64,000 bases of DNA, taken from Halorubrum salsamenti (GTDB lineage Archaea > Halobacteriota > Halobacteria > Halobacteriales > Haloferacaceae). Position numbers and translations under genes: made by a program. The DNA lies in the NCBI RefSeq assembly GCF_007671685.1, contig NZ_VCNL01000001.1, positions 620,001 through 684,000 on the forward strand, read 5' to 3'. Below are positions 1 to 64,000 of the stretch, one piece after another (within the stretch, counting starts at the first letter, position 1; every line of letters begins with the position of its first letter). The notes below the pieces were generated by a model. That model saw only the letters and a program-made list of their open reading frames with translations. It was not told the DNA's origin and did not search any database.

Positions 1-1
1 A

Positions 2-655
2 AAGACGGATAGACAGGTCAGCCGTTTTGAGAACGGTCCGGATGACCTTGGGGTTGTGACGGTCAGCAGCCGGACTGTAGACGAAGCGGGTAATCAGATC
101 GGTGTGGTCCGCTCGTCCGTAGAGGGAGACGCAGTCGGGAAGCTGCTACGTGGCGGCATTGTCGGATCGTTCTCGCGGGTTATGGCTAAGGCTGACGTCA
201 TTTCGGAGGCGGGATTACTTGACGAGTCGTTTCCGAGCTGGCAGGACCGAGAGTGGTATCTCCGTCTCGCTCAGCACTGTCGGTTCGGATCCGAAGACGA
301 AGTACTCGTTGAGCGTCGGATCGATGCAAATCACCGGATCAGTGATGACTTCGAACAGAAGCGGGACGTGTCTTACCCCCGGTTTCTTGAGAAACACCGA
401 GATCTCGCGGCCGAACGGGGACTACTTGCGGAACGAAGATTCGTTGCGGGACTCTCGAGAACACTTGCGTTCTCCGGACTGGTAAACGGATACTATCGGG
501 AGTCGATCAAATATCTCCTGATCTCGCTAGCGTACTATCCGTTCGATCCCAAGACGTATTTATACCTCTGCTTGGCGGCCGGCGGACCATTTACATTCAA
601 ATCTGCACAGAGAATAAAAAGACGATACAGTCGAACACTGTCGACACTCGAATAG
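2..655 (+). CDS. Glycosyltransferase family 2, C-terminal part (5' end outside window)
   Basis: The reading frame is open from base 2 to the stop at 653-655, so the gene starts upstream; the GTG at 56 is only the first possible start inside the window. The part seen carries a motif typical of GT2 enzymes that add sugars to lipid or protein acceptors: an acidic FPSWQDREWYLRLA stretch, which normally ends the GT-A catalytic domain, followed by a basic C-terminal tail (YRESIKYLLISLAYYPF). The nucleotide-sugar binding half is missing from view. It lies beside other glycan genes, which fits S-layer or surface polysaccharide glycosylation. The sugar donor cannot be told. Confidence 0.75.
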   Translation, partial: KTDRQVSRFENGPDDLGVVTVSSRTVDEAGNQIGVVRSSVEGDAVGKLLRGGIVGSFSRVMAKADVISEAGLLDESFPSWQDREWYLRLAQHCRFGSEDEVLVERRIDANHRISDDFEQKRDVSYPRFLEKHRDLAAERGLLAERRFVAGLSRTLAFSGLVNGYYRESIKYLLISLAYYPFDPKTYLYLCLAAGGPFTFKSAQRIKRRYSRTLSTLE

Positions 656-726
656 TAGGGTCGATACCGTCAACGGGAGCGTATAGGACTGTTGTAACAA
701 AGCATCAATCACAGCCAATACATATT

Positions 727-2592
727 ATGCCCGGAATCACGGTTTGGCTCTCACAGGACGATACGAGCTTATCCGAACAGGAAAGCTGTTCATCCGTCTC
801 ACCGGATGAGGTCACCTCACATTTTCATGATACCATTAGTAGGTCACAGCACACCGCTGACTACACGACGAATCTCTTATTTGACCAAGAACACATCAAG
901 ATAGGCGAAACGAGCTATCCGAGCTATCCGATCCGAACCATCGAGGAGGATAACTTGTTGGTCTGTCTTGAGGGAGCGATTTACGGAACGACGATCACAG
1001 CAGACGATCTCTCTACCGTCGGTGAGATGGCCTTACGTGGCCGGGAAGAGTGGCTGCAAGACTGGGTTGGCAGCTGTGATGGTGAGTTCGTCGTGTACGC
1101 GCTCGATACCGATTCGGGAGACTTCGCGGTGGTAAACGATGTTTTCGGTCGCTTACCGCTCTATGTCTACGAACGGAACGGTGAGGTCGTCATTACTCGT
1201 GAGAACAAGTTTCTCCGTGAGTTCCTCGGAGACATCTCGATTGACGAGTTGGGCGTCGCGCAGTGCCTATTGTTCGGTTTTACGCTCGGCCACCGCACGC
1301 TCTGGAAGCACGTCGATAAACTCGAGGGAGGATCTCTCATCCGCTATCCGTCGGATTCGCGGGGACAGCGCGAACGGGTCCACCAGTTCAATTTCGGGGG
1401 TGTTCGGAACCACGACCGATCGATAGAACGGAACGCCGATGCAGCGGCCGAGTCGTTCAAACGGGCGTGTGAGCGTCGAGGGTCTGCTGCAACCTCGACT
1501 GTCGTCTCATTGAGCGGCGGACTTGACTCTCGGTCCGTCGCAGCGGGGTACCGAGCCAGTGGGACGTCGTTTGAAGCGGTGACCTTCGCCAGCAGATCGG
1601 ATAACGAGCCGATCGATTCGACGAGCGATGTGACAGTCGCTCGAAGAGCGGCGGACCTGTTAGACGTCGACTGGCACAGGATCGACCTTTCACCGCCCGA
1701 TACGGACGACTTCCGTCAGCTGTTGTCGTTGAAGGGAGGGATGAACCCGTTCACCAACGCGCAGACGCTGCGCTTCTTTCGTCGACTTCGAGAGGAGTAC
1801 GGTCAAGACATCACCTACGTGACTGGCGATGGAGGCGACAAGGCCGTTCCCGACCTATCACCTTCTCACTCCATCGGCGACGTCGACGAACTCGTGTCGC
1901 ATCTGATAGAGGTCGAAAGCATCGTCTTTTCACTGGAGCGGGTGATCAGAATGACTGGTGTCTCGGAGGCTGAGATACGCGATTCGGTCTCCTCGCTGAT
2001 TAATTCGTATCCGGAGTCAGATCCTGACCACATGTATGTCGGGTACAAGATCCGTGAACGGGGATTCAACTGGCTTAATGAGGGTGAGGACCGCAACCGC
2101 GCCTTCTTTTGGTCAACAACACCGTTCTATTCGCTTCCGTTTTTCACCGAAGTGATGTCAGTTCCGACCGAACAGAAAAGACACAACCAGTTCTATCGGG
2201 AGTTCCTGAGTCGACTCTGTCCGGAGGCGACGCAACTCAAAGACGCCAACTTCCACGTCCCTATGGATTCTACGCTCTATCCGTTCATCCAGAGGGGGCT
2301 TTCGTTTCTCGCATCACATCCGAGCGTCAAGGGGACCGTTCAGCCAATATATCGTCGGGAGGTGTTCTCCAACTACGACGAGAACCTTGCCAAGCTCCTG
2401 CTCGCACAGCTACGTAACTGCGATGGGGTCAGAGACACGCTAATTGAAGCCGAGATCGCTCGAATCGGAGCCGATCGAGGGTCGTGTAACAGACAGCAGA
2501 TCTATAATCTGATTACGATGACCTCGGCAATCGCCGATGTCGAATCCGGGGAGACGACGCTCGATGCGTACACCCGGATGGAGTTTCGCTAA
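727..2592 (+). CDS. Asparagine-synthase-like amidotransferase homologue without N-terminal cysteine
   Basis: 621 residues with the two-domain layout of AsnB: an N-terminal Ntn-hydrolase-like glutaminase domain (about 1-210, with DVFGRLPLYVY) and a C-terminal ATP-pyrophosphatase domain with the PP-loop SLSGGLDSRS near residue 260 and a TGDGGDK motif near 365. Real glutamine-dependent AsnB begins Met-Cys, where the Cys is the nucleophile; here the start reads MPGITVW, so glutamine hydrolysis is unlikely unless another start is used. Such homologues often sit in glycan loci and may adenylate a carboxylate and amidate it from ammonia. The neighbours (GT2, beta-helix exported protein) support a role in surface sugar modification; the substrate is unknown. 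Confidence 0.7.
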   Translation: MPGITVWLSQDDTSLSEQESCSSVSPDEVTSHFHDTISRSQHTADYTTNLLFDQEHIKIGETSYPSYPIRTIEEDNLLVCLEGAIYGTTITADDLSTVGEMALRGREEWLQDWVGSCDGEFVVYALDTDSGDFAVVNDVFGRLPLYVYERNGEVVITRENKFLREFLGDISIDELGVAQCLLFGFTLGHRTLWKHVDKLEGGSLIRYPSDSRGQRERVHQFNFGGVRNHDRSIERNADAAAESFKRACERRGSAATSTVVSLSGGLDSRSVAAGYRASGTSFEAVTFASRSDNEPIDSTSDVTVARRAADLLDVDWHRIDLSPPDTDDFRQLLSLKGGMNPFTNAQTLRFFRRLREEYGQDITYVTGDGGDKAVPDLSPSHSIGDVDELVSHLIEVESIVFSLERVIRMTGVSEAEIRDSVSSLINSYPESDPDHMYVGYKIRERGFNWLNEGEDRNRAFFWSTTPFYSLPFFTEVMSVPTEQKRHNQFYREFLSRLCPEATQLKDANFHVPMDSTLYPFIQRGLSFLASHPSVKGTVQPIYRREVFSNYDENLAKLLLAQLRNCDGVRDTLIEAEIARIGADRGSCNRQQIYNLITMTSAIADVESGETTLDAYTRMEFR

Positions 2593-2622
2593 CCCGACGT
2601 GTTACGATCGGGCCACGGTCAG

Positions 2623-5370
2623 TTACGTCTCGTTGAATTCGAGGTCAGCGGTCCCTTGGATGCGCATCATCGTCAACTCGCCGCTAAATCGGTATCCGTC
2701 GACTTCGTCGGTCACGGATCCGATGACCATCCCGTCACTGATCACGTCGTCGGCCTCAACGGGACCGAGATCCGGTGACTTGTGGAGGCTCCCCGAAACA
2801 GAAAACTGGTATGAGGTCTCACTGTCAACGCCGTCAACCGTAAACCAGTTATCGAGGACGGGATCGGCGTCGGTCCCGAGGAGTTCGGGGTCGACCTGCT
2901 TGCCATCGAGATAGACGCCGGCCTCGCCCTCAAGTGAGAACTCAGCGACCGTCCCGTTGAACAGGAACTTGACGGCTCCCGAAGACACCTCTCCACCGGC
3001 CCTACTTCCGGAGATTGTGTCTATACACGCCTCATTACAAGCCGGAGCGGTGGCGATATCTCCGTCGGTAACAAGTTCGTACGTAGACGTGGATCCGGTG
3101 CCGACGACCCGCAGAGAGCGTTCGAACTTCCGATCGACGATTGCTTCGCGGGTGATCGTCTCACCGTCGCGTTCAAACTCCATGTCCGTGCCGGCGGTGT
3201 AGCTCACGACGCTCCCGTCGTAGTCGAAGGCGTCAACGCCCGAGTATATCGAACCCGCGACTCGAACTGTCCCATCATCGAGTGACTCAACCGTGCTAAC
3301 CGTTCCGTACTCGCTTAGGTCCGTGTTCTCGCGTGCATCCCCGTCGACGATGAACTCGTATTCACTCCGCGTGCTCGAATCGACGCCGCGGATCACGAAC
3401 GAGTGCCACCCTTCGGTGTCGGTGGAGTCACTATCGGTTTCTTCTGTGGTCCGCTCGCCATCGACGACTGCTTCGCGGGTGATCGTCTCACCGTCGCGTT
3501 CAAACTCCATGTCCGTGCCGGCGGTGTAGCTCACGACGCTCCCGTCGTAGTCGAAGGCGTCAACGCCCGAGTATATCGAACCCGCGACTCGAACTGTCCC
3601 ATCATCGAGCGACTCAACCGTGCTAACCGTTCCGTACTCGCTTAGGTCCGTGTTCTCGCGTGCATCCCCGTCGACGATGAACTCGTATTCACTCCGCGTG
3701 CTCGAATCGACGCCGCGGATCACGAACGAGTGCCACCCTTCGGTGGATCCGTCGTCTTCGGCTCCGCTATCACTGGTCTCATCGTCTGTGCCGTCTTCGT
3801 TATCTAAATCACCAGATGTCGACAGCGAACACGAACCGTCTCGAGTGAGATTCCGAACGTTCCCGTCGCTGTCCATCAGATCGACGGCTTTTCCACTGAC
3901 GTTAACGTTCGAGTCCTCAACGACGACATCGGAAGACCCCTTGAAAACGACTCCATCGATGGATCCGTTAGGCGCGTGGATACAGCAGTTCGAGATGCGT
4001 GATCCGTCTCTGTCATCCCCGATAGTACAGACTGAGCCTTCGGTTTGGTAGTCATTATCGACGGTTACGTCGACGGACTCCAACGTGACTCCGGAGGGAT
4101 CGTCAGCCCCAGACTTTCGAGACTGTATCCAGAGGGTTTGATTACGAGTCGCATTGTATATCTGGCAGTTACGCATCGTGAAGCCGCCCGGGTTCGAACC
4201 ACCCGTATTGGTCAGACGGATCAGGCCCCAGGGTTTGTACCCCGAGTTAAGATCTACCTCGTTGCATTCGAACTCACAGCCTTCGAAAACCACTCCGGAA
4301 TCACCCTCTGTAGAGTCGATGAGAACTCCGTTCCCGTGATAAAAGTTGGTTCCGTGGGTCGGTCTCGGAGCATCGCCGTGGTCCACGACGATGCGAGCGC
4401 CCGTGACTGTCGAAACCTTAGTGGGGTGATTTCCCCCTTGGAGACGGATGTTTGAGAGGTCATTGTTTTTGAACAGCCCTCCTTTGACGGTTACGACGCC
4501 ACCTTCTGTAGTCATGGTCGATCGCAGTGCATTCCCGCCCGATTGTTCGAGGTGTGCGTCCTCCACGACAATCTCACCGATGTGGTTGGGATACACCCGG
4601 ATATACGTCGTACCAGGGTTATCTCCGGTATCAGCATAATGACCACCGAGATATGCACCTCCTCGGCCGATCGTCACCCGACGGAGCGTGTTAACGCCGT
4701 CAGCCGATCCGCCCGCATCACTAGGAATATGACAGGTCAGTAACTGTCCGTACGAGTGTCGTTTTGACGGGACGAAGCCAAGCCACTCGACGTCCTGAAT
4801 GAGCCCGCCGTCCGCACAGTCGAATCGAACGTTGATCGACGTGACATCGTCATCCGTCATCTGGATGGAGAAATTAGCGAGGACGCAGTCTTCCCCGCCC
4901 TTCTGGTGAATGAACCAGAAACCCGACCCTGAGGTGTCCGCGTTCGGGAAGTGGAACTGTACGTCTTTGTGCGAATCTCCCAGTCCAACCATTCCGAATC
5001 GGCTTTTACTACTGCGGGGACCGATCACGAGCTCGTCGTTGACCCTGTAATCGCCCTCCGGGAACTCGATGAGCGTCCCGGTCTCGTGCGCATCGCTTAA
5101 CGCGCTATCGATCGGATCGTTACCGTTCGGATCCATACCGAGATCGTCGACCGCATTCACGACGCGGTCGAACCGGATCCCGTGCCGCGTGACTGCGGCC
5201 GATCCCAATCCGGATGACGCGAGCACCGTCCCCGCCGTCGCCGCGCTCAGTTTCACGTAATCGCGTCTGTTTAGCAACCGGCCGCCGGTTTCTGTCTGCT
5301 CCGCGTCCGATTCTTCGGCTTGGCTGTACCTGTCGCTATCGACGTCCTCGCTTACCAGCTTGCGTGCCAT
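2623..5370 (-). CDS. Tat-exported right-handed beta-helix protein with duplicated C-terminal modules
   Basis: About 915 residues. A GTG at 5388 would add six residues, but a TTTATC box at 5397-5402 lies 27 bases before the ATG at 5370, favouring that leaderless start. A twin-arginine signal (LNRRDYVKLSAATAGTVLASS) shows folded export. Residues about 60-500 look like a pectate-lyase-type parallel beta-helix (many short N/D/G-rich coils such as NNDLSNIRLQGGNHP). After an acidic linker come two almost identical modules beginning GWHSFVIRGVDSSTRSEYEF and two more diverged ones. It probably binds or cleaves surface polysaccharide. The start of the beta-helix (DDLGMDPNGNDPIDSAL) resembles pectate-lyase superfamily entries; no catalytic residues could be assigned. 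Confidence 0.7.
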   Translation of the reverse strand: MARKLVSEDVDSDRYSQAEESDAEQTETGGRLLNRRDYVKLSAATAGTVLASSGLGSAAVTRHGIRFDRVVNAVDDLGMDPNGNDPIDSALSDAHETGTLIEFPEGDYRVNDELVIGPRSSKSRFGMVGLGDSHKDVQFHFPNADTSGSGFWFIHQKGGEDCVLANFSIQMTDDDVTSINVRFDCADGGLIQDVEWLGFVPSKRHSYGQLLTCHIPSDAGGSADGVNTLRRVTIGRGGAYLGGHYADTGDNPGTTYIRVYPNHIGEIVVEDAHLEQSGGNALRSTMTTEGGVVTVKGGLFKNNDLSNIRLQGGNHPTKVSTVTGARIVVDHGDAPRPTHGTNFYHGNGVLIDSTEGDSGVVFEGCEFECNEVDLNSGYKPWGLIRLTNTGGSNPGGFTMRNCQIYNATRNQTLWIQSRKSGADDPSGVTLESVDVTVDNDYQTEGSVCTIGDDRDGSRISNCCIHAPNGSIDGVVFKGSSDVVVEDSNVNVSGKAVDLMDSDGNVRNLTRDGSCSLSTSGDLDNEDGTDDETSDSGAEDDGSTEGWHSFVIRGVDSSTRSEYEFIVDGDARENTDLSEYGTVSTVESLDDGTVRVAGSIYSGVDAFDYDGSVVSYTAGTDMEFERDGETITREAVVDGERTTEETDSDSTDTEGWHSFVIRGVDSSTRSEYEFIVDGDARENTDLSEYGTVSTVESLDDGTVRVAGSIYSGVDAFDYDGSVVSYTAGTDMEFERDGETITREAIVDRKFERSLRVVGTGSTSTYELVTDGDIATAPACNEACIDTISGSRAGGEVSSGAVKFLFNGTVAEFSLEGEAGVYLDGKQVDPELLGTDADPVLDNWFTVDGVDSETSYQFSVSGSLHKSPDLGPVEADDVISDGMVIGSVTDEVDGYRFSGELTMMRIQGTADLEFNET
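3135..3745 (-). repeat. Near-identical 284-bp direct repeat, period 327 bp, inside the beta-helix gene
   Basis: Bases 3135-3418 and 3462-3745 match with only about two differences seen by eye. They encode two copies of a roughly 94-residue module joined by a short acidic linker (TTEETDSDSTDTE). Such low divergence at silent sites implies a recent duplication or ongoing gene conversion. Confidence 0.9.
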
Positions 5371-5579
5371 GCGGGTGGTAATCTCCACCTAACCCGGATA
5401 AACGTATCGTTAATTACATGTTCATCGTTCCGTGAATGTCTCCGGAGATAATGATACTGAGTGGTACTGTTATCTCGGAGTATGATTCGTGAGTGGACTT
5501 GACGCGACGCGTCTGATCCGGTCGATCCGAGAGTTAAGATCGTATTAACGAGGGTATAACAGCCGATTCATACTTTGGT

Positions 5580-5729
5580 ATGCGACGAAAGGGGGTCGAA
5601 TTGACCCGCAGTGGCGGTTCGCCCCTTGACAGCCACGCCGCCGTGAACGGCGATCGCTCCCGCACCACCGGACGTGATCAGCGCGGCGATGTGTGTACGG
5701 AGGAAGAGCCGGAAGTAGCAACATCCTAA
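5580..5729 (+). CDS. Possible small basic/polar protein (49 aa)
   Basis: An open frame starting ATG CGA CGA AAG and ending TAA 30 bases before the following glycosyltransferase. A GTATAAC box around 5555-5561 lies about 20-25 bases before the ATG, a workable promoter for a leaderless gene. The product has no recognisable motif. The rest of the 5371-5759 stretch shows only the divergent promoter region of the beta-helix gene. It may simply be leader sequence. Confidence 0.2.
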   Translation: MRRKGVELTRSGGSPLDSHAAVNGDRSRTTGRDQRGDVCTEEEPEVATS

Positions 5730-5759
5730 CGATGGCCGACCGCTCGCAACCCCGAGACG

Positions 5760-6926
5760 ATGGCGACGACTGACGGAGTCTACCGATCTGATAAGTGGCA
5801 GAACGATCCCATACCAGCCTCGGACTCCGAATCGACCGGTTCAGAGGTCGAACACGACATCGATCGGGTGCTGGCCGTGTACGGGCCGACGAACATCGAG
5901 AAGATAGAGCGGCATATTACCCCTTTGGCCGACGTCGTCGACACGACCACGCTCGTCTGCACCCGTCCAAATCCGGAGGTATCCGGGTTCAGGCAGCTCG
6001 CACCACCCTCGACGGGCGTTCGTCTCCTAGACCTCTTCTTGGTATCCCTGCTTACCGTAGTCGAGTCGATCAGGGGAGATTACGACGCCGTCGTCTCCGT
6101 GTCCCTCTTCCCACACGGGTGCCTCGGACTTCTCGCCGCTCGATTGAACGGGATTCCGGCTCACCTCGGAATTATCGGCTGCGACATCGACGTGCACGCC
6201 CGCGCGTGGTACGGTCGCCCGGTCAGGTGGCTCATCCGTCGATTCGACGCGGTGACGGTTCCCGGACCTACACACAGACGTCGGCTCCACCGGTTGGTTG
6301 GCGTCCCGCGGAACCGAACCGCGATCCTGGCGAACCCGGTCGAAGCCGATCGATTCCCCCGAAGAGACGACGTCGAGCGTCCCTACGACCTGCTCTGGGT
6401 CGGCCGATTGACGGCTGAAAAGCGACCGGTGCTGTTCGTCGACGTGGTCGCGGCAGTCGCCGAACGGTATCCCTCGGTACGGGCGGTCATCATTGGAGAC
6501 GGGCCGCTCTCGGTCGCCGTCACAAAGCGGATCGCACACCACGAACTCGAGGACGTGATCGACACGCCGGGCTGGATCGACGATCCGGCCCCGTGGTACG
6601 CCGACGCGTCGATATTCGCGCTGACATCGGAACGCGATGCGCTTCCGTTGACGCTGATCGAGGCGATGGCCAGCGGAACCGTCCCCGTAGCGCCCGCCGT
6701 CGGAAACGTCGCCGACCTGATCGTCGACGACTGGAACGGTCAGATCGTTGACCCGACGACCGTCGAGGGATTCGCAACGGCCATCGATGGACTGCTGAGA
6801 AGTCCGGAGCGACGGGCTCGGCTTGGCGCGAACGCCCACGGCGTTCGAAGCCGCTTCACGGCCGCCGACGCAGCCGAGGACTGGCGACACGTGACGCGCG
6901 TTCTCGCCCGATCTGGGACGAGGTAA
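5760..6926 (+). CDS. Glycosyltransferase family 4 (group 1)
   Basis: 388 residues with the GT-B fold expected of retaining GT4 enzymes. Visible marks are the inter-domain stretch LLWVGRLTAEKRPVLFVDVV (about 220-240), IIGDGPL (about 247), and the C-terminal EX7E motif in ERDALPLTLIEAMASGTVPV (about 292-311), where the first Glu contacts the donor sugar. No membrane segment is seen, so it should act at the cytoplasmic membrane face. The next gene, a sulfatase-superfamily protein, follows 49 bases later on the same strand. Donor and acceptor are unknown; a role in N-glycan or exopolysaccharide assembly is inferred from context. Confidence 0.85.
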   Translation: MATTDGVYRSDKWQNDPIPASDSESTGSEVEHDIDRVLAVYGPTNIEKIERHITPLADVVDTTTLVCTRPNPEVSGFRQLAPPSTGVRLLDLFLVSLLTVVESIRGDYDAVVSVSLFPHGCLGLLAARLNGIPAHLGIIGCDIDVHARAWYGRPVRWLIRRFDAVTVPGPTHRRRLHRLVGVPRNRTAILANPVEADRFPRRDDVERPYDLLWVGRLTAEKRPVLFVDVVAAVAERYPSVRAVIIGDGPLSVAVTKRIAHHELEDVIDTPGWIDDPAPWYADASIFALTSERDALPLTLIEAMASGTVPVAPAVGNVADLIVDDWNGQIVDPTTVEGFATAIDGLLRSPERRARLGANAHGVRSRFTAADAAEDWRHVTRVLARSGTR

Positions 6927-6975
6927 CGCCGTCAATCAGTCCATAACGAAGCCGATACCGGGATTCCACGCCCGT

Positions 6976-8337
6976 ATGAAGAACCCCGACGTCTTGTTCG
7001 TCATTCTCGACTCGGTTCGTCGGGACCGCGTCTCCGCATACGGACACGGTCGTACGACGACCCCGAACCTCGACCAGCTCGCATCGGAGGCAACGCTGTT
7101 CGAACATGCGTACACGGCGGCACCCTGGACGTTACCCTCGCACTGTTCGATGTTCACCGGCCTGTTTCCGAGCGAGCACGGCGTCACGAACGGCTTCTCC
7201 GACCGGTCGTTGCGGCTCCCCGAGTCGATCGAGACGCTCACGGAACGGCTTTCGGCCGACGGATACCGGACCGCCGGATTCTCGAACAACCCGTGGGTCG
7301 GCTCGCTGTCCGGGATCGACAGAGGGTTCGACGAGTACGTCGAGTGGGACCTCGAGATCGGGGTCGACGGGGACACCGACATCTCGACGACGCGGGACCG
7401 ACTGTACTCGGCGGCACACGGGCTGCTCGCACAGGCCGCCCGCCAGCCCGTGTTCCTGCTAAAACGACGGTTGTTCACGTCGAATCTCGTTAACCGTGCG
7501 ACCAGGTGGCTGCGAGCGACCGCCGGCGACGAACCGCCGGCGTTCACCTTCTTGAACCTCATGGAGGCACACAGTCCCTACTTCCCCCCGAAAGACGCCT
7601 TCGAGGCGCTTGACCTCTCGCCGCCCGGGCCGATCGAGCCGCGGCTGTTGAACACGAAACTCCTCGCGTACGTCCTCGGCCGGAACGACCTACCGCCGGA
7701 ACGACGCGAACGTGTCCTCGAGTTCTACGACGCGAGCCTGCGGTACCAGGACCGAAAGCTCGGCCAGTTGCTGTCGATACTGAAAGAGACCGGGAGGTAC
7801 GACGACACGCTCGTGGTGATCGCCTCCGATCACGGGAAGAACCTCGGGGACCTCGACCGCGACGGGACGCCCCCACACTCCACACGGGGGGTCAACACGG
7901 ATGTCCCGCTCATCGTCAAACAGCCCGGTCAGGACGCTCCGGAACGGGTTTCGGACCCCGCGAAGCTGACGGGGATATCCGATCTCGTCACCGATCCCGA
8001 ACTGCCGCCGACGGCGGCGTTGTGTAGCGAGGAGGTCGCCCTCGTCGAGGACTACGTCCCACACACCGGACGGGCCAGTGAGCCGACCACGCGATGGCGA
8101 GTCCTCGTCGACGGCACACACCGATACGTCAGATCCGAGGACGGCAGGGAGTACCTGTTCGGCCCGGACGGGGGACAGCTCTCGGGAGATCAGGAGCCGC
8201 TACGGAACCGGTTCTCGGAGGCGATGGAGCGCCATGTGGAGGCGCTGTCGGAGCGAGGAACGGAAGACGAGTCGGACCCGGAGGACCTCTCCCGGGGTAT
8301 CGAGTCGCAGTTGGAGGACCTCGGTTACCTGGAGTGA
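6976..8337 (+). CDS. Sulfatase/phosphoglycerol-transferase superfamily protein (Thr at nucleophile position)
   Basis: 453 residues of the alkaline-phosphatase superfamily. Metal-binding motifs are clear: DVLFVILDSVRRDRVSAYG at the N-terminus, TTPNLDQLA, and ASDHGKNLGD near 275. Classical sulfatases carry C-x-P-S-R, whose Cys becomes formylglycine; here the site reads WTLPSHCSMFTG, with Thr52 in the Cys position and His for Arg. Thr is the nucleophile in phosphoglycerol transferases of the LtaS type, so transfer of a phospho-group or phosphodiester chemistry is more likely than sulfate removal. No signal peptide is seen. It lies between glycosyltransferases and so probably modifies glycan or glycolipid. 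Confidence 0.8.
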   Translation: MKNPDVLFVILDSVRRDRVSAYGHGRTTTPNLDQLASEATLFEHAYTAAPWTLPSHCSMFTGLFPSEHGVTNGFSDRSLRLPESIETLTERLSADGYRTAGFSNNPWVGSLSGIDRGFDEYVEWDLEIGVDGDTDISTTRDRLYSAAHGLLAQAARQPVFLLKRRLFTSNLVNRATRWLRATAGDEPPAFTFLNLMEAHSPYFPPKDAFEALDLSPPGPIEPRLLNTKLLAYVLGRNDLPPERRERVLEFYDASLRYQDRKLGQLLSILKETGRYDDTLVVIASDHGKNLGDLDRDGTPPHSTRGVNTDVPLIVKQPGQDAPERVSDPAKLTGISDLVTDPELPPTAALCSEEVALVEDYVPHTGRASEPTTRWRVLVDGTHRYVRSEDGREYLFGPDGGQLSGDQEPLRNRFSEAMERHVEALSERGTEDESDPEDLSRGIESQLEDLGYLE

Positions 8338-8394
8338 ACGCCCGCAAACGCGGAATCAACAAACGCTCCGCGTCCGGCCAGCGCGGTCGCGAAC

Positions 8395-9408
8395 TCATCG
8401 GACCGTCCGGACGCCGAGCACCGACGCCGACACGCCGCCGATCGCCATCGGCATCCAGTAGACGCCGCCGCGGAAGACGAGCACGGCGGCGGTGACCGCG
8501 GACGCCGGGACGCCGGTCGTCGGGACGAGCAGCGCGACGAACGCCGCTTCGATCCCGCCGAGCCCGCCGGGCAGCGGGGTCGCGCCCGCGACGTACGCCA
8601 GCGGGACGGCGAAAATCGGGACCACCGGCGACACCTGATGGCCGACGGCGGCGAACGCGACCGTGAGCGCGGCCGCCTGGAACAGCCAGCCGGAGAGCGA
8701 GAGCCCGACCGCGGCGGCGAGTCGCCCGGGGCTCGTCCCGACGCGCTCGATGTCCTCGAAGAAGTTCCGCAGCCGGTTGGCGATCCCGGCCTCGACGGCG
8801 TCGTCGTCGAAGCGGTCCAGGCGCCCCGCGACCCCGCCGACCGCGCTCGGGAGGCGGTCGACGACGACCCGCCGGTACCGCCAGCCGACGCCGATCCCAG
8901 TGACGATCGCCGCGATCAGCGCGACGGCGACGCCGACGGCGACTTCGAGGCGCTCGCCGACCGCGGCGGTCGTGGCGTAGTAGCCGACGCCGAGGAGCAC
9001 GAGCGAGATGGAGGGGACGACGTTGAGCACGTCGACGCTGGCGATTCCCACGAGGCCCGACTCGTAGCGCGAGCCGGAGGCCCGAGAGATGAGCGCCGCG
9101 GCCACCGGTTCGCCGCCCGCCTGCCCGAACGGGGTGACGTTGTTGGCGAAGACGGCTCCGGAGTACACGAGGAAGGACGTGGCGACGGAGAGGGGGACGT
9201 CGAGCGAGCCGAGCACGGTCCGGAGCATGAGGCTCCACGCGATCAGCCAGCAGAGCGCGAACCCGAACGTCGCCGAGACCAGGGCCGGGTCCGCCGAAAG
9301 CAGCGTCTCGATCACGCGGTCCGCCCCGACAACGACGAAGAGGACGGCGAGGACCGCGATCGCAGCGATCCCGCCGATGACAAGTCCCCTCCGCTGGCTC
9401 CCGTCCAT
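8395..9408 (-). CDS. Flippase-like / LPG-synthase transmembrane-domain protein (AglD-type membrane domain)
   Basis: 337 residues from the ATG at 9408 (MDGSQRRGLVIGG); longer versions upstream add an unlikely Arg-rich tail. The protein is mostly hydrophobic, with about eight membrane segments, and carries family-typical stretches such as NNVTPFGQAGGEPVAAALI (about 95) and YVAGATPLPGGLGGIEAAFV near the C-terminus. This domain (UPF0104, lysylphosphatidylglycerol synthase TM region) occurs in haloarchaeal AglD and in free-standing proteins thought to move or bind lipid-linked sugars. Convergent with the sulfatase-like gene at 8337 and divergent from the next gene. Confidence 0.8.
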   Translation of the reverse strand: MDGSQRRGLVIGGIAAIAVLAVLFVVVGADRVIETLLSADPALVSATFGFALCWLIAWSLMLRTVLGSLDVPLSVATSFLVYSGAVFANNVTPFGQAGGEPVAAALISRASGSRYESGLVGIASVDVLNVVPSISLVLLGVGYYATTAAVGERLEVAVGVAVALIAAIVTGIGVGWRYRRVVVDRLPSAVGGVAGRLDRFDDDAVEAGIANRLRNFFEDIERVGTSPGRLAAAVGLSLSGWLFQAAALTVAFAAVGHQVSPVVPIFAVPLAYVAGATPLPGGLGGIEAAFVALLVPTTGVPASAVTAAVLVFRGGVYWMPMAIGGVSASVLGVRTVR

Positions 9409-9598
9409 AGGAGAGATGACACGCTGGCGGACTTGAAACGTCTGATCGGTTCTCACTCGCCGAGCAGGCCCGAACGTGACCGGTCGGGGAGCGTGGGAAC
9501 GTCGTTTAACCGCTGCTAAGCGGGGTTTCACGCCGGATACCCCTCCCGAGACGGCACCAACAAGAATACAACCGTCGGCGGGATACGGTGGCGTACTT

Positions 9599-10468
9599 AT
9601 GGACGATCAGCGGTTCCTCGAATCGGAGTGGGACTACTGTCTGGTGTTGGACGCGTGCCGCTACGACGTGTTCGAGGACGTGTACGACGAGTACCTCGAC
9701 GGCGACTTAGAGAAGCGCCGGACCATCGGATCGTCGACGCCGGAGTGGGCCTACCGAACGTTCACCGGCGACCACGACATCGCGTACTTCTCGGGGAACC
9801 CCTTCATCAACGACCTGGGAATTCCGCTGAACGAGCTGAAGTGGGGCGCGAGCTGCGACTACGAGTGGACCGCCTCCGACCACATCAGCGATATCCACGA
9901 CGTCTGGAAGACCGGCTGGGACGACGACCTGGGCACCGTCCCGCCGGAGGGGCTCGCGGAGGCGTACCGGAACAACCTCGGCGCCGTCGAGCGCGCCGAC
10001 CGAACCGTGCTCCACTACATGCAGCCGCACGCGCCGTACCTCTCGCGCGGGAAGGGCCAGAAGCTCAAGCAGATTCAGAAGGGGATCAAACGGCAGGAAG
10101 AGGAGGAGGCCGAGGGGGGCGACGCGGCCGACGGCGGCGGCCTCCTCTCGTCGCTCAGCGACTCGGTCCGGCCGAAGATCGAGAGCCGGCTCGACGACAG
10201 CGAGTTCGCCCAGAAGGCGGGGCTGTGGCTGGAGCTCGATCCGAAGGACCTCGTGAAAGACGGCACCCGTGTGACCGCGCTCAAGCTCTACGAGGAGAAC
10301 CTCCGGATCGCGTTGGAGTCCGTCGCCGAACTCGTCGAGGAGCTCGACGGCACGGTGGTCGTCACCGCCGACCACGGCGAGGCGTTCGGCGAGGAGGGCG
10401 TGTGGGAACACCACATCGAGACGTACATCCCGCCGCTGATGGAGGTCCCGTGGCTGGAAGTGGAGTAG
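9599..10468 (+). CDS. Sulfatase-like alkaline-phosphatase-superfamily protein
   Basis: 289 residues starting MDDQRFLESEWDYC. The N-terminal metal-site motif is altered to LVLDACRYDVFEDVY, followed by GSSTPEWAYRTF in the nucleophile region, and the C-terminal metal motif VVTADHGEAFGEEGVWEHH is intact. The protein is shorter than usual sulfatases (about 450) and has an acidic, Gly-rich insert near 180. It lacks the CxPSR signature, so sulfate ester hydrolysis is not assured. The GT4 gene follows 37 bases downstream, suggesting a small operon for glycan or glycolipid modification. A cytoplasmic location is inferred from the absence of a signal. Confidence 0.75.
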   Translation: MDDQRFLESEWDYCLVLDACRYDVFEDVYDEYLDGDLEKRRTIGSSTPEWAYRTFTGDHDIAYFSGNPFINDLGIPLNELKWGASCDYEWTASDHISDIHDVWKTGWDDDLGTVPPEGLAEAYRNNLGAVERADRTVLHYMQPHAPYLSRGKGQKLKQIQKGIKRQEEEEAEGGDAADGGGLLSSLSDSVRPKIESRLDDSEFAQKAGLWLELDPKDLVKDGTRVTALKLYEENLRIALESVAELVEELDGTVVVTADHGEAFGEEGVWEHHIETYIPPLMEVPWLEVE

Positions 10469-10505
10469 CCGTCCCCGCCGCCCGAACGCGCTCGGCCCCC
10501 CACCG

Positions 10506-11501
10506 ATGAAGGTAAGCCACTACTTCGAGTTCGAGGACCGCGTCACCGGGGGTATCCACGAGTCCGTCGTCCACCAGCGGAAGATGCTCGACCGCGAGGG
10601 GATCGCGTACACGACCCAACCCACGCTCGACGCCGACGTGCTCCACTGCAACCTGATGGGGCCGCGCTCGGTGTGGCACGCGAAGCGCGCGAGCGACCGC
10701 GGGATCCCCGTGGTCGCGCACACGCACGTCACCGCGGAGGACTTCGGCGACAGCTTCCGATTCACCAACGCGCTCGCGAAACCCCTCAAGCCGTATCTCA
10801 GTCGGGCGTACGGGCTCGCCGACGCGCTGGTCTGTCCCTCCGAGTACAACCGGGGCGTGATCGAGGGGTACGCCGACGCGCCGACGACCGTCATCTCGAA
10901 CGGCGTCGACCGCGAGAAGCTCGCCGGCTTCGAGTCGCTGGAGGACGAATACCGCGAGCGCTACGACCTCGACCCGCCGACCGTCTTCCTCGTCGGCCAC
11001 GTGATCAAGCGGAAGGGGTTGGAGACGTTCGTCGATCTGGCCAACGAACTGCCCGAGGTCGACTTCGCGTGGTTCGGGCCGCTCGACCTCTCCTTAAAAG
11101 GCCGCGAGACCACACGCCTCATCGAGGAGTCGCCGGACAACTGCACCTTTACGGGCTTCGTCGACGACATCCGGGGGGCGTTCGCCGCCGGCGACGTGTT
11201 CCTCTTCCCGACCCACGAGGAGAACGAGGGGATCGCGCTGCTGGAGGCGATGACCGCCGGGAAGGCCGTGGTCGTCCGCGACATCGAGACGTTCTCGTGG
11301 CTCGACGACGGCGAGGACTGTTTGAAAATCGATCCCGCCGCCGGGGACGACGAGACCGCGGCGTTCGCCGACGCGATCCGCCGACTCTCCGATCCCGCGC
11401 TCCGGGAACGACTCGGAGCGAACGCGGCGGCGCGCAGCGGGTCGTTCTCGCTCGACGCGATCGCCGAGCGGTACCGGTCGCTGTACGAACGGCTGGTCTG
11501 A
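10506..11501 (+). CDS. Glycosyltransferase family 4
   Basis: 331 residues. The N-terminal acceptor domain includes VTGGIHESVVHQRKML, and the C-terminal donor domain contains VFLVGHVIKRKGLETFVDLA (about 158-178), FVDDIRGAFAAGDVFLFPT and the EX7E pair in EENEGIALLEAMTAGKAVVV (about 240-260). These are standard GT4 features. It is soluble and probably acts with the preceding sulfatase-like protein. Neither sugar nor acceptor can be assigned from the sequence. Confidence 0.85.
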   Translation: MKVSHYFEFEDRVTGGIHESVVHQRKMLDREGIAYTTQPTLDADVLHCNLMGPRSVWHAKRASDRGIPVVAHTHVTAEDFGDSFRFTNALAKPLKPYLSRAYGLADALVCPSEYNRGVIEGYADAPTTVISNGVDREKLAGFESLEDEYRERYDLDPPTVFLVGHVIKRKGLETFVDLANELPEVDFAWFGPLDLSLKGRETTRLIEESPDNCTFTGFVDDIRGAFAAGDVFLFPTHEENEGIALLEAMTAGKAVVVRDIETFSWLDDGEDCLKIDPAAGDDETAAFADAIRRLSDPALRERLGANAAARSGSFSLDAIAERYRSLYERLV

Positions 11502-11599
11502 TTCTCCGATCCCCCGCCCGTAAACCCCTTCGACCCCCCGGCGGCAATCTTGTTCAAACCGCAGTTGGTATGTTCGTGAGTGTACTCCCTTCAGGTAAT

Positions 11600-12376
11600 A
11601 TGACACGCGTGAGCGTCATCGGCTGCGGGAACATGGGGAGTGCCCTGTTGCGTGGCCTCGCGAGAACCGACTCGTATCACCTGACGGCGATCGACCTCGA
11701 TCCCGACGCGCTCGCCGCCGTCGAGGACGTCGTCGACGTGACGACGGACGACGTCGCCGCGGCGAAAGAGGCCGACGTCGCCGTCCTCGCCGTGAAGCCG
11801 GACGTCGCCGAGCACGTCCTCGCGGACCTCGAACTGGGCGCCGACCAGCAGCTCGTGACGCTGGCCGCGGGGCTTCCCCGCGAGTTCGTCGCGGAGCGAA
11901 CCGCGGCGAGCGTGGTCCGGATCATGCCCAACCTCGCGGCCGAGACCGGTGACATGGCGGCGGCGGCGACGAACGAGGGCCTCACCGACGAGGTCCGGGC
12001 CATGCTGGACGACGCCGGCGAGTTCGTCGAGGTCGACGAGTCGCTGATGGACATCTCGACCGCGGTCAACGGGAGCGGCCCCGCGTTCGCCTTCTACCTC
12101 ATCGACGCGGTGAAGGACGCCGGGATCGACGGCGGACTCGACCCCGAGCAGGCCGAGACGCTAGCCGCCCAGACGTTCAAGGGCGCGGCCGAGACCGTGC
12201 TCCGGGACGACCGGAGCGTCGACGAGCTCATCGACGCGGTCTGTTCGCCGAACGGGACGACGATAGAGGGGATGGAGGTCCTCTGGGACAGCGACGCCGA
12301 CGAGGCGGTGGTCGACGCCGTCGCGGCGGCCGAGAGGCGCTCGCGGGAGCTGGCCGAGGCGTTCGATGACGAGTGA
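11600..12376 (+). CDS. proC: Pyrroline-5-carboxylate reductase
   Basis: 258 residues, the usual length. It reduces 1-pyrroline-5-carboxylate to proline with NAD(P)H, the last step of proline synthesis in the cytoplasm. The N-terminal Rossmann motif is [16 protein letters not shown]; the C-terminal dimerisation domain carries [18 protein letters not shown] and the family signature near [14 protein letters not shown]. The ATG at 11600 is chosen because the Rossmann strand follows at once. Its end overlaps the start of proB by 11 bases, so proC-proB-proA form one transcript. Confidence 0.95.
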
Positions 12377-13250
12377 CGGCGTCGCGGTCGGAGAGTTGGA
12401 CTCGGACGCCGTCGACCGCGCGCGGGCCGCGGCCGCGGAGGCCGACCGCGTGGTGGTGAAGGCGGGGACCAACTCCCTGACCGACGAGGAGTCGCGACTC
12501 GACCGGGTGAAGCTCGACAAGCTCGTCGCCGACGTGATGGACCTGCGCCGGCGCGGCAAGGAGGTCGTCCTCGTCTCCTCGGGCGCCGTCGGCGCCGGTA
12601 TCGGCCGGCTCGGCAACGGCGAGGGGATCGTCGACGTCGACATCGACCGTGGGAGCGACATCATCGACGAGCGCCAGGCGCTCTCGACTGTCGGCCAGAG
12701 CCTCCTGATGCGCCACTACACGCAGAGCTTCGACCGATACGAACAGCCGGTCGCACAGATCCTCGTGACCGGCGCCGACCTCGACGCGCCAGAGCGGTTC
12801 GACAACTTCACGAAGACCGTCGAGACCCTGCTGGAGTGGGGCGTCGTGCCCGTTATCAACGAGAACGACGCAGTGGCGACCGACGAGCTCCGGATCGGCG
12901 ACAACGACATGCTGTCGGCGTCCGCGGCGATCGCGCTCGACGTCGACCTGCTGGTCACGCTCACCGACGTCGACGCCGTGTACACGGGGAACCCCAAGCG
13001 CGACCCGGAGGCGACCGCCATCGAGGCCGTCGGGACGAACTACGACGCGGTCCGGGAGCTGATCGGTGACAGCACGGCCACCGACTTCGGCGGGATCCGA
13101 ACGAAGGTGGAGGGCGCCCGAGACGTGGCCGAGAACGGCACCCCTGCCGTGATCGCCGGCTCCGCCACTCCGGACGTGCTAGATCGGATCGCAGCCGGTA
13201 AACCGACGGGCACGCTATTCGTGCCGACAGCGGGTGAGACGAATGAGTGA
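12366..13250 (+). CDS. proB: Glutamate 5-kinase
   Basis: 294 residues. It phosphorylates L-glutamate to gamma-glutamyl phosphate with ATP. The amino-acid-kinase fold is shown by [14 protein letters not shown] (about 30), [17 protein letters not shown] (about 64-82), [22 protein letters not shown] (about 160) and [17 protein letters not shown] (about 197). It has no C-terminal PUA domain, unlike Escherichia coli ProB (367 residues), so regulation by proline may differ. It overlaps proC by 11 bases and proA by 8. Confidence 0.93.
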
Positions 13251-14580
13251 GACGACCGATATCGAACGCGACACCGACGAACTGGCCGAGGAGTCACAGC
13301 GCGCCGCCCTGCGGCTCGCCAACGCCGACGAGTCGACGCGGAACGACGCGCTCCGGTCGATCGCCGACGCGCTCCGCGCGAACGAGTCGGCGATCCTCGA
13401 CGCGAACGCGCGGGACGTCGAGACGGCCGAGGAGATGCTGGAGCGCGGCGAGTACACGCAGGCGCTCGTCGACCGCCTGAAGCTCGACGCCGCGAAGCTC
13501 GACGACATCGCCGGGATGGTTGAGTCGGTCGCCGAACAGGAGGACCCGCTCGGCCGGACGCTCGCCGCTCGGGAGCTCGACGAGGGGCTGGAGCTGTTCC
13601 GCGTGTCGGTGCCGATCGGCGTGGTCGCGACCGTGTTCGAGTCGCGGCCGGACGCGCTCGTCCAGATCGCGGCGCTCGCGCTGAAGTCCGGCAACGCCGT
13701 CATCCTCAAGGGAGGTAGCGAGGCGAGCGAGTCGAACCGCGAGCTCCACCGAGTGATCCGCGAGGCGACCGCGGACCTTCCCGACGGCTGGGCGGGGCTC
13801 GTCGAGGCCCACGAGGAGGTCGATCGGCTCCTCGAACTCGACGACCAGGTCGATCTGGTGATGCCGCGGGGCTCCTCCGATTTCGTCTCGTACATCCAAG
13901 ACAACACCCAGATCCCCGTACTCGGTCACACGGAGGGGATCTGTCACGTCTACGTCGACGACGACGCCGACTTGGAGATGGCCGCCGACGTCGCCTTCGA
14001 CGCGAAGGTCCAGTACCCGGCGGTGTGTAACGCGGTCGAGACGCTCCTCGTGAACGACTCGGTCGCGTCCGAACTCCTCCCGGACCTCGTCGATCGCTAC
14101 GAGGCGGCGGGCGTCGAGCTCCGCGGGGACGAAGCCACTCGCGAAGTCGTCGACGTCGGCGCGGCGACGGACGACGACTGGGACACGGAGTACGGCGACC
14201 TCGAACTGTCGATCAAGCTCGTCGACGACGTGTACGAGGCGGTCGAGCACGTCAACGCGCACGGCTCGAAACACACCGAGTCCATCGTCACGGAGGACCG
14301 GGCGGCCGCCGACGCGTTCATGACCGGTATCGACGCCGCGAGCGTCTTCCACAACGCGTCGACGCGCTTCGCCGACGGTTACCGCTACGGGCTCGGCGCC
14401 GAGGTCGGCATCTCGACCGGCAAGATCCACGCGCGTGGTCCGGTCGGACTGGAGGGGCTCACCACCTACAAGTACTACCTGGAGGGCGACGGCCACCTCG
14501 TCGCGAGCTACAGCGGCGAGGACGCGCTCCCCTTCGCCCACCGCGAACTCGACGCCGAGTGGGAGTTCGGCGGGAAGTAG
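13243..14580 (+). CDS. proA: Glutamate-5-semialdehyde (gamma-glutamyl phosphate) reductase
   Basis: 445 residues from the ATG at 13243, which lies inside the end of proB (ATGAGTGA); an in-frame GTG three codons earlier is less likely. The aldehyde-dehydrogenase-type enzyme reduces gamma-glutamyl phosphate to glutamate semialdehyde with NADPH. Clear marks are [34 protein letters not shown], and the catalytic Cys in [16 protein letters not shown] (about 263). Third gene of the proline operon. Gene order C-B-A is unlike the bacterial proBA. Confidence 0.94.
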
Positions 14581-14852
14581 ACGTTCTCCTTCGGTTTTCG
14601 CGACTCGCCGTTCCGGCGTTTCTGTATCACATTCGGACTCGCGCTCGATCGTAGAAGGCAGGCATTTAAGTAAATCATCGGTAGAATCGGCCCAATTTTT
14701 TGCGGCACTGATTGGCAGAAGTAACTCTCCACACGGGCGGGACGACGGTTGACGCCGATCACCGCTCACGGATCCGCTATTAACGTCAAAAATCGGGGTA
14801 TAAAATGAAGCCTGTGGCTATTCAGCGAGGGAGAACACGAGGGAAAAGGGTG

Positions 14853-16751
14853 TCAGTCTGGCGGTTCGAGGCCGTAGAACTGCTTCGCGAGCGTGAGGAA
14901 CTGGTTGGCGTCGACGCGTGGTGCGTAGTCGGGGTCATCCTCCAGAGCAATCTTCACCAGGAGGTCAACGAGCCGCCAGACATTGTAGAGGACGCACGCG
15001 AATGCGAAGTTGAAGAAGCGGTACTGCGGGTCCTTCGATGTCGTGCGGACGCGGAACTTCTTCAACTTCTTGTAGCCGTTCTCGATGCCCCACCGCGCTG
15101 AGTAACGACTGACGACACTCCGAACCTGCTGGAGCTGCGTCTGTTTGTCGGCGTCGGAGAGTCCGTCGAGGTCAGGGTGGTTCGTCTCGAACAACGCGTA
15201 TGCCCGAGTGTCGTCTTCGTTCCCACGCAGTTCGCCTTCCTCCTCATGGAGATCGTCCAGTAGGTCGCTGAACATCTCGCCCCGTTCCTCGGAATCGCCA
15301 CCGATGTCCGCGAACTCGCTGACGAGTTCTTGCCGTGTGTCCGGCTCGTCGTCGGGATCGGGCGTCTCGTCGGTCGCGAATAACTCGCGGTTCCTCGCGG
15401 GGAGGTACATCCGCTTTCGGTTTGACCCTGTGAGCGATCCCTGTTCTTCGACCTTCACCTTCCTCCCCGCATCGCGGAGTTGCGTGCAGGTGGCCTTCTC
15501 GGAGGCGTGTTTCCGAGCTGGATTGAGGTAGTAGATGCTGTGGTTGCTGCAAACGTCTTTCACATCGTCGTTGTCGAACTCTCGGTCCATCATGGCCAGC
15601 GAGATGTTGGTGAGCATGTCGGTCGCATTCCCGAGGAGGTCGTCCACGATTTCGGCTCTCGTGTCGCCGCGTTCGACCGGAATAGCGTCGAGGACCAAGG
15701 GAACGTCCATGCCGACGACCTGAATCGTCGCCCATTGGTAGTGGTACTCCGCGTTCTTGTAGCCGAGGATCACGTCTTCGTGGCCGTCGCGGTCGCCCGT
15801 GAACGGGTTTCCCTTCGTGATGTCGATGGCGACTGAGATTCTCCGGTCAAGTTCTCCGTTGTGCCGCGCCCGAGTGATCAGCGCGCGGGTCGTGTTCCGG
15901 AGCATCTCTCGCGTCTCCTCAACGGAGAGCTTCTTGACTTGGTGGCGGTGGTTCGACGCGGAGGGTGTCCGGTCGCGCCCAGAGTCAATTGCAAAAGAGT
16001 GCTGGCCGGACTGCGCAAACATGTCTTCGCGCATGCCCATGAACGTGTGTTGCTCCCAGAATGCGTTCTCGTGAACCTGCCAGTTCTCCGCCCGCTTCAG
16101 GTAGAAAGAGTCTGTGACGAACGGCTTCGCCTGCTGCCAGACCTCCTTCGTCTTCTCGCGAACGAGCCGCTGCTCGCCGCATTCGCTCTCGATCTCGCGG
16201 TCCTCCCGCTCGAACGTGGGGTTCGGCAGTGGCAGCGCATGTTCGTATGCTTTGAGGAACAACTTCTTGGCGAGTCGCTTCGACGCTTCGCGGACGACCG
16301 GCGTGAACTCCTCGTTCCACACTTCCCACAGCCGGGACTGCGACGGTGGGTCGGCTTGGAAGCGATTGAGGCCCTCGCCGTCGTCAGCGAACCCGAACTC
16401 GCGGGCAAGGTGCTGGTTCTCGTCGAACCATCTGGCCAGTTTCGTCTCTTGCCAGTCGCGTGCGATCCGGTAGGCGTGCGCCCGGATCCATATGTTCATC
16501 GAGACGGTGTTGTGGTGCCAATCCGCGCGTTCATCGAACGTCGGCTGCGAATCGTCGTCTTCGAAGTCGTAGATACTGATGGATGTCTCGGCGGCCAGTT
16601 TGGCAACGCGAGGACGGTCATCTTGCTTGTACGAAAGAACGAACTCGAACGTGACCCTACTGAACGCCTCGTCGTACTCGTCCGGATCCGGCTTCCAGTT
16701 CTTGTAGAAGCCGATTTTGCTTCCCGGTGGGGCGCTCGTGGGTGCTGACAC
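14853..16751 (-). CDS. IS4-family (DDE) transposase
   Basis: About 632 residues from the GTG at 16751; a TATAAAAA box at 16778-16785, 27-34 bases upstream, supports this leaderless start over the longer frame to 16814. DDE catalytic residues are placed at Asp310 (SVAIDITKG), Asp389 (SLAMMDREFDND) and Glu557. The last lies in YSARWGIENGYKKLKKF, which fits the IS4 signature Y-x2-R-x3-E-x6-K exactly. An acidic insert (about 455-535) lies between the second Asp and Glu. It looks intact. Element ends are unresolved: TCATCGGT at 14675-14682 and its inverse ACCGATGA at 16801-16808 are the best candidate inverted ends, but I see no convincing target duplication. Confidence 0.85.
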   Translation of the reverse strand: MSAPTSAPPGSKIGFYKNWKPDPDEYDEAFSRVTFEFVLSYKQDDRPRVAKLAAETSISIYDFEDDDSQPTFDERADWHHNTVSMNIWIRAHAYRIARDWQETKLARWFDENQHLAREFGFADDGEGLNRFQADPPSQSRLWEVWNEEFTPVVREASKRLAKKLFLKAYEHALPLPNPTFEREDREIESECGEQRLVREKTKEVWQQAKPFVTDSFYLKRAENWQVHENAFWEQHTFMGMREDMFAQSGQHSFAIDSGRDRTPSASNHRHQVKKLSVEETREMLRNTTRALITRARHNGELDRRISVAIDITKGNPFTGDRDGHEDVILGYKNAEYHYQWATIQVVGMDVPLVLDAIPVERGDTRAEIVDDLLGNATDMLTNISLAMMDREFDNDDVKDVCSNHSIYYLNPARKHASEKATCTQLRDAGRKVKVEEQGSLTGSNRKRMYLPARNRELFATDETPDPDDEPDTRQELVSEFADIGGDSEERGEMFSDLLDDLHEEEGELRGNEDDTRAYALFETNHPDLDGLSDADKQTQLQQVRSVVSRYSARWGIENGYKKLKKFRVRTTSKDPQYRFFNFAFACVLYNVWRLVDLLVKIALEDDPDYAPRVDANQFLTLAKQFYGLEPPD

Positions 16752-17001
16752 TTTGACAGAAACCAGTATCTCTGGAGTATAAAAATGGCAGGTACAATTC
16801 ACCGATGAAACCAAGTGATAGCGCCGTCTTCAACAGATTAGCAGCAGCTATCTCGATTCATCTCGCGAGGAATCCAGTAAGTTACAGATGCGATCTCGAA
16901 TAGAGATGCGTAGTTCGTTCAGTACAGGAAACTCGCAGATCGCTTAGACCATCCCAGTTTGACCCACAAGGCATACGTAATGTAAGACAAGACAAATTTA
17001 T

Positions 17002-17367
17002 ATGCTCTTGAACAAGCGAACAAGTGAGATTATAGTGGCTATAGCCGCGTTTCTCTTTGTTCTTGGGACGTTGACTGGGTTGCGAGTCTGGGACTTGGAA
17101 CCCTCGACTTCAGTACAATCGGCTATTGTCTACGGTGGTGCGCTCTTTATTACTATTATCGTTGTCTTGCGAGCGTTTCAGGGTGCAGATCTCGTTGGGA
17201 ATTGGATACTCACATTCGGTCCATGTTTTGGTTTCACACTCAATCTGTTCATCCCAATCATGGCAAACCCGACCGCTTTCATATTTCCACTTGTCACCGG
17301 AGCAATCGTATCTGGCGTGATTACAGTAGTTGGGTACTTGATCGGACGAGGTTTCAGCGAGGTTTGA
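17002..17367 (+). CDS. Small integral membrane protein, unknown function
   Basis: 121 residues with about four hydrophobic segments (IIVAIAAFLFVLGTLTGL, SAIVYGGALFITIIVVL, WILTFGPCFGFTLNLFIPI, FPLVTGAIVSGVITVVGYL). Promoter-like AATTTATAT (16991-16999) directly precedes the ATG. Codon use is more AT-rich than in the flanking core genes, which fits recent acquisition. No family recognised. It shares imperfect noncoding repeats with the next gene's flanks. Confidence 0.6.
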   Translation: MLLNKRTSEIIVAIAAFLFVLGTLTGLRVWDLEPSTSVQSAIVYGGALFITIIVVLRAFQGADLVGNWILTFGPCFGFTLNLFIPIMANPTAFIFPLVTGAIVSGVITVVGYLIGRGFSEV

Positions 17368-17394
17368 GATGAACAGGACGCGTAACCGGATTCA

Positions 17395-18090
17395 ATAAGC
17401 AGCTCTCATCAACCGGCTGTTTTAGGCGAGAATGGCTATGTTGAAATCCTCAACAGGTGACATATTCTGACCCGGTTGCGGTCAATACAGGGAACTCACG
17501 AATCGCTCAGTACAGATGAACATAGAAAGTTTAGTATAGATTATAGGTTTATCAGAAAGCCTTTGTGTTCCTGTAGATCAGTGAAAAATAAATGTGCGAT
17601 CCGTCACGCCGGCAATTTCTCAGATCTGGCGGTCTAATCGGCCTCATAGGGCTTGCTGGCTGTACATCAGTACCGTTCGTCGGGACACTTGGATTCCGGC
17701 TCCGTAATTATACAGACGAAGCCTACGAAGCTCGAATCGAGATCCGGGTTACCGGGCGGTCGGATTTCGAGAAGACGTATGACCTGCCGAGTGCAAGCGG
17801 AGCAGACCCGTACGTACACACTGAATCAACTGCCATCTCAAACGTGCCGAAGGGAATGTCATATACCGTTTCCCTGTTTCTCGATGGAACCGAGGTAGAG
17901 ACCCTTACAGCGACTATGGACTGTGTAGGCCGCGATAAACAGCAGATAGAGGAAGAAATTGACATTAATATTGGATTCGGTGGAAACGATACGGTGAAAA
18001 TGGCTGATTCCCAGTGCTGAATTAGCACTCTTCAGCGACCGGCTGTTTCAGGCAAGAATATATCTGAAGAAGAGGATTTCAACAGAGTCG
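17395..18090 (+). repeat. Imperfect dispersed noncoding repeat copies
   Basis: Two copies of a stretch containing ACCGGCTGTTT(T/C)AGGC(G/A)AGAAT, each followed within about 30 bases by an AACAG-containing run, lie near 17410-17455 and 18033-18085. A diverged third copy lies at about 34789-34850 (TATCTGCCGAAGAGGAGTTC). A separate pair, around 16922-16947 and 17488-17515, shares CAGTACAGG/CAATACAGG followed by AACTC and AGATCGCT/GAATCGCT. All lie outside genes. Confidence 0.5.
17592..18020 (+). CDS. Tat-exported lipoprotein, unknown function
   Basis: 142 residues. The N-terminus combines a twin-arginine motif (SRRQFLRSGG) with a lipobox (GLAGC), so the protein should be exported folded and lipid-anchored at the cysteine near residue 24 on the outer face of the membrane. 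The mature part looks like a small beta-rich domain (RLRNYTDEAYEARIEIRVTG ... YTVSLFLDGTEVETLTATM) ending in Cys. Haloarchaea encode many such single-domain surface proteins. No partner is evident; the gene sits in the AT-richer patch next to the IS4 element. Confidence 0.7.
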   Translation: MCDPSRRQFLRSGGLIGLIGLAGCTSVPFVGTLGFRLRNYTDEAYEARIEIRVTGRSDFEKTYDLPSASGADPYVHTESTAISNVPKGMSYTVSLFLDGTEVETLTATMDCVGRDKQQIEEEIDINIGFGGNDTVKMADSQC

Positions 18091-18173
18091 CTATTATCGA
18101 TTGACGGGGGTTAAAACCATTATAATCCAAGCGATTATCCTGTACGTGCCCGTCTTCAGTCGATCGAATTTTG

Positions 18174-18189
18174 TATAGCGGCATGCGAT
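18174..18189 (+). repeat. Direct repeat copy A (TATAGCGG-type 16-mer)
   Basis: TATAGCGGCATGCGAT here and TATAGCGGTATGTGAT at 21832-21847 agree at 14 of 16 positions in the same orientation. They bracket the 18289-21818 gene block. The 268 bases before the MBL gene otherwise show no gene. Confidence 0.4.
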
Positions 18190-18288
18190 TTATGTGATGC
18201 CTCCCGGACAGACTACTGTCGTCCTCTGCAGGTCACTATTCCGGCAAACTCCGGAATCATTACCCTTCGCGCCCTCGCAGCGAGACAC

Positions 18289-19122
18289 ATGACCGACTCC
18301 GACTGGGGGGATTGGCTGCCGCGCGCGGTGACGGACGCCGATCCCGACACGGTGGCGCTGTGGTACCTGGGCTGTAACGGCTTCGCGATCAAGGGGAGCG
18401 AGGGAACGGTCCTCTGGATCGACCCCTACGTCGGGACCGGCGACCCGCCGCGCACGGTCCGGATGATCCCGGTCCCGTTCGCCCCCGACGACATCGACGA
18501 GGCGGACGCCGTGCTGGCGACCCACGAGCACACGGACCACGTCCACGGCCCCTCGCAGGCGCCGATCCTCGCGAACACCGACGCCGACTTCGTCGCGCCC
18601 GACGACTCGCTCGCGGTCGCCCGCGAGGAGGAGCGCTGGACAGAAAACTGGGACGTCGACGAGGAGGCGTTCCTCGAAGTGACCGAGGGCGACGAACTGA
18701 AGGTCGGCGAGTTCACCGTTCACGTCGTCGAAACGCAGGACGCCGACGCGACGCACCCGGTCGGCTACGTGATCGAACACGAGTCGGGGACCCTGTTCCA
18801 CGCCGGCGACAGCAAGCCCTCGGAGTCGTTCTCGACGCTCGCCGACGAGTTCGATATCGATCTCGGAATCCTCGCGTTCGGATCCGTCGGTAGGGTTCCG
18901 GACAAGGAGACGGGCGAGGAGGTCGAGACGAAGTGGTACAGCGACGAAAACGAGATCGCGGCCGCCGCCGAGGACCTCTCGCTCGACCGTCTCGTCCCGA
19001 CCCACTGGGACATGTGGAAGGGGCTGACCGCGGACCCGACCGCGCTCCACGAGCACACCCGCAGTCGCTCGCATCCGAATCGGCTGGAAATTGTCGAGAT
19101 CGGTGACCGGATCGATCTGTAG
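18289..19122 (+). CDS. MBL-fold metallo-hydrolase (UlaG-like)
   Basis: 277 residues. Metal-binding motif THEHTDHVHG (about 83-92) matches the H-x-H-x-D-H signature; further ligands are likely the His in EHESGTLFHAGDSK (Asp of GDSK about 170) and the late VPTHWDM. The order and spacing resemble the L-ascorbate-6-phosphate lactonase (UlaG) branch of beta-lactamase-fold enzymes, which act on phosphodiester or lactone bonds. No signal peptide, so cytoplasmic. Substrate unknown. It is followed 108 bases later by a coiled-coil protein gene on the same strand. Confidence 0.8.
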   Translation: MTDSDWGDWLPRAVTDADPDTVALWYLGCNGFAIKGSEGTVLWIDPYVGTGDPPRTVRMIPVPFAPDDIDEADAVLATHEHTDHVHGPSQAPILANTDADFVAPDDSLAVAREEERWTENWDVDEEAFLEVTEGDELKVGEFTVHVVETQDADATHPVGYVIEHESGTLFHAGDSKPSESFSTLADEFDIDLGILAFGSVGRVPDKETGEEVETKWYSDENEIAAAAEDLSLDRLVPTHWDMWKGLTADPTALHEHTRSRSHPNRLEIVEIGDRIDL

Positions 19123-19230
19123 TTTTTCGACTTCGATAGGGCCGACATCGCGTTTTTTCACCGATCGGTGGTTATCAACGACGAAACCCGGCCCGTGGAA
19201 TTTAAGCCCCTGCTCCGGGAGGGTCTCCGT

Positions 19231-20826
19231 ATGAGCGAACGGACGGCAGAAGCGATGACGACCGTCGACGAGGACGGTATACGCGTCGAGAAGTCCTTCA
19301 CGGACGACGCGTTCCCCGTGCCCGCGGTGATGTACGAACTCTCCTCGACCCGCGAGGACCCCGTGCGCGTGCGCATCGTCGACCGGATCCCCGAATCGTT
19401 CCCGATGGACCGGATCGGGTTCCACCCGGAGTACGAGAGCGAGAACTGGACCGCCTACAAGGACCACCGCGTGGAGTTCGAGCGCGTGATCGATCCCGAC
19501 GAGGAGATCGAGACGGTGTTCGGCATCCGCGACGACGACCCCGAGCTCGACGGCTTCCTCGGAACGCCGGTGATCGAACACGTCCCGGTCGGCGAGGAGA
19601 TCGAAGACGTCCTCGGCGCCGGCGACACCGACGCCGTCAGGGAGGTGCTCTCGGGCGACAGAGCGACGCTCCCCGGGATGGAGGAGCCGCTCGCGGCCGA
19701 GGGCTCGGAGTCCTCCGAGTCAGACGAGCCCGAAGCCGTCGCCGACGAACCGGCCGGGGAAGCGTCTGAGGCCGCCGAAAGCGGCGAGGAACCCCGCGAC
19801 ACAGAGGCCCCCGAACCGAGGGAGGTCGTCGCGGGAACCGCCGCGGTCACCTCGCACGACGAGGAGTCCGCGGCGGACGAGCCCGAGGCGGCCGAGTCCG
19901 ATGCAGACGAGTCGGTGATCGACGAGGCGGAGGACGCGTCAGGGACCGGCGACGAAGACGAGCCGGCGGAGTCCGAGCCGGAAGCCCGCGAATCCGTCCC
20001 GAAGGAGGGCCTCGCCGCGGCGCTCGCCTCGGAGATCCGCGCCGGCGACGTGAACGACGACGACCTCGAAACCCTCCGCTCCGAACTCGACGTTGGCGTT
20101 CCCCACAGCGTCGACGTGCGGATCGCCCGCCTCCAGTCGAGCGTCGCCGACATCGAGGCGTACGCCGACGCGCTCGCGGAGTTCATCGACGGCGAGGGGA
20201 CCGCCCGCGAGATTCTCGACGACCTCGACGAGAAGGTCGACGCGGTCGAGTCCGAGATGGCCGCGATCGACGACCGGCTCGCGTCCGCCGACGCTGACCG
20301 GAACGACTTGCGCGAGGCGGTCTCGCAGGTCGACGAGTCGGTGGCGTCGGTGACCGACGAAGTCGAGGGCGTCTCCGAGCGCGTCGAGGGCGTCGACGAT
20401 CGGGTCGAGGGCGTGGAATCGGACGTTTCCGGCGTCGAGGAGTCGGTCGCGAACGTCGAGGAGACCGTCGACGGCGTCACCGACGACGTGTCGCGGCTCG
20501 ACGACGAGACGACCGGCCTCGACGAGACGGTCGACGACCTGGGCGACGACGTGGAGACGCTGTACGAGGAGGTCGACGACGCCGCCGCGGGGCTGGAGGC
20601 GACCGAGGACCGGGTTGACGACGTAGAGGCCCGCATGGGGCGGTTCGACGAGGAGTTCGACGACCTCTGGGACGACCTCGCGGAGGTCGACACCCGGCTG
20701 ACCGACATCGAGGACCGGCTCGGCGAGGACCTCGACGACGTGGAGGCGGAACTCGACGCGATCAACGACCACCTCGAAGAGCTCGAAGCGTTCAGAGAGC
20801 GGCTCAACGAGGCCTTCGGTCCGTAA
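19231..20826 (+). CDS. Large acidic coiled-coil protein, haloarchaeal family of unknown function
   Basis: 531 residues starting at the ATG at 19231; a TTTAAG box at 19201-19206, exactly 25 bases before, argues for this leaderless start. Residues 1-125 form a folded domain (VPAVMYELSSTREDPVRVRI ... HPEYESENWTAYKDHRVEFE). Residues about 130-270 are acidic, low-complexity and probably disordered. Residues about 275-531 form a long coiled coil with 7-residue periodicity (VEGVDDRVEGVESDVSGVEE). No membrane segment. Such architecture suggests a scaffold or cytoskeletal role, but nothing in the sequence proves it. Confidence 0.65.
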   Translation: MSERTAEAMTTVDEDGIRVEKSFTDDAFPVPAVMYELSSTREDPVRVRIVDRIPESFPMDRIGFHPEYESENWTAYKDHRVEFERVIDPDEEIETVFGIRDDDPELDGFLGTPVIEHVPVGEEIEDVLGAGDTDAVREVLSGDRATLPGMEEPLAAEGSESSESDEPEAVADEPAGEASEAAESGEEPRDTEAPEPREVVAGTAAVTSHDEESAADEPEAAESDADESVIDEAEDASGTGDEDEPAESEPEARESVPKEGLAAALASEIRAGDVNDDDLETLRSELDVGVPHSVDVRIARLQSSVADIEAYADALAEFIDGEGTAREILDDLDEKVDAVESEMAAIDDRLASADADRNDLREAVSQVDESVASVTDEVEGVSERVEGVDDRVEGVESDVSGVEESVANVEETVDGVTDDVSRLDDETTGLDETVDDLGDDVETLYEEVDDAAAGLEATEDRVDDVEARMGRFDEEFDDLWDDLAEVDTRLTDIEDRLGEDLDDVEAELDAINDHLEELEAFRERLNEAFGP

Positions 20827-20912
20827 TTCGGGGCCGACACGGACTCACGACGGCGCGCTCGTCCCGAACGAAAAGCGCAACCCGTTTTACCCGCGGCGGT
20901 CCACGTCCGGTA

Positions 20913-21818
20913 ATGAGCGAACCGGTACCGGTCGCCGTGCCGCGGAAAGGCCGACCGCTCGAAGCGGTCCTCGAACGGATCGCGGCCGTCGGCCCCGACG
21001 ACCGGCTCGACGGGCTCGCGGACCGCGTGAGCAACACCCTTCGGTACGAAAAGGCCGTCACGAAGGGGCGCGTCGACGCCGAAGACGGCCCGTACGAGCG
21101 GCTGACTGAGTACTCCGATCCCGACGACCCGTACCAGCCCGAGTTCACGCTCCTGCGGGACGACCGGAACGGTAAACCCCGACGAATCGTTTTCGACGCG
21201 GCCACCGTCGACCTCGGCGAGGTGACGCTGAAACTCGTCGGTCGCGAGGAGCCGTTCCGAGCCCTTCGGACCCACGAGTTCGCGCTCGGATTCGATTCCG
21301 CCGACCTCGTCTTGGAGGAGGTCGTCGGGATCCGACCGGAGGGTCTCGGCCAGATCGCCGACATCAACGAGCGGATCGACCCCGTCGACACCGACGTCCG
21401 CGTGGTGAACGGGCTCGGAGACACCGTCTATCACACGCTGATGGGTCGGCCGGAGGGGATCGAACCGGGAGTCGACCTCGATCGGGAGTTCGTCTCGGAG
21501 TACGAGGGCCCGCTGTGTATCTCGCCGCGATACGAACGGCTCGTCACCGCCGTGTTGGGAACGGACGCGCTGGAGGGCGCCGAGTTCGTCTATCCGAACC
21601 CGAACGAGGAGGAGGAGGCCGCCATCGCCCGGACCGGGCTCGGCGTCTACCTCACGGTCACCGGGTCGACGGCCCGCGAACACGGGCTCGTCGTCGGGGA
21701 ACACCTCTTCCCCAGCGAGACCGTGCTGATGCAGAACGCGGCCGAACACGATCCCATCGTCAAGCGCGCGCTCGACGCCCTCGCGGTCGAAGAGTCGTCC
21801 TCGGAGATCCGGATCTGA
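20913..21818 (+). CDS. Distant HisG-like (ATP-phosphoribosyltransferase-type) protein, unknown function
   Basis: 301 residues. The start VPVAVPRKGRPLEAVLERI resembles the HisG opening (VPNKGR), and the C-terminal half (LCISPRYERLVTAVLG, then GVYLTVTGSTAREHGL) follows the same order as HisG's 'EFPNVTRDYL ... STGTTLR' segment, including a phosphate-loop-like TGSTAR. About 90 extra residues near the front (YERLTEYSDPDDPYQPEF onward) are unlike HisG. It is therefore perhaps a type II periplasmic-binding-fold protein related to HisG with another role. No histidine genes lie nearby. Function not assigned. Confidence 0.45.
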   Translation: MSEPVPVAVPRKGRPLEAVLERIAAVGPDDRLDGLADRVSNTLRYEKAVTKGRVDAEDGPYERLTEYSDPDDPYQPEFTLLRDDRNGKPRRIVFDAATVDLGEVTLKLVGREEPFRALRTHEFALGFDSADLVLEEVVGIRPEGLGQIADINERIDPVDTDVRVVNGLGDTVYHTLMGRPEGIEPGVDLDREFVSEYEGPLCISPRYERLVTAVLGTDALEGAEFVYPNPNEEEEAAIARTGLGVYLTVTGSTAREHGLVVGEHLFPSETVLMQNAAEHDPIVKRALDALAVEESSSEIRI

Positions 21819-22340
21819 CTCCTGCACTGTCTATAGCGGTATGTGATATACTCGTTGGCGATCGATCGCACCCACGCACCCCAAACCGGTGCGGGAGAGA
21901 GCGACCGAGTGACCGGATGCTCGCGTCGTGACAGGCCGTTGCGGCGTCGTGACGCGCTCACCCATGTTGAAGACGCGACTCCCGTCAGTGGCAGCTGAGC
22001 GGTATCGACGCTCCGAAGAAACGCGGGACCGGGCACGTCGATCCGGACTGGCTGCAGCTGACTGCCGTGAGTCGAACGCGACGCCGCGGCCCACCCGATG
22101 GAGCCACCACGGTCGGGCTGCAGGGGCAGTGCGTATCGGACACTGCACGCGTAACGGGTAGCTGCCGATCGGACTCGACGACGGTGGCGCCGCACGAGAC
22201 GAACATCGCTCGCCGGCGATCGGAGGCGACCAAGCTGATCCCCTCGTTGCCACCGCCCGATTGATCTGCCGCCACTCGTACATTATCCGCCGACGAACGA
22301 GGAGCCAGATCGGTTCAATCGGTCGGTGATATTTATATCT
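21819..22340. other. Gene-poor stretch
   Basis: GC-rich bases with no frame that has a plausible start, haloarchaeal composition and a recognisable product. It contains direct repeat copy B (21832-21847). The AT-rich operator region of the next gene begins at about 22330. Confidence 0.5.
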
Positions 22341-22345
22341 ATGTT

Positions 22346-22429
22346 TCTAGTACTATATATTGATCTGTCTAGTACTAGAAAATGAGGTACATTGTATTTT
22401 CGGTGGCTTTCACAGCACTACAGTACTGT
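22346..22429. promoter_or_regulatory. Three AGTACT-centred palindromes upstream of the RHH gene
   Basis: TCTAGTACTA at 22346-22355, the perfect palindrome TCTAGTACTAGA at 22368-22379, and ACAGTACTGT at 22420-22429 share the core AGTACT. The first two cores are 22 bp apart, two helical turns, so bound proteins would sit on one face of the DNA. A GTATAAGG box follows at about 22428. The downstream gene encodes a ribbon-helix-helix protein, a class that binds such short palindromes in tandem, so self-regulation is inferred. Confidence 0.5.
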
Positions 22430-22496
22430 ATAAGGTCACTTATCCCGAATTGTGGGATAGATTGAAGGTGGCGGCCCGAGAAGCCCGGATCGAGAG

Positions 22497-22877
22497 ATGA
22501 GCGACGACCGCCGCTCCGTGAAGACGTACGTTCCCGAAGACCAGAAGGCGATCTGGCAGGACCACGCCGACGAGTTGGGAATGTCTCAAAGCGAGTTCGT
22601 CAGAACCATGGTACAGGCCGGGAGACGTGGGTTCTCGATCGACGGGGGCGGAAATCCCGTCGAACCCGATCCGTCGGGGTCTGACCCCAGGGGTAGCGAC
22701 CTCGAAAGGCGGGTCGAAGCGGCGCTCGCCGACGGGGTGCTCTCGTGGGAGGAGCTCGTCGACGACGTGTTCGACGACTTCGAGGGTCGCTTGGAGGACG
22801 CGCTCGATTCGCTCCAGGATCGCAACCGCGTCCGGTACAACGGTCGGGAAGGGGGATACACGCTGATCGATGAGTAG
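22497..22877 (+). CDS. Ribbon-helix-helix DNA-binding protein paired with a recombinase
   Basis: 126 residues. The N-terminus (about 6-45: RRSVKTYVPEDQKAIWQDHA ... MSQSEFVRTMVQ) matches the strand-helix-helix pattern of CopG/Arc proteins. After a Pro/Gly-rich linker, residues 68-124 (LSWEELVDDVF ... LEDALDSLQDRNRVRYNGR) look like a winged helix. The stop overlaps the recombinase start by 8 bases, so the two are co-translated. It may act as an accessory factor or excisionase-like partner for the recombinase and repress its own promoter through the palindromes upstream. Confidence 0.7.
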   Translation: MSDDRRSVKTYVPEDQKAIWQDHADELGMSQSEFVRTMVQAGRRGFSIDGGGNPVEPDPSGSDPRGSDLERRVEAALADGVLSWEELVDDVFDDFEGRLEDALDSLQDRNRVRYNGREGGYTLIDE

Positions 22878-23904
22878 CACGCGAGCCCCCGCCGAGGTCG
22901 ACGACCCGATCGGGTACTTCATCGAGGACCTCACCTATCACGGGAAGACCGAGCGGACCCGCGACTCCTATGAACGTGTGCTCCGTCAGTTCGAATCGTT
23001 TCTCGACCAAGAGACGACACCGGACTCGGCTACTCACCGCGACTGCATGGCGTTCGTCCACTCGCTGCGCGGCGACGTGGCCGACAGCACGGTGGCGACG
23101 TACGCGGCGTATCTGCATCGGTTTTACGGGTACATGACCGAGGTCGGCGTCTTCGAGGGGAACCCGATGACGCTGGTGATGGAGGAGATGGACGAGACGG
23201 TCGATAAGGACCCCGCGCGGCGAGACGTGTCGATCCCGGCGATGCGCGAGTTCGTCGCCGGGATTCGGCATCCTCTCCACCGCGCGCTCGTCGTCACGCT
23301 GTTGAAGACCGGAATGCGGGTCGGAGAGCTCTGTAACCTCGATCTCCGCGATCTCGCGATCGACGACGAGGAGGTCAGAGAGGCGTTCGAGCTCGGGTCG
23401 CGACCGGCCCTCGCGGACCGGCCGAATTCGCTGTACGTCACCCCGGACGCGGCGGTGGGCGAGGAGCTGAACGGAGCGGTCCGCACCGCGTCGAACAAGC
23501 GCAAGCGTGCCACCGTGATTCCGGTCGACGACGAGCTGGAGCGGACGCTGAAGCGGTGGCTCGCCGTGCGTCCGGACGGCGCCTCGGACGCGGAACCGCT
23601 GTTCGTCGGCACCGCGGAGGGGTGGGGCGAGCGGCTCGATCCGCAGGCGGTCAGACACGTCGTCGAGCGCTACGCCCGCGACGCGGGGTGGTACCGCACG
23701 GGCGGCGGCGCCGCCGAGAACGTCACACCGCACTACTTCCGGCATTTCTTCACGACGCACCTCCGGGATCGGACCGGCGACCGCGGCGTCGTCAAGTACC
23801 TCCGGGGCGACGTCGCCGACGACGTGATCGACACGTACACCCACAACTGGGGCGATCAGGTCCGCGAGACGTACGAAGCAAACGTGTACCAGTTGTTGGG
23901 ATAG
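22870..23904 (+). CDS. Tyrosine recombinase (XerC/XerD-like integrase)
   Basis: 344 residues. An N-terminal SAM-like core-binding domain (about 12-105: TRDSYERVLRQFESFLDQE) precedes the catalytic domain. Active-site candidates: Arg in LLKTGMRVGELCNLDL, Lys in the TASNKRKRATVIPV strand, H-x-x-R in TPHYFRHFFTTHL, and the nucleophilic Tyr in DVIDTYTHNW near the C-terminus. The second conserved His of LGH is replaced (LRGDV). It would cut and rejoin DNA at specific sites, either for chromosome dimer resolution or for a local element. It is encoded with the RHH protein; no att repeats were identified with confidence. Confidence 0.85.
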   Translation: MSSTRAPAEVDDPIGYFIEDLTYHGKTERTRDSYERVLRQFESFLDQETTPDSATHRDCMAFVHSLRGDVADSTVATYAAYLHRFYGYMTEVGVFEGNPMTLVMEEMDETVDKDPARRDVSIPAMREFVAGIRHPLHRALVVTLLKTGMRVGELCNLDLRDLAIDDEEVREAFELGSRPALADRPNSLYVTPDAAVGEELNGAVRTASNKRKRATVIPVDDELERTLKRWLAVRPDGASDAEPLFVGTAEGWGERLDPQAVRHVVERYARDAGWYRTGGGAAENVTPHYFRHFFTTHLRDRTGDRGVVKYLRGDVADDVIDTYTHNWGDQVRETYEANVYQLLG

Positions 23905-24066
23905 CGATCGGACCGCGAATCGTCGTCACCGTATTTCGTCGTCGAGAACACGACGGATCTCGTGTTCGAGGGACGCCAGATATATTGTATATCGCTATAT
24001 CGATTTATTGTCCGGTGGGAGGATCGCGCGTGCCGGTTCCGTCCCTCAGGAGCGGACCCGGTTCGC

Positions 24067-24495
24067 TCACTTCACCAGCGTCGTCGGCACAGCGGTCTCC
24101 CGTGTGACGGCCTCGGCGACGCTTCCGATCAGGGCCCGCGAGAGCCCCGAGCGACCGTGGGTGCCGAGCACGACGTGATCGAACTCCCCCTCGTCTGCGT
24201 ACTCGGCGATTCGGCGCTCCGGCTCGCCCGTGAGGAAGGTGACCGCCACGTCGCGGCCGTCGGCGACCTCGCGGACCGTCTCGAACACCGACGCCGCGGT
24301 CTCGTCGCCCACGTCGTCGAGCTCGTCGAGCGAGGCGCCGAAGGCTTCCTCCGTGTCTTCGGGGAGCATGTCGAAGTCGGGAAAGGCGACGTGGACGACG
24401 GTGACCCGTGCGTCCGGGAACGTTTCGAGGGCGACCGCGAGCGCCTCGCGGCCCAGCGGCGAGTCGTCCATCGCGACGAGGACGGAGTCGGTCAT
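24067..24495 (-). CDS. UspA-family universal stress protein
   Basis: 142 residues from MTDSVLVAMDDSPLGREAL, the usual length for one USP domain. The ATP-binding-type motif G-2x-G-9x-G-[ST] is seen in VVLGTHGRSGLSRALIGSVAEAVT. Cytoplasmic; in haloarchaea these proteins are abundant and their roles mostly undefined. It is divergent from the radical SAM gene, with 138 bases between. Confidence 0.9.
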   Translation of the reverse strand: MTDSVLVAMDDSPLGREALAVALETFPDARVTVVHVAFPDFDMLPEDTEEAFGASLDELDDVGDETAASVFETVREVADGRDVAVTFLTGEPERRIAEYADEGEFDHVVLGTHGRSGLSRALIGSVAEAVTRETAVPTTLVK

Positions 24496-24633
24496 ACGTC
24501 GCTTTCGGCGGGTGACGGTATCAAACCGGTGCTCCTCGGGGAGCTGCTCGGGACGGCCTATCAGGACCGGTTCAAGGGTGAACACGTTCGGGACAGTACC
24601 CAAACGGATGGGAACGAAAGCACGAGTAAGCCG

Positions 24634-25734
24634 ATGTTCGACGATCTCGACACGGACCGGCGGCCGCTGGTTCTCATCTGGGAGGTGACGCAGGCGTGCG
24701 GGCTCGCCTGTCGTCACTGTCGCGCCGACGCGAAGCCGGCCCGTCACCCCGACGAGCTGACGACCGAGGAGGGGAAGCGGCTCCTCGACGACGCGGCGTC
24801 GTTCGGCGACGGCCAGCTCGTCGTGCTCTCCGGCGGCGACCCGCTCGCCAGAGACGACCTACTGGAGCTGGTCTCGTACGGCGACGACCAGGGGCTCCGC
24901 ATGACGATCACCCCCAGCGGGACGCGGTCGCTAACGCCCGACCGGGTCGAGAGCCTCTCCGACGCCGGAATCCGGCGGATGGCACTGAGCCTCGACGGCG
25001 CGACGCGCGAGAGCCACGACCGGTTCCGCGGCGAGGAGAGCTTCGAGAGCACGCTTGGGGCGGCGGAGGCGGCGTCCGACGCGGGACTGCCGCTGCAGGT
25101 CAACACGACCGTCTGCGCGGAGACCGTCGACGAACTTCCCGCGATCCGCGACCGCGTGCGGGACCTCGGCGCGGTCCTCTGGAGCGTGTTCTTCCTCGTC
25201 CCCGTCGGTCGGGGCCGGATCCTCGATCCCATCCCGCCGGAGCGGGCCGAGGACGTGATGGAGTGGCTCCACGGCGTCGCCGAGGCGGAGCCGTTCGGCG
25301 TCAAGACGACCGAGGCGCCCTTCTATCGCCGGGTCGGACTCCAGTCCGACGGAGACGAGGGTGCGGTCCGGCGGCGCGGCGGCATCACCGCGGGCCGCGG
25401 ATTCGCGTTCGTGAGCCACACCGGCGAGACGTACCCGTCCGGGTTCCTGCCGGAGTCCGCCGGCAACGTCCGGGACCGGTCGGTCGTCGACATCTATCGC
25501 AACTCGAAGCTGTTCGAGTCCCTCCGCGAGCCGGACCGGCTGAAGGGGAAGTGCGGCGCCTGCGAGTTCCGGCAGGTGTGCGGCGGGAGCCGTTCGCGGG
25601 CGTTCGCGACGACGGGGGACCCGCTGGAGAGCGACCCGCTCTGCCCGTACGTTCCCGAGGGGTACGACGGCGAGTTGCCGCCGACGCTCGGCGGGGGTTC
25701 GGGATCGACGGGCGTGCCGGACGCCGCCGACTGA
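24634..25734 (+). CDS. Radical SAM/SPASM protein (TIGR04053-like)
   Basis: 366 residues. The radical SAM cluster motif is CGLACRHC in VLIWEVTQACGLACRHCRAD, followed by the SAM-binding LSGGDPLARDDL. The C-terminus has a SPASM-type cysteine cluster (KCGACEFRQVCGGSRSRAFA ... DPLC). The closest layout I know is the haloarchaeal TIGR04053 / Htur_1727 group, related to the haem-pathway enzymes AhbC/AhbD and to peptide-modifying enzymes. The substrate is unknown; no precursor peptide or siroheme gene is adjacent. The ATG at 24634 precedes the conserved core by the usual 20 residues. Confidence 0.8.
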   Translation: MFDDLDTDRRPLVLIWEVTQACGLACRHCRADAKPARHPDELTTEEGKRLLDDAASFGDGQLVVLSGGDPLARDDLLELVSYGDDQGLRMTITPSGTRSLTPDRVESLSDAGIRRMALSLDGATRESHDRFRGEESFESTLGAAEAASDAGLPLQVNTTVCAETVDELPAIRDRVRDLGAVLWSVFFLVPVGRGRILDPIPPERAEDVMEWLHGVAEAEPFGVKTTEAPFYRRVGLQSDGDEGAVRRRGGITAGRGFAFVSHTGETYPSGFLPESAGNVRDRSVVDIYRNSKLFESLREPDRLKGKCGACEFRQVCGGSRSRAFATTGDPLESDPLCPYVPEGYDGELPPTLGGGSGSTGVPDAAD

Positions 25735-25810
25735 CCCGGGAACGCGGTCGCTCGGCGGGGCCCGACGAGGCCGTCCGCGACACCGCATTTATAAGGGCAG
25801 ACGGGCGCGG

Positions 25811-27970
25811 TCACGTGGTGTCGATCTCGAAGCGGGCGCCGCCGTCGGGGCCGTTCGTCGCGGTGATCGTCCAGTCGTGTCGGTCGACGATCTCTTTGAC
25901 GATTCCGAGTCCGAATCCCGTCCCGTCCTCGGCGGTCGTGTATCCCGCTTCGAACACGTCCGCGCGTTCCGATTCGGGGAGTCCGACCCCGTCGTCGGCG
26001 ATATAAAAGCCGTCGTCGGTGTCGCCGACCGTCACCGTCACGTCCGGACCGCCGTGGTCGACGGCGTTCTGGAGGAGGTTCGACACGAGCTGCTGGAGCT
26101 GGTCGCGGTCCGCCTCGACGGTGCGCCGCGTCTCGACCGCGAGCGTCGCGTCCTCCGTCGGCAGCGATCCCCAGCACGTCCGAGCGAGGTCCGACAACGG
26201 GACCGTTCCGATATCCATCGCCTCCTCGCCAGCCTGCGCGAGCGTCAGTAGGTCCTCGATCAGGGCGTCCATGCGCCCCAACGCGTCGCCGATCTTGTCG
26301 ACGCGGTCGCCGTCGCAGTCGTCTCGCAGCAGTTCGAGGTTCCCCTCCGCGACCCGCAGCGGGTTTCGCAGGTCGTGGCTCACGACGCTCGTGAACCGAT
26401 CTAACCGCTCGTTCTGCTGGACGAGGGCGCGCTCGCGCCGCTTCTGTTCGCTCACGTCTCGGTCCATCGCCACGAAGCGGTCCTCGCCGTCGAGGTTGAG
26501 CCGAATGAGGTGGACCTCGATCGGGAACGTGGACCCGTCCTTCCGCTCGAGTTCGGCCTCGAACCGGTGAGGTGAATTCGGCGGGAGCGTCTCCCAGAAC
26601 GACGACGCACGGTCCGGGTCGGCCAGGGGGTCGATGTCCCAGACCTTCCGCCCGAGGAGTTCCGGCTCGCTGTACCCGAGTTCGTCGCAGAGCCGCTGGT
26701 TGACGTCCCGGATTGTGCCGTCGATGTCGTGGACCGCGAACATGTCCGGCGAGTGCTCGAAGAGCGCTTCGAGACGCGCGGAGGTTGACTCCAACTGCCG
26801 TTCGTACCGTTTGCGCTCCGTGATATCGTCCTGAAACCCGACGAACAGATCGAGGTCGCCGTCGGCGTCGAAGATCGGAGCGATGCGGACGCGGTTCCAG
26901 AACTCCGTGCCGTCCTTCCGGTAGTTCCGCAGTTCGACCGTCACCGGCTCCCGATTGTCGATCGCCTCTCGGAGGGTTGCGACCCGCTCGTCGTCGGTCG
27001 CGTCGCCCTGGAGGAACCGGCAGTTCCGCCCGACGGCCTCGTCTCTCTCGTAGCCGGTGAGCGCCGTGAACTCGTCGTTCACGTAGATGATCGGATTGTC
27101 CTCCCGATCGGGGTCGGTGAGTGCGATCCCGATCGGCGCCTCGTCCATCGCCCGCACTTTCGCCGAGACGTTCGACGCGTTTGCGTCGGCCGCTTCCGAC
27201 CGAGTGAGCGTACAGATCAGCGAGTCGTCGTCGGTGTACGAGAGCGTGTGCTCGACGTCGATCGTCTCGCCGTCCGCCCGGACGAACGATGTGGTACCGT
27301 CCCACTGCCCGCCACGCGCCTCCGGGAGAACCACATCGTAGACGTGATCGACGTCCTCGTCGTCACCGTAGAGCGACTCCCAGTGACGGCCGACGAGCTC
27401 CTCGCGGTCATATCCGAGAATCTCCGCGTAGGCGGTGTTCACGTACTCGATTCGACCGTCACTGTCAAGGATGCTGATCCCGTCCCGGGCGGTCTCGATG
27501 GCTTCGAGGCCGCGATTCATGTACCGCTCAGCCCAGTACCCCTCGACGGCGTTCTGGACGCGATTGGCAAGGACGCCGTACTGCTCGGTCCCGCCTTCCT
27601 TCTGGAGGTAGTCCGTGACGCCCGCCGTGATGGCCTCGCTCGCGATCTCCTCGCTTCCCTTCCCGGTGAAGAGGATGAACGGGAGGTCCGGACGGGAATC
27701 GCGGACGCGCTCTAAGACCTCCAAGCCGTCCAACGCCGGCATGTCGTAGTCGCTCACGATGCAGTCAATAGCCGACCCGTCCTCGTCGAGCGCGTCGAGC
27801 GCGTCTCGGGGGTCCGTTTCGGTGCGGACGCTAAAGGCGTCGCGTTCGCGTTCGAGGAAGGTAGAGACGAGGTCGGCGAAGTCGGCGTCGTCGTCGATAT
27901 GAAGGATCTCGATTGATTTCGAGTCCGGAAGCACCGTCGAGTCCATCCGGACGTCGCCCTCGCCGTTCAT
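25811..27970 (-). CDS. REC-PAS-LOV-PAS histidine kinase (blue-light receptor candidate)
   Basis: 719 residues. A response-regulator receiver domain leads (about 20-130, phospho-acceptor Asp74 in IVSDYDMPALDG). PAS-1 spans about 150-260. PAS-2 (about 275-395) carries the flavin-binding LOV signature GRNCRFLQG with the photo-reactive Cys317. PAS-3 spans about 400-515. HisKA (His532 in FTSVVSHDLRNPL) and HATPase (NLLQNAVDHGG, GTGFGLGIVKEI) complete a kinase. No membrane segment, so it is soluble. The LOV cysteine predicts blue-light or redox sensing, and the REC domain makes it a possible phosphorelay input. No response regulator is adjacent. The first residues (MNGEGDVRMDST) allow a later start at residue 9. 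Confidence 0.88.
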   Translation of the reverse strand: MNGEGDVRMDSTVLPDSKSIEILHIDDDADFADLVSTFLERERDAFSVRTETDPRDALDALDEDGSAIDCIVSDYDMPALDGLEVLERVRDSRPDLPFILFTGKGSEEIASEAITAGVTDYLQKEGGTEQYGVLANRVQNAVEGYWAERYMNRGLEAIETARDGISILDSDGRIEYVNTAYAEILGYDREELVGRHWESLYGDDEDVDHVYDVVLPEARGGQWDGTTSFVRADGETIDVEHTLSYTDDDSLICTLTRSEAADANASNVSAKVRAMDEAPIGIALTDPDREDNPIIYVNDEFTALTGYERDEAVGRNCRFLQGDATDDERVATLREAIDNREPVTVELRNYRKDGTEFWNRVRIAPIFDADGDLDLFVGFQDDITERKRYERQLESTSARLEALFEHSPDMFAVHDIDGTIRDVNQRLCDELGYSEPELLGRKVWDIDPLADPDRASSFWETLPPNSPHRFEAELERKDGSTFPIEVHLIRLNLDGEDRFVAMDRDVSEQKRRERALVQQNERLDRFTSVVSHDLRNPLRVAEGNLELLRDDCDGDRVDKIGDALGRMDALIEDLLTLAQAGEEAMDIGTVPLSDLARTCWGSLPTEDATLAVETRRTVEADRDQLQQLVSNLLQNAVDHGGPDVTVTVGDTDDGFYIADDGVGLPESERADVFEAGYTTAEDGTGFGLGIVKEIVDRHDWTITATNGPDGGARFEIDTT

Positions 27971-28360
27971 ACCGGCTAGTTGCGGGGACGCGTTAATTGT
28001 CTTATTACTGTCCCGTCGAGACCCTCGGCAGGCGACACGCCCGTTCCGTCACGGCCGACCGCTCGCAACTGATCGCCGGTTCCGAACAGGATGACTGATA
28101 CTGCGGCTCGTAGGGTGACCCGGGCTCTCCGCGGAGCGCTCTGAACGCGGCCGACCCGGTAGCTGCGTCGCTTTCCCCGGTCAGATCGGGTCTTCAAACT
28201 TCGGTGCGTAGTGCCTGAACGTGTCTTTCGCGGCCTAGACTCGGAAGCCCTCGGAGAGGATAGGTCCGGGAGAGGGACTGGTGGGCTCTATGAGTCCCGA
28301 ACACACGTCAACGAAGTTGACTCTACCCTCTCAAATTTCACCTCTGATATTCATGCCATT
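27971..28360. other. Intergenic stretch before the pilin genes
   Basis: No supported gene. From about 28260 the sequence is homologous to the stretch before the second pilin (about 29110), so it belongs to the duplicated unit. Confidence 0.5.
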
Positions 28361-28451
28361 AACTACATAAGCGAACTCCCCTTCCCTGCACCTAGCCAGC
28401 AACCGATCGGAACGGACAGTCCGTTTCTCGGTGAACCGCTGGATTCAAACG

Positions 28452-28874
28452 ATGAAACCAACCAATCAATCCAACGCGGAAGACCGTGCAGTGAGTCCCG
28501 TTATCGGCGTCATCCTCATGGTCGCAATCACTGTGATTCTGGCGGCCGTCATCGGGACGTTCGTACTCGGACTCGGCGACCAGTTGGGAGACACTGCGCC
28601 GCAGGCGAGCTTCACAGTTGAAACCGTTAACAACAGTAGTATAACGATCGCGAAGACAGCCGGACAGGATATTGACAAATCCGATCTTACTCTCTCGGTC
28701 AACGGCGACCGACAGGATGCTGAAACATTTAGTGGTAATTCTACTTGGAAGTCAGGGGCTTCAAAATCGATACCGCACGGAGTCTCTAATGGAACTGATG
28801 GAGCTACCGTTCGGCTTATCCATGACCCCAGTGGTAGTGCAATCTATCAAGATACCGTTGATATCCCGGCCTAG
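28452..28874 (+). CDS. Type IV pilin (archaeal, DUF1628/PilA-like), copy 1
   Basis: 140 residues from the ATG at 28452 (a GTG seven codons upstream is possible). The leader [13 protein letters not shown] is followed by [20 protein letters not shown], the class III signal cut by the archaeal prepilin peptidase PibD just before the hydrophobic helix. The helix assembles the fibre; the remaining residues (ASFTVETVNNSSITIAKTAG onward) form a small beta domain with N-x-S/T sites that could be glycosylated. Promoter: TACATAAGC at about 28364, giving a leader of roughly 60 bases. A close paralogue lies 848 bases downstream. Confidence 0.88.
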   Translation: MKPTNQSNAEDRAVSPVIGVILMVAITVILAAVIGTFVLGLGDQLGDTAPQASFTVETVNNSSITIAKTAGQDIDKSDLTLSVNGDRQDAETFSGNSTWKSGASKSIPHGVSNGTDGATVRLIHDPSGSAIYQDTVDIPA

Positions 28875-29299
28875 CTGCTGCTGCTAGCGCGGTAACACGC
28901 ATCCGTTTTGAAATACATCTCATCTCCATCGACTTTCTATCTGTGCCCTGTACCGGGTGTTGAACCGCTGGATCGTCGCCGGATTTAATTCGCCGAGAAC
29001 TAGATATGTGTTCGATTTGAACCGTGTGAGGTGCACGATTGCGGCGTAATCAAGGTGCAGAAATCGAGGACATCTCCCATGGGTCCGGGCACGCCCGATC
29101 GCTGTAAATCCGGGAGAGGCTTGGGCCATGGGTCCGATAGATCTGGAGTACATATCAACTGTTTTGACTCTACCACCCCAATTTTCACCCCTGATATTCA
29201 TGCCATTAAATACATAAGCGGCCTTTCCGTCTTTATAATTAGCCAGCAACCGATCGGAATGGGTTACTCCGTTCCCCGGTGAACCGCTGGGTTCAAACA
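28875..29299. other. Intergenic stretch between the pilin copies
   Basis: No gene supported. It contains the duplicated 3' flank of copy 1 (GTTGAACCGCTGGATCGTCG near 28959) and the duplicated promoter of copy 2 (TACATAAGCGG near 29212). Confidence 0.5.
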
Positions 29300-29713
29300 A
29301 TGAAACCAACCAATCAATCCAACGCGGAAGACCGTGCAGTGAGCCCCGTCATCGGCGTCATTCTCATGGTCGCAATTACCGTGATTCTGGCCGCCGTTAT
29401 CGGGACGTTCGTTCTCGGACTCGGCGACCAATTAGGAGACACTGCGCCACAGGCGAGCTTCACAATTGACGGGAATAATACGTCACACGTCAACATAACC
29501 AAAACTGGCGGACAATCGATTGAAGCATCGGATCTCACGATTTCGATTGACGGTGAGAGAGGGACCGATGGCTTTGGTGACGGACCTTGGGAAAGTGGTC
29601 AACAGAAGAGCGTAAATGTCACCAGTATCAGTCCCGCCGGAGAGTCTGTAGTCCGGATAATCCACGATCCGAGTGGAAGCGCGATCTACCAGGAGACGTA
29701 CGACTTCAGCTAA
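29300..29713 (+). CDS. Type IV pilin (archaeal, DUF1628/PilA-like), copy 2
   Basis: 137 residues. The first 55 residues are essentially the same as copy 1, including the PibD site and the hydrophobic helix. The outer domain differs ([20 protein letters not shown] ... [18 protein letters not shown]) but keeps the framework, with shared motifs SDLT(L/I)S(V/I) and VR(L/I)[11 protein letters not shown]. It has several N-x-T/S sequons. A conserved helix with a variable exposed domain is what PilA paralogues of other haloarchaea show; mixed pili or alternative surface display is inferred. Confidence 0.88.
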
Positions 29714-29937
29714 TCCCGTAGTCCCTTTATTATCTCCAGCGGCTTTCGATTGTTGTCCGATACCGCAACCCGAGCATAGCGGCGTTGAATCGCTGGGTTG
29801 CCGCCGGATCGAATTCGTCACGAGCGTCGCGGACGTTCTCTTTCGACTGTGGATTCCGGTGGGCGACAAGATTTTGCTGTTTCATCGATTGAGTAACGAA
29901 ACTCAATATTTATACATTCTCCAGATATTCTCCGAGT

Positions 29938-30399
29938 ATGGCTCAAAGTATATCGAGAGACGAATCCGAAGCAGATGTGCTTCGGAAAGCAGGCCAACGA
30001 ACGCTGCTGATCGGGGAGAATAACCCGGTTCGAATCAGCTCGGGCCATCGAATCCTGCATCACGACGGGAAGTGCTCGCGGCCGCACGGCCACAACTACG
30101 AGATCACCGTCGAAGTGACCGGCCAACTCACCGATGAGGGCTGGGTCGTCGACAAAGGCGACGTCACGGACGTCATCGACGCGTGGGACCACCGGTTCCT
30201 CGTTGAGGAGGGCGACCCGCTCGTCGACGCGTTCGAGGCGTCCGGCGACGGCGACGCCCTCGTCGTGTTGGACCACCCACCGACGGCCGAGGTGATGAGC
30301 GTCCTCCTCGAACAACGCATGCTCGACGAGTTCCCGGACACCGTCTCGGACGTGTCGGTGTCGGTGAGCGAAACCGGCGAGCTCTGTGCGGCCTACTGA
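29938..30399 (+). CDS. queD: 6-carboxy-5,6,7,8-tetrahydropterin synthase-like (QueD)
   Basis: 153 residues of the PTPS/QueD fold. The zinc-binding and catalytic set is visible: His in ISSGHRILHHDG, the Cys-x3-HGHNY motif in KCSRPHGHNYEITVEV, and Asp-His in IDAWDHRFL. It converts dihydroneopterin triphosphate to 6-carboxytetrahydropterin, the first pathway-specific step toward preQ0, used in archaea for archaeosine in tRNA. Its TGA shares a base with the ATG of queE, and queC follows. The N-terminal 20 residues are longer than usual. Confidence 0.9.
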   Translation: MAQSISRDESEADVLRKAGQRTLLIGENNPVRISSGHRILHHDGKCSRPHGHNYEITVEVTGQLTDEGWVVDKGDVTDVIDAWDHRFLVEEGDPLVDAFEASGDGDALVVLDHPPTAEVMSVLLEQRMLDEFPDTVSDVSVSVSETGELCAAY

Positions 30400-31175
30400 T
30401 GCCGGTCGCTAGCGATATCGAGGAGCCCGTAACGGACGCTGATGCGGCTGGTGAGGGCCTCCCGATCAACGAGGTGTTCTACTCGCTGCAGGGCGAGGGA
30501 ACGCTTGCAGGTGTTCCGTCCGTGTTTGTGCGAACGTCAGGGTGTAATCTGCGGTGTTGGTTCTGCGATTCGTACCATACCTCGTGGGAGCCGACTGGGG
30601 CGTGGCGCGACGTCGACTCGATCATCGAGGAAGTCCACTCCCACGAGCAGGCCGACCACGTCGTGCTCACGGGCGGGGAGCCACTCATTCACGAGGAGTC
30701 AGTCGAGCTCCTCGAACGGCTGGCCGCTGAAGGGTACCACACGACGGTGGAGACGAACGGAACGATCTACCGGGATGCTCCCATCGATCTGGCGAGTATC
30801 AGCCCGAAGTTGGCAAGCAGCACGCCGACGCCGGATCGTGACCCGAAAGGCGACGGCGAATTCGAAGAGCAACACGAACAGAACCGGATCGATATGGACG
30901 CGCTCTCCCGGATGGTCGACGACTACGAGACGCAGCTCAAGTTCGTCGTGACGGACGAGACGGACCTCCCAGAGATCACGGACTTGGTTGATCGAGTGCG
31001 GGCGGCGACGTCGACGACCGTGGCGGACGACGACGTGTTGTTGATGCCGGAGGGCATGACGCGCGAGCAACTCGACGGGACGCGAAGCGAGGTCGCCGAG
31101 CTGGCGACGGAGTACGGCTACCGGTACACGCCGCGACTGCACGTGGACCTATGGAACGACGCACCGGGAACATGA
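30399..31175 (+). CDS. queE: 7-carboxy-7-deazaguanine synthase (QueE)
   Basis: 258 residues. Radical SAM motif CNLRCWFC lies at about 50-57, preceded by the family mark EVFYSLQGEGTLAGVPSVFV; the SAM-binding VLTGGEPLIH follows. The C-terminal half carries SPKLASSTP and a purine-pathway-typical TQLKFVVTDE. It rearranges 6-carboxytetrahydropterin to CDG. Second gene of a queD-queE-queC series on one strand, translationally coupled to queD. Confidence 0.93.
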   Translation: MPVASDIEEPVTDADAAGEGLPINEVFYSLQGEGTLAGVPSVFVRTSGCNLRCWFCDSYHTSWEPTGAWRDVDSIIEEVHSHEQADHVVLTGGEPLIHEESVELLERLAAEGYHTTVETNGTIYRDAPIDLASISPKLASSTPTPDRDPKGDGEFEEQHEQNRIDMDALSRMVDDYETQLKFVVTDETDLPEITDLVDRVRAATSTTVADDDVLLMPEGMTREQLDGTRSEVAELATEYGYRYTPRLHVDLWNDAPGT

Positions 31176-31287
31176 GCGTTGTACTGGACCAGTCCGGTCG
31201 GGGTAGCGTGGTGCCCCCAACGCGATGGGAGCGTCACAGTCGGCGTGGTGCACAGAGCGACAACAAATCCGACGCAACTGAGCAGAC

Positions 31288-31977
31288 ATGAGCAACAAAA
31301 GCGCGGTGATTCTGGTGTCCGGCGGGATGGATAGTGCGACGGCCGTCTACGAGGCGATAAAGCAGGGGTACGAGCCGTACTTCCTCCACACGTCGTACGG
31401 ACAGCGCACCGAAGACAAGGAGTACGAGTGTGCGAAAGCGCTTGCTGAGGAGGTTGACGCGGCTGACTTCCTGCACATCGAAACGGGGCATCTCTCCCAG
31501 ATCGGCGCGTCGAGCCTGACGGACGAGGAGATGGACGTGGCCGACGCGGATATGGAGAGTGACGAGATTCCGACGTCGTACGTTCCGTTCCGGAACGCGA
31601 ATCTGTTGTCGATGGCGACGTCGTACGCGGAGGCGACCGACTCATCGGCCGTGTTTATCGGCGCGCATTCGGAGGACTTCTCCGGGTATCCCGACTGTCG
31701 CCCGGCCTTTTTCGACGCCTTTCAGAACGTGATCGACGTCGGGACGAAACCGGAGACGGAGATCGAGTTGAAAGCGCCGTTCGTCGAGTGGTCGAAAACG
31801 GAGATCGCGGAGCGCGGGTTGGAACTTGGGGTGCCGTACGACATGACGTGGTCGTGTTACCGGGACGAGGAGCCGGCGTGCGGGACGTGTGACGCGTGTG
31901 CGTTCCGGCTCGAAGCGTTCCGGAACGCCGGGTCACGCGATCCGATTGCGTACGCAGAGCGGCCGGAGTTCTCGTGA
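31288..31977 (+). CDS. queC: 7-cyano-7-deazaguanine (preQ0) synthase (QueC)
   Basis: 229 residues. The N-terminal PP-loop VILVSGGMDSATAVYEA binds ATP; GAHSEDFSGYPDCRPAFFDA is a family motif; the C-terminal Cys set (SCYRDEEPACGTCDACAFR) binds zinc. It turns CDG into preQ0 with ammonia and two ATP. A gap of 112 bases separates it from queE. PreQ0 is then inserted at tRNA position 15 by archaeosine TGT, which is not in the window. Confidence 0.94.
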   Translation: MSNKSAVILVSGGMDSATAVYEAIKQGYEPYFLHTSYGQRTEDKEYECAKALAEEVDAADFLHIETGHLSQIGASSLTDEEMDVADADMESDEIPTSYVPFRNANLLSMATSYAEATDSSAVFIGAHSEDFSGYPDCRPAFFDAFQNVIDVGTKPETEIELKAPFVEWSKTEIAERGLELGVPYDMTWSCYRDEEPACGTCDACAFRLEAFRNAGSRDPIAYAERPEFS

Positions 31978-32046
31978 CCCATCGATCGATACGCGTTTGC
32001 TTCGACCAGCTTTGTTGAACCGCGGTTCTTCGGGAGAGTCTCGTGT

Positions 32047-32250
32047 AAACTACCCCACCCTACTTCGCTCGGCCTTGCGGCCTCGCTCGTTGAGGGTGGG
32101 GCTTTGATGTGGACTCCCGGCAATCAGTCGCCAGCAATAGGCTGGTAACTCTCGCCGTTCACCGTCCCACCATTCACACGCACGTCTACTGGTGCGTCTC
32201 CGCTCCCCGACTTGGGCGAGGAACGGAGGCTGTGTCTCTGTTTCCGGGCG
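32047..32250 (-). ncRNA. Predicted omega (re)RNA of TnpB element 1
   Basis: TnpB guides come from an RNA that covers the 3' end of tnpB and the right end of the element, followed by flanking DNA used as guide. Here the scaffold would end in the CCCCACCCT/AGGGTGGGG hairpin and the guide would be the 16-20 bases left of about 32047. The 5' boundary is a guess. Confidence 0.4.
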
Positions 32251-33368
32251 TATCGCACCCCGATATTCTTCGCTGCATTGTAGTCCGCGTTGACCTCATA
32301 GCCGCACTTCTGGCACTCAAAGTGTTCGCCGTGGCGGTTGTCTTCATGCGTGAACCCACAGTCCGTCCGAGAACAGCGTTGGGACGTGTGGTTCGGCTCA
32401 ACTTGCTCCACGGAGACGCCTTGTTCTGGCGCTTTGTACTCGACGTACTCGGCGAGGCGTCGGAACGCCCAGACGTGGTGCCACTTCGCGTATGGAAGTC
32501 GCTCACGGATGTCCGTTAAGTCCTCGAACACGATCACGTCGCAGTCGTGTTCGACGGCTTCCTCGACGATTTCGTTGGCGACGGTGTGGATGTACTGTTT
32601 TCGCCATGCTTCTTCGCGCTTTCCGAGGCGAAGCAGGGCATTGTGTGCGGCCTGCGTGCCACGCTGTTGCATCTCACTACGCCGCTTCTCGAACTCACGG
32701 CACCAATGGTCGTAATCGTCACCTTGCCAGAACGCGCCGGTCGAAGAGACGGCGAGGCTGTTGACGCCGAGGTCGATACCGAGGACTGTTTGGTGCCCGG
32801 TATCTTCCGAAACCTCGTCATCGTCATCATCGTCCTTCCGAGTCGTGATGTGGAAGTAGAACTCGTCGGTCGCCTTGTCGTATTGGAGTGTACTCGCCCG
32901 GAACTCGTACTCGTCCGAAAGAACGTACTGTTCGTAGGGCGTCGGGCTGTCCGCCGGGAGTTCAAACTCGCACTCAACGCGCCCGTTGACGGTTGAGAGT
33001 GAAACTTTGTTCCGGTAGAACGTCGCACTCCGCTTGTCGTAGACCATACTCCACGACGTGAACTCTGGTTGGCTCACACGCTTCCCTTGTTTCCACCGTT
33101 CAACGACACCTTTCGTCGCTTGGACGGCGCGGCGAATCGCTTCTTGGACGAGGTTCGCAGTGAGGTCAGTTTCCTCCCGCAGCTCCGCGTAGAGCGCGTC
33201 ACGCGCAGTTGAGTTCGCCGTAACGCAGTTTGTGTAGGAGCGACCGTCCCAACAGAAGTCGGCGGCGCGGTTCGCACAGTAAAGGAACTGGCGGGCTGAC
33301 TGGTGGAGGTCGTCGCGTCGCTTATCGGGAACGATGAGTTTGACCGGCGCGGTTCGACGCACCTCCAT
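32124..33368 (-). CDS. tnpB: TnpB RNA-guided nuclease (IS1341 group), element 1
   Basis: 414 residues with every catalytic feature intact. The split RuvC residues are Asp199 (LGIDLGVNS), Glu282 (VIVFEDLTDI) and Asp362 (NADYNAAKNIG). The zinc finger is Cys332/Cys337 and Cys352/Cys355 (CSRTDC ... CQKC). TnpB cuts DNA next to a transposon-adjacent motif under guidance of the right-end RNA and thereby helps keep the element in the genome. The gene ends 23 bases before the right-end hairpin stem. An acidic insert (DDDDDDEVSED, about 179-189) is typical of halophile adaptation. Confidence 0.9.
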   Translation of the reverse strand: MEVRRTAPVKLIVPDKRRDDLHQSARQFLYCANRAADFCWDGRSYTNCVTANSTARDALYAELREETDLTANLVQEAIRRAVQATKGVVERWKQGKRVSQPEFTSWSMVYDKRSATFYRNKVSLSTVNGRVECEFELPADSPTPYEQYVLSDEYEFRASTLQYDKATDEFYFHITTRKDDDDDDEVSEDTGHQTVLGIDLGVNSLAVSSTGAFWQGDDYDHWCREFEKRRSEMQQRGTQAAHNALLRLGKREEAWRKQYIHTVANEIVEEAVEHDCDVIVFEDLTDIRERLPYAKWHHVWAFRRLAEYVEYKAPEQGVSVEQVEPNHTSQRCSRTDCGFTHEDNRHGEHFECQKCGYEVNADYNAAKNIGVRYARKQRHSLRSSPKSGSGDAPVDVRVNGGTVNGESYQPIAGD

Positions 33369-33519
33369 ATTTCAGATTACTACTTGACGGTACTTATACT
33401 CTCGGGAGTCGGGTGGCTACTGTCGTGCGGTTGCGTCGTCCTCAGTCGGTTTCCTCTCCGACCTACTCGCTCGCTACACTCGCTCCTTGAGGTCGGAGGC
33501 TCCACCTTGAATTATGCTG

Positions 33520-33615
33520 AACAGCCAGCCGGACCTCGAAGAGGGTCAGGAGATCGAGTTCGATATCGAATCGTCACCCAAGGGACCCCGCGCGACGAAC
33601 CTCGTCCGCAACTAA
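33520..33615 (+). pseudogene. Cold-shock protein (CspA-like) 3' remnant
   Basis: The frame ending TAA at 33613-33615 reads PDLEEGQEIEFDIESSPKG then PRATNLVRN, which matches the C-terminal third of haloarchaeal CspA proteins, including the usual ending. The RNA-binding motifs (GYGFI, VFFH) of the N-terminal part are absent; the left end of TnpB element 1 lies just before it. Either the element replaced the 5' part or the remnant is a relic of earlier rearrangement. Confidence 0.7.
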
Positions 33616-33680
33616 CGACTACTTCTGCCCTCGTTTGTAGCGATGGCCGGAAATCTGTTTTTTCAGCCACTCACGCGCCC

Positions 33681-33755
33681 AGCCAATGCTCTCTGTCTGT
33701 GTTGCAGCCAATGCTCTCTGTCTGTGTTGCAGCCAATGCTCTCTGTCTGTGTTGC
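33681..33755 (+). repeat. Three perfect 25-bp tandem repeats
   Basis: The unit AGCCAATGCTCTCTGTCTGT plus GTTGC occurs three times without a mismatch at 33681, 33706 and 33731. The rest of 33616-33967 holds no convincing gene other than the short RHH gene that follows. Confidence 0.95.
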
Positions 33756-33967
33756 ACGCAGCGCATCCGTTCAATAAGCCCGAACAACAGGTCTCTCTGG
33801 TAACTTCACAGTCTGTACTGACTGTTCCCGGATCAAACGGTGTTCGTTGCTGTGGATTTCCGCAGACCCACCCCACGCCAAGGCTCTGTCGTGTAGTAGA
33901 GAGATCCGCGAACGAGTCCGGTGTGCTGTGCGACACGCTGAAGATATTCCTCTGTGAATACGAGCGT

Positions 33968-34162
33968 ATGCCGAAGGTCAGCGTCGAGATCCCACAGGAA
34001 TTGCTTGACGACCTCGACGAGCACGTCGGTGACGAGGGAAAGTTCGTCAACCGAAGCGACGCGGTCCGGGCATCGATCCGCAAAACGCTCGACATGCTCG
34101 ATGAGATCGATGAACGACACGGACGGGTTGAGACAGACGGAACTGAATCCCACCCGTCGTAA
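33968..34162 (+). CDS. Small ribbon-helix-helix regulator
   Basis: 64 residues: PKVSVEIPQELLDDLDEHVG then NRSDAVRASIRKTLD, the clear strand-helix-helix pattern of CopG/NikR-type proteins with a short charged tail. An AGATATTCC box at about 33940 sits roughly 25 bases before the ATG, so the message is leaderless. As a dimer it should bind a short palindrome. Target genes cannot be told; it may regulate itself or a neighbour. Confidence 0.75.
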   Translation: MPKVSVEIPQELLDDLDEHVGDEGKFVNRSDAVRASIRKTLDMLDEIDERHGRVETDGTESHPS

Positions 34163-34330
34163 CCAACGGAACCGAAGGAACACGACGTCCGTCGAACAGC
34201 GAGTGAGACGGCCAGCGCCGGCCGGTCGAGACTGTCTTTTCGGCCGATTCGGGCCTGCTGTCCTCCCTCGCGTGTGATACAACCAGAACGGCCCTCTCGA
34301 ACTCCTCAAAAAGAATGTCCCAGTTCGGAG

Positions 34331-34570
34331 TCAATTCACTGGATGGTCTAGGGTATTAGAGTGCGTCTGTTCGGTCCACCGTTCGATTGTGTCGCCGAGA
34401 ACCGTGATCGCGTCGTAATGGTCCTGTTTCGACTTGTGGATACTTGACGGACGCACATCAAGTGCGTAATACGCGGAAACCCTCTCGGCTGGCATGTCGT
34501 CATTCTCGATCAAATAGTGTGTGACTTCCAGAAGCAGAGCGTGAATCTGAACGAGTTCTTTCTTGCGCAT
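34331..34570 (-). CDS. UPF0058-family small protein
   Basis: 79 residues from the ATG at 34570: MRKKELVQIHALLLEVTHYL followed by a helical core and DHYDAITVLGDTIERW. This opening is characteristic of the archaeal UPF0058 family, of unknown function and often found near regulators in haloarchaea. An upstream extension of the frame to 34738 is Arg/Cys-rich and unlike protein, so it is not used. Confidence 0.75.
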   Translation of the reverse strand: MRKKELVQIHALLLEVTHYLIENDDMPAERVSAYYALDVRPSSIHKSKQDHYDAITVLGDTIERWTEQTHSNTLDHPVN

Positions 34571-34883
34571 GGTCTCATTCCCTCGAATGTGATGGTTGAA
34601 TGACCATCTCGGACACTCAAAGTGCGCCCTGCCAGCGTCAGCGGTTCGTAATCGGTGTCTGCGTGCGGAACAGTTAGCGTGGGGTCGGTAATTGCGAGCG
34701 CGACGATATTGTGAACAACGTGTGCCCACAGCATCCATATGTGTGAATTGTTATTAAACCCCATATTATCTCAAATGATCACTACGTAACCTTCAGTAAA
34801 CGGCGATCTCGGTCGAAAACATATCTGCCGAAGAGGAGTTCAACGGAGTCCGTGTAGGTGAGATAAATCGTTTTCAGGCTCGT
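34571..34883. other. Intergenic stretch
   Basis: No gene supported. It contains AT-rich promoter sequence (TTATTAAACC near 34749) and a diverged copy of the dispersed noncoding repeat (about 34789-34850) described at 17.4 and 18.0 kb. Confidence 0.4.
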
Positions 34884-35711
34884 ATGCGTAGTTGTCTTAT
34901 GGGTCACGATAGCATACCACATTATGATGCGGAGTCACCAATCGGTGACATCGCGTATCTCGCGCGGTCCGAACACCGCGTCCCGACGCTCGTCGCGCTG
35001 ACAGAGCGTCCTCGGAGTCGCTCTGAACTCTGTGAGCTGGCCGGCGTTTCGTCCTCCACGATACGGCGGACGTTGGAGGAGTTCGAAAATCGGGTCTGGA
35101 TCCGCAAAGACGGGTACCAGTACACGGCGACCCGGCTCGGAGAGGTGATCGCCTCAGGAATGGAGGACCTGATCGAACAGGTCGAAACAGAGCGGAAACT
35201 GCGTGACATCTGGCACTGGCTTCCTGACGAGGTCAGCGAGTTTCCCGTCGAGACGTGGGACGCGATGACCATCACAGTTGCCGAACCCGATTCGCCGTAC
35301 CGCCCGATCGACCGATTCGAGTCGCTTCTCAAGGAGACGACCGACCTTCGATTAATCCGTCCCGAGATTGCCTTGATGGAGCCGTGTTTCGAGGTTCTCG
35401 TTCAACTGATCGATGAGGGGGTTGACGTGGTCTTGGTGGCTCGACCGGAGAGCCATACGTACTTTCTTTCGACGTACCCGGAGCGCAGCGTAGAAATGAT
35501 GCAACAGGACAATTTCACCGTTCTGGAGCACGATGCCCTTCCCCCGTACGGAACCAGCCTTCTTGATGAGCGTGCCGCCATCACTTGTTACGAACGAGAC
35601 AGCGGCACGGTCCACATATTGATCGACACCGACGTAGCGGCTATCCGTGAGTGGGCACAGTCGATGTGCGAAACGTACGCGTCAGAGGCTCATCCCGTCG
35701 AACCTCTGTAA
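34884..35711 (+). CDS. Haloarchaeal winged-helix transcriptional regulator (FilR1-like middle domain)
   Basis: 275 residues; the ATG at 34899 (MGHDS) is an alternative start. Residues about 28-95 form a winged helix (LVALTERPRSRSELCELAGV then SSSTIRRTLEEFE). The remainder (LIRPEIALMEPCFEVLVQLI ... VARPESHTYFL ... VHILIDTDVAAIREWA) matches the sensor-like domain (DUF1724/FilR1 middle domain) common in haloarchaeal HTH proteins. The ligand is unknown. Nearest candidate targets are the OsmC-methyltransferase genes downstream on the same strand, 380 bases away. Confidence 0.75.
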   Translation: MRSCLMGHDSIPHYDAESPIGDIAYLARSEHRVPTLVALTERPRSRSELCELAGVSSSTIRRTLEEFENRVWIRKDGYQYTATRLGEVIASGMEDLIEQVETERKLRDIWHWLPDEVSEFPVETWDAMTITVAEPDSPYRPIDRFESLLKETTDLRLIRPEIALMEPCFEVLVQLIDEGVDVVLVARPESHTYFLSTYPERSVEMMQQDNFTVLEHDALPPYGTSLLDERAAITCYERDSGTVHILIDTDVAAIREWAQSMCETYASEAHPVEPL

Positions 35712-35825
35712 ACGACGCCGAGGATAGGAGTACCGGCGGTTTGGCACCGCCAGCCAGCTACCGACTACGACGACTGGGTTAGACGGGTTCCCGCAAAGTG
35801 GCGGAGTCATGGTTGCGAACCTGAA

Positions 35826-35874
35826 ACTCCCACCGCTCGGGATTCCTCCGCGTGAACGCGGAGGAGGATGTCAA
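35826..35874 (+). ncRNA. Orphan TnpB right-end / omegaRNA-like hairpin
   Basis: A perfect 8-bp stem CCTCCGCG-TGAA-CGCGGAGG (35845-35864) followed by AGGATGTCAA. From memory, many haloarchaeal IS1341-type elements end with such a GC-rich hairpin and GAGGATGTCAA. There is no tnpB beside it, so it looks like a decayed or solo right end. The sequence after it (35875 on) would be the guide position. The rest of 35712-36090 shows nothing else. Confidence 0.4.
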
Positions 35875-36090
35875 TGCTGGATCTGATCGACGCGTAGGCC
35901 GCTGAAATATCGGCCTCTTCCGAGGAATCCGTCCCGGTGTCGGGTGAGGAGACGTTCGGTCCCGACCGTCCTCGGGTCGCAGGGGGTGATGGTTTTTCAG
36001 TGACTGCCAGACCGGCAGTTCCCGGCGAACCGTCACAAATTAACTACAGTATCTTCGCCGCCGTATCGTCGCTGGCAGGGGGGAACCGAT

Positions 36091-36696
36091 ATGACCGACG
36101 ACCGGCAAACCGCGCACGGTATCGACCTCGAAACACTCGAAGGATTCGCCGCACACGCAGCCGAGAACCCCGAAGCGGTCCAACTCGGGCTCGAGGCGTC
36201 CGCGACCTACGAGGGGACGGCCGCTCACAGCCTGGCAACGATCGATAGCTACGATCTCGGAGACGAGACGATCGCTCGCGACACGCGCGAGTACACGATT
36301 CCCTACGGCGGCTGGAAGGAAGTGCTGGACGCTGGTGGGTGGATCGGCGCGACCGACCGGATGGAGCCGATCGAAGCGGCGCTATCGGCGCTAGCCGCCT
36401 GTATCAACGTCGGCATCACCATCAACGCCGCCGCCAACGACGTGGACATCGACCACCTCCAGACGCGCGTCCGGGCCGATTTCGATCCAGCGGTTCTCTT
36501 CAGCCTCACAGAACTCAAAGAGGCCGACTCGGTGTTCGAGGACCTAACCGCCGACGTGGAGATAGACGGCGAAGACCTCGATCAGGACCAGATCGACGAG
36601 TGGGCACGGCGGGCACCCGTCTACACGCTCGTCTCACTCGCTCAGGACGTCGAGATGACCGTCGCCACTCCCGCCGAGATGGCCGGAGACGACTAA
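36091..36696 (+). CDS. OsmC-family protein
   Basis: 201 residues. An OsmC-like fold is indicated by a central Glu/Cys region (MEPIEAALSALAACINVGIT) and the adjacent VDIDHLQTRVRADFD strand. The reactive Cys (AACIN, about 110) is present; a second Cys needed for peroxidase activity is not obvious. OsmC proteins reduce organic hydroperoxides or bind thiol compounds. It leads a four-gene run with an ArsM-like methyltransferase and two membrane proteins, so it may handle a thiol- or metalloid-linked substrate. Confidence 0.8.
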   Translation: MTDDRQTAHGIDLETLEGFAAHAAENPEAVQLGLEASATYEGTAAHSLATIDSYDLGDETIARDTREYTIPYGGWKEVLDAGGWIGATDRMEPIEAALSALAACINVGITINAAANDVDIDHLQTRVRADFDPAVLFSLTELKEADSVFEDLTADVEIDGEDLDQDQIDEWARRAPVYTLVSLAQDVEMTVATPAEMAGDD

Positions 36697-36709
36697 CCGG
36701 TGACCACCG

Positions 36710-37477
36710 ATGAGCGAAGCACTCGGCACGGACAAACTCGAACGCGAGGCCAAGTCGACGTACCGGGACGTCGCGGAGTCCGCCGACGCCGAGTTTCACT
36801 TCGAAACGGGCCGCGATCTCGCCGTCCGCCTCGGGCACGACGCCGACGAGCTCGACTACGTTCCGGACGCGGCGATCGACTCGTTCGCGGGTGTCGGCTA
36901 CGACTTCGACTTGGCAGAGCTCGAACCGGGTGAGGACGTGCTCGATCTCGGTAGCGGCTCGCGGATGGACGCCTTTGTCGCCGGGCTGCACGTAACTGAG
37001 ACGGGTGCAGTGACAGGCATCGACATGACCACAGAGCAGGTCGAGAAGACCAACGACCTCGCAGCGGACAACGGCTTCCACAACCTCACCTTCCGCGAAG
37101 GCTATATCGAGGTCCTCCCGTTCGAGGACGCCTCGTTCGACGCTGTGATCTCGAACGGCGTGATTAACCTCTCCGCCGAGAAGCTGACAGTCTTCGAGGA
37201 GGCTAACCGGGTGCTCAAACCGGGCGGACGGTCGGCTCTGTCCGACATCATCAGTGAACAACGGCTGCCGGAGAGTATCAAGTCCGACGCGGGTCTGTGG
37301 GCCGCCTGTATCGGCGGTGCCGAACAGATCGATAGCTACACGACGTTCATCGAAGCTGCTGGCTTCTCAGTGACGGAGGTCCGAGAGACCGAACGGTACG
37401 AACTCATCTCGGAGCGGGCGGCCAACGCGTGTGACAAGTACGGTGTCAAAAGCGTCTCACTCGGGGCAACCAAGTGA
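36710..37477 (+). CDS. SAM-dependent methyltransferase, ArsM-like but lacking key cysteines
   Basis: 255 residues, class I methyltransferase. SAM site: VLDLGSGSRMDAFVAGLHV (about 80), then GIDMTTEQVEKTNDLA. SNGVINLSAEKLTVFEEANR and LKPGGRSALSDI follow arsenite methyltransferase order, as does AIDSFAGVGYDFDLA. In ArsM several Cys bind As(III); here the SAM-loop Cys is Ala (RMDAF) and the NCVINLS-type Cys is Gly, leaving only that of LWAACIGGAEQ. Arsenite methylation by the standard three-Cys mechanism is therefore doubtful. It starts 13 bases after the OsmC gene and overlaps the next gene by 4. Confidence 0.75.
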   Translation: MSEALGTDKLEREAKSTYRDVAESADAEFHFETGRDLAVRLGHDADELDYVPDAAIDSFAGVGYDFDLAELEPGEDVLDLGSGSRMDAFVAGLHVTETGAVTGIDMTTEQVEKTNDLAADNGFHNLTFREGYIEVLPFEDASFDAVISNGVINLSAEKLTVFEEANRVLKPGGRSALSDIISEQRLPESIKSDAGLWAACIGGAEQIDSYTTFIEAAGFSVTEVRETERYELISERAANACDKYGVKSVSLGATK

Positions 37478-37980
37478 ATACTATGGCGACAGATAAATCA
37501 GTCGTGGACGAACGAGGGGAACAGGTCCAGTACGAGTCACGGCTCCGGAACGGAGCACTGTTGATGGCCTTCGCCGGGATCGGGTTCGTCGGCTACGGTG
37601 TCGTGTTTCTCGTGCTGAATTTCGCGGGGAGCGGCTTCGAACTCGGCGTTAGTACGCTGGCCGGGATGACGCGGGGCGAGCTCGATCCGACGGTGGCGTA
37701 CTACATCAGTCACCTCCACGTCGCCACCGCTGCGTTCATCATCTCGACGGGTATCGCCGTCACGAGCCTCTCGTGGTACGGCGTGCGCCAGCGGCTCACG
37801 TGGGCGTGGGCGACGGCGATCGTCAGCGCCGTCGTCGGCCTGGCGCTCGCGTTACCGATGCATTGGACGGGAGATGCGTTCACTCACGATTGGGTGACAC
37901 ATCTCGGACCGATCTACTTGGCGACGATCGTCTTCATCGTCGGGGCCGTGTTGTCGTACCGAGGCGTTCAGACGACGTAG
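37474..37980 (+). CDS. Four-helix membrane protein of unknown function
   Basis: 168 residues (GTG start overlapping the methyltransferase stop by 4 bases; an ATG at 37483 is possible). Hydrophobic segments: LLMAFAGIGFVGYGVVFLVL, FIISTGIAVTSLSWYGV, WAWATAIVSAVVGLALAL, and LGPIYLATIVFIVGAVLSY. His residues (SHLHVA, ALPMHW, FTHDWVTHLG) near the membrane faces could bind metal or haem. Translational coupling to the methyltransferase suggests a joint pathway. No family recognised. Confidence 0.65.
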   Translation: MNTMATDKSVVDERGEQVQYESRLRNGALLMAFAGIGFVGYGVVFLVLNFAGSGFELGVSTLAGMTRGELDPTVAYYISHLHVATAAFIISTGIAVTSLSWYGVRQRLTWAWATAIVSAVVGLALALPMHWTGDAFTHDWVTHLGPIYLATIVFIVGAVLSYRGVQTT

Positions 37981-38008
37981 CCGAGTTCACCGAACCCTAC
38001 CTTCATTT

Positions 38009-38200
38009 ATGAGTTTAATATCGAGCGTCGTACTGCATACTGGCCATGGGCTGACCCTTGGGGAGTACCTGTTTCGGGTGATCGTTCACCTACTCGCCGT
38101 CGTCGGCATCGGTGTGACCGTCCACTGGCTCGTCCGAGCGATCGAAACCAACCGTTCGGAGATCGACGGGCGGGGAAGAGTCAATGACAACGAGCCGTAA
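38009..38200 (+). CDS. Small single-span membrane protein
   Basis: 63 residues with one helix (YLFRVIVHLLAVVGIGVTVHW) and an acidic tail. It begins 28 bases after the preceding membrane protein on the same strand and probably belongs to the same transcript. No family recognised. Confidence 0.5.
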   Translation: MSLISSVVLHTGHGLTLGEYLFRVIVHLLAVVGIGVTVHWLVRAIETNRSEIDGRGRVNDNEP

Positions 38201-38344
38201 GTCCCGATAGATCTCGGATACGTTCGCAAGGACCCGTGTCATCAGAACCTCGCCCCACGGAGAAACACGTGGATAACTTATTTACCTGAAGCCCGCTACC
38301 CCTGTAACAAGTCCATTTGTAGTAGGACAACGAAAATTGTACAT

Positions 38345-39094
38345 ATGCCACGAGAAACACTAGTCCTCGTCGGGCGGAACGAGGTGCAATCGGTCGCGGA
38401 GCAGCACGCCGATCGGTTACGGAACGGTGGTATCGTCGACACGGTCACTACTGCGACGTACGAGGTGGAACCCGAATCGGAACTCAGAGAGTCGCTATCG
38501 GACGTTCGTGGAGACCGAGTCTACGCGGTTCCGATGTGTTTTGCACACACCCACGAGACGCTGAAAGACGTTCCCAGAGCGTTGAGCCGGCTTTCCGGTG
38601 AGGTGCGATACTGCGACCCGATCGGGAAGCGCCAAGCCGTGACCGAAGCGATCCGGAACCGAGCCGAAGCGTCGAGCGACGCCGACGCACTCGTGCTCGT
38701 CGCCCTCGGGAACAGCCGTGACGACCATGCGCGAACGGCTGCCGCGTTCCATGCGGCCCGTTTACGGGCCGAGTTCGACGAAGTCCGAACCGCGTATCTC
38801 CTCCAGAGTCCGGCCGTCGAATGCGCGCGGTACACGCTCGAGGCCGACCACGCGGTGGCGTGTCCGCTGTTCGTCGGCGACTGTGAAGCGACTCGAGACC
38901 GAATCCCCGAACAGCTCGAGCTACATCGCGGCGGGATCGACTACGCCGACCCGTTCGGGGCGGACGACGTCATCACCGATGCGATCGCCGTCGCGGTCGA
39001 GCGCGCCCGCGCGAACTCGAAGCTCTCGACGCCGAGTCCCGATCTCGTTGCCGACGCGGAACCCGTGGCTACGGACGGCAGCGGACGAAACTAA
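38345..39094 (+). CDS. CbiX/SirB-like chelatase-family protein
   Basis: 249 residues arranged as two halves of the sirohydrochlorin chelatase fold. The N-terminal half (TLVLVGRNEVQSVAEQHADR ... VYAVPMCFAHTHETL) keeps a His pair that could bind metal; the usual VGHGS loop is replaced by VGRNE. The second half begins ALVLVALGNSRDDHARTAAA. It may chelate cobalt or act as a metallochaperone; the better CbiX candidate is at 55384. It leads the cobalamin region and has an AACAAGT motif in its promoter (38306-38312). Confidence 0.6.
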   Translation: MPRETLVLVGRNEVQSVAEQHADRLRNGGIVDTVTTATYEVEPESELRESLSDVRGDRVYAVPMCFAHTHETLKDVPRALSRLSGEVRYCDPIGKRQAVTEAIRNRAEASSDADALVLVALGNSRDDHARTAAAFHAARLRAEFDEVRTAYLLQSPAVECARYTLEADHAVACPLFVGDCEATRDRIPEQLELHRGGIDYADPFGADDVITDAIAVAVERARANSKLSTPSPDLVADAEPVATDGSGRN

Positions 39095-39170
39095 CTCGCT
39101 TCACCCCCCTTCTCTCTTCAAACCGTCTAGGGCCGATCGCGGGCCGGCCCGGTTCCGTTGGTTCGTTTCG

Positions 39171-39953
39171 CTACCGCCGAACGACCAGCACGGACAGATC
39201 GGAGAACGGCGAGTCACCCGGCTCGTCACCACCTGCGTGTCCGGCGAGAGCGCGAAGCGTCGTTCGGGTGATGTGTTCGTCGTCGCGGGTGAGTCGCTCG
39301 CAGACGAGCGCGTCTGCTTCCGGATCGCCGCCGTGCTCAAGCAGGTCAGCGGCGATGTCGCCGGGCATCCAGTCGAAGGGACGAGGCAACGCGAGCAGGT
39401 GACGCTTCCCAACGTTGCGGCGAAGCCGGTCTATGCCGTCGGTGAGGTCGCCGCTCTTGTGGAGCGTGACGAAGGCCGTATCTTCCATGGGCGTGCGCGC
39501 TCGACTGGCCGCGACCTGTAACGAAGATATCCCCGGGACGACACGTACGTCGACCGACCCACCGGTCGCGTCGTCGACCGCTCGTTCGACCTTCCCGACG
39601 AACTGGTAGCCGGAGTGGTTCGGATCGCCCATCAGGACCGCAGTGCCCCGCTCTCCGTGGGCCACGCGATCGGCGAAAGTGGCGAGTGCGTCCGCCTCGT
39701 CGCGATACCCGCATGTCAGGCACTCTGCGTCGGTGCGATCGCGGACGAACTCGACGACCGTCTCGAACCCGACGACGACGTCCGCCTCCCGGATCGCACG
39801 CTCGCTTCTCGGCACGAGGTACTCAGGGTTTCCGGGTCCGATGCCGACGGCGTGGACGGTCGTCACCGACTCGGCCCCCCGGTCGGGCTCCGGACGGTCC
39901 GCGGCGTACGCCGCCGGGTCCGGGCCCTCGTCGAGGTCGTACTCGTCCGTCAC
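39171..39953 (-). CDS. cbiE: Cobalt-precorrin-7 (C5)-methyltransferase
   Basis: 260 residues. SAM-dependent tetrapyrrole methylase fold: N-terminal VHAVGIGPGNPEYLVPRSER, the GDPNHSGYQFVGKVERA loop (specific for CbiE) and VVPGISSLQVAASRA. CbiE methylates C5 of the ring while CbiT handles C15 and decarboxylation; in some organisms the two are fused, but here cbiT is a separate gene at 49122. About 30 disordered acidic residues lead the protein. It overlaps cbiC by 4 bases at the end of the leftward cobN-cbiC-cbiE operon. Confidence 0.9.
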   Translation of the reverse strand: MTDEYDLDEGPDPAAYAADRPEPDRGAESVTTVHAVGIGPGNPEYLVPRSERAIREADVVVGFETVVEFVRDRTDAECLTCGYRDEADALATFADRVAHGERGTAVLMGDPNHSGYQFVGKVERAVDDATGGSVDVRVVPGISSLQVAASRARTPMEDTAFVTLHKSGDLTDGIDRLRRNVGKRHLLALPRPFDWMPGDIAADLLEHGGDPEADALVCERLTRDDEHITRTTLRALAGHAGGDEPGDSPFSDLSVLVVRR

Positions 39954-40654
39954 GGGCTCTCACCGCGGAGCGCGTCGAGCGTCGTCTCGCCGTTTCGGAC
40001 GTCGCTGGCGGCGTGGACGAGTTCGTTGGTGAGGCCGGCCGCCACCCCGGACCCGCCGCGTCGACCGACGTTCGTGACCGCGGCGACCTCGTGTGCCTCG
40101 GCGACCTCGCGTACACGCTTCCGACTCTCCGCGGCCTTCACGAACCCGACCGGCGTCGCGACGACGACCGCCGGCCGCGTTCCCTGTTCGATGCAGTCGG
40201 CGAGCGCGAGCGCGGCGGTCGGCGCGTTGCCGACGACGGCTATCGCGTCGTCGTAGACGCCGCGCTCGTCGAGTTCGAGCACGCTCGCCGCGGTCCGGGT
40301 CATCCCGGTCTCCGCGGCGAGTTCCGCGCCGTTACCGATCGCTTTCCTGACCTCGCAGTCGTGCCCGCGTCCCGTGATCCCCGACTCGACCATCGTGATG
40401 TCGGTCACGATCGGTCGCTCGTCGAGCACGGCCTCCGCCCCGGCCGCAACCGGGTCGTTCGCGAACCGCATCAGATGTGCGAACTCTGGGTCGCCGGTGG
40501 CGTGGACGGCCTTCGCACGCAGTCGGTCGGTCGGCGTCTCCTGCGCGACGAGCTCGTGGACGCGGTCCATGCTCGTCTCGGCGATGGCCATCGCGTCCTC
40601 GGTCGTCGCGCCGAGGTCGGCATACTCCGCGGAATCACTTCCGTCAGTCGTCAT
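39950..40654 (-). CDS. cbiC: Cobalt-precorrin-8 methylmutase
   Basis: 234 residues. It moves the C11 methyl group to C12, giving cobyrinic acid. Family marks: KAVHATGDPEFAHLMRFAND with the catalytic His near 50, the GMTRTAAS segment, and VVATPVGFVKAAESRKRV. Start overlaps the end of cobN by 11 bases and the end overlaps cbiE by 4, so all three are co-transcribed. Confidence 0.93.
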   Translation of the reverse strand: MTTDGSDSAEYADLGATTEDAMAIAETSMDRVHELVAQETPTDRLRAKAVHATGDPEFAHLMRFANDPVAAGAEAVLDERPIVTDITMVESGITGRGHDCEVRKAIGNGAELAAETGMTRTAASVLELDERGVYDDAIAVVGNAPTAALALADCIEQGTRPAVVVATPVGFVKAAESRKRVREVAEAHEVAAVTNVGRRGGSGVAAGLTNELVHAASDVRNGETTLDALRGESP

Positions 40655-43600
40655 CGCCGGTCACCTCCATCGAGCCGCGCGACGCGCGTTCCTCGATGTC
40701 GCCGTCGACGGTGAGGTTGCGGTCCCGCAGCGCTCTGACGGCCTCCTCGTCGGCGTCCCAGAGCCCGCGGTCGATCGCCTCCAGGAGCGTGTCCGTGATC
40801 GACTCTAACGCCCACGGGTTGACGTCGCGCATCCAGTCGGCCCGGTCGTCGTCGAGGGCGTACTTCTCGGCGACGTCCCGCCAGAGGCGGTCGGAGACGA
40901 CGCCGGTCGTCGCGTCCCATCCGAGCGCCACGTCGACCGTCTTCGAGAGGTCGCCCGCGCCCTTGTAGCCGTGTTCCTCCATCGAGTCGAGCCAGTCGGG
41001 GTTGAGAACTCGCGCGCGCATGGCCTTCCGAACCTTCTCCTCGTTCGTGTAGACGTCGACGTTGTCGGGGTCGGATGAGTCGCCCACGTACGACGCCGGT
41101 TCCTCGCCGGCCACCTCGGTGACGGCGGTGATGAACCCGCCGTGGAACGCGTACCAGTCGGAGGAGTCGAACTCGTCCTGTTCCATCGTGTCCTCGATCT
41201 TCACCGTCGCCTCGACGTTGCCGAGCCGACGCTCGAACGCGTCGTGCGCCGCGGAGGCGGTGCCCCGGGAACCGAGCGCGTAGCCGCCCCACTGGACGTA
41301 CACGTCCGCCAGGTCCGCGGCGTCGTCCCAGTTCCCCTCGTCGACGGCCTTGTTGGTTCCCGCGCCGTAGCCGCCGGGGCGCGTCGTGAACACGCGGTGT
41401 CTCGCGGCCGCCTCGGGGTCGTCGTGGCCGTCGGCGGCCAGCGCCTCGGCCTCCTCCTCGACGTGTTTCTTCACGTAGTTCATCTCGTGCGGCTCGTCGA
41501 GGTCGACCACCGCGTCGACCGCGTCGTGGATGACGCTCGCGGCCTGCGGGAACGCGTCCCTGAACAGGCCGGAGACGCGGGTCGTGGCGTCGACGCGGGG
41601 GCGATCCAGCTCGTCGAGCGGAATCGGCTCTACGTCGTCGACCCGCCCCGCGTCGGTCCAGACGGGCTCGACGCCCATCGTGGCGAGCACCTGCGCGATC
41701 GTCTCGCCGCGAGTCCGAACGGTCGGCGTCCCCCACGCGACGACGCCGATCTCTTCGGGGTATTCGCCTTCCTCGTCGCGATGGCGGGCGAGCGTGTCGG
41801 CGGCGATCTCGCGGCCGACGTCCCACGCGGCCTTGGCGGGCACCTTCCGCGGGTCGAGGGTGTAGAAGTTCCGCCCGGTTGGAAGCAGGTCGACGCCCCC
41901 GCGAGTGGGCGCCCCGGAGCCGCCCGGCGGGACGTACTCGCCGGCCAGCGCGTCGGCCGTGCGCGGGATCTCCGCTTCGGCACCGCGAACGCGAGGCGCG
42001 GCTTCCTCGGCGATGAACCGCAGCGCGTCCCGGAGGTCGTCGTGGGCGCCGCCGCGGACGCGGGCGTCGCCGAGCGGGTCGATACCGACGATCAGCAGGT
42101 TGATCGTCGTCTCGTCGTCCGCGTCGGCGTCCGATTCCGACTCGGGCACGTCGAAGCCGTGGGCGGCCAGCGTCCGGACGAGCTCCTTGCTCGTCTCGTA
42201 CACCTCGTCCGCGGCCTCACCGTAGGTCATGCCCAGCGTCTCGTCGTACTCACCCGGGGCGTCGAGCATCCGCTCGTAATCGACGCCGAGCACGCCGGCG
42301 ACCGACTCGCGGAGGCTCGGACCGCCGGGGTTCTCCAGCCGGGTGAGCGCGACGAGGTACTCCACGAGGCGGTCGTCGACCGGTGGCTCGCCCATCGTGT
42401 GAAGGCCCAACCGGATCTGGGTGTTCTTCACGTCGGTCAGGTACGCGTGGATCCGCTCGACGAGCTCGTCGGTGGCGAGTTCGTCGCCCGCGACCTCGCC
42501 CTCCGCGAGCGTCGAGCCGGCCGCGTCCGGCCCGCGAACGTCCGCCCGCTCGTCCATGTCGCCCGCGATCCCCAGCTCGACGGCGAGGTCGAGGTCGTCG
42601 ACCGTCTCCCGGATGAGTTCCCCCAGTCGGGCGCCCTCGTCGGTGCGGACCTCGGTGCCGCCCGCCTCGCGGTATCGGCGGGCGAGGTCCTCCAGTTCGG
42701 CCAGCTCGTCGTAGCTGCCAGCGCGACGCATCACCGGGGTCAGGTAGTCAACGACGGCGGCGTACGAGCGGCGCTTCGCTTGGGTCCCCTCGCCGGGGTT
42801 GTTCACGATGTACGGGTAGACGTTCGGGAGGTCGTCGATCAGGCCGTCCGGCGCCGAGCCGGAGCCGAGCCCGACCGTCTTGCCCGGCAACCACTCCAAC
42901 GAGCCGTGCGTGCCGAGGTGAACCACTGCGTCCGCGGCGAATTCGTTACGGAGCCACCCGTAGAAGGCGACGTAGTCGTGCGGCGGCCACAGATCGGAGT
43001 CGTGGTACACCTTCTCCGGGTCCATCCCGAACCCGCGCGGCGGCTGGACGGTGACGAGGACGTTTCCGAACTCGACGCCCGGGACCGCGAACGGCCGGTC
43101 GGGAGGGTCGCCCCACTCCTCGAGAACGCCGTCGCTGAATCGGTCGCTCGCCGCGTCGAACCACTCGGCGTACCGCGCTGGCGACACCGTGTCGACGCTG
43201 CGGTCGCGCACGTCGGCCGGCGCGACCCACCGGTCGTCGAGCGTGAGCTGGCCGGTGAGGACGTCGATGAGCTCCTCCCCGTCGGCGATCGGACCGGCAC
43301 CCGTCTCGTCGGCGGCGGCTGTCGCGTCGCGGGCGGTTTGCGTACCGAGATCGTACCCCCGACCGTTGAGCTCCTCCAGCAAGTTGACGGTCGATTCGGG
43401 TGAGTCGAGGCCGAACGCGGTCCCGATCCCGTCGTCGCTCGGCGGGTAGTTGTGCAGCACGACCGCGACCTTCTTCTCCTCATTCGGCGTGTGCCGGAGC
43501 TTCGCCCAGTTGACCGCGAGCCGCGCGGCGTGGTCGACGCGGTCCTCGATCGGGAAGTGCTGTTTGGGCGCTGAGCCGATGCCCGCGGCGTCGTCCGTGC

Positions 43601-44579
43601 GCTCTTTCCCCGAGATCGGATGCGTGATGACGTTCCCGTCGAACTCGGGGAGCGCGACCGAGAGCGCGAGTTCGAAGCCCATCACGCCGGTATCGCTCGA
43701 TTCGTACCGGGAACGCGAGCGCATCGTCGTCACGGTCTGGATCACCGGGACACCGAGATCGTCGAGGAACACGCTCTCCGCGTCGGCGCCCTCGTCCGCG
43801 GCGTCGCGCCCGCGATCGCTCATCGACAGCGAGAACATGAACGACGAGAGGACGGCGTCGACGATCGGGTCGCCTCGACCGTCGGTGAAGTAGTGCTCGG
43901 CCGTCCACTTCGCGTCCTCTTGGTTCGCCTCGTCGCTGACGGGATTACAGAACACGGGCAGCACGTTCGCGCCGAGCGCTTCCACTCGGCGGACCTGCGC
44001 GTCGACGTACCGGACGTTCTCGTGTGTCCAGTGGGACTCGTAGAACCAGACGCCGACCGTCGGCGCGTCCGCGTCGAACGTCGCGATCAGTTCCTCGTAG
44101 TCCGCGCCGGGGTAATCGGGGTGGTAGACGCCCTCCGTCGGGAGTTCGATCGGGTCGTCGATCCCACTCGCGACCTCGCCGTCGCCGTACTCCCGAGCGA
44201 GGAACCGCATCCCGTTCGAGATGTTGACCGTCCCGCCGTAGTCGAGGTACTCGGAGACCGTCTCCCGATCGGCCGGTGCGACGGTGGTGTCCTCCAGTGC
44301 GAAGGCGTCGCCCGTCGCTTTCACGACGAGCGGCACGCCGGCGTCACGGAGCTCATCGACCGCGAACTCGTACGCCGGCATGCTGTCTTGCCCGCCGTGG
44401 AGCCAGAGGACGACCGCGGCCGCGTCTCTGAGCTCGTCCACGAACGACGCCACGTCGCGCTGCTCGTCGAGGTCGCTGTCGGACCGAACGACGAGATCGA
44501 TTCCCGTGAGCTGCTCTGCGGCCGTCTGGACCGCTCCCAGCTCGTTCTCCGTCGCCGTGTAGAGGCCGATTTCCGTCAC
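40644..44579 (-). CDS. cobN: Cobaltochelatase large subunit CobN (ChlH/BchH family)
   Basis: 1311 residues, the normal size for CobN. It is the large porphyrin-binding subunit of an ATP-dependent chelatase that inserts cobalt into hydrogenobyrinate a,c-diamide (or Mg into protoporphyrin for ChlH; no chlorophyll genes are present). Conserved runs include VVLHNYPPSDDGIGTAFGLD, LGTHGSLEWLPGKTVGLG, RPRVDATTRVSGLFRDAFP and TRPGGYGAGTNKAV. It starts with GTG at 44579, preceded by a Shine-Dalgarno GAGGAGGT, unusual in this window. Divergent from the fused chelatase ATPase gene, only 33 bases apart. Confidence 0.95.
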   Translation of the reverse strand: MTEIGLYTATENELGAVQTAAEQLTGIDLVVRSDSDLDEQRDVASFVDELRDAAAVVLWLHGGQDSMPAYEFAVDELRDAGVPLVVKATGDAFALEDTTVAPADRETVSEYLDYGGTVNISNGMRFLAREYGDGEVASGIDDPIELPTEGVYHPDYPGADYEELIATFDADAPTVGVWFYESHWTHENVRYVDAQVRRVEALGANVLPVFCNPVSDEANQEDAKWTAEHYFTDGRGDPIVDAVLSSFMFSLSMSDRGRDAADEGADAESVFLDDLGVPVIQTVTTMRSRSRYESSDTGVMGFELALSVALPEFDGNVITHPISGKERTDDAAGIGSAPKQHFPIEDRVDHAARLAVNWAKLRHTPNEEKKVAVVLHNYPPSDDGIGTAFGLDSPESTVNLLEELNGRGYDLGTQTARDATAAADETGAGPIADGEELIDVLTGQLTLDDRWVAPADVRDRSVDTVSPARYAEWFDAASDRFSDGVLEEWGDPPDRPFAVPGVEFGNVLVTVQPPRGFGMDPEKVYHDSDLWPPHDYVAFYGWLRNEFAADAVVHLGTHGSLEWLPGKTVGLGSGSAPDGLIDDLPNVYPYIVNNPGEGTQAKRRSYAAVVDYLTPVMRRAGSYDELAELEDLARRYREAGGTEVRTDEGARLGELIRETVDDLDLAVELGIAGDMDERADVRGPDAAGSTLAEGEVAGDELATDELVERIHAYLTDVKNTQIRLGLHTMGEPPVDDRLVEYLVALTRLENPGGPSLRESVAGVLGVDYERMLDAPGEYDETLGMTYGEAADEVYETSKELVRTLAAHGFDVPESESDADADDETTINLLIVGIDPLGDARVRGGAHDDLRDALRFIAEEAAPRVRGAEAEIPRTADALAGEYVPPGGSGAPTRGGVDLLPTGRNFYTLDPRKVPAKAAWDVGREIAADTLARHRDEEGEYPEEIGVVAWGTPTVRTRGETIAQVLATMGVEPVWTDAGRVDDVEPIPLDELDRPRVDATTRVSGLFRDAFPQAASVIHDAVDAVVDLDEPHEMNYVKKHVEEEAEALAADGHDDPEAAARHRVFTTRPGGYGAGTNKAVDEGNWDDAADLADVYVQWGGYALGSRGTASAAHDAFERRLGNVEATVKIEDTMEQDEFDSSDWYAFHGGFITAVTEVAGEEPASYVGDSSDPDNVDVYTNEEKVRKAMRARVLNPDWLDSMEEHGYKGAGDLSKTVDVALGWDATTGVVSDRLWRDVAEKYALDDDRADWMRDVNPWALESITDTLLEAIDRGLWDADEEAVRALRDRNLTVDGDIEERASRGSMEVTGDDD

Positions 44580-44616
44580 AAGTTATTAAACCTCCTCTGT
44601 AATAACACAAGTATGG
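44577..44616. promoter_or_regulatory. Compact divergent promoter of cobN and the ChlI/ChlD gene
   Basis: The 33 bases between the starts hold a perfect inverted repeat GTTATTA (44582-44588) and TAATAAC (44600-44606) with an 11-base spacer. CACAAGT occurs at 44577-44583 and at 44606-44612. A TTATTAAA box 23-30 bases before the rightward ATG acts as TATA, and GAGGAGGT in the spacer is the leftward ribosome binding site. A regulator bound here could control both chelatase subunits at once. Confidence 0.6.
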
Positions 44617-46838
44617 TTGATTTGGGGACAAACAAAAAAGTTTCCACCCCCCTGCCGGCGGTCGTCGGTCAAGCGGATCTCAAACGAGTGCTTCTCGCGT
44701 TAGCGGTCGAACCGAGTCTCGGCGGCGCCCTCCTCAGGGGCGAAAAGGGGACTGCCAAATCGACGTCTGTCAGGGCGCTCGCGGACCTGTTACCCGAACA
44801 GACGGTCGTCGCCGATTGCCCGTACGGGTGTCCGCCAACGAACGCAACCGGGACCACGGGCGACCATTCCGCGAGCGGCCAGTGTGCGTCGTGCCGCGAT
44901 CGCGAGGATCCGCCAGTGGAAACGAGACCGGCTCCGCTCGTGACGCTCCCGCTCGGTGCGACCCGCGACCGAGTGGTCGGGACGCTCTCCGTCTCCGACG
45001 CGCTCGACGGCGACGCCGAGTTCGACCCGGGACTGCTCGCCCGCGCCAACCGCGGTGTCCTCTACGTCGACGAGGTCAACCTGCTTCCGGACCACCTGAT
45101 CGACGTGCTGCTTGACGCGGCCGCGATGGGGACGAACCGGGTGGAGCGCGACGGCGTCAGCGTCACCCACCCCGCCGACTTCACGCTGATCGGGACGATG
45201 AATCCGGAGGAGGGGGAGCTTCGACCCCAGCTGCGCGACCGCTTCGACCTCTGCGTCGACGTCACGGGGAGCGACGAGATCGACGAGCGCGTCGAGATTC
45301 TGGACCGAGTGGTCGACGACGGCGGCGGCCGGGACCTCCGCGCGGAGTTCGCGGCGGAGACGGCGGCCCTCCGGGAGCGCGTTCACGAGGCCCGCGACCG
45401 CTGCCCCGCGATTCCCGAGGGGTTCAAGCGCGACATCGCCGAGCTCTGCCGCGACGCGGACGTCGACGGCCACCGCGCCGATTTCGCCGTCGCTCGGGCC
45501 GCCCGGGCGTTCGCCGCGCTCGACGGACGCCCGAAGGTCATCGAGTCGGACGTGGCGGACGCCGCCGAGTACGCGCTGAGCCATCGATTACAGAGCCGTC
45601 CGTTCGAGGAGGCGGTCGACCCGGATGAGGTGGTGGACGATCACTTCGGCGACGACGCTGCCGAGGGCGACCGCGATCCAGAGGACGACACCGATCCGCA
45701 GGGGGACGGTGACGGGACGGATCCCGGGCCGGACGAGAGCGAGCCGGACGAGAGCGAGCCGGACGAGAGCGAGCCGGACGAGAGCGAGCCGGACGAGAGC
45801 GAGCCGGATCGAGGGTCCGGGGGCGACGGAGGGTCAGTCGAGGAGGAGAGTCGCTCTGACGCGGACGGCGAGGGCGGATCTGCCGAGCGCGATCCCGACG
45901 GATCCGACCCCGATCGGTCCGGCGCTCACGGTGGGTCCGGCTCGCGAGATACCGACGACTCCGAACGATCGCCGAGCAACGCGGCGGCTGCGGACCACGG
46001 CGACAGGGCGGACGGGGAGGCGCCCGAGTCCGACGGCGACGACGAGGCCGCACCGATCCCTCCCGGAGGCGCTCGCGCGGGGGTCGCCGACGCGGCGGCA
46101 CCGGAGGTCCCCTCGCCCGCGAGTCGCAGTGCCGCGACGGGAGCGGGCGGCGGCCGACACGCGGCGGCGCCGTCTCCCGAGGGTCGCGGGCCGACAGTGC
46201 GAACGGAACGCGCAGACGGGACAGAGTCCGTGGACCCGGTAGCAACCGTCCGGGCGGCGGCGCGGAACGGCCGATCACGACCGGCCGATACCGACCTCCG
46301 ACAGGCGGTTCGAGCGGGCGACGCCGACACGCTCACGGTGTTCGTCACGGACGCCAGCGCGTCGATGGCGCCCGCGATGCGCTCCGCGAAGGGCGTGGCG
46401 TTGGAACTGCTGCGCGACGCGTACACCGAGCGGGACGAGGTGGCGCTGGTTTCGTTCGGCGGCGACGGGGCCGAGATGCTCCTCCCGCCGACGACGAGCG
46501 TATCGCTGGCCGCGCGCCAGTTGAAGGAGCTCCCGACTGCGGATCGGACGCCGCTTCCGGACGGACTCCGCAAAGCCGCGGCGCTTATCGAGCGGAAAGA
46601 GCCGGCCGCGGCGACGGTCGTGCTCGTCTCCGACGGTCGCGCGAACGTCGCGAGGGGCAGTCCGACGACTGCGACCCGGCAAGCGGCCGAACGGATCGCG
46701 GAAACGGACGCGTCCGTGCTCGTCGTCGACGCGGGAGAGTCGAGGGCCGGCGTTCTCGACATCGTGTGCGAGACGACGGACGCGAGGCGGACCCCGCTCG
46801 CCGCGCTCTCACCGGAATCCGTGCTCGGAGACCACTAG
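44613..46838 (+). CDS. Fused ChlI-ChlD-type chelatase ATPase/VWA subunit
   Basis: 741 residues. AAA+ domain (about 15-330): Walker A GEKGTAKST, Walker B VLYVDEVNLLPDHLIDVL, arginine-finger region PQLRDRFDLCVDV, and a CPYGCPP ... CASC insert that could bind zinc. An acidic low-complexity linker (about 345-540) includes five DESEP repeats. The C-terminal von Willebrand factor A domain (about 560-741) has a MIDAS D-x-S-x-S in VTDASASMAPA. This combines the small and middle chelatase subunits, which with CobN would form the complete ATP-driven cobalt chelatase. It is leaderless and divergent from cobN. Confidence 0.88.
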   Translation: MVDLGTNKKVSTPLPAVVGQADLKRVLLALAVEPSLGGALLRGEKGTAKSTSVRALADLLPEQTVVADCPYGCPPTNATGTTGDHSASGQCASCRDREDPPVETRPAPLVTLPLGATRDRVVGTLSVSDALDGDAEFDPGLLARANRGVLYVDEVNLLPDHLIDVLLDAAAMGTNRVERDGVSVTHPADFTLIGTMNPEEGELRPQLRDRFDLCVDVTGSDEIDERVEILDRVVDDGGGRDLRAEFAAETAALRERVHEARDRCPAIPEGFKRDIAELCRDADVDGHRADFAVARAARAFAALDGRPKVIESDVADAAEYALSHRLQSRPFEEAVDPDEVVDDHFGDDAAEGDRDPEDDTDPQGDGDGTDPGPDESEPDESEPDESEPDESEPDESEPDRGSGGDGGSVEEESRSDADGEGGSAERDPDGSDPDRSGAHGGSGSRDTDDSERSPSNAAAADHGDRADGEAPESDGDDEAAPIPPGGARAGVADAAAPEVPSPASRSAATGAGGGRHAAAPSPEGRGPTVRTERADGTESVDPVATVRAAARNGRSRPADTDLRQAVRAGDADTLTVFVTDASASMAPAMRSAKGVALELLRDAYTERDEVALVSFGGDGAEMLLPPTTSVSLAARQLKELPTADRTPLPDGLRKAAALIERKEPAAATVVLVSDGRANVARGSPTTATRQAAERIAETDASVLVVDAGESRAGVLDIVCETTDARRTPLAALSPESVLGDH
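45731..45805 (+). repeat. Five 15-bp tandem repeats encoding DESEP
   Basis: GGACGAGAGCGAGCC recurs at 45731, 45746, 45761, 45776 and 45791 without change. It encodes the acidic linker of the chelatase subunit. Copy number is likely to vary between strains. Confidence 0.95.
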
Positions 46839-46865
46839 ATTTTCCGAGGAGCGTAAGTTTTACAA

Positions 46866-46872
46866 CACAAGT
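46866..46872 (+). promoter_or_regulatory. CACAAGT motif upstream of cbtB
   Basis: Fourth position in the region with this 7-mer (also 44577, 44606, and 49025 on the other strand). It lies 23 bases before the cbtB start, close to where a TATA box would be. Confidence 0.35.
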
Positions 46873-46894
46873 TTACTTTCTCCAAGTTGGATTT

Positions 46895-47083
46895 ATGTCG
46901 ACGAACACAGACACCGTCGCCGACCGGTTCGCTACGGCCGGCGCACAGTTCGATCCGCTGACCGCGCTCACCGCGGTCGCGCTCGTCGCGGCACTGGGCT
47001 TTACCCTCTTGTTCATGCAGGACCCGCTCGTCCACGAGGCGTTACACGACTTCAGACACGGGGCCGGAATCATCTGTCACTGA
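46895..47083 (+). CDS. cbtB: CbtB cobalt-uptake subunit
   Basis: 62 residues with one membrane helix (LTAVALVAALGFTLLFM) and a C-terminal His-rich tail (HEALHDFRHGAGIICH) that is the signature of CbtB and may bind cobalt. CbtB works with CbtA in a proposed cobalt transporter of B12-making organisms. Its stop overlaps the cbtA start (TGATGA). Confidence 0.9.
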   Translation: MSTNTDTVADRFATAGAQFDPLTALTAVALVAALGFTLLFMQDPLVHEALHDFRHGAGIICH

Positions 47084-47805
47084 TGATCGAGCGACTTCGG
47101 TCCGGCGTTGCCGCGGGGGCCCTCGCCGGGCTCGTGTACGGGCTGTTCATGTGGCTCGTCATCTCTCCCGTTATCGGGTATCTGGAACACGTCGCGGTTC
47201 ACGGCGATGGCCACGGACACGAGGCGGCACATCCCGCGGGCGAGACCATGACGGCGGTCGTGAGCGCCGGCGGTGGCGTCCTGTGGGGTGTCCTGTTGGG
47301 GGCCGCCTTCGGTGTCGCGTATTACCTGTTCGAGCCGGCGCTTCCAGGCGAGGAGTCGAAGCCGTACGTCCTCGGCGCGGCCGGCTTCCTCGCGGTGTCC
47401 GTCGCCCCGTGGACCGTATTTCCCCCGGCCACGCCCGCGATGGCGCCGCTGTACGGGTCGTCGGTTCGCGTTCCGATCTATATCGGTCTGATCGGTGTCG
47501 GTATCATCGTCGCGGCGGCGAGCGTGCTCGGATACGCCTGCACGAGCCGTACACGGGGGCGGGGCGTCGGCGTGTTCGTCGCGGTCCTTCCGCTGGCGGC
47601 GCTCGCCCTCCTGTCGGTCGTCGCCCCGCCCACGCTGACCGGCGGCGAAGGGTCCGCCGGGCTGACGGCGGCGTTCCGATGGCTCGTCGGCTTCTCGCAG
47701 GCCGGCCTCTGGGCGCTGATCGCCGTCGCCTTCCACCATCTCGACCGACGTGTCGGTCCACAGACCACCGACTCGCTGTCGGCGGCCGCGAGGGGAACCG
47801 ACTGA
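47083..47805 (+). CDS. cbtA: CbtA cobalt-uptake membrane protein
   Basis: 240 residues with about five or six membrane helices. The N-terminal GVAAGALAGLVYGLFMWLV and the external His-rich loop (HVAVHGDGHGHEAAHPAG) are family marks; PWTVFPPATPAM also fits. It probably transports Co2+ across the membrane together with CbtB. One-base overlap with both neighbours suggests tight coupling with cbtB and the ferredoxin gene. Confidence 0.9.
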   Translation: MIERLRSGVAAGALAGLVYGLFMWLVISPVIGYLEHVAVHGDGHGHEAAHPAGETMTAVVSAGGGVLWGVLLGAAFGVAYYLFEPALPGEESKPYVLGAAGFLAVSVAPWTVFPPATPAMAPLYGSSVRVPIYIGLIGVGIIVAAASVLGYACTSRTRGRGVGVFVAVLPLAALALLSVVAPPTLTGGEGSAGLTAAFRWLVGFSQAGLWALIAVAFHHLDRRVGPQTTDSLSAAARGTD

Positions 47806-48152
47806 TGGATCGACGGACGGAACAGATGCACGAGCGCGGGGTGAGCGCGACCGTCCTCGTCTGTACCAACGACCGGACGGAATACGCCGCCTGCGCCGCC
47901 GTCGACGGCGTTGATGTCGCCGACGCCGTCCGCGACTGGCTTCGCGAACGCGATCGCTACTGGTCGGAGGTCGCCGTCGCGGAGACGTCCTGCCTCGGGA
48001 TGTGTAGCGAAGACGGCGTCGCCGTCGTCGTCCAACCGAACGACGAGTGGTTCGCGGAGGTAACGGTGGGCGACGTGCCGACGCTCATGGCCGAGACGTT
48101 CGGCGCCGCTGCGGACGATACCACCGCGACGGAGCCGACGACGACCGGCTGA
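47805..48152 (+). CDS. (2Fe-2S) thioredoxin-like ferredoxin
   Basis: 115 residues. Four Cys in the order LVCTNDRTEYAAC ... TSCLGMC match the thioredoxin-like 2Fe-2S ferredoxin fold. A related domain is fused to CbiX at 55384 (VCTNQTC ... SSCFDQC). It begins at the last base of the cbtA stop. It may supply electrons for a reduction in corrin synthesis or for cobalt(II) to cobalt(I). Confidence 0.75.
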   Translation: MDRRTEQMHERGVSATVLVCTNDRTEYAACAAVDGVDVADAVRDWLRERDRYWSEVAVAETSCLGMCSEDGVAVVVQPNDEWFAEVTVGDVPTLMAETFGAAADDTTATEPTTTG

Positions 48153-48167
48153 ACAGCCCGCAGAGGG

Positions 48168-48971
48168 CTAGAACGCGTCCGAATCGAGCACCCGGTGGGG
48201 AACGTTCTTATCGCGGAGTTTGGAGGTGTGTCGCGGGATCTCGTCGGTCACCGCGACCAGGAGAACGTCGAGGCCGAGCATCCCCGCCTCGGCGACGCCC
48301 TCTGCGGTCCCGAACCTGATGTCCGGGTCGACGTCGCTCTGAGAAACGAGCGCATACGCCTCCGTCCCGGCGACCGCAACGAGTCCCTCGTCCGGGACGT
48401 GTGTCGAGACCATGTCCGAATTCAGGCGGTCGTCATCGGTGACGGTCGGGACGGGCAACACCGAGACGCTTCCCGTGTCGTAGTCCACGACGCCCTCGAA
48501 GTCGGCGACGCCGACGGCCTCGCCCTTTTCGGCGCTCGTGACGGTGACCGCGGTCGCCGTGCCGCCGGCGGGGTTGGCGTGGAGAACACCCTCTCGCATC
48601 ACCAGTCCGACCTCTCTCCCTTCCGCCACGTCGTCGAGCGCGATGGCAGCGTCGACCTCGACGCTGCCGAGGACGTCGGAATTCACCCGTTCGAGGTACG
48701 TCTCGAGGTCGTCGGTCCGGGAGATGAGCCAGTCGACCCCCTCCTTCGTCACTTCGTACCGACCGCGGCCGCCCTTCTCGACGTAGCCCGACTCGACCAG
48801 GTCCCGGACGTAATCGCTGACCGCCTGCGAGGTCACGCCGATCGTGTCGGCGATCTCACCCTGACTCACCGCGGGCTGTCGGGCCGCGATCTCGACGAGC
48901 ACCTGGTAGCGCGTCGCGCTCCGCTTGTTCTCGAGGACGTCCGGCGATCCTTCGCCCGCTGAGTCTCCCAT
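48168..48971 (-). CDS. Winged-helix regulator with haloarchaeal sensor domain
   Basis: 267 residues from the ATG at 48971; the TTTATT box at 48994-48999 lies 23-28 bases upstream, so an earlier GTG at 48992 is less likely. The N-terminal winged helix is YQVLVEIAARQPAVSQGEIA then DTIGVTSQAVSDYVRDLVE. The C-terminal part (about 100-267) is a conserved haloarchaeal domain (VVDYDTGSVSVLPVPTVTDD ... IPRHTSKLRDKNVPHRVLDS). It sits in the middle of the cobalamin locus, between the cobalt-uptake and the cbi operons, with CACAAGT in its own promoter, which makes it the prime candidate regulator. The ligand is unknown. Confidence 0.7.
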   Translation of the reverse strand: MGDSAGEGSPDVLENKRSATRYQVLVEIAARQPAVSQGEIADTIGVTSQAVSDYVRDLVESGYVEKGGRGRYEVTKEGVDWLISRTDDLETYLERVNSDVLGSVEVDAAIALDDVAEGREVGLVMREGVLHANPAGGTATAVTVTSAEKGEAVGVADFEGVVDYDTGSVSVLPVPTVTDDDRLNSDMVSTHVPDEGLVAVAGTEAYALVSQSDVDPDIRFGTAEGVAEAGMLGLDVLLVAVTDEIPRHTSKLRDKNVPHRVLDSDAF

Positions 48972-49024
48972 TACCGGATGTTCAGATGCCACAAATAAAG
49001 TCTTGTTGTCTATTTCACTGTTTA

Positions 49025-49031
49025 CTTGTGC
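49025..49031 (-). promoter_or_regulatory. CACAAGT motif upstream of the regulator gene
   Basis: ACTTGTG on the + strand at 49025-49031, within TTTACTTGTGCTG. It lies about 55 bases before the leftward regulator start. A related TACAAGT (ACTTGTA at 49107-49113) precedes cbiT. Confidence 0.35.
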
Positions 49032-49121
49032 TGAGTGCGATCCTCAGCGCCTATCCGTAAAATTGACTTTTCTTAATACAACCAAAATTGTTTTGTGACG
49101 CGGTACACTTGTACATCGCGA

Positions 49122-49691
49122 ATGCAGGCGACAAAACTCCCGAACGACGCGAAAGCGGGCCCGACCAAGCCGGAGGTCCGTGCGGTGTTGGCGCGAAAGC
49201 TCGCGCTCGGTCCCGACGACCACTTCGTCGAGGTCGGCTCCTGTACCGGCGCGGTAACGATCGAGGCCGCTCGCCGCGCGGGGCGGGTGACGGCGCTCGA
49301 ACGGAAAGCGGAACGGCTCGAAACCACCCGAGCGAACCTCGCCGCGAACGAGTACGACGCCGACGTGCGGCTCGTCAACGCCGAGGCGCCGGAGCGGCTT
49401 CCGGACGACGGCGACGTGGTGTTCCTCGGGGGATCGCGAAACTACGAGCGCGTTCTCGACGACGCCGTCGCCGCCGACTACGATCGGGTAGTCATGAACG
49501 TGTCCCGTCTCGAGGTCGCGGGTGAAGCGGCTCGGGCCTTCCGCGACCGCGACCTCCTCGACGAGGCGCTGTGCCTCCAGATGGCGACCGGCTACGACCT
49601 CGCGGGCGCGACGAGCTTCGACGCCGACAACCCGGTGTACATGCTCGTCGGCGAGCCGGGGTCCAGTGACGAACCGGGTGATAGCGAATGA
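49122..49691 (+). CDS. cbiT: Cobalt-precorrin-6B (C15)-methyltransferase (decarboxylating)
   Basis: 189 residues from MQATKLPNDAKAGPTK. Class I methyltransferase fold: HFVEVGSCTGAVTIEAARRA binds SAM; VTALERKAERLETTRANL follows. CbiT methylates C15 and removes the acetate carboxyl at C12. The opening GPTKPEVRAVLARKLAL is typical of CbiT. First gene of the long cbi operon; ACTTGTAC lies just upstream. Confidence 0.93.
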   Translation: MQATKLPNDAKAGPTKPEVRAVLARKLALGPDDHFVEVGSCTGAVTIEAARRAGRVTALERKAERLETTRANLAANEYDADVRLVNAEAPERLPDDGDVVFLGGSRNYERVLDDAVAADYDRVVMNVSRLEVAGEAARAFRDRDLLDEALCLQMATGYDLAGATSFDADNPVYMLVGEPGSSDEPGDSE

Positions 49692-49719
49692 CTCGGACGG
49701 TCCGGATCGGGGGCGTCGA

Positions 49720-50463
49720 ATGACCCTGTACGGCGTGGGACTCGGTCCCGGCGATCCCGACCTGATCTCCGTTCGCGGACGGGAGATCCTCGACGGAGTC
49801 GACGTGGTGTACTCTCCGGGTCGACTCTCGCGGGCGGTCGCGACCGAACACGTCCCGGAGAGCCGGATCGGGGACCTCGATTTCCCGATGACGAGCGACG
49901 AGGAGCGGCTGCGCGAGGCGTGGAAGGAGGCCGCGGCCGAGATCGCCCCCGAAGCGCGCGCCGGCGACGTCGCGTTCGTCACGCTCGGCGACCCGAACGT
50001 GTACTCCACGTTCGGACACCTCAGCCGGACGCTCGACGCGTTCCATCCCGACGTCGACGTGGAGATCGTGCCCGGGATCAGCGCGATGACGGCGTTCGCG
50101 ACCGCGCTCGACGTCGAGATCGAGGCCGGCGCCGGGCTCGCGCTCCGCGAGGCCGCCGGCGGACGCGCACCTACCGGGCCCGACAGGATGGTCCTGTTCA
50201 AAGTGACCGACGCCCCCGAGACGGCCCGCAAACTCGACCGGGCGGGCTACGACGTGCGGTTCGGGCGGCGGCTGTTCATGGAAGCGGGCGAGACGGTCGT
50301 CACCGGAGACGCCGAGACGGTCGCGGACCGCGACTACTACACGCTCGCGTACGCCGAACGCCGCGGTCTCGAGACGTCGCGGGCGACCGACGAGTTCGCG
50401 GCCGACGCGGACGCGAACGGCCGCGTCTCCGCGACCGCCGACGCAGAGGTGGGCGATGACTGA
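49720..50463 (+). CDS. cbiL: Cobalt-factor II C20-methyltransferase
   Basis: 247 residues. Tetrapyrrole methylase marks: YGVGLGPGDPDLISVRGRE, FVTLGDPNVYSTFGHLSRT and EIVPGISAMTAFATAL. It transfers a methyl group to C20 of cobalt-factor II, the first committed step of the corrin branch. The ATG at 49720 is 28 bases after cbiT; its stop overlaps the cbiF start by 8 bases. The C-terminus has an acidic, disordered tail. Confidence 0.93.
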   Translation: MTLYGVGLGPGDPDLISVRGREILDGVDVVYSPGRLSRAVATEHVPESRIGDLDFPMTSDEERLREAWKEAAAEIAPEARAGDVAFVTLGDPNVYSTFGHLSRTLDAFHPDVDVEIVPGISAMTAFATALDVEIEAGAGLALREAAGGRAPTGPDRMVLFKVTDAPETARKLDRAGYDVRFGRRLFMEAGETVVTGDAETVADRDYYTLAYAERRGLETSRATDEFAADADANGRVSATADAEVGDD

Positions 50464-51388
50464 CGAACCGGTCGATTCGCGGGCGGCCATCGACGCCGTT
50501 GGCGACCGGACGGCGGGCGAACTCGACCCGCGGGTCCACGAGTACACCGCCGGCGAGGACCAAGACGGAATTCCGTTCGTCGGTGCCGGCCCGGGCGACC
50601 CCGGCCTCCTCACCGTGCGCGGCAAGGAACTGGTCGACGAGGCCGACCTCGTCGTCCACGCCGGGTCGCTGGTATCCAGCGCGCTCTTAGAGGAACACTG
50701 CGCGGACGCGGAGCTGGTGAACTCCGTGGGCAAGGACCTCGAAGAGCTGATCCCGCTGATGCGGGACGCCCACGAGAACGGACGAACCGTCGTCAGACTC
50801 CACAGCGGCGACCCCGCGGTGTACGGCGCCGCCCTCGAGCAGATCGACGCGCTCGAACGCGAGGGCGTCCCGGCGTACATCGTTCCCGGCGTCACCTCGT
50901 CGTTCGCGGCGGCGGCGACGCTGCGCACCCAGCTCACGCTGAACGGCGTCGCGAACCACGTCGCGTTCACGCGTCCGCGGGGAAAGACGCTCGACGCGGA
51001 GGACGACCACGTCGCCGAGTTCGTCGAGATGGGCGACGTGACGACCTGTATCTACCTCGGCACCCACGCGGTGAGTGACACGATGGACCGCCTGCTCGAC
51101 CGCGACGGCGTCGACCCGGAGACGCCGGTCGCGGTCGTCTATCACGCCTCGTGGGACGACGAGGACGTGATCACCGGATCGATCGCCGACATCGGCGAGA
51201 AGGTGGAGGCGGCCGGCTACCGCGCGTCCGCGATGGTCCTCATCGGCGAGGCCGCGACGGGTGCGGGATACGAGCGGTCGTTCCTCTACGGCGACTGGGC
51301 GAACGGCGGAGCGGCGGACGCGGGGAGCGACGGATCGAATAGCGCCGGAGACGCCGCGGAGACGACCGAAACGGAGGCCGACGACTGA
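50456..51388 (+). CDS. cbiF: Cobalt-precorrin-4 (C11)-methyltransferase
   Basis: 310 residues. IPFVGAGPGDPGLLTVRGKE, VVRLHSGDPAVYGAALEQID and IVPGVTSSFAAAATL are the CbiF/CobM set. About 40 extra N-terminal and 40 acidic C-terminal residues flank the domain. It overlaps cbiL by 8 bases and cbiG by 1. Confidence 0.94.
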   Translation: MTDEPVDSRAAIDAVGDRTAGELDPRVHEYTAGEDQDGIPFVGAGPGDPGLLTVRGKELVDEADLVVHAGSLVSSALLEEHCADAELVNSVGKDLEELIPLMRDAHENGRTVVRLHSGDPAVYGAALEQIDALEREGVPAYIVPGVTSSFAAAATLRTQLTLNGVANHVAFTRPRGKTLDAEDDHVAEFVEMGDVTTCIYLGTHAVSDTMDRLLDRDGVDPETPVAVVYHASWDDEDVITGSIADIGEKVEAAGYRASAMVLIGEAATGAGYERSFLYGDWANGGAADAGSDGSNSAGDAAETTETEADD

Positions 51389-52389
51389 TGAGCACCGACA
51401 GCGACGGCGGGACGAACGCGAGTAGCACCGAAGGCGACGACTCCGGCGGCGGGCACTGTTCGACGGCGGACTCGGACGGCGAAGTGGCGGAGGAGATCGC
51501 GGTCATCAGCTTCGAGCGGAAGCTCGACACCGCCACGGAGATCGTCGAGGGGATCGGCGACCGCTACGAGTCGATCGACGTGATCGAGTACCACGGCGAC
51601 GTGTTCGCCGAGCACTGGGGCGAGTACGACTGCTTCGTCGGACTGATGGCCTCCGGGATCGCCATGCGGAAGACCGCGCCGCTGCTCGACGACAAGTGGG
51701 ACGACCCCGCGATCGTCGTGGTCGACGAGGAGCTCACGTGGGCGATCCCGATCACCGGCGGTCACCACGGCGCCAATCAAGTTGCGGACGACCTCGCGAC
51801 GCTCGGCGCCGTGCCGGCCATGACCACCGCCTCGGAGGCGGCGGACAAACAGGGCGTCGAGAAGCAGGCGAAGGCGCTGTCCGCACACGTCGTCAACGGC
51901 GATTCCACGGTCGCGACGAACCTCGCCGTCCTCGACGACGAGCTCGGCCCGGTCGAACGGCTCGACGGGCCGCGTGCGGTGGTGGTCGACGACGACGTGA
52001 CGGTCCTCAAACGAAACCTCGACGACGGGGTCGTACTCGGTACGGGCTCGGTCTCCGGCGCGGACGAAGACCGCTTCCTCGACGCGTGGGACCGAGCACT
52101 CGCCGAGATCGATCGGGACTGGGCCGACGTCGAGTTCGTCGCCACCGCGACGCGAAAGGCCGACGAGGAGGGGCTTCTCGCCGCGGCCGCGACGCGTGAC
52201 GTCGGGGTCGTCGCGTTCGACAAGGAGACTCTGCTCGAGTTCGAGGGACCGACGCCGTCGAAGGCGAAGGAGCTCATCGGCTGGCCGGGCGTCGCCGAGG
52301 CGAGCGCTATCGCCGGCGGCGCCGACCACGAACTCGTCGCGGAGAAGACCAGCTACGAAAACGAAGTGACCGTGGCGGTGGGGCGATGA
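51388..52389 (+). CDS. cbiG: Cobalt-precorrin-5A hydrolase
   Basis: 333 residues. It opens the ring A delta-lactone and releases the C2 unit as acetaldehyde, allowing ring contraction. Marks: CFVGLMASGIAMRKTAPLL, IPITGGHHGANQVADDLA and a C-terminal CobE/GbiG-type region (TATRKADEEGLLAAA ... GWPGVAEASAIA). The first 45 residues are a Ser/Asp/Gly-rich extension. It shares bases with both neighbours. The Co-precorrin-5B C1-methyltransferase (CbiD) expected next in the pathway is not in this operon. Confidence 0.93.
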   Translation: MSTDSDGGTNASSTEGDDSGGGHCSTADSDGEVAEEIAVISFERKLDTATEIVEGIGDRYESIDVIEYHGDVFAEHWGEYDCFVGLMASGIAMRKTAPLLDDKWDDPAIVVVDEELTWAIPITGGHHGANQVADDLATLGAVPAMTTASEAADKQGVEKQAKALSAHVVNGDSTVATNLAVLDDELGPVERLDGPRAVVVDDDVTVLKRNLDDGVVLGTGSVSGADEDRFLDAWDRALAEIDRDWADVEFVATATRKADEEGLLAAAATRDVGVVAFDKETLLEFEGPTPSKAKELIGWPGVAEASAIAGGADHELVAEKTSYENEVTVAVGR

Positions 52390-53327
52390 CCGGGAACGGC
52401 TCGGCGCCCGGCGGCGCGGACGACGCGCCGGACGGCATGGGAACGCTGTACGTCGTCGGTATCGGCCCGGGACTCCCGCACGCGATGACGCAGCGGGCCC
52501 GCGACGTGATACGCCACGCCGACTGCGTCATCGCGTCGAACCTCTACCAGGAGTTCCTCCGGCGGGACGGGACCATCCCGCCCGAGTCGCGGACGGAGGA
52601 GGCCGCCGCCACGGACGGCGGTGCCGCGGTCGGCTCGGTCGACGACGCCGACTGGACGGCCGGAAACGTCGGCACCCATCCCGACGGCGAGACCGTCGAG
52701 ATCGTGCGGTCCTCGATGGGACAGCAGATCGAACTCGCCCGCGAGGCATTCGAGCGCGTCCGCGCCGGACAGGACGTGGCGCACGTCTCCGGCGGCGATC
52801 CCAACGTGTACGGGAAGTCCGACCTCGTCTATCTGATGGCCGACGAGGACGACGCCGACGACGTCCCGATCGAGATCGTGCCCGGCGTGACGGCCGCGCT
52901 CGGCGGTGCCGCGATGGTCGGCGCGCCGCTCTCGAACGACTTCTGTACGATCTCGCTGTCGGACAAGTGGCGCGGCTGGGAGGAGATCGCGGAGAAGCTC
53001 CGCGCCGCGGCGGTGTCGGGGTTCACGATCGTCCTCTACAACTGCTGGCGCGACTACGAGCGCGCGATCGAGGTGCTCCGGGAACACCGCACCGACGACG
53101 CCCCCGTCGCGATCGTCAACGACGCCGGCCGCGGCGAGGCCGGCCGCAACCTGGACGACGAGACGTACACGCTGACGACGCTGGGCGAGGCGACCGACCA
53201 CGACGACGAGGTCGGCGGCATGGGCACGTCCCTGGTCGTCGGCACCCACGAGACGGAAGTCTGGGAGAACGACTACGACCGGTTCCTCGTCACCCCGCGT
53301 GGCGGGCGAGACGTCGACGACTTCTGA
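52386..53327 (+). CDS. cbiH: Precorrin-3B/cobalt-factor III C17-methyltransferase, paralogue 1
   Basis: 313 residues. LYVVGIGPGLPHAMTQRARD, HVSGGDPNVYGKSDLVYLM and VPGVTAALGGAAMVGAPLSN belong to the CbiH/CobJ ring-contracting methylase. A roughly 40-residue Gly/Asp-rich insert (about 62-100) is not found in compact homologues. Two base-overlaps tie it to cbiG; cbiH2 follows after 2 bases. Confidence 0.88.
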   Translation: MTGNGSAPGGADDAPDGMGTLYVVGIGPGLPHAMTQRARDVIRHADCVIASNLYQEFLRRDGTIPPESRTEEAAATDGGAAVGSVDDADWTAGNVGTHPDGETVEIVRSSMGQQIELAREAFERVRAGQDVAHVSGGDPNVYGKSDLVYLMADEDDADDVPIEIVPGVTAALGGAAMVGAPLSNDFCTISLSDKWRGWEEIAEKLRAAAVSGFTIVLYNCWRDYERAIEVLREHRTDDAPVAIVNDAGRGEAGRNLDDETYTLTTLGEATDHDDEVGGMGTSLVVGTHETEVWENDYDRFLVTPRGGRDVDDF

Positions 53328-53329
53328 CA

Positions 53330-54406
53330 ATGAGTGACACCACCTGCGGATCGACGGACGAATCGAGCTCGAACTGCGGCGACAGCGATCCCGAGACGGT
53401 GATCGACGGGGACGCGGCGAGCGACGGTGGCCGCGCAGCGAACGACGCGGCGAGCGACGGTGGCCGCGCAGCGAACGACGCGGTGAGCGACGGCGGAGCG
53501 GCGACGGAGAACACGAGCGCGTCGTCGCCGTCGTGCGGCGCGAGCGACTCCAGCGGCTCCTCCTCGTGCGGTGCCTCGAAATCCGCGGCGACGGACGAGA
53601 AGGTCGGAGCGACTGCCGACGACTTCGACGCCGACCCGGGGCGGCTGTTCGCCGTCGGACTCGGTCCCGGGCAGCCGGAGGGGATGACCCAGCGCGCCCG
53701 GGCGACGCTGCTGGAGGCGGACCACATCGTCGGGTACACGACGTACATAGACCTGATTCCGGACGACGTCACCGAGGCCGCCGACGAGCTGTACGACACG
53801 CCGATGTGCGGCGAGGTCTCTCGGACCGAAGAGGCGGTCGACCGAGCGCTCGCGGGCAACGACGTCGCCATCGTCGGCTCCGGCGATCCGAACGTGTACG
53901 CGCTCGGCGGGCTCGCGCTCGAGATCATCGAGTCGAAGGGCGCGACGGCGTCGGCGCTCGACTTCGAGGTCGTCCCCGGCGTCCCGGCCGCGCAGTCGTG
54001 TGCCGCCCGCGCCGGCGCGCCGCTCGTCAACGACTCGGTGTCGATCTCGCTGTCGGACCACCTCACGCCGATGGCGGACATCGAGTCGCGACTCCACGCG
54101 GTCGCGGCCGAGGGGTTCACGATCGCGATATACAACCCGTGGAGCCGGAAGCGACGCGAGAACTTCGAGACGGCCTGCGAGATCCTCTTGGAACACCGAC
54201 CGGCCGACACGCCGGTGGGCGTCGTCCACGGCGCCGGGCGCGACGACGAGGCCGTCGAAATCGTCGAACTCGGCGGGCTGAAGTCGCTCGGCGAGACCGA
54301 CCTCGTCGACATGACGACCACGCTGCTCGTCGGCAACGAGGAGACGTACGTCTGGGACGGCCGGATGATCACCCCGCGCGGCTACGAGAGCAAGTATGAC
54401 TACTGA
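53330..54406 (+). CDS. CbiH paralogue 2 with Cys/Ser-rich N-terminal extension
   Basis: 358 residues. The second half (about 105-358: LFAVGLGPGQPEGMTQRARA, VGSGDPNVYALGGLALEI, PGVPAAQSCAARAGAPL and YNPWSRKRRENFETA) is a full CbiH-type methylase. The first 100 residues are low-complexity with Cys at positions about 6, 16, 70 and 79 (SPSCGASDSSGSSSCGAS), and include a 33-bp tandem repeat. Haloarchaea commonly carry two CbiH genes; one may do a different methylation. It overlaps the ferredoxin gene by 11 bases. Confidence 0.82.
   Translation: MSDTTCGSTDESSSNCGDSDPETVIDGDAASDGGRAANDAASDGGRAANDAVSDGGAATENTSASSPSCGASDSSGSSSCGASKSAATDEKVGATADDFDADPGRLFAVGLGPGQPEGMTQRARATLLEADHIVGYTTYIDLIPDDVTEAADELYDTPMCGEVSRTEEAVDRALAGNDVAIVGSGDPNVYALGGLALEIIESKGATASALDFEVVPGVPAAQSCAARAGAPLVNDSVSISLSDHLTPMADIESRLHAVAAEGFTIAIYNPWSRKRRENFETACEILLEHRPADTPVGVVHGAGRDDEAVEIVELGGLKSLGETDLVDMTTTLLVGNEETYVWDGRMITPRGYESKYDY
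53411..53476 (+). repeat. 33-bp perfect tandem repeat (two copies)
   Basis: The unit GACGCGGCGAGCGACGGTGG plus CCGCGCAGCGAAC occurs at 53411-53443 and 53444-53476, encoding a repeated DAASDGGRAAN in the extension of cbiH2. A third, degenerate partial copy (GACGCGGTGAGCGACGGCGG) follows. Confidence 0.95.
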
Positions 54407-54677
54407 GCGCCTCGACACCGGGACGACGTACCGCGTCTCCGTCGATCTGAACGCCTGCGACGGCGTCTTCGCCTGCCTCGTCCGCGACGACCGGTTCGTC
54501 GAGGCCGACGGGGGGCTCGTCGGCTTCGACCTCACAGACGCCGTGGACCCGGTCGAGCGCACCGCCGACGAGGTCGCCGCGACGTTCCGTGACGGGCGCA
54601 TCGACGAGGCGCAGGCGGCCGCGGCGGCCTGTCCGCTGGACGCGATCACCGTCGAGGAACGCGAGGGGGAGGCATGA
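54396..54677 (+). CDS. Small ferredoxin with reduced cysteine set
   Basis: 93 residues. DLNACDGVFACLVRDDRF plus AAAACPLDAITVEE match half of a bacterial-type ferredoxin. The first cluster has C-x5-C (CDGVFAC), so the middle Cys of CxxCxxC is Val, leaving three Cys, consistent with a [3Fe-4S] cluster or an open iron site. It lies between cbiH2 and the next operon gene and probably delivers electrons within cobalamin synthesis. Confidence 0.7.
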   Translation: MTTERLDTGTTYRVSVDLNACDGVFACLVRDDRFVEADGGLVGFDLTDAVDPVERTADEVAATFRDGRIDEAQAAAAACPLDAITVEEREGEA

Positions 54678-55387
54678 GCGCCGTCGAGACGACGCCGGAC
54701 GACATGCTCGCCCGACACCCGGAGACGGCCTATTTCTGGGGCCACGTCGCCGGCGGCGGCCAAGTGACCGATCGAGGGATCGAGATCGAAGTCGTCGATG
54801 AGGACGCGGCGCGTCGTCTGTCCGCGATCGCTGGCGGCGGAACCGTCGATCACCGGATCGCCGAACGCGACTTCGCTCACGACACGGCAGTCACCCGGCA
54901 GGCCGACGAGTACACGGTGCAGATCATCGATCCGACGCTGGCCGCGAACGCCGCCGCGGCGCTCGGACTGCCGGTGGGATCGGACTCCGGCGGATATCGG
55001 TTCGACGCCCTCCGCGACCACCGTCGAGAGCTGCTTCGCGGGCTGTTGGAGGCGTGCGGCGTCGTCTGCTTCCGCGAGTCGAGCGCCGCGGTCGGCATCT
55101 CGTTCGTCCACGACGACTCCCGGCTGTTGAAGCGGATCCGGACGACGCTCGACGCGGCGGGGTTCGACTCCGAGGAACCGCAACCGTCCTCGTCGGGCGG
55201 CCACTGGTTCGGAGTCGCAGACGGCGACACGACCGCGTTCGCCGAGTGGGTCTACGAGGGGGCCGGCGATAGCGGGCTGTTCGCGACGAACCGTCGCCGA
55301 AAGACGCTCCGAAGCGTCGAGCGGGCCGCGGGTCTCGATGTCGGGAGCCTCATCGAAGCGACCGACACGGACGGAGGAGGCTCATGA
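54674..55387 (+). CDS. Degenerate LAGLIDADG-fold protein in the cobalamin operon, unknown function
   Basis: 237 residues. Two similar halves are seen. Half 1 opens AYFWGHVAGGGQVTDRGIEI; half 2 opens ELLRGLLEACGVVCFRESSA and ends with FAEWVYEGAGDSGLFATNRR, a pattern that closes many LAGLIDADG repeats. The acidic residue that homing nucleases need at the end of the motif is Gly in half 1 and Cys in half 2, so DNA cutting is unlikely. It overlaps both neighbours by 4 bases, so it is made together with the pathway enzymes. A DNA- or RNA-binding regulatory role, or a new catalytic use of the fold, is inferred. Confidence 0.55.
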   Translation: MSAVETTPDDMLARHPETAYFWGHVAGGGQVTDRGIEIEVVDEDAARRLSAIAGGGTVDHRIAERDFAHDTAVTRQADEYTVQIIDPTLAANAAAALGLPVGSDSGGYRFDALRDHRRELLRGLLEACGVVCFRESSAAVGISFVHDDSRLLKRIRTTLDAAGFDSEEPQPSSSGGHWFGVADGDTTAFAEWVYEGAGDSGLFATNRRRKTLRSVERAAGLDVGSLIEATDTDGGGS

Positions 55388-56601
55388 GCCGGGCGGCAGA
55401 CGCCGTCGGAATCGGCGACGAGGAGACCGCGCTGCTCGTCGGCCACGGCTCTCGTCGGGACAAGTCGAACGAGGCGGTGCGCGAACTCGCGGCCGGTCTC
55501 GAGGACCGTCTCGGCGTCTCGACCGACGCCGCGTTCCTCGAACTCGCGGAACCGTCGATCCCCGACGCCATCGGCACACTCGCGCACAGTTCGTCGCGGA
55601 TAACGATGGTGCCGCTGTCGCTTTTCGCGGCCAGTCACGTCAAAAACGACCTCCCGCTCGCCGTGAAGCGAGCGCGGAGCGAACACCCGGGCGTCACCTT
55701 CCACGCGGGCGCGCACCTCGGTATCCATCCGGCGATACTCGACCTCCTCGACGACCGGGCGCGGGACGTGGAGGCGGAGTTGGGGGTCGACCGCGACGAC
55801 GACGACGTCGCCGTCGTGGTCTGTGCCCGCGGCTCCTCGGACCCGGACTCGAACGCGGACGTGCACAAACTCGCCAGACTCCTGTACGAGGGTCGCTCGT
55901 TCGACCGGGTCGAAGCCGGGTTCATCGGTGTCACCGAACCGCTCCTCGGCGAGGTGCTCCACGACGTCGCGAAGACGCGACCGGACGCGATCGTCGTGCT
56001 GCCGTACATGCTCGGCGACGGCGTCTTGACCGGGCGGATCCGCGACGGAGCCGCGGAGTTCGACGCGGAGTACCCGTACGTCGACGCCGCTGCCGGCGAC
56101 CCGCTCGGAACGGACACCCGGCTGCTGGACGTTCTTTCAGACCGGTGGCAGGCGGCGCGGACCGACTCGGTCGACATGTCGTGTGACACGTGCAAGTACA
56201 AAGTCGAACTCGACGGGTACGAGGAAGACGAGGGTGGGGCACGCGCGATGCTCCGCGCACTGACCCACCAGCAGGCACACGAAGACCGTGACGACGTCGC
56301 CGACGAACCGCACACCCACGACGCTCCCGAGACACACCTCGCCGTCTGTACGAACCAGACGTGCGCGGCGGACGGTTCACCAGCCGTTCTGGAAAACCTC
56401 CGTCAGGCCGCCCGAGACGCCGACTCAGACGTTCACGTCACGCGATCGTCGTGTTTCGATCAGTGCGGCGACGGCCCGATCGTCGCGCAGTATCCCGATG
56501 GGGTGTGGTACGGCACCGGCGACGACGAAGACGCCGACCGAATCGTCTCCGCCGTCGAGCGGGACCGAATCGTTAGCGACCTCGTTCACCAAACGCTATG
56601 A
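55384..56601 (+). CDS. cbiX: Sirohydrochlorin cobaltochelatase fused to a 2Fe-2S ferredoxin domain
   Basis: 405 residues. Two CbiX halves: ALLVGHGSRRDKSNEAVREL ... VPLSLFAASHVKNDLPLAV (about 15-125), and VVVCARGSSDPDSNADVHKL ... VVLPYMLGDGVLTGRI (about 138-235). Metal-binding His residues are in GHGSR and ASHVKND. A linker CDTCKYK precedes a C-terminal thioredoxin-like ferredoxin (LAVCTNQTCAADGSPAVLEN ... SSCFDQCGDGPIV). CbiX puts Co2+ into sirohydrochlorin early in the anaerobic pathway; the ferredoxin suggests redox control or electron transfer. It overlaps the preceding gene by 4 bases. Confidence 0.9.
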   Translation: MSRAADAVGIGDEETALLVGHGSRRDKSNEAVRELAAGLEDRLGVSTDAAFLELAEPSIPDAIGTLAHSSSRITMVPLSLFAASHVKNDLPLAVKRARSEHPGVTFHAGAHLGIHPAILDLLDDRARDVEAELGVDRDDDDVAVVVCARGSSDPDSNADVHKLARLLYEGRSFDRVEAGFIGVTEPLLGEVLHDVAKTRPDAIVVLPYMLGDGVLTGRIRDGAAEFDAEYPYVDAAAGDPLGTDTRLLDVLSDRWQAARTDSVDMSCDTCKYKVELDGYEEDEGGARAMLRALTHQQAHEDRDDVADEPHTHDAPETHLAVCTNQTCAADGSPAVLENLRQAARDADSDVHVTRSSCFDQCGDGPIVAQYPDGVWYGTGDDEDADRIVSAVERDRIVSDLVHQTL

Positions 56602-56625
56602 CCTACGATCAGACTTCGACCCACG

Positions 56626-57003
56626 ATGAGCTGTGACGAAATCGAAGCCCTGCGGCTCGGGCTTATGAACACTCTCGGAACCTCGGACGACGCCGTTCGA
56701 CGCCACGCAGAACAGGAACTCGGTGACAAACTCGACGAAGACACGCCGATCGCCGCCCTCGCGGCAGCCGAGTCCGTAGCGGAACTCCAACGACATCTCG
56801 ACGCCGCACTCGTCGACTTAGAGGAGACAGTCGCAGCCCTCGACACGGACGACCCGGAATATGCATACACTCGAGGGCGCCTCGTGGCCGTTCGGGACGC
56901 AGAGCGATCGCTAGCTCGACTCGCCGACTCGGGCGAGTCGTTCCTCGCCGATCTCGGGGACTCCCATCACACGCTTCACGAGGTGTTCCCTACCGAGGAG
57001 TGA
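56626..57003 (+). CDS. DUF3209-like helical protein at the end of the cbi operon
   Basis: 125 residues, mostly alpha-helical, acidic, with no metal motif apart from Cys3 and His113-His114 in GDSHHTLHEV. The start SCDEIEALRLGLMNTLGTSD agrees with what I recall of the DUF3209 family, found beside cbiX in haloarchaea and some bacteria. It begins 24 bases after cbiX. It may aid CbiX or store cobalt; neither is shown. Its stop lies only about 10 bases from the end of TnpB element 2. Confidence 0.55.
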   Translation: MSCDEIEALRLGLMNTLGTSDDAVRRHAEQELGDKLDEDTPIAALAAAESVAELQRHLDAALVDLEETVAALDTDDPEYAYTRGRLVAVRDAERSLARLADSGESFLADLGDSHHTLHEVFPTEE

Positions 57004-57010
57004 ACGTGAA

Positions 57011-57200
57011 CTACCCCACCCTACTCGCTCACCGCTGACGCGGTTCGCTCCTTGAGGGTGGGGCTTCCTGTTTCCACGACGCGCTTTGCAGACACCGAAT
57101 TGGTGTCCGTAGGGAGCGCAGTCTCCACAGGCGTTGATTCGGAGTATCCCACTCCTATGTCTTCGAGACCGCGAGAAAGGATGTTCCACGCCGCATTCGC
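57011..57200 (-). ncRNA. Predicted omega (re)RNA of TnpB element 2
   Basis: The tnpB stop (57021-57023) lies inside the right-end hairpin, so coding sequence and scaffold overlap. The guide would read leftward from about 57010 into the last bases of the DUF3209-like gene. The 5' end is a guess. Confidence 0.4.
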
Positions 57201-58253
57201 GTCCCTGTCCGCCTCGAACCCACACGACGGACACGAGTGTTCGCGCACCCACAGCGGCTTCTCCGTCTTGACACCGCAGGACGCGCACTCTTTCGTCGTA
57301 TCTTTCGGGTCAACTGCGACAAAGTGCGTCCCCTTGCGCTCGCACTTGTATTCGAGCATCCGGAGAAACGTCCCCCACGCCGCTCCTGCCCGGTTGCGTG
57401 AGTTGCCCGGCAGTTCGATCAAGCCCTTCGCGTCCAAGTCCTCAACCGCCACGAGGTCGTACTCGCAGGCGTAGTAGTTCGACAACTTGTGAAGGAAGTC
57501 CCGACGCTTCCGCTTGAGGTCGGCGTGGCATTCGGCCACGATCTGCCGTTGTTTCTCCCAATTTGCAGAGCCGTGTTCCTTCCGCGTGAGGTCGCGTTGT
57601 GCGCGTTCGAGTCGCTCACGTTCCTCGCTGAAATTGGGACTCTCGATGGCGTACCCGTCGGTGTCGTGTGCGTACTTGAGGATTCCCACGTCGATGCCGA
57701 CGACCCGCTCGGGATTCTGCGGCTTCTCTGGTGTATCCTCGTCCACGTCGATGCCGAACGTGGCATACCACTCGCCCGTGGGTTCGCGTTTGACCGCGAC
57801 CTGTTTGATGATCGCGTTCTCGGGGATGTCTCGGTGGAGACGAATCGGAATCTCGCCGATCTTGCTCAACCACGGCGTGGGCCGACCACTCGTATTCTTG
57901 AGTTCGAAGCCGGACTGGTTGTAGGTGAGCGACCGATACTCCCGAGGTGGTTTCCACTTGAGCATTCCCACGGTGCGTCCATTCTCCTTCTGTGCTTTGA
58001 GCGTAGAGAGGTTGTCGTAGACGCGCTTGACAACCATCTGGAGAACTTTCGAGTGGACATCTCCGAGGTCGTTCCACCACGATTTGAGGTCGGGGAGTCG
58101 CCCCTGAACCTCGTAGCGGGCGGGAATGTTGTCTGCCTCGTTGAGCAGGTGGAGGACGTGGTTGTAGAGTTGTCTACAAGTATCGACGTGGTACAGAAGC
58201 TCCTCTTCGAGGGCTTCTGGCGGGGTGAGTCGATACTTGTAGTTGTAGTGCAT
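57021..58253 (-). CDS. tnpB: TnpB RNA-guided nuclease, element 2
   Basis: 410 residues. RuvC residues: Asp188 (VVGIDVGILK), Glu271 (LVAVEDLDAK) and Asp351 (DRDANAAWNIL). Zinc finger: Cys323/Cys326 and Cys341/Cys344 (CASC ... CPSC). All catalytic residues are present, so it should be active. Sequence similarity to the TnpB at 32124 is low outside motifs. It starts 3 bases after the stop of a small partner gene. Confidence 0.9.
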   Translation of the reverse strand: MHYNYKYRLTPPEALEEELLYHVDTCRQLYNHVLHLLNEADNIPARYEVQGRLPDLKSWWNDLGDVHSKVLQMVVKRVYDNLSTLKAQKENGRTVGMLKWKPPREYRSLTYNQSGFELKNTSGRPTPWLSKIGEIPIRLHRDIPENAIIKQVAVKREPTGEWYATFGIDVDEDTPEKPQNPERVVGIDVGILKYAHDTDGYAIESPNFSEERERLERAQRDLTRKEHGSANWEKQRQIVAECHADLKRKRRDFLHKLSNYYACEYDLVAVEDLDAKGLIELPGNSRNRAGAAWGTFLRMLEYKCERKGTHFVAVDPKDTTKECASCGVKTEKPLWVREHSCPSCGFEADRDANAAWNILSRGLEDIGVGYSESTPVETALPTDTNSVSAKRVVETGSPTLKERTASAVSE

Positions 58254-58256
58254 GGA

Positions 58257-58406
58257 CTATTCGTCTGGGTCGGGATCGGAGACGCGGACGACTTTCACGT
58301 CGGCCCCGCGCCAGCGTTTGGGGACGATGACGTGGGCACTGTTCCCCGAAGGTTTTGCGGTTCCGTCGAGGACTTCTTCTCCTTCGATTTCAAACCTATC
58401 CATCAT
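58257..58406 (-). CDS. DUF2080-like small transposon-encoded protein
   Basis: 48-49 residues (ATG at 58406 or 58403). The core VLDGTAKPSGNSAHVIVPKR then WRGADVKVV is an AbrB-like swapped-hairpin segment found in small proteins just upstream of TnpB in haloarchaeal elements. A TTTATG box at about 58430-58435 gives a leaderless message. It may regulate tnpB or bind element DNA. The stop is 3 bases before the tnpB start. Confidence 0.7.
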   Translation of the reverse strand: MMDRFEIEGEEVLDGTAKPSGNSAHVIVPKRWRGADVKVVRVSDPDPDE

Positions 58407-58583
58407 CGACGTATAGACTTTGGATAGACATAAAGGTGGGTGGCCTGTGGGCCGAGCGGTGAACGTGTTTGAGAATCGTGAGGCGTTGACGAGACGCGCA
58501 GCGTCTCGTTCGCACACCAGAAATCAAAGATTTCTGAGGACGCTGTATCCCCTCCCTACTGCGCTACTCGGTCGCTTCGCTCC

Positions 58584-58614
<31 letters not shown>

Positions 58615-58634
58615 GCCTAATTCCAGTTAAAGAG

Positions 58635-58757
58635 TCATTTGCGGCGATGGTGGCCGTGAGACGACGTCTCTCGTTCCATCCGCACTGCCGACAGTACCGT
58701 CTCATAGTGAAACTCTCCGTCATCCAAATCAGCAAAGGTAGCCGTGTGGAATCCTAA
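58635..58757 (-). pseudogene. Gene fragment without start codon
   Basis: A 40-codon frame reads LGFHTATFADLDDGEFHYET then VLSAVRMERETSSHGHHRRK and stops at 58635-58637. The composition looks protein-coding, but an in-frame stop lies directly upstream and no start codon is available, so it is perhaps the tail of a gene truncated here. The family was not recognised. The remaining bases between 58407 and 58774 are the left end of TnpB element 2 and promoter sequence. Confidence 0.3.
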
Positions 58758-58774
58758 TCATCATGAAAACGAAT

Positions 58775-58848
58775 GGGCGCTGCAGGATTTGAACCCGCGA
58801 CAGCTTGGTCCGAAGCCAAGCACTCTATCCAGACTGAGCTAAGCGCCC
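58775..58848 (-). tRNA. tRNA-Arg (anticodon TCG)
   Basis: On the minus strand a 74-base cloverleaf folds: acceptor GGGCGCT/AGCGCCC, D-stem GCTC/GAGT with one G-U pair, anticodon stem CTTGG/CCAAG around loop CTTCGGA (TCG at 34-36, reading CGA), T-stem GCGGG/CCTGC with loop TTCAAAT. No encoded CCA and no intron. TnpB element 2 lies just beyond its 3' end. Confidence 0.93.
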
Positions 58849-59052
58849 GTACGCTTCGCTACTTCGGTGAGGATGTTAAGTCCCGCGATTCGAAATCGCT
58901 TCGGGTCGGCGCCGATGGCCACGGTGCCACGGGCGATCAAAAAGAATATTATCGGGACCGGGCATGGTTTCCGTAGTAGATGTGTTCTGGTCGTACGGCG
59001 TCACCGCCGAACGAGTGGCCCGAGTCGGTTCTGTCGTCGCCGAGGTACGCCT

Positions 59053-59655
59053 ATGTATGACCTGAGGCCACACTTCGACGAGGAGGTCGATCCCGGGACG
59101 AACCTCCTTCTCACCGGGCCGCCGCTCACCGGAAAGCGATCGCTGATGATGGACCTGTTGGCGACCGGGACCGATCGCGGCGACGGCGCGATCGTCGTCA
59201 CCACCAAGGACGGCGCCGACCGCGTCCTGAAAGACTACGAAAAGCGGACGCCCTACGAGGGGAAGCCCGTCGCGGTCGTCGACTGCGTCACCCGCCAGCA
59301 GGGGGTCAACGACGCTCGCGAGTCCGACCGGATCAAGTACGCCTCTTCGCCCGTGGATATGACGGGCATCGGGATCAAGCTCTCGGAGTTCCTGCAGGCC
59401 TTCGGGGACCGCGGGATCGAAGAGAACCGCGTGATGGTACACTCGCTGTCGACGTTGCTGATGTACTCTGACCTCCAGACGGTGTTCCGATTCCTCCACG
59501 TGTTCACCGGGCGGATCCAGAGCGTGAGCGGGCTCGGACTGTTCAGTATCGACTCGACCTCCCACGACGAGCAGGCGATGAACACCCTCAAACAGCTCTT
59601 CGACGGCATCATCACCGTTCCCGAGGACGGCGAACCGGAGATCCGGCTGGCCTGA
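59053..59655 (+). CDS. RecA/KaiC-like ATPase-domain protein
   Basis: 200 residues from MYDLRPHFDEEVDPG. The P-loop reads LLLTGPPLTGKRSLMMDLLA; the residue after GK is Arg rather than Ser/Thr, followed by Ser. A later segment (VMVHSLSTLLMYSDLQTVFR) and FSIDSTSHDEQAM fit the Walker B area of haloarchaeal KaiC/RadA-like proteins of unknown role, many of which partner with HTR-type signal proteins. It is not a full KaiC (one short domain). Confidence 0.65.
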   Translation: MYDLRPHFDEEVDPGTNLLLTGPPLTGKRSLMMDLLATGTDRGDGAIVVTTKDGADRVLKDYEKRTPYEGKPVAVVDCVTRQQGVNDARESDRIKYASSPVDMTGIGIKLSEFLQAFGDRGIEENRVMVHSLSTLLMYSDLQTVFRFLHVFTGRIQSVSGLGLFSIDSTSHDEQAMNTLKQLFDGIITVPEDGEPEIRLA

Positions 59656-59712
59656 CTGCCGGGCACTTTAGCTGGCGGGGAGTTTAATCGTCGCGACCGC
59701 GTATCCGCGACT

Positions 59713-60135
59713 ATGTCCATCACCGAAGACGAGAGGCTCGATCGACTGCTCGACGCCGACACGATCGCCGTAATCGGCTGCTCGACGACGCCCGGGAAGG
59801 CCGCCCACGACGTGCCGGCGTACCTCCAGCAGCACGGGTACCACGTGATCCCGGTGAACCCCTTCGCCGACGAGGTGCTCGGCGAGACGGCGTACGACGA
59901 ACTGGCCGAGGTGGAGGCCGACGTGGACCTCGTGAACGTGTTCCGCCCGAGCGGGGAGGTGCCGGAGGTCCTCGGCGCCGTGCGCGAGCGACACGCGGAG
60001 CGCGGCGACGCGGGCGCGGCGTGGCTCCAGTTGGGGATCAGCCACGACGAGGCGGCCGCGGAGGCGGAGGCCGACGGGATCGAAGTCGTTCAGGACCGGT
60101 GTATGAAAGTCGAACACGGGCGGCTTCGCGGGTAG
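59713..60135 (+). CDS. CoA-binding domain protein (YccU-like)
   Basis: 140 residues. Rossmann-type CoA-binding motif TIAVIGCSTTPGKAAHDVPA near the start, then GYHVIPVNPFADEVLGE and a CMKVEHGRL ending (QDRCMKVEH), characteristic of the YccU/UPF CoA-binding family. Cytoplasmic; precise role unknown. Confidence 0.85.
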   Translation: MSITEDERLDRLLDADTIAVIGCSTTPGKAAHDVPAYLQQHGYHVIPVNPFADEVLGETAYDELAEVEADVDLVNVFRPSGEVPEVLGAVRERHAERGDAGAAWLQLGISHDEAAAEAEADGIEVVQDRCMKVEHGRLRG

Positions 60136-60163
60136 CGAAGCGAATCAGACGACGCCTCGATCC

Positions 60164-61144
60164 CTATCCTTCCCACTCCTCGAAGGAGCGGTACACGCCC
60201 TTCGAGAGGTATCGCTCTGAGGAGTCGGCGAACACGGTGGCGACCGTCTCGTAGGGGGCGTCGATCTCGCCGTCGCGGATCCCGCGAGCGACCCGCTTGG
60301 CCGCGATCGCGTTCGCGGCCGCGGAGGAGGCGACGAGCTGTCCCTCCTCGGCCGCGAGCCGACCCATCTCCCCGTGGACCTCACGGTCGGGGATAGCCCG
60401 AATGTCGTCGACGAGCTCCGGGTCGAACAGCTCGTTCCGCTCGATGTCGTGGGTGCCGATCCCCTCGGTCTTGTACTCCTCGTGGTCGACCTCCTCGCCG
60501 AGGAACTCGCGGTACGCGGAACCGGCGGGCTCGACGGCGACGACGTGGGTGTCGGGATGCCGCTCGCGGAAGTAGCGGGCCATCCCCATCAGCGTCCCGG
60601 CGGTGCCGCAGCCGGCGACGACGGCACCGACCCTGTCGTCGAGCGCGTCGCCGATCTCGGGGGCGGTGGTCGCGTAGTGCGCCTCGGCGTTGAGCGGGTT
60701 CGAGAACTGCTGAGGAACGACCGCGTCGTCGAGCTCCTCGGCGATCTCGTGGGCGCGATCGATGGCGAACCCCATCCCGTCCTCGCTCGGGGTGTTGACC
60801 ACCTCGGCGCCGAGCGCACGCATGAGCTGCTGTTTCTCCACGGAGAACCGCTCGGGGACGACGAACACCGCGTTCAGCCCCAGCTGCCTGGCCGCGACCG
60901 CGATCCCGATCCCGGTGTTACCCGCGGTCGGCTCGACGACGGTGCCGCCCTCCCCAACGTCGCCGCGTTCGAGCATGCGTTCGAGCATGTACTTCCCGAT
61001 GCGGTCCTTGACGCTCGCACCGGGGTTGAACGACTCCAGCTTCGCGTACACCGGCACCTCGTCCGGGGAGTCGTGTACCCGGACGAGCGGCGTCTCCCCG
61101 ACCGTCTCCAACACCGACGACAGGGGCTCCCGATGGGTCGTCAT
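60164..61144 (-). CDS. cysK: Cysteine synthase / PLP-dependent O-acetylserine sulfhydrylase family
   Basis: 326 residues from [23 protein letters not shown]-binding Lys in [17 protein letters not shown], the phosphate-holding [20 protein letters not shown], and a [15 protein letters not shown] loop show the beta-replacing family. It makes cysteine from O-acetylserine (or phosphoserine) and sulfide. The C-terminus ([18 protein letters not shown]) is the usual one. CysK and CysM are not separated by sequence here, and a cystathionine beta-synthase-like use is possible. Divergent from thrS. Confidence 0.88.
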
Positions 61145-61333
61145 ATCCGCGCAATCGTTGCCGGCCCTTTTGCGTGTTTCCATGGCTGTGTCGGCCGCCT
61201 CTTGTCACCGGCGGCGGCGGGCGTTGCCGGGACTCGGGAGAGTAACGATCCGGGGGGAACCGACCGGATCGCGGACGTGACGGCGTGCCGTGGATCGAAC
61301 AAACTTATGCCCCTCGTCCGGTTCCGAAGAGGT

Positions 61334-63283
61334 ATGAGCGAGACCGATGCGCAGGCCGACGTGACGGTCGTCCTTCCGGACGGATCAGAGCTGGACGTTC
61401 CGGCGGGGGCGACAGTCGAAGATGTCGCCTTCGAGATCGGCCCCGGGCTCGGTCGCGACACGGTCGCGGGGAAGATCGACGGCGAACTCGTCGAAAAGCA
61501 CGCGGAGGTCCACGACGGCGCGCGGATCGAGATCGTCACGGACCAGTCCGACGAGTACCTCACGGTGCTGCGCCACTCCGCTGCCCACGTGTTCGCGCAG
61601 GCCCTCCAGCGGCTCCACCCCGAGGCGACGCTCACCATCGGCCCCCCGACCGACGACGGGTTCTACTACGACGTGGCGGACGTCGACCTCGACGAGGACG
61701 ACCTCGACGCCATCGAAGACGAGATGGACGACATCATCGCGGCCGACTACGACATCGAGCGCGAGGTCCGATCCCGCGAGGAGGCCACGGAGATCTACGC
61801 CGACAACGAGTACAAACTGCAGATCTTAGCGGAGGAGGCCGACGACGAGGAGGTCACCTTCTACGTGCAGGACGGCTGGCGGGACCTCTGTCAGGGCCCC
61901 CACGTCGAGTCGACGGGCGAGATTGGCGCGGCGACCCTGTTGGAGGTCTCCGCCGCCTACTGGCGCGGCGACGAGGACAACGACACGCTCACCCGCGTGT
62001 ACGGGACGGCGTTCGCCTCCGAGTCCGACCTCGAAGAGCACCTCGAACTGCGCGAGGAGGCGTTAGAGCGCGACCACCGGAAGATCGGACAGGAGATGAA
62101 CCTCTTCTCGATCCCGACGGTGACCGGCCCCGGCCTCCCGCTGTACCACCCGCCGGGCAAGACCGTGCTCCGCGAGCTGTCGGACTTCGCGAACGAGCTC
62201 AACCGCGAGCACGGCTACGAGGAGGTCGAGACGCCCCACGTGTTCCGAACGGAGCTGTGGAAGAAATCCGGCCACTACGAGAACTACAAAGAGGACATGT
62301 TCCTCCTCGACGTGAACGACGAGGAGTACGGCCTCAAGCCGATGAACTGCCCGGGTCACGCGACGATATTCGACCAGCAGTCGTGGTCGTACCGCGACCT
62401 CCCGCAGCGCTACTTCGAGAACGGGAAGGTGTATCGGAAAGAGCAGCGCGGCGAGCTCTCGGGGCTCTCGCGCGTCTGGTCGTTCACCATCGACGACGGG
62501 CACCTGTTCGTCCGGCCGGACCAGATACGTCAGGAGATCGAGTCGGTGATCGAGATGATCTTCGAGGTCGTCGAGACGCTCGATCTGGACGTCGAGGTCG
62601 CATTAGCGACCCGCCCCGACAAGTCCGTCGGCGGCGACGAGATCTGGGAGTCCGCCGAGGAGCAGCTCCGCGACGTGCTCGAATCGGGCGGCTACGACTA
62701 CGACGTCGAGCCCGGCGACGGCGCCTTCTACGGCCCGAAGATCGACTTCGGCTTCGAGGACGCCCTCGGACGCGTCTGGGACGGTCCGACGGTCCAGCTC
62801 GACTTCAACATGCCCGACCGGTTCGATCTCACCTACACGGGCGAGGACAACGAGGACCACCAGCCGGTGATGATCCACCGCGCGCTGTACGGGAGCTACG
62901 AGCGCTTCTTCATGGTGCTCATCGAGCACTTCGACGGCGACTTCCCGCTGTGGCTCGCGCCCGAGCAGGTCCGCATCCTCCCCGTCTCCGACGAGACGCT
63001 CGGCTACGCGCACCGCGTGAAAAACGAGCTGGAGGACGCCGGCTTCCGCGTCGAGGTCGAGGACCGCGACTGGACGGTCGGCCGCAAGATCCGCGCCGGC
63101 CACGACGACCGGCTCCCGTACATGGTCATCGTGGGCGAGGACGAGCAGGAGGCGGGCACCGTCTCGGTCCGCGACCGCTTCGAGAATCAGCGCGGCGACG
63201 TCGATATCGACGCGTTCGTCGACCACCTCGTCGCCGAACGCGACGAGAAGCGGACGGAGCCGGACTTCGTCGACGACGAGTGA
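61334..63283 (+). CDS. thrS: Threonyl-tRNA synthetase, bacterial type
   Basis: 649 residues starting 25 bases after a CTTATG box (61304-61309), thus leaderless. Domains: TGS (about 8-70: [20 protein letters not shown]), N2 editing domain with HSAAH (about 82) and DLCQGPHV, class II core with motif 2 ([13 protein letters not shown]) and motif 3, zinc ligands in MNCPGHA and HRALYGS, and the C-terminal anticodon-binding domain. It charges tRNA-Thr. The N2 domain makes it bacterial-type; archaea of most other groups use a different editing domain. Confidence 0.96.
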
Positions 63284-63368
63284 CCGGCGAGACCCGGAGG
63301 GCCGTCGGTCTCCGGCCTGGCTCTCGGGTTCCGTCGTGTTTTTCATGCTGCTCCGGGTAGCTCACTCC

Positions 63369-64000
63369 ATGGGTGACTCATCCGCGCTGACCGAGTCGAA
63401 ACACGACGCACCGGACGTAGGAGAGCTGACACCGCCGGATCGGACGCTAATGGGACCGGGACCGAGCGACGTCCACCCGCGCGTGCTCAAGGCGATGAGC
63501 ACGCCGCTCGTCGGCCACCTCGACCCCTCGTTCGTCGAGATCATGGACGAGGTCCAAGAGCTGTTGCGCTACACGTTCCGAACCGATAACCGGTGGACTA
63601 TCCCGGTGTCGGGGACCGGGTCGGCGTCGATGGAAGCGGCCATCGGCAACCTCGTCGAGCCGGGCGACACAATGTTAGTCCCGACGAACGGCTACTTCGG
63701 CGGGCGGATGAAGTCGATGGCCGAGCGCGCGGGCGGCGATGTCGTCGAGGTCGACGCGCCGTGGGGCGAGCCCCTCGACCCGGTCGACGTGGAGCGCGCG
63801 TTCGACGAGCACCAGCCGGACGTGTTCGGGTTCGTCCACGCGGAGACCTCGACCGGGGTCCTCCAGCCGAACGTCCCCGAGCTGACCGACATCGCGCACG
63901 ACCACGACGCGTTCGTGATCGCCGACACCGTCACGTCGCTTGGCGGCGTCGAGCTGCGCGTCGACGAGTGGGGGATCGACGCCGCCTACTCCGGCCCGCA
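63369..64000 (+). CDS. Class V aminotransferase (serine-pyruvate / alanine-glyoxylate type), 3' end outside window
   Basis: The frame ATG GGT GAC TCA runs open to the window edge (210 codons). It reads TPPDRTLMGPGPSDVHPRVL, DNRWTIPVSGTGSASMEAA, VLQPNVPELTDIAHDHDAF and VIADTVTSLGGVELRVDEWG, the standard class V order; the Asp of ADTV contacts the PLP ring, and the window stops at YSGP, just before the expected PLP Lys. Its role may be glyoxylate or serine metabolism. It starts 85 bases after thrS. Confidence 0.85.
   Translation, partial: MGDSSALTESKHDAPDVGELTPPDRTLMGPGPSDVHPRVLKAMSTPLVGHLDPSFVEIMDEVQELLRYTFRTDNRWTIPVSGTGSASMEAAIGNLVEPGDTMLVPTNGYFGGRMKSMAERAGGDVVEVDAPWGEPLDPVDVERAFDEHQPDVFGFVHAETSTGVLQPNVPELTDIAHDHDAFVIADTVTSLGGVELRVDEWGIDAAYSGP

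Follow-up and report, generated by a model that had tools for sequence, protein, structure and literature searches.

What is a protein with the fold of a homing endonuclease doing among the cobalamin biosynthesis genes of Halorubrum salsamenti? The protein, called P here, is encoded in the 64,000-nucleotide stretch of DNA analysed, hereafter the window, together with the following genes.

40644-44579, minus strand: cobN.
49122-49691, plus strand: the gene that opens the unit, a cbiT-like methyltransferase with a start inferred from the promoter.
49522-54406, plus strand: cbiL, cbiF, cbiG, cbiH1 and cbiH2, which belong to this unit too; the ORF listed at 49522 contains the cbiL start.
54396-54677, plus strand: single-cluster ferredoxin (Fer4_15), overlapping P by 4 nucleotides.
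54674-55387, plus strand: P, a LAGLIDADG-fold protein of 237 residues with pseudo-repeats at residues ~16-97 and ~110-194 and C-terminal helices.
55384-56601, plus strand: CbiX cobaltochelatase with a C-terminal 2Fe-2S ferredoxin-like part, overlapping P by 4 nucleotides.
56626-57003, plus strand: DUF3209 protein, with whose gene the unit ends.

The unit has the order cbiT-L-F-G-H1-H2-ferredoxin-P-cbiX-DUF3209, with cobN-cbiC-cbiE on the opposite strand and cbtAB close by. P shares positions 54674-54677 with the ferredoxin ORF and 55384-55387 with the CbiX ORF; the ORF and its overlaps of exactly 4 nucleotides are as the first-pass annotation had described them. Read from gene layout, these overlaps are shown to couple translation of P to that of the ferredoxin and CbiX, which supports the earlier proposal that P is co-translated with the cbi genes. 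Exact 4-nucleotide overlaps are found at 84 of 116 loci for P/CbiX and at 83 of 113 for ferredoxin/P, counted with the start closest to the upstream stop, a choice that favours short distances. Of 60 inspected loci, 58 have P immediately 5' of CbiX, and the gene before P is nearly always the ferredoxin; with this fixed position no sign of mobility (intron, intein, scattered sites) was seen. Its closest relatives, with identity up to 95%, are from Halorubrum. Fusions of P with its neighbours were considered and dropped, the long ORFs running across P being chance frames in GC-rich DNA. A further CbiX-family ORF, besides the neighbour of P, is present near cbiE/cbiC (38345-39094, plus strand), and the DUF3209 gene is directly upstream of an IS605 OrfB/TnpB-like ORF (57021-58253, minus strand).

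Searches with P of the window alone gave no match in Pfam or NCBIfam, and PHROGs yielded nothing useful. Structure prediction and family profiles support the LAGLIDADG fold proposed at first. An AlphaFold2 model built from an alignment of 30 relatives predicts a two-domain LAGLIDADG protein (pLDDT 86.6, pTM 0.85) in which the element order helix-strand-strand-helix-strand-strand-helix occurs twice, that is, a double LAGLIDADG; the pseudo-twofold alpha-beta-beta-alpha-beta-beta fold named beforehand as the test of the assignment is present in this predicted structure. The PDB matches listed for the model by Foldseek/VIA are all LAGLIDADG proteins: I-DmoI, the best of those listed (Z 16.7, with an rmsd of 2.9 across 178 residues), I-Tsp061I (Z 16.2), PI-PfuI (Z 15.4) and WhiA (Z 14.8), and Z is at least 2 for 433 and at least 8 for 153 of the 999 aligned chains. 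The fold covers residues ~12-221 of the 237, and no helix-turn-helix (HTH) is matched. PF14528 (LAGLIDADG_3) is matched by 20 of 30 relatives, one of which scores above the gathering threshold with two stretches (24.4 versus 22.5), and the family profile matches an RNA-polymerase intein (E=1.2e-6; hhalign 90%); when the same profile was run against PDB sequences, no LAGLIDADG chain was recovered. As judged from these sequence matches, the tie of P to LAGLIDADG proteins is one of homology, beyond mere analogy.

The archaeal intron-encoded endonucleases I-DmoI and I-Tsp061I and the PI-PfuI inteins have the same double LAGLIDADG fold as P over nearly its full length, at 13-15% identity. P differs from them in having no acid pair, no intron or intein around it and a fixed place in a metabolic operon, and it is not expected to cleave DNA. 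The match to the endonuclease domain of a haloarchaeal RNA-polymerase A'' intein (G206, L124) reaches 30% identity over 125 columns; unlike P, this intein retains splicing blocks and an acid in each motif (AEG, GDG). The domain, encoded within an RNA polymerase subunit gene (L124:661-3333), is the closest sequence relative found outside the P family. Genome G021 has a long ORF (L184:9362-11443) with an intein-like insert carrying LAGLIDADG-like motifs. WhiA (DUF199) resembles P in that a LAGLIDADG domain survives as a host gene in a non-cutting role, presumed in the case of P; it is bacterial and has a C-terminal HTH, whereas P has none, is found only in haloarchaea in our searches and belongs to a cbi operon. 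To our knowledge, few non-nuclease domesticated LAGLIDADG proteins have been described, WhiA being the model case, and none of them is part of a metabolic operon.

Three codons of P are central to what the fold may still do.

54755-54757, plus strand: codon 28, encoding Gly at the first of the two catalytic positions, where 82 of 132 relatives have Asp.
55055-55057, plus strand: codon 128, encoding Cys at the second catalytic position, where 128 of 133 relatives have Cys and none has an acid.
55067-55069, plus strand: codon 132, encoding a Cys that is present in all 133 sequences and is expected from LAGLIDADG geometry to face the groove.

The replacement of the metal-binding aspartates by Gly and Cys, reported by the first-pass annotation, is correct for P of the window (FWGHVAGGG and LRGLLEACG); it does not describe the family at the first site, where the residues other than Asp are Ser (25), Gly (12), Ala (7) and Asn (6). 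The second site has Ala in 3, Ser in 1 and Thr in 1 of the distinct relatives that depart from Cys. None of the 133 has acids at both positions, and 50 of 132 sequences, the window's among them, have no acid at either. To the extent that the alignment tells, the universal catalytic loss in the family is that of site 2, the Gly at site 1 being atypical. Since no acid pair occurs in 133 relatives, P is a domesticated and presumably non-cleaving member of the LAGLIDADG group. It is a working gene under purifying selection and no relic: comparison with seven Halorubrum relatives gives dN/dS values of 0.11-0.29, similar to those of the neighbouring enzymes. Besides Cys132, invariant residues in the 133 sequences are Gly141, Ser143, Glu126, Tyr194 and Lys210, and His69 is near-invariant. 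Known LAGLIDADG strand geometry suggests that Cys132, residue 134, Gly141 and Ser143 point into what was the DNA groove, and therefore one conserved ligand is likely.

Among the 391 genomes of the class, P is present in 204 and CbiG in 210; 202 have both, 8 CbiG alone and 2 P alone (Fisher p ~1e-98, kinship ignored). In 393 genomes sampled from the phylum, P had no match beyond the class, and a scan of viral contigs gave no relatives. The two genomes with P and no CbiG are G340, where P is at a contig edge, and G317, which has an intact orphan P and neither CbiG nor a cobaltochelatase-type CbiX. In G021, P is found between two Cation_efflux-family pumps, together with a rhodanese, in an apparent operon (L184:4445-7454), the cbi cluster being elsewhere; this copy is the most diverged one and keeps Cys128, Cys132, His69 and Ser143. 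In G052 (L094:7986-8927) P is gone and an extra CbiX paralogue occupies its place after the ferredoxin. Constant co-occurrence with cbi genes, as anticipated earlier, is found in 202 of 204 P-bearing genomes and breaks down in G317 and G340, while the expectation of no homologue outside a cobalamin context is contradicted by the G317 orphan and the G021 copy. Because of the exceptions G317 and G021, the association of P with cobalamin genes is strong (202/204) yet short of absolute.

The eight CbiG-bearing genomes without P, belonging to five genera, retain a cbi cluster. In seven of them (G001, G007, G129, G269, G319, G318 and G359) the cluster also lacks the ferredoxin and DUF3209, and CbiX in this deep cluster type is directly after CbiH2 or elsewhere. 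These seven clusters (L089-L093, L195, L196), from four families, are placed outside the P-bearing ones in the CbiG tree, which is a quick tree with long branches and unsure exact joins. CbiD and CbiJ were detected in none of the 22 haloarchaeal genomes tested, P-bearing or P-less, whereas the control genomes matched. Since the P-less genomes are also without CbiD and CbiJ, P is no general replacement for them, provided that the P-less clusters are functional; cobalamin synthesis in these genomes is assumed from their genes.

The window also carries the following putative regulatory elements.

49079-49094, plus strand: conserved operator CAACCAAAATTGTTTT before cbiT, not restricted to P-bearing genomes.
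44604-44619, minus strand: second copy of the operator, with 2 mismatches, before cobN.
48168-48992, minus strand: divergent MarR_2/DUF7839 regulator gene, to whose product the operator probably belongs.

Across genera, the region upstream of cbiT shares a long conserved element, TAATACAAsCAmAATTGTTTTA, and AACAATT occurs in 45 of 50 thinned cbiT promoters versus 1.2 expected. The operator, CAAnCAnAATTGTTTT, with the palindrome ACAA-N6-TTGT, is found before cbiT, cobN, cbiM, cbiH1, a CbiX-family gene and a MarR_2-type gene; the window has 2 matches versus 0.01 expected, further loci are L219, L220, L226, L229, L231, L246 and L248, and cobN copies are widespread. These copies likely mark a whole regulon of the MarR_2/DUF7839 regulator. 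P was dropped as owner of the operator because genomes without P have the core operator too and retain it before cbiT; in G008, a genome with no CbiG and no P, it precedes a MarR-like gene. The operator is best assigned to a conventional regulator, e.g., the divergent MarR_2/DUF7839 gene, rather than to P.

The proposal that P regulates its operon is weakened by this distribution, the operator before cbiT and cobN being found in P-less genomes too. As the second choice among the readings, we see it as possible, though doubtful, that P resembles WhiA as a regulator that binds nucleic acid without cleaving it, perhaps as an auxiliary activator that its own operon supplies and that acts near the cbiT promoter or on the operon mRNA. 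The repurposed role known for the fold is DNA binding, as in WhiA, and P is less acidic (-6.8 charges per 100 residues) than CbiF, CbiG, CbiH1, CbiX and DUF3209 (-10 to -16). A further TTG half-site downstream is present in 55 of 70 P-bearing promoters versus 1 of 8 P-less ones (Fisher p 4e-4), a comparison confounded by phylogeny, and it is missing at 15 P-bearing loci. A second, unnamed TrmB-dependent activator of the cob/cbi genes was inferred in Halobacterium (PMC3794607) and could be P or the MarR-like protein. However, the core operator stands before cbiM, cobN and a MarR-like gene in genomes without P and is explained by a conventional regulator, and P has no HTH and is encoded in mid-operon, overlapping enzyme genes. 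P may still bind some nucleic-acid site other than the conserved operator. That it acts as a site-specific nuclease or nickase through the first-site Asp alone is hardly credible: the residue is retained in the 82 relatives mentioned above, but the 50 acid-free sequences include P of the window, yet the gene is under purifying selection, and it has a fixed operon position with no surrounding intron or intein.

The other early proposal was that P is an enzyme for a missing step, here either the C1 methylation of CbiD type or the reduction of CbiJ type, and we now judge it unlikely. Pfeiffer and co-workers suggested in general terms that four unassigned cluster genes, the likely orthologue of P among them, are candidates for filling pathway gaps (PMC8305020), and the absence of CbiD and CbiJ from 22 of 22 genomes leaves room for such an activity. 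The same paper itself proposes an extra CbiH for the methylation. The eight genomes with a cbi cluster and none of P, CbiD and CbiJ weaken this reading, and P matches no SAM- or nucleotide-binding family. Also counting against it, we know of no enzymatic precedent for the LAGLIDADG fold beyond phosphodiester chemistry. Alternatively, ferredoxin, P and DUF3209 would form an oxygen-adaptation set that lets the 'anaerobic' early-cobalt pathway run aerobically, for instance by shielding reduced cobalt intermediates; this too has a low probability in our view, and it can overlap with the cobalt-handling role favoured below. With lifestyles read from marker genes only, COX1 is missing in 4 of the 391 genomes; three of these carry CbiG (two genera) and belong to the deep cluster type, which suggests that they are anaerobes, and all three are without P, while COX1 is present in 202 of 202 genomes with both P and CbiG. 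The same P-less clusters also have no ferredoxin and no DUF3209. Yet five CbiG-bearing genomes without P have COX1 (G052, G269, G319, G318 and G359), so that a strict anaerobe/aerobe split, which fits the COX1-less genomes, was rejected; independent events are few, and the P-less clusters group in the CbiG tree regardless of family.

The evidence leans to P helping cobalt insertion rather than serving as the DNA-binding switch of the operon or as a missing enzyme. We favour, tentatively and at somewhat less than even probability, an accessory role in cobalt handling or insertion together with CbiX, the ferredoxin and DUF3209. The ancestor of P would be an intein- or intron-type homing endonuclease that lost DNA cleavage and became fixed in one of two haloarchaeal cobalamin cluster types, as part of a module ferredoxin-P-CbiX-DUF3209. 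P would act as a protein at the cobalt-insertion stage, where its former DNA groove, lined by the invariant Cys132, Gly141 and Ser143 and the conserved His69, could accommodate cobalt, a tetrapyrrole or a protein partner, and would support or protect CbiX; it would be neither the main transcriptional switch of the operon nor the supplier of the missing CbiD and CbiJ steps. This stage is proposed because P is adjacent to CbiX, is translationally coupled and shares its absence with the ferredoxin and DUF3209; further reasons are the conserved Cys and His residues, the location beside efflux pumps in G021 and the CbiX copy that stands in the place of P in G052. The G021 neighbourhood is a single example, and overlapping genes show co-expression, not contact. 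Counting against the cobalt role are the precedent of the fold, the replacement of Cys128 by Ala, Ser or Thr in 5 of 133 relatives and the intact P of G317. The non-nuclease roles that we know for the fold are nucleic-acid binding (WhiA, maturases), with no metal- or tetrapyrrole-binding case. It is a more doubtful idea that a homing-endonuclease fold was recruited wholly away from nucleic acids, its groove serving as a dock for cobalt, a corrinoid or a protein, with the cobaltochelatase and the ferredoxin as partners.

In Haloferax volcanii, HVO_B0055 has the same cluster place as P, between HVO_B0056 and cbiX1 (HVO_B0054), and from this published gene order it is likely the orthologue of P (PMC8305020). 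That paper lists it as 'function unassigned', with no mention of a LAGLIDADG fold in the main text. We found no paper tying HVO_B0055 or P to LAGLIDADG among the open-licence literature, in which the gene is named only in PMC8305020. The gene and its position were already known from there, as was WhiA as a domesticated LAGLIDADG protein; P is new as a variant in a new setting. The haloarchaeal cobalamin pathway has two open steps and four unassigned genes, of which P is most likely one, and separating two haloarchaeal cobalamin cluster types narrows where the missing CbiD and CbiJ functions can sit. With a fold assigned and a genetic model at hand in Haloferax volcanii HVO_B0055, the role of P is directly testable.
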